Positions 1-32,830 of a stretch of DNA of 32,830 nucleotides are shown here, piece by piece. The stretch is from Deltaproteobacteria bacterium. GTDB taxonomy: Bacteria; Desulfobacterota; Binatia; Binatales; Binataceae. The notes under the pieces were generated by a model that ran no database searches, was not told the origin of the DNA, and was given only the letters and a program-made list of their open reading frames with translations. The stretch is taken from positions 1 to 32,830 of the forward strand of contig JAJYYI010000141.1 of assembly GCA_021801125.1 (NCBI GenBank). Reading direction: 5' to 3'. Position numbers and translations under genes: made by a program. Each line of letters starts with the position of its first letter. The first letter of the stretch is position 1.

Positions 1-478
1 ATTTTCGACCCCGAAACGCCCACCAGTTCGGCAAGCACCCGGTTGGTGTCGCGCTCACCGGGCCTCGTTCGTCCAAACTTAGACGAACGAGCGAGTTCTT
101 GAGGGCCTCGATCCGGTGCCTGTGCGCCTCGATCACCCACAGCTACCCGATCCGCGGCGCCGGTTCAACTCTCCGCCATCCCGTGAGATTTCTCCCGGAA
201 ATTTGGTTTTTGACGACCCAGATGCGCGCCTCGTCCCGGTCGCGCACCGCTGCCGCCGCCACGCGGCAAGAAATTCCCAAGCGGCCGCAAATCTCGTAGC
301 GACGGCGGCCGTCGAGCAGGACTTGGCGTCCGTCTGGTCCGCGCCGGACCGCCAACGGATCGCGGCGGCCTTCGCCTTTGAGGCTTTCTTCAAGCCCCGC
401 GCGTTCCCCGGCTGTCAGCGGTGGAACCAGCGACCTCGGTTCAGGATCGATGATTACGGAATCGCGCCGCCACTGCAT
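1..478 (-). pseudogene. ParB-like nuclease-domain gene, broken and cut by the window edge
   Basis: The minus strand from an ATG at 478 encodes a ParB/Spo0J-type N-terminal domain. It has a 'LVPPLTAGERAGLEESL' segment, then DPLAV, the LLDGRRRYEIC box (compare the family's 'DGHxRYxxC') and a KNQISGRNLT segment that resembles the family's NQLxRRNLT. The frame hits a TAG at 145-143 just after RRVEPAPRIG, where relatives continue RxELALRLEPLI. The same frame then resumes with VIEAHRHRIEALKNSL. A further shift at about 55-75 is needed to read ERDTNRVLAELVGVSG, which looks like the helix-turn-helix following a ParB domain. One stop plus one frameshift make this a decaying gene. The 3' end lies beyond position 1. 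Such orphan ParB-like genes are frequent on plasmids and islands. The domain identity is fairly sure; whether the stop and shift are real or sequencing errors is not. Confidence 0.6.
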
Positions 479-853
479 GGCCCTTGTCCTTCGCCTTCCC
501 GAGGCTCGGCAGTCTGGGCATTTGCGGGTTTCCGCCCTGGTGGCCATTTAAAGCGCGTTCCAGAGTTGAGCGACCGGTCGTTGCGCGCGCGGAGCCGTTC
601 AAAGGCCCTTCCAATCCATGCCCGGCATGGAGCGCTTGACCCTGATAACCGCCTTTTTGTTCGACATGCCCTTGGTTTCCAATAAAATTCAGTCCTTTTC
701 CTGATATTTTAATATTCGAGTCTTGCCCAGCGCTTCGCAGCAATGACCCTCAACCCATCGCGTCAACCCCGCAACCGCGCGACCGTTCCTCTCGCGCCGC
801 AACAGATATTCAACGTTGTGCGAGCGTCGTTTGCAGAATCAATAGGCATGGCT
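479..853. other. Intergenic stretch without a recognised gene
   Basis: This lies between the ParB-like remnant and the end of the exopolysaccharide locus. Short open frames run through it on both strands, but none has a convincing ribosome binding site or a recognisable product. The only structure seen is a 15-base inverted repeat near 618-632 (ccatgc-ccg-gcatgg). It has no T tract, so I do not call it a terminator. An AT-richer patch lies at about 680-720. Confidence 0.4.
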
Positions 854-2740
854 TTACTCCTCCGCAGCAAGCCTTACGACCGCTGGCGCATACTCGATCT
901 CATCAAGCCCTATATGAAACACGCGCGTCGGGATCCCCGCCAAGGCGCATCTTTGCGCCACCTTTGTCAGACGATCCGGGGAAATTTTGTGGGTCGCGAC
1001 GACGAGCGCGTCAACCTTCCGCGCGTTGATGAGTTCTTCCAGATCCTCGCCACCGCAAACCGGAATTCCCTGGAGCATCCGGCCCCGTTTGCTCGGCTCG
1101 TCATCGAGAAACGCGACGGGGCTCATCCCCAGGGCGGGATTGGAGCGCATCTCACGCAGTGCCGTTATGCCGCCGTTGCCAGCACCGTAAATCAGCGCAC
1201 ACCGCATCCCCGGGCGGTTCACGTTGAACAAATGCTCCAGACATCTGAACGACAGGCGCGAGCCGACCACCAGCGTAGCGAGCAGGTAAGCGTCGAGAAC
1301 GACCAAGCTGAAGGGCGGCCACTGCCAATGCCCTGCAGCCACAAGTGCGAACCAGCCGCCAATTACCGCAAAGGCAACTGCTCTGCCGATCGCCAACAGA
1401 TCCGCGATCCCGGCGTAGCGGTAGGAGCAGCGGTACAACCCGCCGAGCATGAAGCATCCGATCTGCGTCGTCGCCAACAGAGGGAAAGCATTCTGCAGCG
1501 GGAGCATCGTTGAGCGCGTCAGCACGGATCCCGATTGAATCAGCCATGCTCCCAGGTAGCTGACGGCAATGAATCCGAGGTCGCAAAGTACGCACACCAC
1601 GCTTCGGTTCATTCCCGGAAGATCGAACAGCGGAAGCAACAGACCGTTGCTCAGCGGTTGGAGTTCGCGGTAGCCGAGCCGTCTTGCCGCGATCGCCGCG
1701 CTCGCGAAGGCCAGCAGCAACAGGCCGAGACTGGTCACGTGGTAGGCGACCATCAAGAGGGAACCCGCCCCCAGCACCGCGCACACACAGTACAGAACCA
1801 AGACAACGTTGCGATGAGTGATCCCCATCGCGAGCATCCGATGATGAATGTGCTCGCAATCGGCGGTGAAGAGCGCCGGCCCTCCGAAAAACGAGAACTC
1901 GTAGCGCTGCGTGCCTGTGTCTAAGCGCACGACCCGGATCCAGCGGAGCATCCGGCGCATCGCGGTCAGCACCAACTCGGCCAAGGGCAGGCCCAGAGAC
2001 AGCAGCGGAAACAGAATCGCCGCCACGGTTGCGGCTTTGCTCGAGCTGTCAACCGCAGTGACCGCTAGCAGGAATCCGATCAGCAGGCTCCCCGAATCGC
2101 CCAGGAAAATCCGCGCCGGATGGAAATTGTGGCAGAGAAAACCCAGTAGCGCACCGCATAAGGCCGCGAGGATCGCAGCCGTACCCAGACTACCGAGAAA
2201 TATCGCGATCGAAAAAAGGCTCGCGCTGATGATTAAGCTCAAACCTGCGGCCAGCCCGTCGAGACCATCGACCATGTTGATCGCATTCGTCACCGCCACG
2301 ATCCACAGCACGGTGGCGGACGCATCCAGCCATCCGGTCTCAACGCCGAACACCGCGTGAATGCGATATCCCGGGATGACCACCAGCGCGGCAGCGGCTA
2401 TCTCTACCAGCAGCTTGATGGTTGCCTTCACCGAACGCCGGTCATCGATCGCTCCGACTATCAGCAGACAACTGGACGCTGCGCCCAGCGCCCCAAGCCT
2501 CATCGCGTGCACAGCGAAGACGCGCCGGATAAAGGGATCGAGCATCCACCCGAGAGCAAGGCTGAACAAAATCGCGCCGAACACCGCGACACCGCCGAGC
2601 CTGGGCGTGGGTACGGTGTGAATCCGGCGTCCTCCGGGAACGTCGACCGCGCCGATGCGAAATGCTAACGCTCGCACCGCAGGCGTCAACGCGAATGCGC
2701 AGAGCGCGCCGACAACGCCGATTATGAAATACTTGACCAA
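854..2740 (-). CDS. WecA/MraY-family lipid-sugar-1-phosphate transferase fused to a CapD-type N-terminal half
   Basis: This 628-residue polytopic membrane protein has two parts. Residues 1 to about 350 are a polyprenyl-phosphate N-acetylhexosamine-1-phosphate transferase. All family signatures are visible: HTVPTPRLGG (41-50), the DD pair at 99-100, NMVDGLDG (155-162), IFLGDSGS (211-218) and HIHHR (297-301). This part should load the first sugar phosphate onto undecaprenyl phosphate at the cytoplasmic face. Residues about 375-628 look like the membrane-helix plus nucleotide-binding half of CapD/PglF/WbpM proteins, with a Rossmann-like GAGNGG at 519-524 and 'VAFLDDEPSKRGRMLQGIPV'. The catalytic SDR dehydratase half that normally follows is absent. 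The start is a TTG with no clear ribosome binding site, so the N-terminus is uncertain. It is the last gene of the locus, 93 bp after the WecG-like gene. The transferase call is firm; the role of the C-terminal half is unknown. Confidence 0.9.
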   Translation of the reverse strand: MVKYFIIGVVGALCAFALTPAVRALAFRIGAVDVPGGRRIHTVPTPRLGGVAVFGAILFSLALGWMLDPFIRRVFAVHAMRLGALGAASSCLLIVGAIDDRRSVKATIKLLVEIAAAALVVIPGYRIHAVFGVETGWLDASATVLWIVAVTNAINMVDGLDGLAAGLSLIISASLFSIAIFLGSLGTAAILAALCGALLGFLCHNFHPARIFLGDSGSLLIGFLLAVTAVDSSSKAATVAAILFPLLSLGLPLAELVLTAMRRMLRWIRVVRLDTGTQRYEFSFFGGPALFTADCEHIHHRMLAMGITHRNVVLVLYCVCAVLGAGSLLMVAYHVTSLGLLLLAFASAAIAARRLGYRELQPLSNGLLLPLFDLPGMNRSVVCVLCDLGFIAVSYLGAWLIQSGSVLTRSTMLPLQNAFPLLATTQIGCFMLGGLYRCSYRYAGIADLLAIGRAVAFAVIGGWFALVAAGHWQWPPFSLVVLDAYLLATLVVGSRLSFRCLEHLFNVNRPGMRCALIYGAGNGGITALREMRSNPALGMSPVAFLDDEPSKRGRMLQGIPVCGGEDLEELINARKVDALVVATHKISPDRLTKVAQRCALAGIPTRVFHIGLDEIEYAPAVVRLAAEE

Positions 2741-2833
2741 AGTTGACGAACGTGGCGACGGACGCGGCTGCCGCGGCTCGGTCGCATCAGACGCTATCGT
2801 TGCGAGGAGAAAACAGTGCGTTCTTATGCGTTG

Positions 2834-3649
2834 TTAGCGGTTGGTTCTGCCCAACCCGGCGCATTCCATCAACGCATGGGCGATGAATCGCGGTCCTTCG
2901 ATCAGGTCGCGGCGCCATAGTTTTCGCGGCTCCATCACCAGCCGCCAAGCCCATTCGAAGCCCAGCCGCCCAAGCCATTGCGGCGCGCGACTGACCCGCC
3001 CGCTGACGAAGCCAAATGCGGCTCCCACCGCGACCGCGACCGGAACCCGCAAGCGCTCGCGATACCGATGGATCCACCACTCCTGTTTGGGCAGGCCGAG
3101 CGCGACCCACAGCACGTCGGGCCGCGCCTGGTTGATCATCTCGACCAGCTCGAGATCGTCACGCTCCTCGCGGGGTTTGAACGGCGGCGAAAAGAGGCCC
3201 GCGATCCTGTGGCCCGGATAATTGCTTTCCAGCCGGCATCTAAGCGCCGCAAGGGTGTCGTCCGTATCGCCGAGGAAAAAACTGCGGTAGCCGGCCCCGT
3301 CGGCGCGGGCCAGAAACTCGGTGAGCAAGTCGGGACCGGGCACCCGCCCTGGAAGCGGCTCGCGCTGCAGCCGCGAGAGCCATACCGGCGCGATGCCGTC
3401 GGGACAGAACAGGTCCGCCGAATTGAGCACGCCGCGGAACGCCGCGCTCTTGTGCGCCTCCCAGATGCCGTGGAAGCCGGTGGCGACCACGAACCGGCAT
3501 CGCTCGCGCCACCGCTCCGCTATCCAGCCTTCGATCGTGTCCACAGCCTGCGCCACGGTTACCCGGTCCACCCGGCAGCCGAGGATCCGCACATTCGGCA
3601 GACCGCAACCCGCTTCGCGACGATCCATGGCCGCCTCATGCGTTTGCAT
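2834..3649 (-). CDS. WecG/TagA/CpsF-family glycosyltransferase
   Basis: A soluble protein of about 271 residues covering the whole WecG/TagA/CpsF domain (GT26 family). Recognisable pieces are the N-terminal ILGCRVDRVTVAQAVDTI, FVVATGFHGIWEAHK, 'ADLFCPDGIAPVW' with the conserved Asp-Gly, the central YRSFFLGD, and ALGLPKQEWW near the C-terminus. Family members add the second sugar (for example ManNAc or ManNAcA) to a lipid-linked GlcNAc made by a WecA enzyme. That fits the WecA-type gene immediately downstream. The frame is open up to a GTG at 3658 that abuts the upstream stop codon. I prefer the ATG at 3649 because AGGTGG lies about 5 bases before it; the upstream stop codon overlaps this ribosome binding site, so translation is probably coupled. 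The actual sugar donor cannot be read from sequence. Confidence 0.92.
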   Translation of the reverse strand: MQTHEAAMDRREAGCGLPNVRILGCRVDRVTVAQAVDTIEGWIAERWRERCRFVVATGFHGIWEAHKSAAFRGVLNSADLFCPDGIAPVWLSRLQREPLPGRVPGPDLLTEFLARADGAGYRSFFLGDTDDTLAALRCRLESNYPGHRIAGLFSPPFKPREERDDLELVEMINQARPDVLWVALGLPKQEWWIHRYRERLRVPVAVAVGAAFGFVSGRVSRAPQWLGRLGFEWAWRLVMEPRKLWRRDLIEGPRFIAHALMECAGLGRTNR

Positions 3650-3658
3650 CGGCGCCAC

Positions 3659-4666
3659 CTACTCGCCCGCGGGCGCGGGTGCCGACGCGCGACCGCGCCG
3701 GGCCGCGAGTTGCCCCGCGATCCATCGATAGGTCGCCCGCATCCCCGCCTCCAGCGAAAGGCTGGGCTCCCATCCCAGCTTCTCGCGAATCAGCCGGTTG
3801 TCCGAATTCCTGCCGCGGACGCCGGTGGGCCCGGAAATGTGCTTCAGCTTGAGCCGCTTGCCCGCGATGCGCATCGCCATCGCGGCCAGTTCGTCGATCG
3901 TGACCATCTGCTCGGAGCCGATATTCACCGGGCCGGTGAAATCCGACTCCATCAGGCGTCGTACGCCCTCGAGGCACTCATCGATGTAGAGAAACGAGCG
4001 CGTTTGCCGTCCGTCGCCCCAGATCTCGATCTCGGTGCCGTCCGCCGCCTCGGCGACCTTGCGGCAGATTGCCGCCGGAGCCTTCTCCCGTCCGCCGTCC
4101 CAGGTGCCCTCGGGACCGAAGATGTTGTGGAAGCGCGCGATGCGCACCGCGATTCCGCAGTTGCGCTGATACGCCAGGTACATCCGCTCGCTGAACAGCT
4201 TCTCCCATCCGTATTCGCTGTCCGGCGCGGCCGGATAGGCGGAGTCCTCGGCGCAGTTGGGATTATCGGGATCGGTCTGGTTGTACTCCGGATATATGCA
4301 GGCCGAGGACGAATAGAAGATTCTTCCCACCCGGCTCTCGACCGCAGCCCGCGCCATGTTCAAGTTGATCAGCGCCGAGTTGTGCATGATTGACGCGTCG
4401 TTCTCGCCGGTAAAGACGAACCCTGCGCCGCCCATGTCGGCCGCGAGCTGATACACCTCATCGACGTTGCGCGCCGCCGCGCGGCAGACCTGCGGGTCGC
4501 GCAGGTCCTCGGTGAGGAACTCATCCGCCTCGCTCGGGGCGAACTCGGGCGCCTTCAGGTCCACCCCGCGCACCCAAAACCCTTCGCGCTTAAGCCGCTT
4601 GACCAGGTGCGCGCCGATGAATCCCCCGGCGCCGCACACTACCGCCCTGCGAGCGTTAGCCGACAT
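3659..4666 (-). CDS. GDP-mannose 3,5-epimerase homologue (extended SDR)
   Basis: This 335-residue extended short-chain dehydrogenase/epimerase closely follows plant GDP-mannose 3,5-epimerase along its length. It has GAGGFIG (12-18) for NAD binding, LAADMGGAGF, SSSACIYPEY (119-128), the YxxxK pair Tyr152/Lys156, GTWDGGREKAPAA and GDGRQTRSFLYIDE. The four residues I recall as catalytic in the Arabidopsis enzyme (Cys145, Tyr174, Lys178, Lys217) correspond to Cys123, Tyr152, Lys156 and Lys195 here, with identical spacing. The expected reaction is GDP-D-mannose to GDP-L-galactose and/or GDP-L-gulose, a sugar donor for the polymer. The ATG at 4666 is chosen over the GTG at 4672 because GAGGTGG precedes it by 7 bases. 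It is followed directly by the WecG-like gene. The product stereochemistry is inferred, not proven. Confidence 0.9.
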   Translation of the reverse strand: MSANARRAVVCGAGGFIGAHLVKRLKREGFWVRGVDLKAPEFAPSEADEFLTEDLRDPQVCRAAARNVDEVYQLAADMGGAGFVFTGENDASIMHNSALINLNMARAAVESRVGRIFYSSSACIYPEYNQTDPDNPNCAEDSAYPAAPDSEYGWEKLFSERMYLAYQRNCGIAVRIARFHNIFGPEGTWDGGREKAPAAICRKVAEAADGTEIEIWGDGRQTRSFLYIDECLEGVRRLMESDFTGPVNIGSEQMVTIDELAAMAMRIAGKRLKLKHISGPTGVRGRNSDNRLIREKLGWEPSLSLEAGMRATYRWIAGQLAARRGRASAPAPAGE

Positions 4667-4684
4667 ATGCACACCACCTCTCTG

Positions 4685-4718
4685 TGTTGGAGAAATAGAT
4701 CTATGTTGGAGAAATAGA
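4685..4718 (+). repeat. Two tandem copies of a 15-bp sequence, period 19 bp
   Basis: The sequence tgttggagaaataga occurs at 4685-4699 and again, exactly, at 4704-4718. Together they fill most of the short gap between the Wzy-like gene and the epimerase gene, just upstream of the epimerase ribosome binding site. The repeat could be a leader or translational control element, or only a recent slippage duplication. No function is established. Confidence 0.7.
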
Positions 4719-4722
4719 CGCT

Positions 4723-6144
4723 TCAGTAAGCCGCGCTTACGCGCGGCAGCTCCGCCGGAAGCGAATGCGCCATAGCGACGCGTACGCGCCGGACCGACTT
4801 CGCTCGTTTGAGCGCGCGGTTGAGTTCGCCGATATAGACAACCGCCGGGAGCTGAATGAGAAGATCGACGCTATAGAGGGCCGCGCAATTTTCCGGGTAG
4901 CTGCGGAACGTGAAGAACGTCATGATCCCCGCCACCCACAGCAACATCATTCGCTCGCTCGCGTTCAGGCGGCTTCGCCACCAGAGCGCGCGGATTAGCA
5001 TCAGCCACGAGACCGTCAGACCGCCGACGTAGCCGACCGCGCCAATGAATCCGCCGCACAGCAACGCATAGAGAGGGCCGTTCTGGGCGTTTCCGATCTC
5101 CATCGGGAATTGCCGGTCCGCTTGCGGCCCGTAACCGATTAGCGGCGATTCAAGGATTTTCTTCCACGCTTCATGAAAGATGCGCGTGCGGCCCGACATC
5201 GATGCCAACTCCTCGCCCTGCGTACCGCGCGTCGCATACATATAAATGGAATGGAGCGTGTCGTTCGGGATGAACCCGGACACCAACACCAGGGCCATGA
5301 CCGCGAGGATGCTCCATCCTGCGACCCGCGCCCTGCCCTTGAGCAGAATCATCACCAGGGCAAGCGCAAACGCGAGCGAAAAGAGCGAGCCTCGCGACTG
5401 CATCGCCCACACCAGGTAGAAACAGGGGACGAAAACTGCCGCCCACGCAAGCCTCCAGTATCCACGGGTCTCCCAAAGCGCGACGAATGCGATAATCGCC
5501 GGCACTGCGGCCATCCGTGAGAGTCCGGAGGAGCGGACCATTGCCATCCCGGCGACCGAGGGCATCCGGTTGACCACCGCGTAACCGCTGAGGCCCGCCG
5601 ATGTCTCAGCCAGAAGTTGACCGCGAGCCACGAAGACCACGACAGCGAGCACTGCAGAACAAAGAAGCCACGTCAGGCGGTTAAGCTCGCCAGCACGATG
5701 CAACGCGGTTCCCTCCCGCATGTAGACGTCGAGCGCGGCAAACGCACCGAGATAGGCGAGACCCCAGTATCCAATTTCGAACCATGGATCGGCGTAAACG
5801 CTGGAGAGCAGGCAAATGGCGCCGTACCAGAGCCAAAGTCCCTCCGGCAATGTCAAGTTCCGCCGCCGAGCCCGCTGATTCAAAACCCGATAAAATAGCC
5901 ATACGGCCAGCATCAGGAGCGGGAAAGCGGCCCTGAGGCCATTGAAGGCGCCGGTCCATCCGCTCGCGATGTAATCGAAGTCGAGGTTCCAAGGGCCGGT
6001 GTTGATTCCCGCCCACAAAACAAACCAGCAAACCGCGCCGAAACCAATGCCGATGCCCGTCAAGCGCTCGAGCAGCGTCACACGAGTCCGTGACCATTCG
6101 CCTTTACGAACGATCGTAGGCATCGGTTGCAACCGGGAATTCAT
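4723..6144 (-). CDS. O-antigen ligase/polymerase-like (Wzy-type) membrane protein
   Basis: A protein of about 473 residues with some ten to twelve hydrophobic segments and a large loop in the C-terminal half. It fits the O-antigen ligase/Wzy superfamily. The loop carries SMSGRTRIFHEAWKKI followed by 'SPLIGYGPQADRQFP'. This is the 'GRxxxW...P..G.G' pattern common in Wzy_C proteins. The probable role is polymerisation of flipped repeat units, or ligation, at the periplasmic face. The start is uncertain: ATG at 6144 or 6123, neither with a good ribosome binding site. Both overlap the end of the upstream GT4 gene (stop at 6104), and such an overlap suggests translational coupling. This is the second such protein in the locus (see 17123-19987), and sequence reading cannot decide which one is the polymerase. 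Confidence 0.8.
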   Translation of the reverse strand: MNSRLQPMPTIVRKGEWSRTRVTLLERLTGIGIGFGAVCWFVLWAGINTGPWNLDFDYIASGWTGAFNGLRAAFPLLMLAVWLFYRVLNQRARRRNLTLPEGLWLWYGAICLLSSVYADPWFEIGYWGLAYLGAFAALDVYMREGTALHRAGELNRLTWLLCSAVLAVVVFVARGQLLAETSAGLSGYAVVNRMPSVAGMAMVRSSGLSRMAAVPAIIAFVALWETRGYWRLAWAAVFVPCFYLVWAMQSRGSLFSLAFALALVMILLKGRARVAGWSILAVMALVLVSGFIPNDTLHSIYMYATRGTQGEELASMSGRTRIFHEAWKKILESPLIGYGPQADRQFPMEIGNAQNGPLYALLCGGFIGAVGYVGGLTVSWLMLIRALWWRSRLNASERMMLLWVAGIMTFFTFRSYPENCAALYSVDLLIQLPAVVYIGELNRALKRAKSVRRVRVAMAHSLPAELPRVSAAY

Positions 6145-7408
6145 GCTCCAATGCGGGGGCCGAATGCGCCGCCAATGCGCGCCTGTATACCCCGTCGATC
6201 GCGTCCGCTTTCGCTTCCCATGAATACTCGCGCGCGCGGCATAGCGCGCCCGCGGCCAGGCGCCGGCGGCGCTCCTCGTCGGATGCGAGCCGCGAGATGG
6301 CCAGCGCGACTCCATGCTCGAATTCGCGCGGCGCCCGAATTTGGATCTTGATCCCGCACTGATCCGTGATCACGTCCGAGAACCCGCAATGGTCCGGACA
6401 GACGACGGGGAGCCCGCTGGCAATCGCTTCGATAATCACGGTCGAGGTCAGGTCCTTCAGGCTGGTGATCGCAAAGAGATGGGCGCGGCGCAGCCCTCTC
6501 AGCGCTTCGTCACGCGAGACTTCTCCATGCCACGCGCACCGGCTATCGAGCCCAAGGCGCGAGGCGAGCGCTTGCCAATCCCCGCGACATGGCCCGTCGC
6601 CATAGATATCCAGATGCCAGTCGGTCTGGACCGCGCGCAACGCACTGAGCAGGAGCGGAAGAGCTTTTCCCGGAAGATGCCGGCCGCTCCACGCTATTCG
6701 CAGCGGTTCTCCGGGAGCGCGAAGGGCGAATTCCGATGCCGGTTCGAATGGAGTACCGACTTCACATATCACCTCGCTCGGCACTCCATACCATTTGCGA
6801 ATTTCGGCCTGTATCGCCGAGGTAGCTGCGATTACTCCGTCCGCGCGGCTGAACGCCTTGCGGGGACCGCGCAGGAACCTCTTATGAGCGGAGTTAACAA
6901 TGTTTCGCGCCGCGTAATAGATGGCGCCACGAGCGCCCATCTCCGGAAGCAGGCGCCATGGCGTGTTTTCAAGGCCGCCGATCGGCCCCCATACGAAAGG
7001 AATGTCAAGCTTCCACAGATGGCCCGGAAACCGGAAGCCAACGTAGGTAACCTGGTGGACCAGGTCGAAGCCGATCTCACGATGAAGCTGGAACCCAACT
7101 GCGAAAGCATCACGAAGCCACCATCGGTATGCCCAGTTCACGATCGGTTTGACGATGGAATTTTCGATCCCGATCCAGATCGGACTCGGCCGGTAGTGCC
7201 ACAGCTTTTCATCGACATAGACGAAGTGGATGCGGCCGCGCTTTTCCGGCGCACGGCGCAGGGCATATTCAAGGTCGCGCCGATGATATGCAGCGGTGAG
7301 GACCCATGTTTCGTGATTGCGCGCGATCGCGTTCACCCAGCCCCATCCGACGCCCTCCTCCGAACCACGGAACGGGTTACACGCGTACGCGCATGCCAGC
7401 ACCTTCAT
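6104..7408 (-). CDS. Glycosyltransferase family 4
   Basis: A GT-B fold glycosyltransferase of about 434 residues. The N-terminal MKVLACAYACNPFRGSEEG and GWGWVNAIA are the usual opening of this GT4 subgroup (GSExGxGW). The middle has 'PFVWGPIGGLENTP'. The C-terminal donor-binding half shows LRIAWSGRHLPGKALPLLL, LDIYGDGPCR and 'TSTVIIEAIASGLPVVCP', the E-x7-E-like nucleotide-sugar site. The ATG at 7408 overlaps the stop of the methyltransferase gene as ATGA, so it is preferred over more upstream starts. It would act in the cytoplasm, extending the lipid-linked repeat unit. Acceptor and donor sugars are unknown. Confidence 0.9.
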   Translation of the reverse strand: MKVLACAYACNPFRGSEEGVGWGWVNAIARNHETWVLTAAYHRRDLEYALRRAPEKRGRIHFVYVDEKLWHYRPSPIWIGIENSIVKPIVNWAYRWWLRDAFAVGFQLHREIGFDLVHQVTYVGFRFPGHLWKLDIPFVWGPIGGLENTPWRLLPEMGARGAIYYAARNIVNSAHKRFLRGPRKAFSRADGVIAATSAIQAEIRKWYGVPSEVICEVGTPFEPASEFALRAPGEPLRIAWSGRHLPGKALPLLLSALRAVQTDWHLDIYGDGPCRGDWQALASRLGLDSRCAWHGEVSRDEALRGLRRAHLFAITSLKDLTSTVIIEAIASGLPVVCPDHCGFSDVITDQCGIKIQIRAPREFEHGVALAISRLASDEERRRRLAAGALCRAREYSWEAKADAIDGVYRRALAAHSAPALEHEFPVATDAYDRS

Positions 7409-8127
7409 GGATTCGCAGAGAGACCGTTCTCGCGCAGCATCTGACCCCGGTCGGATCGCAGCGTACTCAGGCAGATCATGGATTTCCAAAGGAGCGGCAG
7501 GCGACCGGAAAACCTGCTTACCGAAAGGTCAAAGCCGGCTTCCGACAACATATTTTGCAGAGTTTTCACCGAAAAAAACTTTATGTGCCCGCACTCCCAG
7601 TCGACGGTGTGGTGGCGATCCCAACCATTGACCAGGCTCAGCACAAGGTTTTTGACGTAGCCGTGGTAGGGAGTGGAGAGCAACATCACCCCTCCTGGTT
7701 GCAGGTGATTGCGCATGTTTTCCAAAAAAAGGCGCGGGGCGAACAAATGTTCGATCACTTCCAAGCTAACGATCAGGTCCCACCCGCCGAGAGGCGCCAA
7801 CGCAACGAGATTGTCGTACACGGAGCGAAGCTGGAAGTGGACACCCGGATAGGTCGTCCGAGCCAGTTTAATGCCCGACGGCGAAGCATCGATGCCGACG
7901 ACCTGGTGCCCCATACCCGCAAGCTGTGCGGCTATGAATCCAGTTCCGCACCCTGCATCAAGAATTCGTAACTGTCGCCCTCGCGGGAGCATTGCCTTGA
8001 CGGTCGGCCACAAGTAGGCGTGGTGGGAATGCTCACCGCCGCCCTCCCATTTGTACGCACCTTCAAATCGCCCGGGGCTCTTATTTTCGGTTGTGCTCGG
8101 TACTTTCGTGCGCTCGAACTCTGCCAC
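7405..8127 (-). CDS. Class I SAM-dependent methyltransferase (UbiG/Methyltransf_23 type)
   Basis: A 240-residue Rossmann-fold methyltransferase. Motif I is ILDAGCGTGF (residues 55-64), the acidic residue that binds the SAM ribose is in VVGIDASPSG, and the post-motif SLEVIEHLFAP is typical of UbiG-like enzymes. The second half has 'LQPGGVMLLSTPYHGYVKN' and HIKFFSVKTL, a pattern common in methyltransferases inside polysaccharide loci. It probably methylates a sugar of the repeat unit or the growing chain. Translation should start at GTG 8127, with AGAGGG about 8 bases upstream. Its end overlaps the next GT4 gene by four bases. A 245-bp spacer separates it from the beta-helix gene. Confidence 0.88.
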   Translation of the reverse strand: MAEFERTKVPSTTENKSPGRFEGAYKWEGGGEHSHHAYLWPTVKAMLPRGRQLRILDAGCGTGFIAAQLAGMGHQVVGIDASPSGIKLARTTYPGVHFQLRSVYDNLVALAPLGGWDLIVSLEVIEHLFAPRLFLENMRNHLQPGGVMLLSTPYHGYVKNLVLSLVNGWDRHHTVDWECGHIKFFSVKTLQNMLSEAGFDLSVSRFSGRLPLLWKSMICLSTLRSDRGQMLRENGLSANP

Positions 8128-8201
8128 GAGAGTGCCCTCTATACGCCGTTTGGTCGCCGAAGACGGTGTGCCGTTATCGCCGCTGCCCTACCTACGCAGT
8201 C

Positions 8202-8215
8202 CCCGAATGCTCGGG
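8202..8215. repeat. Small inverted repeat in the 8128-8372 spacer
   Basis: cccga-atgc-tcggg forms a 5-bp stem with a 4-base loop between the beta-helix gene and the methyltransferase gene. There is no T-rich tail on the minus strand, so it is at best a weak stem. No clear promoter or terminator was found elsewhere in this 245-bp spacer. Confidence 0.3.
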
Positions 8216-8372
8216 ACAGCGCGCCCCGGTCGGACCTCGCGGCGGCTTCGCGCAGACTTATGCGAATGAGAACCATCAGGCCAAGCCAACATTTCGGATG
8301 GGAAAGCCGTGCCTTCTTACGAAGTAGAGGTCATTTCGCCCTTCGGCCTCCCGGACGGCAGCGGACACGACG

Positions 8373-10121
8373 TTAGGGAACGCAAATCCATCTGTTATTC
8401 AGGCCATGCACCCAGGACCCCGTCCTGGCGCCGCGCGAAGTACACTCGCCCGGCGGGTTCGCGGGCCCATCGCAGTTTGGACAATAGAAACTCGCCCCAT
8501 TTATTACTTTCCCCGGCAGCGGCCAGCGTAGACCCTCGCTCACGGTCATGCCGGCGACCCTTACGTCACCGGTTGTGTTACGAATTGGTGGCCTATATCG
8601 TCGCACAGCCTGCCCGGTGTCCTTAAACATGCAGAGCGTCTCACCGCGATTTAGTTCCACGCGTTGATTCGCCGCTAGCGCGGTGGTCGTGCCCCCTTTG
8701 AGGATATCCCATGACCAGCATCCGTCCACCGGTGTCCAAGTTATTTCGTTAAAATTAGCCTTACTAAGCATGGCGTTACCTGTCAACGTTGAGCCTGCTG
8801 ACGATGGCAGAGTAACGCCTCCATTCCTGTCATGACACACTATGTAATACTTATACGCGGTACTACCCACGGCTCCTCTGGGACTCACCGTCGGCGCCTT
8901 CGGTGTAGGCAATTGCGAGGCTGTCATTAAGCCCGCTAACTCCGCGCCGGAATGAATGATTGCCTCGCCGATTTCTAGCGGAGCATGGCCAAATACACCG
9001 TACTGGTTCGCTGGTCCCGCAGTAGACCATCGCAGCTGGCTTGCGCCGTACGTGCCGGGAGCTGACAATTCAGCAACCGAATTCCCGAAGGGGTCTGCGC
9101 CGAAGACAAATCCATTCTGGACCGCCTCATAGTACGGCCATATTCCATGCGTACCACCGCCTCCGCCAGTCTGATGGAAGTAGTTGGTGGTGTTTCCCGA
9201 TCTATCTATAATGCTGCCTCTTTCAAACAGGCCGCCGGTGCCTATGATTGAATTTTCCGTCGCCCCACTGCTCAGGAGAATGGGTCCAGCGGCCTCAATG
9301 TAAGGGTTAACAATAGCATTCCCGTTGGCGCTGTATACATTGGTTTCAAATATTATAGCACGCTTAATATGTTTGCCCTCAATATCCAGTGAATACACTT
9401 GATTGGACGCCGCACCAGCAATGTCCAGCCCAATCGCGCCCGAAGCAGTGCCGCCGAAGATCTGATTTTGATTAGCTGTTCTGTCGAGCCATCCACCTCG
9501 GCTATTAGCACGCGCTACTACACCAATTATCTCATTATAGCACGAGCACGTCGCGGTTCCGCCGAGCTTCCAGCCGTTGTCAACCATACCGATGTTTACT
9601 CGTTCCAAGGTCGACTGAAGTGCGTAGGTCATATCAACACCAACGCTACCCGCCGTACCGTCACCAGCCACGGCGAAATCGTGGAGATAGACGTGGTAGA
9701 CACCACTGCCTTTGAGCGAACCAACATAACGGAGGGCCGCGCCAGGCCCGTTAAACGTGATCTCCGTCTCGGCACCTTCGCCGCCCACTTCCGTTGCCGG
9801 AAAGTAGAGAATGCTGTGCGCACCAAGAGGGTAAGTGCATGTCCCTAGCTTTAAATGGACTTGCTTGTTATCGCCACCCAAGACAACGTTGGCATCCGCA
9901 GTTGAAAGTTTTCCGCTGAGACAGAGGCCCCGTGCGTCAATGATTCCACCGCTTGACGGAAGGGCTGCAACCGCAGCGTTGATCTTGTCGGCCCACGTGG
10001 CACCTCCGAGTCTGTTCGCGATCTCAACACCGTGTCTTTGTAACTCCTGCGCATTAGCTTTAGGCGTAGCGATAGCGACAGCTATGACGGAGATTGCCAG
10101 CGTCAGGATGTAATGTTTCAT
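8373..10121 (-). CDS. Secreted right-handed beta-helix protein (pectate-lyase-superfamily-like)
   Basis: A 582-residue protein with a clear Sec signal peptide (about residues 1-24, ending ATPKANA). The 'GGATWADKINAAVAALPS' and GGIIDARGL segment is the start seen in many beta-helix proteins of the pectate-lyase superfamily. Residues about 90-330 are rich in short repeating strand-turn units with N and G (for example NEIIGV, NQIFGG, NQVYSL, NAIVNP, NSIIGT), consistent with parallel beta-helix coils. A separate C-terminal part (about 400-582) contains YKYYIVCHDRNGG and a Cys-rich end. It may cut, bind or modify the exported polysaccharide, but no catalytic residues can be named. It reads visibly more AT-rich than its neighbours, and spacers of 245 bp and 83 bp flank it in an otherwise packed gene row. 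These features suggest later acquisition. No good ribosome binding site is seen before the ATG. Confidence 0.75.
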   Translation of the reverse strand: MKHYILTLAISVIAVAIATPKANAQELQRHGVEIANRLGGATWADKINAAVAALPSSGGIIDARGLCLSGKLSTADANVVLGGDNKQVHLKLGTCTYPLGAHSILYFPATEVGGEGAETEITFNGPGAALRYVGSLKGSGVYHVYLHDFAVAGDGTAGSVGVDMTYALQSTLERVNIGMVDNGWKLGGTATCSCYNEIIGVVARANSRGGWLDRTANQNQIFGGTASGAIGLDIAGAASNQVYSLDIEGKHIKRAIIFETNVYSANGNAIVNPYIEAAGPILLSSGATENSIIGTGGLFERGSIIDRSGNTTNYFHQTGGGGGTHGIWPYYEAVQNGFVFGADPFGNSVAELSAPGTYGASQLRWSTAGPANQYGVFGHAPLEIGEAIIHSGAELAGLMTASQLPTPKAPTVSPRGAVGSTAYKYYIVCHDRNGGVTLPSSAGSTLTGNAMLSKANFNEITWTPVDGCWSWDILKGGTTTALAANQRVELNRGETLCMFKDTGQAVRRYRPPIRNTTGDVRVAGMTVSEGLRWPLPGKVINGASFYCPNCDGPANPPGECTSRGARTGSWVHGLNNRWICVP

Positions 10122-10204
10122 ATCAACAAATTGGTCTTGTAAACGTCAGCGTCCCCCCGACGCGGCTCCCAACTCGGAAGCTCGGCCGTGCAGCAATGCG
10201 AGTC

Positions 10205-11329
10205 CTATTCAGAGACGTGTTCCATCTCTCGCTCGAAGTTTGCCGCTATCGCCTGCCATGAGAATTCAGCCTTCACTCTTTGCCGGGCGCTCCGAACAAG
10301 ACCTTCAGCCGATTCCCGATTTTCGAGAAGCTCGCCGATCGCGTTAGCGAACTCCAGCGAACTGCTCGCAAAAAGCGCGTGCTCTCGGTGGCGCAACCCA
10401 AGTCCCTCCGCGGCCTTCTCCGTTGCGACGACGGGCAAACCAGCGGCCATCGCTTCGAGAATCTTGAGCCGAGTTCCAGAACCGGAAAAGATCGGCGCGA
10501 CCGCGATACCGCACGCCGCCACGAACGCCGCAAAGTCCTCGTAGGGGACCGAGCCGACGTTCCTGATCCATGAGTCGCGGTACGGCGCGCCGCCGCCTGT
10601 AAGCGCAAGCGCCGCGGACGGGTACCGCTCGCGCACCCCAGGCATTACGGATTTAACGAGGAAATCGACAGCCTCGCGATTCGGCGGATAGGCATAAAAC
10701 CCCGAAAAGAGCGCGGTCTGCGCGTTCAAGCCGTATTTCGCACGCATCCTTGCGACGGCTTCGGGCCGAACACCGGCGAAGCGCTCGAAATCGACGCCGT
10801 TGGGAAGCAGGATCGGCCTGACACCGTAAAGCCTTGCGAAGTGCGCCTGGTCTGTCGTGGAGACGGCGGTCGAGAGGTCGGCGCAACGGAGCAGACGACC
10901 CTCGGCCCATCGCGTCAGAGCAGCGATCGCGCGGCCATTTCGATACAGTCGAAGCAGATATTCGACATTGTGCGAGTGATAAATAATCCGGGTGCTCGGA
11001 ACGGCTTTGCGTATAGCTTTGAGGAGCATCAAATGATAAACGGCCCATGATGCGCCTTCCAGAATCACGAAATCCGGCTGGAACCCGGAAAGGTGGTTCA
11101 CTGTCGACTTGATGCAAGGGCGAAGCGAGGCGATCTTCCTGAATTTCCCTTCCGAAGCTGCTGGCACTGTTACGACGCGTATGCTTTTAAGCTCGATTGT
11201 CCCCTCCGAAGATCCGACCTGTATCAGGAGCGTCTTTCCGGGGAGAAATTTCGCTACGTTGAACGTGACCGCCGCCGCTCCGCTTGCCGGCGGATACGCC
11301 TCGTAGAAGCAACAAAGCGCGGTTATCAT
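10205..11329 (-). CDS. Glycosyltransferase family 4
   Basis: A 374-residue GT-B glycosyltransferase. It has 'IIYHSHNVEYLLRLYR' in the acceptor half, ILLPNGVDFERF before the linker, 'LFSGFYAYPPNREAVDFL' opening the donor half, and 'GSGTRLKILEAMAAGLPVV' with VATEKAAEGL as the nucleotide-sugar site. This subgroup is common in exopolysaccharide and sugar-transferase loci. The ATG at 11329 has GGAAGG a few bases upstream. It lies 21 bp downstream of the FkbM gene and 83 bp before the beta-helix gene. The sugars involved are unknown. Confidence 0.9.
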   Translation of the reverse strand: MITALCCFYEAYPPASGAAAVTFNVAKFLPGKTLLIQVGSSEGTIELKSIRVVTVPAASEGKFRKIASLRPCIKSTVNHLSGFQPDFVILEGASWAVYHLMLLKAIRKAVPSTRIIYHSHNVEYLLRLYRNGRAIAALTRWAEGRLLRCADLSTAVSTTDQAHFARLYGVRPILLPNGVDFERFAGVRPEAVARMRAKYGLNAQTALFSGFYAYPPNREAVDFLVKSVMPGVRERYPSAALALTGGGAPYRDSWIRNVGSVPYEDFAAFVAACGIAVAPIFSGSGTRLKILEAMAAGLPVVATEKAAEGLGLRHREHALFASSSLEFANAIGELLENRESAEGLVRSARQRVKAEFSWQAIAANFEREMEHVSE

Positions 11330-11350
11330 CGGGAGCCTTCCGAGAATCCG

Positions 11351-12109
11351 TTACGTGGGCAAGTGTTCGCGGCGCAAAAAGAAGTAGTTAATCGCGCGCT
11401 CATCTGTGCGCCGAGATTCAAAATAGCCGTCTCTCCAGACATACGTGCCGTACTTGAGATCCCTCAAAATAGCTTGGAGCTGCGCCCCTTCAGATGAGGG
11501 ATCGTCCAGGTCAGACGAGACCTCCACACAGAACGCCGGTAGACACCGCGAAAGAAGCAGTGACATGCCTCGCACGCAAGCCAATTCATGCCCCTCGGTA
11601 TCTATCTTCACGAAGGTAACAAGCGGTTCGCCGGCCTCAATGAACCACGAGTCCAGCCTGACCGAAGAAATTTGAAAACAAAAGGAACTCGACGTCTGTC
11701 CGACGCGCGCAAGGTGGTAATTGCGCACGCCTCTGCTGTCCTTGGGAACCGACATTGAAACTCTCGTATCCGCATCCGAAACGGCCCGATCGATCAGGAC
11801 GACGTTGCCAAGGCGGAAGCGCTCAATGTTGGCGCGGAGAAGTGCAAACGTCTCCGGTATGGGCTCGAAACTCCAGACTCGGCCGGTGTGGCCCACGAGA
11901 CGGGACAAGAAGTGCGTCCAAACGCCGACATTCGCTCCTACGTCTACAACGTGCGTGCCCGGTCGGACCAGTAGTTGTGTGGCGGCGAGATCCCAATCGC
12001 GATGGACTAGATCTTGACGTAGGAGTTGCGCATAGTGGTGTGCCTTGATGCTCAGGCGCAGCCGTCGCGGGGTTCGTTCAACCAATGCGGCCAGAGTGCG
12101 TCTAAACAT
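11351..12109 (-). CDS. FkbM-family methyltransferase
   Basis: A SAM-dependent methyltransferase of 252 residues. It has HVVDVGANVGVWT (SAM-binding motif I), RVWSFEPIPETF (motif II with the FEP signature of the FkbM family) and FVKIDTEGHELACVRG (the family's KxDxEGxE box). FkbM enzymes O-methylate sugars or sugar-like hydroxyls, so a repeat-unit sugar is the likely substrate. The ATG at 12109 overlaps the stop of the ALG11-like glycosyltransferase gene by 8 bases (ATGTTTAG), so the two are probably translated in a coupled fashion. A longer reading frame to 12160 exists, but would run much further into the upstream gene. Confidence 0.9.
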   Translation of the reverse strand: MFRRTLAALVERTPRRLRLSIKAHHYAQLLRQDLVHRDWDLAATQLLVRPGTHVVDVGANVGVWTHFLSRLVGHTGRVWSFEPIPETFALLRANIERFRLGNVVLIDRAVSDADTRVSMSVPKDSRGVRNYHLARVGQTSSSFCFQISSVRLDSWFIEAGEPLVTFVKIDTEGHELACVRGMSLLLSRCLPAFCVEVSSDLDDPSSEGAQLQAILRDLKYGTYVWRDGYFESRRTDERAINYFFLRREHLPT

Positions 12110-13310
12110 AGCCGTTCGATGATCTCTCTTGCCTGGACGCGATGAAGTCCTCAACCACATGGCGGATGCCGCGCATGAAGGTCTCGACGGAAAATTTCTC
12201 AGCTTGCCGCTTCAGGTGCTCGCGTAAGGCCACCAGCAATGTTGGACAGCTGAGCACGGCGCAGATCTTCTCAACCGCCTCCTTGCTATCCGTGTACAAA
12301 AGGGCGTCGTGGCCAAGGATCTCGGCCGGTCCGCCTTCAGCCGGGGCGAACGTGATACAGCCTGCCTTTACCATCTCCGCGACCGCTATGCCGAAAGGTT
12401 CTTTCGCGCGCGCGTGAATACCGAAAGCGCTCTCCGCTATCAACCGGTCCTTGGTCTCGCCACACTGGCGCCCGTGCAGCACGATCCAGCCGCCTTCGCA
12501 GCCACAGCGTTGCTCGAACTGCCAGCCATAAGCCGTATCCCCGGCATCGCCGATAATGTGCAGCTCCACGTCATGGCCACGACCGCGCACTGCCTTAAGA
12601 ATTTCTATCATTCGTTCAATGCGCTTTTCCGGCGAAATTCTCCCCACGCACACGAAACGACGAAGCTTCCGTTCCGACGGAACTTGCACCGCGCGCATCG
12701 TTACCGGCGGATACAGAACCTGGGCTTGAATTCCGTGTCGCCGGTCCAGGATTTCCTTAGTCCAGCCGGAGTTCGCGATAACCACGCCCAGATTGCAGAC
12801 ATTGCGGTCTGAGCTTGGGCCTGCGATGCCGTTGGAAAGTGCCAGATAGCCCCGCCGCAGCAGCGGGCTCAGATGTAACAGGCGCCTTGTTCCCGTCGGT
12901 GGCGGATCGCCACTCCGGCGCAACGCCTCGTCCCAAGACAAGTCGGCGACGAAATGAATACCCGGCCGGCCGAAATCACCGATGTTGTATGTATTGATCA
13001 GCACGTCGAAGCAATCGAAATAACGACGCATGCCGCGACTAACGAGCGCACCGCGCAGCGCTGCGCCCCAATCGGCCTTGGCAAGGGGCCAAGGAAGCGG
13101 TATCTCCAGCGTTTGGCAGTCGTCGGCTCCGATCGAGGTGCCGTAAAACGAGTTGAGAGCCGCGAGGTCTATCCGGCCACCTGCGATCAATGCGATCCGG
13201 TAGTCGCGCTTGAGCGCCTCTAGCGTCCACATCGCTGCTGCCTCCGAGCCACCACGCCCAAGCCGCGGATGGAATACCGCCAGCGACAATTTGCTTGCGC
13301 AACGAGGCAT
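12102..13310 (-). CDS. Glycosyltransferase family 4 (ALG11-like)
   Basis: A 402-residue GT-B enzyme. The N-terminus has LAVFHPRLGRGGSEAAAMWTL, the donor half has FVCVGRISPEKRIERMIEI and VELHIIGDAGD. Near the C-terminus, AKEPFGIAVAEMVKAGCITF followed by APAEGGPAEI matches the arrangement seen in ALG11-type mannosyltransferases (FGI-VVE-MAAG... then A-SGGP). Transfer of mannose from GDP-mannose is therefore plausible, and the epimerase in the same locus uses GDP-mannose too, but this remains inference. The ATG at 13310 directly abuts the stop codon of the upstream GT2 gene (TGAATG). Confidence 0.88.
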   Translation of the reverse strand: MPRCASKLSLAVFHPRLGRGGSEAAAMWTLEALKRDYRIALIAGGRIDLAALNSFYGTSIGADDCQTLEIPLPWPLAKADWGAALRGALVSRGMRRYFDCFDVLINTYNIGDFGRPGIHFVADLSWDEALRRSGDPPPTGTRRLLHLSPLLRRGYLALSNGIAGPSSDRNVCNLGVVIANSGWTKEILDRRHGIQAQVLYPPVTMRAVQVPSERKLRRFVCVGRISPEKRIERMIEILKAVRGRGHDVELHIIGDAGDTAYGWQFEQRCGCEGGWIVLHGRQCGETKDRLIAESAFGIHARAKEPFGIAVAEMVKAGCITFAPAEGGPAEILGHDALLYTDSKEAVEKICAVLSCPTLLVALREHLKRQAEKFSVETFMRGIRHVVEDFIASRQERSSNGYV

Positions 13311-14456
13311 TCAGCTCCGCTTCAATAATCTGGGCTTGGGGCCGAACAGGATTCCGCGCAACAACCCCGAGCAGCGCTGCTCGAGGCCCTTCAAAACGTG
13401 GGCGACCTTGGGCGTCGTGGCAGAAGCTAGCAGCCACAGGCTGTAAGCAAGCTTGCGCCGGACATTCCAATACGGATGCCGCCATGTCGCCGATAGCGCT
13501 TTTCGCGTCAGGGTGAGCAAATCGTCGGGCCAGGGATGGTCATGTGGGCTCTCCCGCAGCGATCGTATGCGCCCTACCCAGTGCGGAGGGAACCTGCTGA
13601 GCCAAGTCTCACAAGGCCCAATCCTGTCGGGGGCAAGCCTGTGCAGAGACGAATGAAGCTTCAGGTCGAAAGAGATCGCACGTCTCAACCCGGGGACACT
13701 CATGAAGGCGGCGGCCCAGTTGTTCTTCCCGTGCACCCGGTAGTGCCCAAGGGCCCGGCCGAGCGACTTGACTTCGCCAAACAAAGAACTGGCGAGGGTC
13801 AGATATGCGTCTGCGCATATCGGCCAATCCTCTTCCGGAACAGGCATTATCTTTTGCAGAACCGTTCTGATGAATGCGTTACCGCTGGTGGGCGAATCGA
13901 CCCCGAACGGACCAAAGGTGTGATCTGGAACCACGGAGCCGCCGACGCGTTCGCCCGAGCGGTTCCCGAGCCCATCAATCACCTCCAGCGGAAATTGGAT
14001 TCGGACGACCCCATCCCGCCAGGCGGATACCAGCGTCGCGGCGGCTTCCGGTATCAGAGTATCGTCGGCGTCCAGAAACATCACTATTTCGCCGCTCGAC
14101 GCAGCGAAGCCCGCATTCAGGGCGGAAGCCTGGCCGCCGTTGGCCTTGTATATCGCCCGTATCCTATCCCCGTAGCTCTCGATCACCTCACGGGAATTAT
14201 CAGTCGAGCCGTCATCGACGACTATGACCTCGCAATCCTCATAGGTTTGAGATAGCGCGCTATCGACAGCGGCGGTCAGGAAGCGCGCATAATTGTAGTT
14301 ATTTACGATGATGCTAACTTTTACGACCAGTTCGTCCGTATGCCGTGTCTCACGAGGCAAGCTGTGGACCCGTCCTTGGCGAAATCGCCGACCCCCGCGG
14401 TCCGCCATGGAGATGGAGATGCTGCTCGGGCTGTTCGTCTCTTTGTCTTGGCCCAT
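13311..14456 (-). CDS. Glycosyltransferase family 2
   Basis: A 381-residue GT-A fold glycosyltransferase. It has VSIIVNNYNYARFLTAAVDS at the start of the fold, 'VIVVDDGSTDNSREVI' and the metal-binding EIVMFLDADDTL. All are textbook GT2 features. A polar N-terminal extension of about 45 residues precedes the fold, so the start at ATG 14456 (5 bases after the upstream FkbM stop) may be replaced by a start further in. The C-terminal 100 residues carry hydrophobic patches that could associate with the membrane. It is predicted to add one sugar to the lipid-linked intermediate. Confidence 0.88.
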   Translation of the reverse strand: MGQDKETNSPSSISISMADRGGRRFRQGRVHSLPRETRHTDELVVKVSIIVNNYNYARFLTAAVDSALSQTYEDCEVIVVDDGSTDNSREVIESYGDRIRAIYKANGGQASALNAGFAASSGEIVMFLDADDTLIPEAAATLVSAWRDGVVRIQFPLEVIDGLGNRSGERVGGSVVPDHTFGPFGVDSPTSGNAFIRTVLQKIMPVPEEDWPICADAYLTLASSLFGEVKSLGRALGHYRVHGKNNWAAAFMSVPGLRRAISFDLKLHSSLHRLAPDRIGPCETWLSRFPPHWVGRIRSLRESPHDHPWPDDLLTLTRKALSATWRHPYWNVRRKLAYSLWLLASATTPKVAHVLKGLEQRCSGLLRGILFGPKPRLLKRS

Positions 14457-14461
14457 TGCGG

Positions 14462-15406
14462 TCAGTTAACGTGGTAGAGAACTCGTCCCTGGAATGGTCT
14501 GACGTCGGCGCGGCATCGGTCGCAGCGTGGGAAGCCCGGATCGCGGAAGTGCTCGAGTAGTTTTAAGCAATTTTCCCGCTCGGACGGTATGGCCACAGCG
14601 TGGAAGTTGCCGCTTACTTGCTCCATAGGAACGCGACTGCCGAAAAGACTGCATTTGTAGTCGTGCCGCGCCAGCACGCCCGCCACCGCCTCGGCGGTTT
14701 CGTGCAGCTCAATCACCAATATCGGCCGGTGCGTCGCGAGCAGATTGTCGGCACCGGCGAGCGCGGCGACCTCGCCCCCCTCTATGTCCATCTTCGCGAC
14801 TTCGGGCGGCTTGAGCTCATGCCGGTCGAGGAGACTGTCGAGCCCGCGTACGTCGACTGTGATTTCGCCGGTATACGCGTTCGGGCGTTGCTCGCTATTT
14901 GAGAGCATTCCCCAATCGTGCCGAGCCGACACCAGGAAGCGGGCCCGGCCGTCGGTTGCGCCAAGAGCGTAAGGGAGGACTGTGACGTTCGAGAACCGGT
15001 TAGCGCGCGAATTATGCTGAACAATATCGAGATTACGTGGGACGGGCTCGAAACTCACGACGTCTCCGAGCGGCCCCACCAGCCGAGCCGCCATGATCGT
15101 ATAGATTCCCAGGTTTGCGCCTATGTCATAGAAGACCATGCCGGGAGCGAGCAAAGCGGCGAGCGCGACCTGCACGTCGGCCTCCTCAGCATACTCCCCG
15201 CCGGCGAGGTAATTCAGATATGATCCGCCGGTGTTGAAAAGTAGCCCCGCGGCCGGTCCCGTGCGTATAGTGAGATCGCGAAAGCGCAGCAGATCAGCGA
15301 GCGGATCAGTGCAACGGCGGATAAATATGCTTCGACTTCGTGCATAAGCGGCCACTGCGAGCCACGACCCGGGGATCCGTCTGCTTGCCTTGTCAATCAG
15401 GCCCAT
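14462..15406 (-). CDS. FkbM-family methyltransferase (second copy)
   Basis: A 314-residue protein with 'VFYDIGANLGIYTIMA' (DIGANLG, 94-100), VVSFEPVPRN (FEP, 119-121) and VAKMDIEGGEVAAL (DIEGGE, 207-212). These are the three FkbM family boxes, all intact. It is only distantly similar to the FkbM protein at 11351-12109, so the pair is not a recent tandem duplication. A strong ribosome binding site (GCGGAGG) lies 8 bases before the ATG at 15406. It probably O-methylates a different position or sugar of the polymer. Confidence 0.9.
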   Translation of the reverse strand: MGLIDKASRRIPGSWLAVAAYARSRSIFIRRCTDPLADLLRFRDLTIRTGPAAGLLFNTGGSYLNYLAGGEYAEEADVQVALAALLAPGMVFYDIGANLGIYTIMAARLVGPLGDVVSFEPVPRNLDIVQHNSRANRFSNVTVLPYALGATDGRARFLVSARHDWGMLSNSEQRPNAYTGEITVDVRGLDSLLDRHELKPPEVAKMDIEGGEVAALAGADNLLATHRPILVIELHETAEAVAGVLARHDYKCSLFGSRVPMEQVSGNFHAVAIPSERENCLKLLEHFRDPGFPRCDRCRADVRPFQGRVLYHVN

Positions 15407-15443
15407 TGAAGATGCCTCCGCGCAATTAGCCGATGCGACCGCA

Positions 15444-16964
15444 TCATCTTGTGACTATTAAGGCTAGGCCGGCCGAGCGCGCGTAGCCGCGCACGAACTC
15501 ACGCTCCGCCGGTTCGAGAAGCGCTTTCCACGCCGTAGCCGCGAACAAGGCGAGCGTGGCGGCGAGAAAGAGGCTCTTCATCGCGAGGTCCATCGGAAGC
15601 GTGCCAAGGGCGATCACAAGGATGGCGCAAGCTGCGATTCGACGGACGCGTAAAACGCCCGGCGCGGCGAGCGGCGCGATCCGGCCGGTTATAACGAACA
15701 GCACCGCGGTATCCACCGTCGCCCGCAGCGCCCATGCGCAGGCGGCGCCGGCGATGCCGTAGCGGGTGAGCAAGAACCACAGGACTAGAAGATAGAGAGG
15801 CGCCACCGTGAGGTGCAGAATTGCCCCGATGTCGGGACGGTCAGCGGCCTGAACCAGCGAGAACGCTATCCATCCAATGCAGTAGATAAAGATGCCGACC
15901 GCGAGCAGTCGCATCACGGTGGCGCTATGGGCGGCGAACGACGGGCCGAGCCATAGCGAGAGAACCTCGGGCGCAAGCGTGACAAGGATCAAAATGATCG
16001 GGAACAGGGCGAGCATGACGTAACGGGTGGCGCGTTCGAATAGGACGGCGGCGCGCGCCGGGTCATTCGTCGACGTGGCGGAGAACGCGGCAAATGCGAC
16101 GCCGGTGATCGCGCTAGGAACGACCATAAGCTTGGACATCGCCTGGTAGGGAACGGTGTAGTAGGCCACGGCCGCCATCGACAGCATCGCACCGATAAGA
16201 AAACGGTCGAAATAGGTCAGGATCGGGCTGATGACATTAGATACCGTGACCCATCCGCCGAAACCGAGCATCGGGCGGAGCACTGCGCGCCGCGCACGCC
16301 GGCGATGCCTAAGCGCGGGCGCAACCCGGAGGCAGAGGGCGAACGTCGCTAGCCATCCGGCGACGCGCCCCAGGACCATCGCGGCGACCATCGCATCGAT
16401 CGCATGGGAAAACGGAATCACGACGAGCGGCCCGAGATAGGAAAAGATGCCGGTCGGGACGCGGACGGTGTTGATCAGGTCGAAGCGCTGGAAGGCCGAC
16501 AGCGTGCCGGTGAGAGTGCCGCCGCTGATCACGAACGGCATCGAGAGCGCGAGCAGGTAAAAGGCGCGCACGGTTTCGGGACGGAGCGCGGGCGGAATCT
16601 TGAGCACATCGTGCACCAGCCACGGCGTGAGCACGGCAACCAGAACGGCGGCCGCGGCGCCGAATACGAGCATCAGGTAGAGGGAGGTCCAGAACAGTCC
16701 CGGGATGCGTTCGCGGTCGCCTGACGCGGCGGCCTCGGCGATGAACTTGGTGGCGGCGCGGCCGAGGCCGAAGTCGAACAGGCCGAAGTATCCGACCACC
16801 ATCATGCTGAGCGTGAGCACGCCGTAGCGGTCCACGCCGATGCCGCCGATGAGCGCGGGGATGGCGAAGATCGCGACCAGGAACGGCACGACCTCGCTTA
16901 CGAGGTTGATGATCGTGTTGCGGGCGAGCAATCGACCGCTGGTGAGATTGAGAGCGTTGTTCAA
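15444..16964 (-). CDS. wzx: Polysaccharide repeat-unit flippase (Wzx/MOP superfamily)
   Basis: A membrane protein of 506 residues with about 12 to 14 hydrophobic helices spread evenly along it, the usual size of Wzx proteins. Family-like segments are NTIINLVSEVVPFLVAIFAI at the N-terminus, 'YGVLTLSMMVVGYFGLFDFG' followed by LGRAATKFIAEA, and 'FDRFLIGAMLSMAAVAYYTV' followed by PYQAMSKL. It should flip undecaprenyl-linked repeat units to the periplasmic face. The start appears to be a TTG at 16964 without a good ribosome binding site, so it is uncertain. The spacer upstream (16965-17122) has only a 5-bp stem near 17071-17084 and no recognisable gene. Confidence 0.9.
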   Translation of the reverse strand: MNNALNLTSGRLLARNTIINLVSEVVPFLVAIFAIPALIGGIGVDRYGVLTLSMMVVGYFGLFDFGLGRAATKFIAEAAASGDRERIPGLFWTSLYLMLVFGAAAAVLVAVLTPWLVHDVLKIPPALRPETVRAFYLLALSMPFVISGGTLTGTLSAFQRFDLINTVRVPTGIFSYLGPLVVIPFSHAIDAMVAAMVLGRVAGWLATFALCLRVAPALRHRRRARRAVLRPMLGFGGWVTVSNVISPILTYFDRFLIGAMLSMAAVAYYTVPYQAMSKLMVVPSAITGVAFAAFSATSTNDPARAAVLFERATRYVMLALFPIILILVTLAPEVLSLWLGPSFAAHSATVMRLLAVGIFIYCIGWIAFSLVQAADRPDIGAILHLTVAPLYLLVLWFLLTRYGIAGAACAWALRATVDTAVLFVITGRIAPLAAPGVLRVRRIAACAILVIALGTLPMDLAMKSLFLAATLALFAATAWKALLEPAEREFVRGYARSAGLALIVTR

Positions 16965-17122
16965 GATTTCGCCCGTGCCGCTTCTGACGCTGTCAATTCC
17001 GTCAAAGCTCGCGTTTCAGCCATCGGATAATCGAAGGCGAGGGCGCTTGAACTTCGTAACCGCCCTTTCGCACCGATGACGGTGATCCGGCTGACACACC
17101 ATCGCCCCCCTCGAGTTACCGG

Positions 17123-19987
17123 TCAGCGCGGGGCGCCCGCGTAGCCAATTCGTTGGCGAAAAGCGTCATAGTCGCGCCGGAACAGCAGGTTTCGCGGGTC
17201 GAGTTTTATGGCGCGGGCATAATCCTTGTCGGCCGCTGGATAGTCGTAGCTTCGCTCCCTGGCGACCGCGAGCAAATAGTAGGCGTCAGCCGACGCCGGG
17301 TTTAGCTGTACCGCCCGCTCCAGTGTCGCAACCGCCAAATCAAGTTTTCCGGCCTGCATATACCACGCCCCCAGGCGCATCATGTTGTCAAAGGTCGGAG
17401 CGTACCGCACGACTTTCGCCATCGCGTCTTGTGCGAGTGCTGGATCGCCCGCTCGCTCGGCTGCTATCGCAAGTGAACTATACAGTTCACCGGGATCCAC
17501 CCCGTTCGCGATACCGCGTTCGACGGTAGCGTGGGCGAGAACCAATTCACCTTTAGGTCCGTACACCAGATTCAACAAATCGTCATAGGCTCTCGGAGCC
17601 GCCGGATCGTCATGTTCGGCGCTTATGAATAGCTTCTCGGCTCTTTGGCGGTCGCCGGCCCGTACGTATGCCTCGCCCGCCTCGACCAGATAGGTTGCCC
17701 TCGTAACTGGATTCTTTTTTCGGGGAGCCGCGCCCGCGTACAGATCGCCCTCATCGGAAAAGCGGCCAAGCGTGTCGTAGAATCTTCCGAGGCCTTCCAC
17801 CGCTCCACCGAAATTGTCCGCGATGGCGCGTTTGAAACCCGACTCTATGGCCTGACGCTCGTCGGGCGAAAGCCACGGCAGGAGCGCTGGATTGAGATAA
17901 AAGTGCGTGCCCCATTCCGGCGAGTTGAACACCGACAGCGTGATTTGTTTCGCCGCGGCCCTGGATAGTCCTTCACGCGCAAGATACTGCGCGTAGATAT
18001 CACGGGGGTGCGGATCCGTGGGAGCAAGCCATATGGCACGCTCAAGTTCCCGACCGCTTTGCTTCGAATCCGAAAGCATCAGGGCCAGCGCCAGATGACC
18101 CGATGAACTGGCCGGATGCTCCAATACGAATCTACACGCCTGCGCCACGGTCTTCGTAACCGGCGCATCATACTGATAGGCAATTGCCCGCTGTGCCGCA
18201 GCCGCGCCCGCAAGCCCAAGAAACGCCATGCAGCAGCATGCGGAAAAAGGGCGGCGCCAAGATACGGCGATCTCGGAACGCCGTTGAGAAGTCATACGGA
18301 GCGCTAAGGCGACTAGGACGGTAAACAAAACCGCGTTGGCCGGAATTTGAAGGCTGAAATCGAAGAACGCATGCACCCCCGCCGCGGCCAATCCGCCAAC
18401 TGCCGCCGCGAGAATGAAAGCTTTAGCCTGATCGAGCCCAGCAAATCCGGATAGAATCCGCTTTCCGGCAGCGAAAAAGAAAACGCCTGCGGCGCAAAAA
18501 CCAACTAGTCCGGTCTCGGCGAGCAACTGAACGTAGTCATTATGCGCCGCCCGCATGAACAAGTACGACCAAGGCGCTCCTCGATAACGGGGAAACAGCT
18601 CGGGCCAAGCGCCGAAGCCAACTCCGAATAGAGGAAAATCGCGCGCCATTCGCAGCGAGTCCTTCCAGGCTGCAACTCGGAATCGCAGATTGCCGCCTCC
18701 CAAGACCGTTTGCTGCAGACGCGCACCGGTCTGATCCCGCCCCTCGGGGCCAACTAACGCGAGGCTCAACAATAGGAGCGCGCCAAGACCAAGTACACTG
18801 ATGGCGGGCAGTGATCGCCATACCGTGCCGGAAAACAGCTTCGACAAACGTCTATCGTAAACCGCCGCGTCCCGGGCGGCGCAACCCTGCCCGCGATGCC
18901 CGTGGCCACTCGTTCCAGGCGAAAGGGCGAACAGGACCAGCAAGCCCAGAGTCGCGCCCATCCATCCGCCGCGTGAGAGCGATAGTACGATGGCGGAGAA
19001 GATCAACAGGGCGGCGGCGAGAGACACTATCCTCAGCGGCCCCGGCTCACGCGCTGGCGCCAGCATCGTCGGAAACAGCCCTGTCGCGAGAGCAAGTGGC
19101 AGAACCATGGAAAGGTAGTTGGCAAAATGGTCGGGATTAACGAACGGTCCGCTCATCCGCGGAAGAGCGGATACCATGGGCGCCCCCCAGTCGCTCGGAA
19201 CAAAGAACCAGAGGATCCTGCCGTTCCACTCCACCCTTTCGGCCAGGCCGATCGCGGCGACCAGCGTGCCCGCAAGTAAAATCGCCGACAAGAGCGTACA
19301 GTAGAACTCCTTTTCGGCTTTCTCTTCCGCTTTGCCAAATGGGTAGCAAAGCACCACAAGAAATAATGCCGAGTAGGCCAGCGCCTTCAGCGATGCGGGA
19401 TAGCTCAGCGCCGGAGCGAGCGAAAGCGCCCGCCAGATCTCGTCGCGAATGTGCGCCGGCGGCAATTGAACCCGGGATCCAAGCCCTGCGGTGGTTTTCG
19501 AAGGCGGCGCAGGACTCACAACATTTGTTTTCGGAGTAAACGGTACGGACGCGCCGCCGTTTCGCGCCTCATCGGCACCCGGCAGAAAAACCGGCGTATC
19601 GACCGCGGCGGCGCGGGCTGCCGATACCTTTGCGGTCAAAATAAGTCCGGCATAAGGCGCTTCGTTGGGCCATCCGGGCAGCGTTCTGGCGTACAGCGCG
19701 TAAGTCGAGGGCGATGCAATTCTCAGCAACTGCGGCGGAAGCGGACAGAGCTGCAAAAGGATAAGAAGCATCAAAGCGCCACCCGCAACGAGGATGGTCC
19801 CGAGTCCGCGAATCGGAGGCAGAGATTCGTTTCCACGCCAGAGTTTCACCATCCAGGCCGCCGAAAGAAGAAAAATCGCGACCTCCAGCGGCTTGAACGC
19901 CCAAGAATGCACAGAGCCCATCGGCAAGGGCGCAGCCACGATGAGTGTTGCAACCCCCCCCGCGACCATACGGTCAAGCCAACGCAA
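17123..19987 (-). CDS. O-antigen ligase/polymerase-domain protein with C-terminal TPR region
   Basis: A large protein of about 950 residues. The first two thirds are polytopic membrane with a Wzy_C/O-antigen ligase region: 'IVLSLSRGGWMGATLGLLV', then RFRVAAWKDSLRMARDFPLF, GVGFGAWPELFPRYRG and HNDYVQLLAETGLVG, the standard 'R.. W..a....p..G.G...........aHN.yl....e.G' layout. From about residue 640 onwards it becomes soluble and helical, with TPR-like units such as AYVRAGDRQRAEKLFISAEH, 'AGKLDLAVATLERAVQLNP' and YPAADKDYARAIKLDPRN. Membrane Wzy/ligase domains with periplasmic TPR tails are known from exopolysaccharide and glycan-transfer loci. The start is TTG 19987 or ATG 19969. It is the better candidate for polymerisation because it sits next to the Wzx and Wzc genes, but ligase activity cannot be excluded. 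Confidence 0.87.
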   Translation of the reverse strand: MRWLDRMVAGGVATLIVAAPLPMGSVHSWAFKPLEVAIFLLSAAWMVKLWRGNESLPPIRGLGTILVAGGALMLLILLQLCPLPPQLLRIASPSTYALYARTLPGWPNEAPYAGLILTAKVSAARAAAVDTPVFLPGADEARNGGASVPFTPKTNVVSPAPPSKTTAGLGSRVQLPPAHIRDEIWRALSLAPALSYPASLKALAYSALFLVVLCYPFGKAEEKAEKEFYCTLLSAILLAGTLVAAIGLAERVEWNGRILWFFVPSDWGAPMVSALPRMSGPFVNPDHFANYLSMVLPLALATGLFPTMLAPAREPGPLRIVSLAAALLIFSAIVLSLSRGGWMGATLGLLVLFALSPGTSGHGHRGQGCAARDAAVYDRRLSKLFSGTVWRSLPAISVLGLGALLLLSLALVGPEGRDQTGARLQQTVLGGGNLRFRVAAWKDSLRMARDFPLFGVGFGAWPELFPRYRGAPWSYLFMRAAHNDYVQLLAETGLVGFCAAGVFFFAAGKRILSGFAGLDQAKAFILAAAVGGLAAAGVHAFFDFSLQIPANAVLFTVLVALALRMTSQRRSEIAVSWRRPFSACCCMAFLGLAGAAAAQRAIAYQYDAPVTKTVAQACRFVLEHPASSSGHLALALMLSDSKQSGRELERAIWLAPTDPHPRDIYAQYLAREGLSRAAAKQITLSVFNSPEWGTHFYLNPALLPWLSPDERQAIESGFKRAIADNFGGAVEGLGRFYDTLGRFSDEGDLYAGAAPRKKNPVTRATYLVEAGEAYVRAGDRQRAEKLFISAEHDDPAAPRAYDDLLNLVYGPKGELVLAHATVERGIANGVDPGELYSSLAIAAERAGDPALAQDAMAKVVRYAPTFDNMMRLGAWYMQAGKLDLAVATLERAVQLNPASADAYYLLAVARERSYDYPAADKDYARAIKLDPRNLLFRRDYDAFRQRIGYAGAPR

Positions 19988-20031
19988 AGCGAATCAACCA
20001 GCGGTGTTGTTTGGAAATCTGGTAAGAAGTC

Positions 20032-22404
20032 TCAGGCCGGGTTCTCAGGATCGGCAGCTTTCACAGCCTCGTCCGGGACAGGCCCGTACCCGTATCCACG
20101 CCCGTAATAGTAAGAATGGTGGTGCGAGTAGCCAAAGCCATTGAACTTTGCCTTATTCAGCACGGTCCCGAAAATCTTGGTACGCGCTTGTTCCAAGCGC
20201 GCGATGGCTTCTCTCACGTGTTGCTTCGGCGTTGCCGCGCTATCTACTACCACTACGACTCCGTCCGCGATGCTTCCCAGGATCAGGGCGTCGCTGACTG
20301 GTAGCAGAGGTGGAGCATCGATCACGATGAAGTCATACTGCGGTGTAAGTTCTGAAAGCAGATGCTTCATTCGTTCCGACGCGAGCAGCTCAGCCGGATT
20401 TGGCGGGATTCTGCCTGAACTCAGGAGAAACATCCCCGGCCTCGGTGTGGCGTGAATAGTCCCTTCCAGTTGCCTCGTGCCGGCCAGAACCTCTGTCAAG
20501 CCGCGGTGATTTCTGACAGATAGTAGCTTGTGACACATTGGACGGCGCAGATCGGCGTCGATCAGCAGAACGCGCGAAGAAAGATGCGCGAGCGCGACCG
20601 CAAGATTGATGGCGCTGACCGTCTTCCCTTCATGGGCGTTAGCGCTGGTGATTAGGATGCTCTTTGGCGGAGCCCCCGCGCGGGACAGCAGCAGGGCCGC
20701 GCGCAAACTGCGATACGCCTCGCCCATGAACGAATATCCCCCGTATGCCGTTACTTGCTTGGTGTCGACGAATCCGTCGCGGCCGAACTGGATGAGTTTC
20801 GGTGCCGACTCAGACTTGGCCGCAAGGGTTCGCGACAGTGGAATAACGCCCAGAGTGGGCACATGGAGAAACTTCTGTGCTTCTGATGCCGTCTTGAGGG
20901 TGTTGTCAAGGCGCTCCATTACAAAAGCAAGACCGATTCCCACCATCAGGCCCAGCGCGCCTGCGAAGAGCACATCCCTGAGCTTGCGCGGGCTCGAAGG
21001 GGCGGTGGGTGGAACCGCCCGATCGACAAGCGAGATATTGGAAGCGTGCACACCCGCGACTACCGATACATCCTTCATCCGCTTCAACACCGCATTGTAG
21101 AGCTGACGGTTGGTATCGGCTTCGCGCTCCAAAATCACATAACGGACTGCCGCGTCGTTAAGTCCCAGAGCAAACTTCTTCTGGCGATCGAGCTCATCCT
21201 TAAGAGCTTTTTCCTTGCGTAGCGCAGCCGAATACTGGGCTCTCACGCTCGCCGCAATGCTAGCGGTCTCCGCGCGCACCAACTCCGAGGTCCGATTGAT
21301 CTTGGCCTGAAGCTCCCGCATGGGCGGATAATTTGGCTTCAGTTCCCCGGCCATGCTGGTGTATTGCGCCTCGAGAGCGTCTAATTTGCCTTTGAGCTTT
21401 TGAACCAGGCCGCTCTCGACCACCGTCGGCAGTGCGTTGACCCGTCCTTCGTCAATCAGGGCCACCTGCGCGCCGAGCCCAATGCTTTTTAGATGCGCAT
21501 CCTGAAGCTGCTGGCTTAGGCTGTTCAGCCGATCGAGTACCACGTCCTGTTTCCCGTTCATCGAAATGAGGCCGGGAATGATGTCCTTGTCGCGGCGATA
21601 CTTGTTGAGGGCGAGTTCGGACTCCTCAAGCTGCCGTTTTAATTCAACCAGCTTGTGTTCAAGGAACCGCTCGGCCTCATCGCTGGCTTGCGCATTCAGC
21701 TCAATTCGCTGATGGATGAACTCGCGAACGTGGGCATTGGCGAGGCGCGCCGACAGTTCGGCGTCGGAGGTGGTGAAAGCAACCTTTACCAGCTGAGTGT
21801 CTTCCACCGAGGTGACCTTCAAATCGTCCAGATAAGTGGCAACGAGCGCCTGATCGATGGAAAGCCGCAACTCGCGGTTGGCACCTTTGTCTTGTTTGTG
21901 CACAGGCAAAGACCCGGCAACCCAGCCGAATAGCTGAGACCACACCCGGGCTAGCGGCCCTGAATTGATTTCTGCTTTACTCTGCCCGATGCCGCTAAAG
22001 GCGGCATCCTTTCGAAGGCCTTCTACGGCTATGACCTTTGCCGCGAGGCTGCGTGATTTCAAAAGCTCGTACTCGGTTTTTTGAAAAAGAGCGCTCGGCG
22101 TCTGCGCCTCGAATCCAGGAGCCGCGCCAATCGATTCCTGGTCGAATATTCTGGGTGCGTTGCTCTGTATCAGAATCGTGGCTTCAGCGCTGTACAGGCG
22201 CCTCGCCATTAGATCGTGAAGCAGGACGAGCGCGGCCAGCACCAGCGGAATCGCGAGCACCAAACCGAGATGCTTGCGCACCGTCCACCAGTATTTCCGA
22301 AGGTCAAGCTCGAATTCGTCATCAAGAACAACGAATTCGGCGTCACTCGTGCCATCAAACAGAGGCGCATTGCGCCCGATGAAATATGGCGAAGGCTCTT
22401 TCAT
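20032..22404 (-). CDS. wzc: Wzc-type polysaccharide copolymerase with BY-kinase domain
   Basis: A protein of 790 residues. An N-terminal Wzz domain includes a membrane helix (LGLVLAIPLVLAALVLLHDL). A long periplasmic coiled-coil region follows, then a GNVR-like segment ending in VPPTAPSSPRKLRD and a second helix. The cytoplasmic tyrosine kinase has Walker A TSANAHEGKT ending near residue 595, Walker A' LLIDADLRRP and Walker B FIVIDAPPLLP. The C-terminal tail carries a tyrosine cluster (SYYYGRGYGYG), the expected autophosphorylation site. It regulates chain length and couples to the outer-membrane exporter. The ATG at 22404 overlaps the stop of the wza gene by one base (TAATG), so the genes are coupled. 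No Wzb-type phosphatase gene is seen in the window. Confidence 0.95.
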   Translation of the reverse strand: MKEPSPYFIGRNAPLFDGTSDAEFVVLDDEFELDLRKYWWTVRKHLGLVLAIPLVLAALVLLHDLMARRLYSAEATILIQSNAPRIFDQESIGAAPGFEAQTPSALFQKTEYELLKSRSLAAKVIAVEGLRKDAAFSGIGQSKAEINSGPLARVWSQLFGWVAGSLPVHKQDKGANRELRLSIDQALVATYLDDLKVTSVEDTQLVKVAFTTSDAELSARLANAHVREFIHQRIELNAQASDEAERFLEHKLVELKRQLEESELALNKYRRDKDIIPGLISMNGKQDVVLDRLNSLSQQLQDAHLKSIGLGAQVALIDEGRVNALPTVVESGLVQKLKGKLDALEAQYTSMAGELKPNYPPMRELQAKINRTSELVRAETASIAASVRAQYSAALRKEKALKDELDRQKKFALGLNDAAVRYVILEREADTNRQLYNAVLKRMKDVSVVAGVHASNISLVDRAVPPTAPSSPRKLRDVLFAGALGLMVGIGLAFVMERLDNTLKTASEAQKFLHVPTLGVIPLSRTLAAKSESAPKLIQFGRDGFVDTKQVTAYGGYSFMGEAYRSLRAALLLSRAGAPPKSILITSANAHEGKTVSAINLAVALAHLSSRVLLIDADLRRPMCHKLLSVRNHRGLTEVLAGTRQLEGTIHATPRPGMFLLSSGRIPPNPAELLASERMKHLLSELTPQYDFIVIDAPPLLPVSDALILGSIADGVVVVVDSAATPKQHVREAIARLEQARTKIFGTVLNKAKFNGFGYSHHHSYYYGRGYGYGPVPDEAVKAADPENPA

Positions 22405-23585
22405 TAGGGCACACCCGCAGTGACCATCGTAATCGGCGCCCACATGAATATGCCTTGCATCGCATAATAGACGGCGTAGCCGGGAATGCGCAGCGTAGAA
22501 TATCCTACCTGCACTACATCGTTGGCTTGTACGGGCATGTCGGGTGCTTCACGCTCCTTGACCTTGTCGAGGTTGACTTTGATCACCATGGGGCGCCCCT
22601 TACCATCCTGCCGAAACACCTTCACCGAGGTCATGTCGGCCGCGTACAGCGGACCACCCGCCGCGGAAACCGCGCCAAAAACTGTAAGACCCGGGGTAAT
22701 CGGTATGACCTTGGGGGTGTACACCCATCCGACCACGGTAACGTCTCCGGCCCGCGGGACATAAATGGTATCGCCTGGTATCACGGGCATTTCCATGTAG
22801 CGCTCGTCATGGCTGCCGGGCGAAAGATCGATAACCAGCGGCGTGAGGGCTCCGTCATGGTAAAAGAGCCTGTGGGCCGAGCCTGTTCCGAGAGACGCCT
22901 CATTGGTCTTGCCAGCCGCATTCGCGCCTGCGGATGGAAGCGCGGGCTCCGTGAATCCAACGTTTCGCACCGACGTCCGGTCAGAAGAGCCCGTCTCAGC
23001 CCCTTCGCCGGCTGTCGTCAACGCCGCTGGAGTGAGCAACACCTCTTGCGCGCCAGTGTGCCTTATCCCACCCGCACGCTGTATCATCTCGCGGATCGTG
23101 TCGGCGGGACCATTCAGCGTATACATGCCGGGTGTGCGCACTTCTCCGAGCACGGCTGCCTGGCGGCTGCTGAAGGTCTTTACGAAAAGATCAACCTGGG
23201 GATGGTACATATATTCCCCGAGCCGCTTCACAAGCTTTTCCCTGACCCCGTCCTCCGACAGGCCGGCGACATGCATAGTGCCAAGAAGAGGCAGGGAAAT
23301 ATCTCCGTCCTCGGTCACACGCACCGTTCTTTCTCTAAACTCGTGAAGGCCGGGGACTGAAACCTGCAGAACGTCGCCGGAGCCGATCGGAAACTCGGGA
23401 CGTTTTCCGCGGCGCGCGGCCCACAGCGCCGCGAGGCGCTCGCCGTTGCGATTGGTAAGAGCAAGGTGCCCGACGGGCGCACGGGAACCGCGGACGGCTG
23501 CGGAAAGTCCCGCCGATCTCGATGATCCGCATCCGAGCGCGAGGCCGGCGACGATAAAGAAACAGAAAATCCTGCCTGTTCTCAC
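22404..23585 (-). CDS. wza: Wza-type outer-membrane polysaccharide export lipoprotein
   Basis: From GTG 23585 the product is 393 residues and starts with a compact lipoprotein signal (RTGRIFCFFIVAGLALGC, lipobox LALGC). The frame is also open to a GTG at 23627, which would make an unusually long n-region. A weak GGAAA lies 7 bases before the chosen start. The domains are a poly-export (PES) domain opening with 'FPIGSGDVLQVSVPGLHEF', then SLBB-type domains (AAVLGEVRTPGMYTL and VTVVGWVYTPKVIPI). The C-terminal GYAVYYAMQGIFMWAPITMV could be the amphipathic helix that forms the outer-membrane pore. A low-complexity insert rich in A, G and T lies between the SLBB domains (about residues 190-240). 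It should export the polymer together with Wzc. Confidence 0.93.
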   Translation of the reverse strand: MRTGRIFCFFIVAGLALGCGSSRSAGLSAAVRGSRAPVGHLALTNRNGERLAALWAARRGKRPEFPIGSGDVLQVSVPGLHEFRERTVRVTEDGDISLPLLGTMHVAGLSEDGVREKLVKRLGEYMYHPQVDLFVKTFSSRQAAVLGEVRTPGMYTLNGPADTIREMIQRAGGIRHTGAQEVLLTPAALTTAGEGAETGSSDRTSVRNVGFTEPALPSAGANAAGKTNEASLGTGSAHRLFYHDGALTPLVIDLSPGSHDERYMEMPVIPGDTIYVPRAGDVTVVGWVYTPKVIPITPGLTVFGAVSAAGGPLYAADMTSVKVFRQDGKGRPMVIKVNLDKVKEREAPDMPVQANDVVQVGYSTLRIPGYAVYYAMQGIFMWAPITMVTAGVP

Positions 23586-23691
23586 TTGATTGTTTCCGAC
23601 GCGTTCGACCGCTGCGCCCGACAACACTTAGCCGTAAGCCGACGGCTTGACACGCCATCCACTGCTGGAGAAAAGGAAAGAACCTGAGACC

Positions 23692-23704
23692 GGCGAGGCT
23701 CGCC
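23692..23704. repeat. Palindrome in the spacer before wza
   Basis: ggcgag-g-ctcgcc is a perfect 6-bp inverted repeat with a single central base. It lies inside a larger imperfect one bounded by tgag and ctca, between the small secreted-protein gene and wza. On the transcribed minus strand it is followed, after some ten bases, by a pyrimidine-rich run (TTCTTTCCTTTTC). A weak terminator or attenuator, or a protein-binding site, is possible. Confidence 0.35.
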
Positions 23705-23766
23705 TCACTTCGCCCGAGGGTGAGCTCTGTGCGGACTGAAAGCGTTCACTCTCGGCTCGATAGCGG

Positions 23767-24279
23767 TCACCTCGAAGGACTCGTGGGACCGCTGAACCCG
23801 CCGGCTGCGGCATACCCGCCGACTACTCCGCCGGCGACGACTGCCGTACCGCCGGCAACCAGCGCTGCAAAAGCTGCCGGCGAGAAACCGAACGGATCCC
23901 CGGCAATGACCGCGCCTCCCCTCCCATCAGTGGCAAGCGCCACCGCCGCCGTGCCAGTGGACACCTTCCAGTTCATCGTGAGGCCCTTGTTGCTCAGATA
24001 CGCTGCCGCGGTACCCGCTTTGAAGGAAGTGCCTAGCGGCTCCAGTACGTAATTATACGCGCCGGGAGCCAGCCCGGTGATACTGTACCGGCCCTCATTG
24101 TCGGTCAACACCTTGCCGAGGATCTTACCGCTGGCGTTCTTAACAATGATCTGCACTCCAGAAACCGGTTTATTGGCGACATCCGAGACCCTTCCCACGA
24201 TTTCCGCACACAGTGCAAGCGATGCCGTCGCGAGTACGAACAAGCCAGCCGCCGCCACAATTGATATTCTTCTGATCAT
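23767..24279 (-). CDS. Small secreted protein with carboxypeptidase-regulatory-like (Cna_B-like) domain
   Basis: A product of about 170 residues. A Sec signal peptide covers residues 1 to about 25 (ISIVAAAGLFVLATASLALC, ending near CAE). A beta-sandwich of the CarboxypepD_reg type follows: IVGRVSDVANKPVSGVQIIV, GKVLTDNEGRYSITGLAPGA, then YNYVLEPLG. The C-terminal third contains a Gly/Ala-rich hydrophobic stretch (AGGTAVVAGGVVGGYAAAGG) that could insert in a membrane. The start is well supported: AAGGAGAT lies 8 bases before the ATG at 24279. It is the first gene of the exopolysaccharide locus, directly before wza, so a role in export-complex assembly or polymer binding is likely but untested. 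The signal sequence ends in LALCAE, so lipidation at that Cys is not excluded, although the lipobox is poor. Confidence 0.8.
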   Translation of the reverse strand: MIRRISIVAAAGLFVLATASLALCAEIVGRVSDVANKPVSGVQIIVKNASGKILGKVLTDNEGRYSITGLAPGAYNYVLEPLGTSFKAGTAAAYLSNKGLTMNWKVSTGTAAVALATDGRGGAVIAGDPFGFSPAAFAALVAGGTAVVAGGVVGGYAAAGGFSGPTSPSR

Positions 24280-24303
24280 GGAACAGTATCTCCTTCCCAA
24301 GCC

Positions 24304-24358
24304 CTGATTGAATCAGCTTATAATATACGACTTCGGCGAACTGAGACACTTTCGAAAG
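24304..24358 (-). promoter_or_regulatory. Candidate promoter/operator of the exopolysaccharide locus
   Basis: Reading the minus strand, the AT-rich TATATTATAAG at about 24329-24319 is a plausible -10 region about 40-50 bases before the first start codon. Two perfect palindromes flank it: ctttcgaaag at 24349-24358, over the expected -35 position, and ctgatt-g-aatcag at 24304-24316, in the presumed 5' leader. No good -35 consensus is present at the right spacing, which suggests activator dependence or an alternative sigma factor. The palindromes are seen directly; the promoter function is inferred. Confidence 0.45.
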
Positions 24359-24557
24359 GAACCTTGACCATCATCGCCACTTGAAGAGCTTCAGGTTGGC
24401 TTACTTTCTTTCTCCGCAAGGATTTACTTCAGGTCCGCGTCGAGTGCCCGTGCCGCAGTCGGAACTACTTCATAACCGGCGCATTATCAGGAAAGCAATC
24501 GGTGCCGCACCCTATTTCCAGTTCCCACGGTCCACACGACCGGGAAGCCCCAATGCC

Positions 24558-24583
24558 GCGTGAAATCAAGAATTTCTTCACGC
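24558..24583. repeat. Inverted repeat downstream of the glycine-zipper lipoprotein gene
   Basis: gcgtgaa and ttcacgc pair perfectly (7 bp) around a 12-base loop, some 30-50 bases beyond the lipoprotein stop codon on the minus strand. There is no run of T after it, so it is only a weak terminator candidate. The rest of 24359-24610 holds no recognisable gene. Confidence 0.35.
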
Positions 24584-24610
24584 CAGAGACCTTGGCTTTC
24601 ACAGCGGCCC

Positions 24611-25111
24611 CTATTTCTCCACCGACGCGGTGAAAGCCGCTTCCAAACGCGAAACCGCATCATTAGCTCTTCGCACCGCATCTTGCGCACCCAAAGCCGC
24701 CGCCTGGGCTCGGCTTGCCGCCGCAGCCGCCTCCCTCGCCGATTGCTCAGCCCTCGCCGCGCTAGTCTCCGCTTTGATTGCGGCAATCTCGGCCCTGTCG
24801 GTGGCTCTATCGATTTTAATTTCCGTGTTCACCGCCACCAGGTACCCGATGATCCCCCCTACCAACGGACCCACCACGGCGCCACCAACCACCCCGGCAC
24901 CGATCGCGATCGCCGAACCGCTGCTAATCGCAGCCCCAAGTCCCGCCCCAAGCCCTTCCGTCGCCACCGCGCCAGTTCCCGCGCCTATGGCGGTGTCGTT
25001 TTTCTCCTGTTGCGTCATCGCACAGCCCGACAGCAGGCTCACCACCAGTACGCACGCAGTCGCCCACACCCACGCCGGCATCACGCGCTCTCGAACAGCG
25101 GTGTCACACAT
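24611..25111 (-). CDS. Glycine-zipper lipoprotein with alanine-rich coiled coil
   Basis: A product of about 166 residues. The signal region WVWATACVLVVSLLSGC ends in a clean lipobox (LLSGC, Cys near residue 30). A Gly/Ala-rich zipper follows (AIGAGTGAVATEGLGAGLGA and 'AIGAGVVGGAVVGPLVGGII'), of the kind that forms helical hairpins in membranes (glycine-zipper 2TM-like). The C-terminal half is a charged, alanine-rich coiled coil (about residues 95-166; 'DRATDRAEIAAIKAETSAA') resembling Lpp-like spacers. It was probably exported to the outer membrane, with the coiled coil in the periplasm. GGAGAG lies 6 bases before the ATG at 25111, which fixes the start. A later ATG at 25081 would give a shorter n-region. 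It is on the same strand as the exopolysaccharide locus but separated from it by about 330 bp. Confidence 0.75.
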   Translation of the reverse strand: MCDTAVRERVMPAWVWATACVLVVSLLSGCAMTQQEKNDTAIGAGTGAVATEGLGAGLGAAISSGSAIAIGAGVVGGAVVGPLVGGIIGYLVAVNTEIKIDRATDRAEIAAIKAETSAARAEQSAREAAAAASRAQAAALGAQDAVRRANDAVSRLEAAFTASVEK

Positions 25112-25239
25112 CACAAACTCTCCACATTTAGCGGTTCGTTAGGGTACCTACGACAATCCGCGATCTGCCTGGCCCGTCTAAGAAACGAACTAAGCACAAG
25201 CCAACGTTTGCATTTTCACCAATAGTTCGACACGGACGC

Positions 25240-25719
25240 CTATTCATCTTCGAGCGCGCAGCGGATCGTCTTCAAGACGAAAAGGAACTGGCGCGATCCA
25301 GACACCTCGCCCAGCGTATTAATCGCCGACAGCACTTTCAGTTCTTGCGGGCTCACCTTATGGCAGGCAAGTAGGGCTTTGTTGTCGGTAAAATCCTTCC
25401 AGGCGCGATGCTGACCCCGAGGGGCAGAGCAACAGGATGAGGTCTGCTTAAAAACCTCAGCTATTTCCGGATAGGCAAGAAACACCAACTGGTTGCATTT
25501 TATCCCGAGTATATCCGCAAGGCGGCGCAACAGCGCCAAGCCGGGCCGACGTCGGCCTTTCTCCAGGTAGGCTATGTAGCTCGGTTGGACATCGGCCAGC
25601 CGCGCCACATCGGCCTGCTTAAGCCCAAGGAGCTTGCGGTGGCGCTTAAGCAATTCACCCAGCTTCTCCCGATTCCTTAGCCGTTCTCCGAAAGCAGTGC
25701 TCAAACTTTCCAGCCTCAA
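25240..25719 (-). CDS. XRE-family helix-turn-helix regulator
   Basis: A protein of up to 159 residues with an HTH_3/Cro-C1 domain at about residues 20-75. Recognisable parts are LLKRHRKLLGLKQADVARLA, DVQPSYIAYLEKGRRRPG and 'LALLRRLADILGIKCNQLV'. The rest (about 85 residues) includes a Cys pair (SSCCSAPRG) and is not a family I recognise. It could sense a ligand or a metal, or dimerise. The frame has no ATG, and an in-frame stop lies just upstream, so translation must begin at TTG 25719 or, with a GAGG upstream, TTG 25704. It lies between the lipoprotein gene and the large ATPase gene, all on the same strand. Control of the exopolysaccharide locus is possible but inferred from proximity only. 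Confidence 0.88.
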   Translation of the reverse strand: MRLESLSTAFGERLRNREKLGELLKRHRKLLGLKQADVARLADVQPSYIAYLEKGRRRPGLALLRRLADILGIKCNQLVFLAYPEIAEVFKQTSSCCSAPRGQHRAWKDFTDNKALLACHKVSPQELKVLSAINTLGEVSGSRQFLFVLKTIRCALEDE

Positions 25720-26135
25720 GCGATGTCAATTGGCCGGCAGTTAGCACGCGTCAGGTAGCGCATGTCAGCTATCACTTGGGGAGCGAGATGGCCGATAGGT
25801 CGAAGGCCCTTCCCACGCTTAGCGATTATCGATTTGTCCGAGCCGAATCCACGTCAGCCAAGGCTGATTTCAGACCTCGCCCGAAGTCCGCAGGTTGAGT
25901 GCACAACCAAGGTTCCCGTGCAGTTGACGCGCGTCCGCCCTCCCATAGAGACGGGCTTCGCAAAAGCGCAAGGCAGACCGCCCCGTGCAGGAGCTACGTC
26001 CGACACGCATCTGCTTGGAGATGGGTTAGAACTCGCGCAACAAACGTTGGATTGAGCGCAACAAGACGATGATGGCCGGCTTCCTGAGATAACTTTCTGC
26101 AAGCCCATCGGTGGGAGAGCGGCTGGATTAAAGAC
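25720..26135. other. Spacer between the XRE gene and the ATPase gene
   Basis: This 416-bp stretch has open frames on both strands (for example a plus-strand frame at 25762-26055). Their products resemble nothing I know, are rich in P, R and T, and lack a credible ribosome binding site. No clear terminator follows the ATPase stop codon, and no clear promoter for the XRE gene was found. Confidence 0.4.
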
Positions 26136-29100
26136 TTATGTCAGCCACGGACCAGGGTACTTCTGGTCAGGACCGAAGGAGCACACGCGCCCTGTTTTGA
26201 TGGTGGTCGCCAGATAGCGTGCGAGGCTGGGGTGATTTGGTCTGATTTTTCGGACCACGTTCCTGATCGCGTTGGTTACGTTGACCCGGTAGCGTTCTAT
26301 TTCGGATGCCCATGCGGTGCCGCCTTTGCGGCTTCCGGCGCTGTCAAGCTCTCGCGCGAGAAAGTCCATCTCGGCTTGAATTTTCGAAGCTTTGCCGAGG
26401 TCATTTAGCGACTTTGCTTCCTCAAGCTCGTCGCGCAATTCCAATAATCGGCACGCGTAGGACGCCTTTGCACTGGCGTCCAGGGCCGGCGTCGACCCGC
26501 CCACAGGAACCCTCGCTTCCCCTGGCTCCCGCTGTCTGGTATCGGACTGCCCAATCTCCGCAGTCGTTCCTCCGCTGGCCAGGGTTTCCAGAGTCGATGC
26601 GAGAAATTCCTGTTCCGGGTGCCGCAGCAGGCAGCAAATGAGGCTGAGCCCCTTGACGTGCTTGAGCCGGAGCAGCTTGCCCTCGAAGACAATCGTCCAG
26701 TAGTCGCCTTCCCGCCTGAATACCTTTCCTTCGCCCTCTCCAGCTTTTGGCTGCTCGAAAGCTGTTTCCGATTCAGCTACGACGCTAGGCTCCTGTGGGG
26801 CGCTGAATATCGAGTCAGTGTGCACGACGTCGCCCGAGAAACCGGCCAGTCTTGCATTCGCTGACTCAGCCTCTGCTCTCAGCACCGACGCGCGGCGCTG
26901 GAGATCCTTCATACCCAACCCGAGCGCTGTGTTCAGCACCTCCGTGGAAACCGAAACGGCATCCTGGCTGCCGCCTGGCTCGTTACGGACCAGAATCATG
27001 CGCGCATAATCATGACTCGCGTACGCAGCCCATGGCTGCGCCCCTGTCCGAAAGCTCATGCATCGGGCCTGTAGCAGGTGAGCCTTAGCTTCCTTGAACC
27101 TGCCCAGCATAGTTGCGAGCATTCCAAGATAACGGTGAGCCGGCCCAAGGAATCCCAACTGCCCAAAAACGATATTGAGGTTTCTGTGCGGCAATAGCGC
27201 CTCATAAAGTCTCGGAGCATACTCTCGTTCATCCAATTCCACGCAAAGTTCGGCGAGCGTTGCGAGGTAGGCGCCGTAAAAAAAACTGTAATCCAAAGCA
27301 GAAAACCCGTGATCCGCAAGTGCATGAAACAGCACTCTTGCCCGTTCAATTTCGCCGAGAGCCAGATGGATTTGCGCTAATGATGCACGAATTAGGAGAA
27401 ACCATGGCTGCCTTTCAGCCATCTTGAGCACGAAGTCGGCAAGCTCGTTCAGTTTATCGAGTTCGCGAAACGCGGTGATCACGCTGGGGACAAACAACGC
27501 GACACCCTCACCATTTGAGGCTCGAGTGGACCTGAGGAATTGCCATGCCTTGCGTTCTCCATCCTCGAAACGGCCATCGATGAAGGCCCGCAGCGCCTCG
27601 TAACCGGCAATGGTCGTCTCGAACAGCGCTCCTTTTGTTAGCAACGCGGCCTTGTAAACCGCAGCCGCCTCTGCATCAGCCTGCACCACGTCGCCGCGGC
27701 GAAGCAGATCGGCGACGCGAAAGGCAAACGCCTCGCACCAAGCCTCGTCCTTCCCGGCCGCCGCCGCGAGATTCTGCATCCCAAAGGATTTGGCGATCCG
27801 CTCATCCACGCGGTCAGGCTTTGACAGTGAGAACAGAAGCTTATATCGGAACATCGCTAAGTGGACCTCGGTGTCGCGCGACCGCCTCGCGATTTCCCGA
27901 GCCTGCTGCAAGAGCGCTTGCACCCTCTTCTCGTATCGCCTTTCGCCACAGAATTCCGCCGCCAGACGAACGGCCACCAACGCCTTAAGCGGGTTCACGG
28001 AAGAACTCTCAAAAGCGCTGAAGCTCCGCTCCAACAGGGCTTTAGCTTGTGGCGAGCGGAGACAGCCCATCGCGGTAGTCCACGTCTCCCCGGCGAGCGC
28101 GAGGGCGATTTGAGCGAGCCGATTTGCATCGCCGATCTTTTCGGCATACCGTGCCGCATGCCCAAAGGTTTGCAGTGCTTCCGAGCGTCCGTCCGCGCGT
28201 TGAGCCAGCGCCAAGCCCATCAACAGGTCACAACGTTCCGTTTCCCATCCTGAGCCACAAAGGTCCAGCGCCGCTAACGCGATCTCGTAGTATCGGGTGG
28301 CTTCGCCAAAGGAAGCCACGGTGTTTGCGTGGTTTGCGGCGCGCCCACAATATTCAATGGTTTTGGCAATGGCATCGGAGGCCGTCGGGGAGTTGCGCGC
28401 GTATTCCCAAAAATGGTCCGCGATCTTGCCGAAATACTTGCCGTCGAACGGGTGCAAGTCCGCGAGCGCGTCCGCGATTTGCCGGTGCAACACCGCTCGC
28501 TCCACACCCGGCAGCGTTTCGCAGATGGCGTCGCGGATTAGCGAGTGAACGAAACGATAGCCGTTTGGATTGGTTCCATCTCTAGCAATCAAGCCCGCTC
28601 GCTCGGCTTCATGGATGGCCTCGAGAGTCCGCTCCCAGACGCGACCGCAAATCTGTCTCAAGACCCCGAGGTCGAATTCAGATCCGGCCACGGCCGCAAC
28701 GGCCAGCGAAGCACGCAGCGATTCCGGCAACAGTTCGAGATGGCGTTCAACCGCAGGCTGCAACGCGCCTGAGATCGGTACACCAACTTCGCTCCTGTCG
28801 CCCAACATACGTTGAAAAGCAAGCTCGAGCAGGCGTGGATTGCCGCCGGACATGCGGACGAGGCTCTCGATAGTTACGTGCTCCGGCTTGAAGCCTGTAA
28901 CTGCCTCGATTAGCTCCCCGACCGCATCTTCACCGAGGCCGGAAAGCTTGATGAATTCGCCTGCCGCCGAGGCGACATTTGCGAATGCCTTCGCCAGACT
29001 GGGAGTTCTTCGAAGCAAACAGTCGTTGTAGCAGGCCAGAATCAGAACCCCCGGTCCACAAAACTCTTTGGCAACGATTCCAAGAAGCTCAACCGAAGGC

Positions 29101-29549
29101 GGATCGGCGCGATGCAGGTCGTCCATTATGATGACCTGAGGCAAAGAGCGTGTGATGATTTTGGAAAGTTTCCCTAGTATCGCATTGACCCGCCCCTCGG
29201 ATGATGCCGGGCCCTCCACTACGAGAGCTCCTGAGTCGCGTTCTGGCGATTTTTCAACGGCAAAATCTTCTTGCTGAGCCATTTGAATCCAAGGCCAGAA
29301 GACCGGCAACCCACGGCTGCACGACGCGCTGAGCACTCTGACCCCGCGTTGCTGTGCAAACTTGGCGAACTCATGGGCGAGCCGGCTTTTCCCGATTCCA
29401 GGCTCGCCCTCGAGCATCACGAGCCCCCCGCCTCCGCAAATTGCAGCATCGAACGCTCCCTGGAGCAGTGAGATTTCTCGTCTTCGACCGACGAACGGCG
29501 CAGACCATAGACCACCAGCAATTTCTCTTTCACCGTTCCGCTCTTGCAT
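26136..29549 (-). CDS. Large predicted signal-transduction ATPase (AAA_16/STAND-like) with TPR-like repeats and a C-terminal winged-helix-like domain
   Basis: A 1137-residue protein. Residues about 15-200 are an AAA_16/STAND-type ATPase: FVGRRREISLL at the start, Walker A GEPGIGKS (48-55) and Walker B VIIMDDLHRAD (139-149). Then comes an all-helical region with TPR-like units (about 330-900), for example 'ATRYYEIALAALDLCGSG' and ARVLFHALADHGFSALD. From about residue 942 there is a domain known to me from many bacterial predicted ATPases: FRREGDYWTIVFEGKLLRLK, then HVKGLSLICCLLRHPEQEFL and, near the end, RVNVTNAIRNVVRKI and TGRVCSFGP. It resembles a degenerate winged helix and could be the DNA-contacting or effector part. 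It is probably a transcription regulator that switches on when a signal binds the repeat region. ATG 29549 has GAGGA about 9 bases upstream. Its target genes are unknown. Confidence 0.85.
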   Translation of the reverse strand: MQERNGEREIAGGLWSAPFVGRRREISLLQGAFDAAICGGGGLVMLEGEPGIGKSRLAHEFAKFAQQRGVRVLSASCSRGLPVFWPWIQMAQQEDFAVEKSPERDSGALVVEGPASSEGRVNAILGKLSKIITRSLPQVIIMDDLHRADPPSVELLGIVAKEFCGPGVLILACYNDCLLRRTPSLAKAFANVASAAGEFIKLSGLGEDAVGELIEAVTGFKPEHVTIESLVRMSGGNPRLLELAFQRMLGDRSEVGVPISGALQPAVERHLELLPESLRASLAVAAVAGSEFDLGVLRQICGRVWERTLEAIHEAERAGLIARDGTNPNGYRFVHSLIRDAICETLPGVERAVLHRQIADALADLHPFDGKYFGKIADHFWEYARNSPTASDAIAKTIEYCGRAANHANTVASFGEATRYYEIALAALDLCGSGWETERCDLLMGLALAQRADGRSEALQTFGHAARYAEKIGDANRLAQIALALAGETWTTAMGCLRSPQAKALLERSFSAFESSSVNPLKALVAVRLAAEFCGERRYEKRVQALLQQAREIARRSRDTEVHLAMFRYKLLFSLSKPDRVDERIAKSFGMQNLAAAAGKDEAWCEAFAFRVADLLRRGDVVQADAEAAAVYKAALLTKGALFETTIAGYEALRAFIDGRFEDGERKAWQFLRSTRASNGEGVALFVPSVITAFRELDKLNELADFVLKMAERQPWFLLIRASLAQIHLALGEIERARVLFHALADHGFSALDYSFFYGAYLATLAELCVELDEREYAPRLYEALLPHRNLNIVFGQLGFLGPAHRYLGMLATMLGRFKEAKAHLLQARCMSFRTGAQPWAAYASHDYARMILVRNEPGGSQDAVSVSTEVLNTALGLGMKDLQRRASVLRAEAESANARLAGFSGDVVHTDSIFSAPQEPSVVAESETAFEQPKAGEGEGKVFRREGDYWTIVFEGKLLRLKHVKGLSLICCLLRHPEQEFLASTLETLASGGTTAEIGQSDTRQREPGEARVPVGGSTPALDASAKASYACRLLELRDELEEAKSLNDLGKASKIQAEMDFLARELDSAGSRKGGTAWASEIERYRVNVTNAIRNVVRKIRPNHPSLARYLATTIKTGRVCSFGPDQKYPGPWLT

Positions 29550-29944
29550 CCTTCCATTTCCTCGCAGCTAGGCCTACTGCATGAAAATGCTAGTCTCGTA
29601 TCTCTCAAATCCGAGTGACGTGCAAAAACCCTGTCGCGATGAAACTAGCCAGATTCTCCCGAAACAGTTCGGTCAGCGGCAGTCCTAGCGTTACGTCTAT
29701 TTTCGAGACGCGAGACTAGGCAGGCTCGTCACTTGGCGAAAATCAAACAAAAACCCCGTGAACATTGTTTCGCCTCTTATAACGGCAGTTTCAAACGCTA
29801 GGGGATCCCCGTGGCTGTGCTAAAGAAAACTTATGGTTGTCAGTTGCTCACTTGTTGCCATGGCTAAAACACATCGGCTTCGTTAGCCCTGAGCACGGAT
29901 GGGACGTATTATTCAGTCCTAAAATTCAACTTTTCAAGTGCTTC
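29550..29944. other. Upstream region of the ATPase gene, running to the IS630 remnant
   Basis: There is no gene-like reading frame. The region is more AT-rich than its surroundings. It contains the long inverted repeat described at 29591-29718 and a perfect 10-bp palindrome ggggatcccc at 29801-29810. The left end of the IS630 remnant must lie somewhere between about 29880 and 29945, but I could not identify a terminal inverted repeat or target duplication. Confidence 0.4.
29591..29718. promoter_or_regulatory. Long imperfect inverted repeat upstream of the ATPase gene
   Basis: The left arm (29591-29609) begins tagtctcg and continues with tatctctcaaa. The right arm (29701-29718), read on the other strand, is tagtctcg followed by cgtctcgaaa. 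Eight bases match exactly, then TCTC and AAA with one gap. The arms are about 90 bp apart and lie 40-170 bp before the ATPase start. A pair of binding sites for a regulator that loops the DNA, possibly the ATPase itself, is a reasonable inference. A remnant of a small transposon is the alternative. Confidence 0.4.
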
Positions 29945-30600
29945 TCACTTTTTTTGAGGCTCTCTGCAAACACTTCGATCGGCGGTTTTGGTCCAAATGA
30001 AGGGCTTGGGATGACGGTTGCTGAGCTCGAGATAGTGGCGGATGGCGTCCTCCAGTTCACGGGTGCTTCGGTGGACGCCGCGCCGCAGCTGTTTTTCGGT
30101 CAGCGCCGCGAACCAGCGCTCGACTAGATTCAGCCAGGAGGCGCCGGTGGGAGTGAAGTGCAGGTGAAAACGCGGACGGCGCAGCAGCCAGCGCTGGATC
30201 ATCGCGGTTTTGTGGGTGGCGTAGTTGTCGATGATCAGATGGAGATCCAGTCCCGGCGGCACGCGGTCATTGATGGTCTGGAGAAATTTGCGAAACTCGA
30301 CGGCCCGATGGCGCTGGTGCATTTCGCCGATCACGGTCCCCGCCTTGAAGTCTAGCGCCGCGAACGGGTTGGTGGTGCCGTGACGCAGGTAGTCGGCAGT
30401 GCGCCGCTCGGCTTGACCCGGGCGCATCGGCAGCACTGGCTGGCTGCGGTCGAGCGCCTGAATCTGCGCCTTCTCATCCACGCACAAGACCAGCGCGCGC
30501 TCGGGCGGATTGAGATACAGCGCTACGATGTCGCGCAGTTTTTCGATGAACAACGGGTCTTTGGAGAGTTTGAAACCTTCGGCCCGGTGCGGCTGCAGAG
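29945..30600 (-). mobile_element. IS630-family transposase, N-terminus missing
   Basis: The minus-strand frame encodes the whole DDE catalytic domain of an IS630-type transposase: LQPHRAEGFKLSKDPLFIEK at the start, CVDEKAQIQALDRSQP (first Asp), HLIIDNYATHK (second Asp) and 'TGASWLNLVERWFAALTEK' (Glu, 36 residues after the second Asp). Homology starts abruptly at the LQPHR segment, near 30600. The helix-turn-helix part of roughly 120-140 residues that should precede it is missing, replaced by part of another transposase gene on the opposite strand. The frame stays open to 30640, but the last stretch is antisense to that other gene. All catalytic residues remain, but without its DNA-binding part and one end the element should be unable to move by itself. 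Confidence 0.85.
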
Positions 30601-31010
30601 CGTGTACGAGAGTGCGCGGCTTTACGTCAACTTCTTCCAACCGTCATTCAAGCTGGCGAGCAAACAGCGCGACGGCGCGCTGGTGCGTAAACGCTACCAT
30701 CCGCCGCTCGCGCCTTATCAGCGGCTGCTCGCCTGCGACCGCATCGATGAAACGATCAAGCAGCGTCTGCGCGAGCAGTTCGCCGCGCTTGATCCGGTGG
30801 CGCTGCTGACCACTATTCGCGCGGCGCAGCAGGAGTTGTCGATCCTTACCAATCGTGATGCCGGTGCCGCTGGCTCCCCGGACCAGCCGGAGTATCTGGC
30901 AGCGTTTGCGACCGCCTGGCACAGCGATTACCGCGCGCCGAAGGGGCAGAGAAAGACCACTACCAAGCACTGGTGGCGAAGTCGCGCCGATCCGCAAACA
31001 GAAATGATTG
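30595..31010 (+). pseudogene. Fragment of an integrase-core (DDE) transposase, C-terminal part
   Basis: The plus-strand frame reads VRLQSVYESARLYVNFFQ, PSFKLASKQRDGALVRKRYH, PPLAPYQRLLA and then 'LREQFAALDPVALLTTIRAA'. This is the conserved tail of a family of integrase-core transposases whose members carry 'YVNFFQPSFKL...K.YH.P.TPYQRLL'. It ends around KHWWRSRADP, where relatives continue with WxRTRxDPF and a further C-terminal part. The catalytic domain upstream is missing because the IS630 remnant replaces it from about 30600 leftwards. The frame from 30380 to 31192 is therefore a chance chimera, of which only this part is a real gene remnant. Confidence 0.75.
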
Positions 31011-31046
31011 ACGCGGCGCAATCCCCTGTTCCTTGTCCGTCGCCAT
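30960..31046 (-). pseudogene. Possible 5' stub of a gene interrupted by the transposase fragment
   Basis: A good ribosome binding site (GGGAGGAAGAGT before the ATG at 31046) opens a frame reading MATDKEQGIAPRQSFLFADR and stopping after 28 codons. About the first 12 codons lie outside the transposase fragment, and the rest runs antisense into it. The strong ribosome binding site suggests that a real gene started here and lost its body when the mobile element arrived. The product is unrecognisable. Confidence 0.3.
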
Positions 31047-31236
31047 ACTCTTCCTCCCGCCCTACCGGGCGTCATTGTATGGCTCCAAACACGAAATTTC
31101 CGACACGCTCAATGGATCCGCGTTGCACGACCTTTCACGGTCTCCGCATTGTCAAAAGCAAGCGCCAGAGTTCGCCAGCCCCTCCACGGTAAAGGCCCCG
31201 GGTGATGACATCGTACGCCTCGTCGGCGGAATCGGT

Positions 31237-31371
31237 TCAGCCATGACCCGTCCCGCAAACTACCCCGACCGGCGAAAGCGGAAACAGCTTCTCGGCATTG
31301 GAGTAAGCCACCACGCCGTCGGCAGCCAGCGCGACTCCCGGCTTGTTCATGAACGCAACTTCACACGTCAC
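31237..31371 (-). pseudogene. Short remnant resembling a proteasome-like (Ntn-hydrolase) N-terminus
   Basis: GTG 31371 has GGAGGG 6 bases upstream and starts a 44-codon frame: MTCEVAFMNKPGVALAADG, then VVAYSNAEKLFPLSPVGVVC and a stop. This resembles the first strand pairs of proteasome/HslV-like hypothetical proteins ('xxNKxGIALAADSAVT...NKLFxLS...PVGIM'). Compared with these, the catalytic-type segment is changed (AADG instead of AADS), several residues are missing, and the body of the protein is absent. It is best read as a decayed gene start. The family assignment rests on memory of the pattern and is tentative. Confidence 0.35.
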
Positions 31372-31412
31372 CGAAATCCCTCCTTTAGGTTTCGCGCAGG
31401 GATGCCCGCCAT

Positions 31413-31949
31413 CTATTCCTTAAGCTTCCTCCACGTGAAGACGTCGCGCTCGTGCTCGAACGTTTCGATCGTGGTGCGGCGTGCGTCGCGCGCCCTGAGT
31501 ATCGCCTCCTCCGGCGACTCGCCCACTTCCACCAGCACCCGCGCCGCGAGCATCCCGGTCCTGCCAAGTCCAGTGGATGAGGATCTTGTTTCCGCCACGG
31601 AGCGCGCGTCGCAATTTGAGTCCGGCCGAAGCCAAAGACTGTTCGAACGTGTGATCGCGAACGCCGCCGTCGGGCACCAGCAGGTGGTACCATTGGATGC
31701 CCGCGCGTTTATCTGTGCGCCGATGTTATGAACCCCCAATGCCGTCAGTTCCTCCGGGAGAATCACGCTGACCACGGACGACGCGCCCCATCCGGCAATA
31801 ACGCCGAGGTCGTCGGCCAGGTCGCGGTTCCAATCGCCAGACATCGCGCCCCGCTGCTTCTTGCCGGGACAGAGCGTCATTCCGATTTCGCCGCCGGTGT
31901 CGAGCCGTACCGAATCGATTCGGAGACCGTCATTTCTTTGCGCTTTCAT
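31413..31949 (-). pseudogene. Dual-specificity (CDKN3-like) phosphatase gene inactivated by two deletions
   Basis: The frame from ATG 31949 is open for 178 codons, but its middle is out of register. The first part, LRIDSVRLDTGGEIGMTLCP, GKKQRGAMSGDW and LGVIAGWGASSVVSVI, matches small bacterial CDKN3/dual-specificity phosphatases. At about 31700 one base is missing. The correct continuation (IQWYHLLVPDGGVRDHTFE through GGNKILIH) then runs in another frame to about 31570. There the sequence resumes in the first frame with LGRTGMLAARVLVEVGE and SPEEAILRARDARRTTIETF. At this second point, CACTGGACTT replaces the expected HCxGGLGRTG codons. Eight bases are missing, including the catalytic Cys codon. 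The losses add up to nine bases, so the outer frame is restored, but the active-site loop is gone and about 43 codons are garbled. Confidence 0.7.
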
Positions 31950-32083
31950 TTTCGGCGAAGATTACCACTCCTGCGCGACAACCGTTGTCTTCTTGGATAA
32001 GCATTAGGTAAGTGCAGCCCAAGCGGTGGTTAGCTGGTCGCAGATGCCCGGTATGAGACGGCACTTTGGAGGAAGCGGAACTC

Positions 32084-32527
32084 ATGGCGACTTTGGAGCG
32101 GGCGATCGAAATTGCAGTGAGAGCCCACGCCGGCCAACATGACAAAGCCGGCGCGCCCTACGTTCTTCACCCGTTGCGGCTCATGCTTCGGATGCTTTCC
32201 GACGAATCGCGGATCGTGGCCGTGCTTCATGATGTCGTGGAGGATTCGGACGTCACCCTTGAGTGCCTAAGAAAGGAGGGGTTCAGCGAACGCGTCCTCG
32301 CCGCCGTTGGCACCCTTACCAAACGCAATGGCGAAGACTATGACGCCTTCATCGAACGTGTTTCGAAGAATCCGCTCGCTAGCGAGGTCAAGATCGAGGA
32401 CATGAAAGACAACATGGACCTGTCGCGGCTTGGCCGGAAGGCGTCGGAAAAGGACCTTGAGAGACAGGCGAAATATCAGAAGTCGGTCACAAAATTGGAA
32501 GCCGCTGCGGGCGCCGTCGGCCGATGA
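32084..32527 (+). CDS. Small HD-domain hydrolase (SpoT/MESH1-like, possible alarmone hydrolase)
   Basis: A 147-residue protein made entirely of an HD domain of the RelA/SpoT hydrolase type. Visible metal and substrate residues are His15/His19 in the RAHAGQHDKAG segment, His29 in PYVLHP, the His49-Asp50 pair and Glu53-Asp54 in VLHDVVEDSD, and Asp106 plus Asn110 in KIEDMKDNMDL. No synthetase, TGS or ACT domain is present. In size and layout it matches small alarmone hydrolase-like proteins, so ppGpp or a related nucleotide is a likely substrate, but the family also includes proteins of unknown specificity. The ATG at 32084 is chosen because GGAGGAAG lies about 10 bases upstream; a TTG at 32066 would include that site. 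It is on the plus strand, opposite to almost everything else, and appears intact beside the remnant region. Confidence 0.88.
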   Translation: MATLERAIEIAVRAHAGQHDKAGAPYVLHPLRLMLRMLSDESRIVAVLHDVVEDSDVTLECLRKEGFSERVLAAVGTLTKRNGEDYDAFIERVSKNPLASEVKIEDMKDNMDLSRLGRKASEKDLERQAKYQKSVTKLEAAAGAVGR

Positions 32528-32543
32528 TGACCGGCCGATCTGA

Positions 32544-32558
32544 TGTCCCCGGGGGACA
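32544..32558. terminator. Palindrome after the HD-domain gene, possible terminator
   Basis: tgtcccc-g-ggggaca is a perfect 7-bp inverted repeat 17 bases beyond the stop codon of the HD-domain gene, followed by aaaatcgggg. It can fold into a short GC-rich stem. A T run is lacking on the plus strand, but on the minus strand the mirror-image reading has TTTT before the stem. It could terminate transcription weakly or be a protein-binding site. Confidence 0.35.
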
Positions 32559-32618
32559 AAATCGGGGAGAAGTTGGCCGCTTTCGGTAGAGGCCGAAGTT
32601 CATAAGTCCGCGAAAAGA

Positions 32619-32830
32619 TTACTTTTTCTTACCAGGCTCTACCCGCTCAGGATTTTCAATTCCCCCCGCCTCCACCACCTCAAGTGGTTGATTTTGCTCG
32701 CTTTCCCTCTTTTTCGAACGTCCGGGGGACGCAACGCTGCCGGCGGTCAGATTATTTCTACGTGCCCAGTTTCTCACCGCGGCCGTAATGATGCGGTCCA
32801 TCTCTGCGGAGCTGTCCGCGGTCGATTCGT
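32619..32830 (-). CDS. C-terminal end of an unknown protein, cut by the window edge
   Basis: A minus-strand frame is open from the right window edge to a stop at 32619-32621. It reads ESTADSSAEMDRIITAAVRN, WARRNNLTAGSV and a highly charged tail. The composition (MDRIITAAVRNWARRNN then a polar, Lys/Glu-rich tail ending in KKK) is protein-like, but no family is recognised. It could also be non-coding. An internal ATG at 32801 has no convincing ribosome binding site, so a longer protein starting outside the window is more likely if it is real. The tail overlaps the tmRNA-like sequence at 32655-32677. Confidence 0.3.
   Translation of the reverse strand, partial: ESTADSSAEMDRIITAAVRNWARRNNLTAGSVASPGRSKKRESEQNQPLEVVEAGGIENPERVEPGKKK
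32655..32677 (+). other. Sequence resembling the 3' end of a tmRNA/tRNA gene
   Basis: The plus strand reads ttcaattcccc, then ccgcctccacca. A T-loop-like TTCAATTCC followed by an acceptor-like CGCCTCC-A-CCA is the normal ending of many tmRNA and some tRNA genes. However, the five bases upstream (ggatt) do not pair with the ccccc after the loop, and no tRNA body is found to the left. It is therefore not a gene. It might be a decayed attachment site left by an island that integrated in a tmRNA gene, or chance. Confidence 0.25.

Follow-up and report, generated by a model that had tools for sequence, protein, structure and literature searches.

A tailspike-like, predicted secreted beta-helix protein encoded within a Binataceae polysaccharide locus

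The gene and its surroundings

A densely packed polysaccharide locus of a Binataceae bacterium holds, among its glycosyltransferase genes, a gene for a predicted secreted beta-helix protein. This raises the question of where such a gene comes from and what its product might do to the polymer of the locus. The window, the whole stretch of DNA analysed (32,830 nucleotides), is the entire contig C58 of a Candidatus Binataceae MAG of 3.50 Mb in 150 contigs. Contamination of the MAG is 4.2%, and the placement of the contig is backed by related loci in three Binataceae. To our knowledge, there has been little experimental work on the phylum of this host. The gene, here called the window gene, and its surroundings are:

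2834..23627, minus strand: host polysaccharide locus, with genes for WecG/TagA, epimerase, Wzy_C, GT4, methyltransferase, the spike-like window protein, GT4, FkbM, GT4, GT2, FkbM, Wzx, Wzy_C with TPR, Wzz/tyrosine kinase, and Wza-type export protein
7405..8127, minus strand: downstream neighbour, SAM methyltransferase (PF13489)
8128..8372, no strand: 3'-side spacer of 245 bp, resembling none of the compared tail and glycan proteins
8373..10121, minus strand: window protein CDS (tailspike-like secreted beta-helix protein, 582 aa), ATG start, homologues in 16 relatives
10122..10204, no strand: 5'-side spacer of 83 bp, without a sigma-70-like site (7300-11400 scanned)
10205..11329, minus strand: upstream neighbour, GT4 glycosyltransferase, with one close match among 57 genomes (60%, G016:C23)

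Pfam scans place the window gene among glycosyltransferases, on the same strand as the glycan genes on both sides. The open frame around it is 590 aa long, so only 8 codons are available above the ATG of the 582-aa CDS. The original prediction gave it spacers of 245 and 83 bp in an otherwise packed operon, and these lengths are exact; all other adjacent genes of 2834-15444 overlap or lie no more than 50 bp apart, and the next wider intergenic gap, 158 bp at 16965-17122, lies outside that stretch. The gene was also described as AT-richer. Its GC (54.8%) and GC3 (56.1%) are indeed the lowest among the 16 window genes, the others having a GC3 of 61.9-84.9%. Its mean codon log-likelihood (-0.026) is the most extreme of the 16, but a second codon measure, relative entropy, places it mid-range (0.079). 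The window gene thus differs from its neighbours in GC and codon use, and the equality that would have spoken against insertion is not seen. Low GC (56-57%) is seen in the neighbouring FkbM and methyltransferase genes as well, so the gene lies within a low-GC variable segment and is not an isolated case.

Signals for expression are sparse. The 30 bases upstream of the window gene contain no visible Shine-Dalgarno sequence; the poor ribosome binding site had been noticed correctly, but it is not distinctive, since several neighbour genes lack one as well. Across 7300-11400 no sigma-70-like promoter was found, and the two terminator-like matches in this range (minus strand 10514-10495, inside the upstream GT4 gene, and plus strand 9964-9977) do not fall at the ends of the window gene; sigma-70-like and terminator-like matches are both rarer here than in shuffles. 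Flanking repeats amount to one 14-nt pair at 86%, and the spacer comparison recognised no phage debris in either spacer.

Loci related to that of the window occur in G012 (C64), G017 (C186) and G016 (C23), with identities of 60-67% for Wzx and 62-71% for GT4. The window gene is missing from all three (best tblastn E 0.43), which backs its insertion by comparison and means that the locus can do without it. Together with the methyltransferase, GT4 and FkbM genes, it belongs to the part of the locus that varies between related loci. None of the spikes of the 16 relatives has the lowest GC3 of its own locus; since they are not unusually AT-rich, the low GC3 is peculiar to the window copy, suggesting that this copy came recently from a source of its own. 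With a recent arrival suggested, the gene could be transient.

Architecture and predicted fold of the protein

Four parts are distinguished in the window protein:

10050..10121, minus strand: Sec-type signal peptide, residues 1-24, by heuristic rules, with probable cleavage between ANA and QE
9087..10049, minus strand: right-handed parallel beta-helix, residues ~25-345, predicted, with low confidence after residue 317
8577..8909, minus strand: Ig-like C-terminal domain, residues ~405-515, common to the spikes of relatives, with weak fold matches
8376..8501, minus strand: four-Cys module CxxC-C-WxC, residues 541-582 (C547, C550, C560, C580)

The signal-peptide-like start, MKHYILTLAISVIAVAIATPKANA followed by QE, passes a loose rule that 74/186 control ORFs also pass and, at Met1, a stricter rule passed by 30/186. 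Both are rules of thumb and not SignalP, with 16-40% positives among controls. The signal peptide expected by the original prediction is thereby upheld as a prediction by rule. The start is of the Sec type, and a twin arginine is absent from the sequence.

The AlphaFold2 model of the whole protein has a mean pLDDT of 62.9, falling below 50 at residues 317-402. In VIA comparisons, in which matches within 1 Z count as tied, residues ~25-345 align with right-handed beta-helix enzymes at Z 21-24. These include an alginate epimerase/lyase (8ja4, Z 24.3), AlgE6 (5lw3, 23.9), AlgE4 (2pyg, 23.8), a Geobacillus virus protein (7chu, 23.8) and the Sf6 tailspike (2vbk, 23.1), as well as Klebsiella depolymerases and RbmB. 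Foldseek returned nine matches at E <= 0.001 among viral structures and none against the PDB (best E 0.0056). The beta-helix that had been anticipated is therefore predicted by AlphaFold2 and VIA, and no fold lacking one appeared. Sequence families gave no match in Pfam (E <= 1), NCBIfam (E <= 0.01) or PHROGs, phmmer found nothing among PDB chain sequences at E <= 1, and tblastn against phage and plasmid records returned nothing. Peptide-pattern scans built on the single window protein were unproductive.

The structural matches bear on the possibility that the protein is a sugar-modifying beta-helix enzyme, a C5-epimerase or similar of the AlgE/AlgG kind, which would alter residues of the polymer without cutting it. 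The three best VIA matches (8ja4, 5lw3, 2pyg) point that way, and the predicted fold is shared with AlgE-type alginate epimerases and with pectate-lyase and GH28 enzymes. However, these matches are tied with 7chu and 2vbk, the window protein lacks the sequence signature of any such family at the thresholds given, and its kin by sequence are spikes rather than epimerases. An epimerase is therefore an unlikely identity. Residues D62, D76, D181, D246, E248 and D306 are invariant across three aligned sequences; that these acids are catalytic is a guess.

The separate Cys-rich C-terminal part that had been described resolves into the Ig-like domain and the four-Cys module. The AlphaFold2 model of the C-terminal 184 residues reaches a pLDDT of 79.4. 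Its best fold match, the SPO1 capsid protein, has a Z of 7.9, below the meaningful level, with alpha-latrotoxin third, and there are five viral matches at E <= 0.001, some of them named tail proteins. The four cysteines are invariant in 17/17 aligned rows, three of which are other viral-contig fibres, and two of these three look signal-peptide-bearing by the looser rule. Among 202 ORFs of relatives, the four-Cys motif occurs in 14, all of them spikes.

Kinship with spikes beside phage-tail genes

Of 57 genomes of the class, the host included, 17 match the window protein at E <= 0.001; all belong to the 35 Binataceae, and none to the 22 others. The loci of all 16 matching relatives were compared, using greedy ORF lists that include some antisense ORFs. 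Most relatives match only parts of residues ~340-582, inside open frames of 767-1585 aa, and the five best have C-terminal identities of 44-51%. The spike of G016 (L028:8644-11013) matches over residues 29-548 (31%, E 8e-49) and is the only full-length relative among the 57 genomes; two viral-collection contigs add to it, one being a piece identical to that of G016. The beta-helix is homologous in the tail-locus spikes of L028 (31-33%) and L059 (34%). The G016 spike, which lacks the C-terminal four-Cys motif, stands after gpI, a 154-aa protein and a fibre-like protein. Homology to spike-like proteins encoded next to phage-tail genes of sister genera thus takes the comparison with tailspikes beyond the analogy first drawn; it covers the C-terminus and, in a single relative, almost the entire protein.

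A conserved N-terminal module (IPNFxGxGAG...CxDC) is carried by 14/16 of the relatives' spikes. It is missing from the window protein, where the sole hit, of 10.6 bits, falls on the C-terminal Cys module (535-581); this module resembles the N-terminal one over 41 residues (39%, E 0.002). When starts within the first 60 residues are allowed, 14/16 of these spikes pass the signal-peptide rule, against 38/186 neighbouring control ORFs; at the listed first residue the counts are 11/16 and 30/186. The L030 and L038 spikes fail the rule and pass with later starts only. Sec-like starts on tail-locus spikes are odd, as tail assembly would be cytoplasmic.

In phage records, tblastn of the L057 protein gave partial matches in four records, one over the Cys module at 48%. 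The L054 spike gave partial matches in 79 records; the best 15 of the 79 cover 11-24% of the query, and none of these 15 lies over the query ends. The same search with the G016 spike was unproductive. Two viral-contig fibre-like proteins, L057:8609-10129 and L058:8426-10195, combine a signal-peptide-like start with the same four-Cys C-terminus. Only 2/9 of their neighbours match anything in PHROGs, so the phage nature of L057 and L058 rests on the viral collection. The viral-contig loci L047-L055, L059 and L060 were considered as independent phages and rejected, being pieces of the Binataceae-type cassette described below.

In 8/16 loci (L023, L025, L026, L027, L028, L030, L033 and L038) the homologue adjoins the same contractile-tail genes. 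The order of this cassette is terminase-like, Mu portal, Mu protease, gpT, sheath, tube, gpU, D, V, J, I, fibre, spike. Pfam recognises gpU (PF06995), gpV (PF04717), gp25 (PF04965), gpJ (PF04865, 7e-49), gpI (PF09684), the gp53-like fibre (PF21882), sheath (PF04984) and tube (PF04985), with the gpD hub below cut-off. The cassette spans L074:4639-18070 and L026:665-10317 in G033 (C34) and is also found in L076/L028 (G016:C3), L077/L027 (G021:C12) and L075/L023 (G008:C20). Upstream head genes were identified by Pfam in G033 (terminase-like, Mu portal, Mu protease, gpT) and in G016 (Mu protease), and by BLAST all four are also present in G016, G021 and G008, and the portal in G005. Mu-type head genes therefore accompany the cassette in the four genomes checked (G033, G016, G021, G008), and a headless tailocin in the relatives was rejected on this account. 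Two proteins upstream of the terminase, a holin-associated muramidase-like one (L074:932-1474) and a weakly BcepMu gp16-like one (L074:3-584), are both below cut-offs.

Best local matches across those four genomes are 78-89% identical for gpT and 70-75% for the portal; gpJ is 66-76% identical over nine genomes and the spike 28-50% over eleven. Between the congeneric G016 and G027, the tail genes (78-96%) and one compared flank (83-94%) are alike and the spikes unlike. As far as sequence tells, these unlike spikes on alike tails (L028:8644-11013 and L080:8125-10896) represent spike exchange. The cassette is a candidate for either a GTA-like element maintained by vertical descent or an ancient BcepMu-like prophage. 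The literature covered holds no report of a tailocin or, judged by title, of a pertinent gene transfer agent for Binatota, which is weak evidence that none has been published, as subscription journals were scarcely covered. An MS-channel gene lies near the spike in G033, G021, G008, G031, G007 and G030, with GlnA in three of these.

The remaining homologues have other surroundings. L029 and L036 adjoin another type of tail gene, the L029 neighbour matching PHROG tail proteins and that of L036 being its homologue, and the L024 homologue stands after a tape-measure protein. Five (L031, L032, L034, L035 and L037) have no cassette tail genes within the stretch taken: L032 lies beside RsmB, L035 beside MscL, L037 beside a dehydrogenase, and L031 beside proteins without a Pfam match. 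At L034:103-11850 (G012:C152), a second spike has genes for SLBB export, SLT and Wzi (capsule assembly) as neighbours and lies downstream of the flagellar genes for FlgK and flagellin.

Baseplate_J is present in 25/35 Binataceae (22 at E <= 4e-46) and absent from the window genome and its congener G001; a sheath gene was likewise not found in the window genome. The window protein as the tailspike of a resident contractile-tailed prophage was accordingly rejected. A search with a lambda/GTA-type tail protein gave no match in the window genome and, having no positive control, is uninformative. The window gene might instead be a phage gene, newly arrived or left behind, that has no function in the host, as its lowest GC3, the missing close orthologue, its absence from related loci and the lack of a sigma-70-like site and Shine-Dalgarno sequence would suggest. 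Against this stand the intact frame of 582 codons, the signal-peptide-like start, the conserved cysteines and C-terminus, the spacers free of recognisable phage debris, and a host genome without contractile-tail genes of the two families tested. A functionless remnant thus seems improbable.

A putative role in polymer processing

We lean, with some reservation, towards a stand-alone exported tailspike relative that was recruited to the locus and acts on its polymer. The window protein would be a free-standing relative of the spikes of the Binataceae virion cassette, exported by its predicted signal peptide. It would recognise polysaccharide through its beta-helix, and it has the C-terminal module with four cysteines but not the N-terminal module. 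Its gene is placed in the variable glycosyltransferase segment of a Wzx/Wzy-type locus, with which it may be co-expressed, and recruitment would have run from tail to locus. Once exported, the protein would meet its presumed substrate, the polymer of its own locus, in the periplasm or outside and act on it there. By analogy with a known enzyme, described next, it is most likely an endo-depolymerase or a trimming or modifying enzyme, possibly with lectin-like binding. Trimerisation and disulfides are also probable. The original prediction saw the protein as a possible lyase or hydrolase of the polymer, or as a protein that binds it, and we infer the same.

The analogy is with WceF (PDB 6tgf) of the stewartan cluster of Pantoea stewartii, a plant pathogen unrelated to the present host. 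WceF is described as a tailspike-fold glycosidase encoded among glycosyltransferase genes; mutation of wceF lengthens stewartan, from which a part in setting chain length was proposed (PMC7949094). WceF carries a Tat signal and, in addition, head (residues 34-146) and neck domains of the P22 type (PMC7949094). Like WceF, the window protein is encoded inside a polysaccharide cluster among glycosyltransferases, is predicted to be a right-handed parallel beta-helix and has an export signal by heuristics. It differs in its Sec-type start and in its Ig-like and four-Cys C-terminus. The P22-like head and neck were not found in it, with no Pfam match; the first predicted strand begins at residue 59, and the ~34 mature residues ahead of it leave no room for a head domain of the WceF type as described. 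In Foldseek, 6tgf is a weak match (E 0.13), and among the PDB chain sequences searched by phmmer, a set that may or may not include 6tgf, the window protein has no match. The absence of WceF from the best 50 VIA matches listed excludes nothing. The novel function for which the gene had been singled out is unsupported as such, because a tailspike-fold glycosidase in an EPS cluster is already published (PMC7949094).

The cassette spikes (e.g. L028:8644-11013 and L026:6568-10317) resemble the window protein in their signal-peptide-like start, in the Ig-like and Cys C-terminal modules (L026 and others) and in the beta-helix region (L028). In contrast to it, they bear the N-terminal module and adjoin fibre or baseplate genes. 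The C-terminal module held in common with tail-gene spikes, in G016 together with the beta-helix type, and the missing N-terminal module would also suit an anti-phage or superinfection factor, in which unattached spikes would cover or remove the receptor polymer and so block adsorption by particles with related spikes. The gene sits within a biosynthesis operon, however, and Pfam scans recognised no adjoining defence gene, which makes such a factor quite unlikely.

Recruitment of a spike to the polymer of its own species finds a further parallel in TspA, the tailspike of the Rhodobacter capsulatus GTA, which degrades the biofilm of its own species and can leave the particle (PMC13420450, preprint). 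It is likewise the spike of a phage-derived particle; the term 'signal peptide' is absent from the text of PMC13420450. A wider scheme would have a GTA-like particle with Mu head and contractile tail inherited vertically in Binataceae, its signal-peptide-bearing spike exchanged to suit the surface glycan of each strain, while the same spike family also serves particle-free in polysaccharide loci to remodel the glycan, so that one pool fills both roles. We regard this scheme as doubtful. The best full-length relative would fall in a genome sharing the locus by chance with a probability of 0.09-0.19, so the match of spike to glycan is only a hint, and a strict match is weakened further because the beta-helix type of the window protein recurs in just one (G016) of the three genomes that hold related loci.

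If recruitment to the locus is true, the window protein would add another example of a tailspike relative put to use in polysaccharide biosynthesis, one whose link to spikes encoded next to phage-tail genes of sister genera is a matter of sequence and not of fold alone. The natural pair of the G016 tail-locus spike and the free spike of the window makes the recruitment of tailspikes for trimming of the own polymer testable, and may lead to enzymes that depolymerise the glycans of uncultured bacteria.

Two minor observations concern the rest of the window. The locus encodes two Wzy_C (O-antigen ligase/polymerase) proteins (4723-6315 and 17123-19987), the second with C-terminal TPRs. An AAA protein of 1137 aa (26136-29549) has partial similarity to a TOMM kinase/cyclase, far under the family cut-off, and its gene adjoins the lowest-GC stretch of the window (29501-30000, 47.8%).
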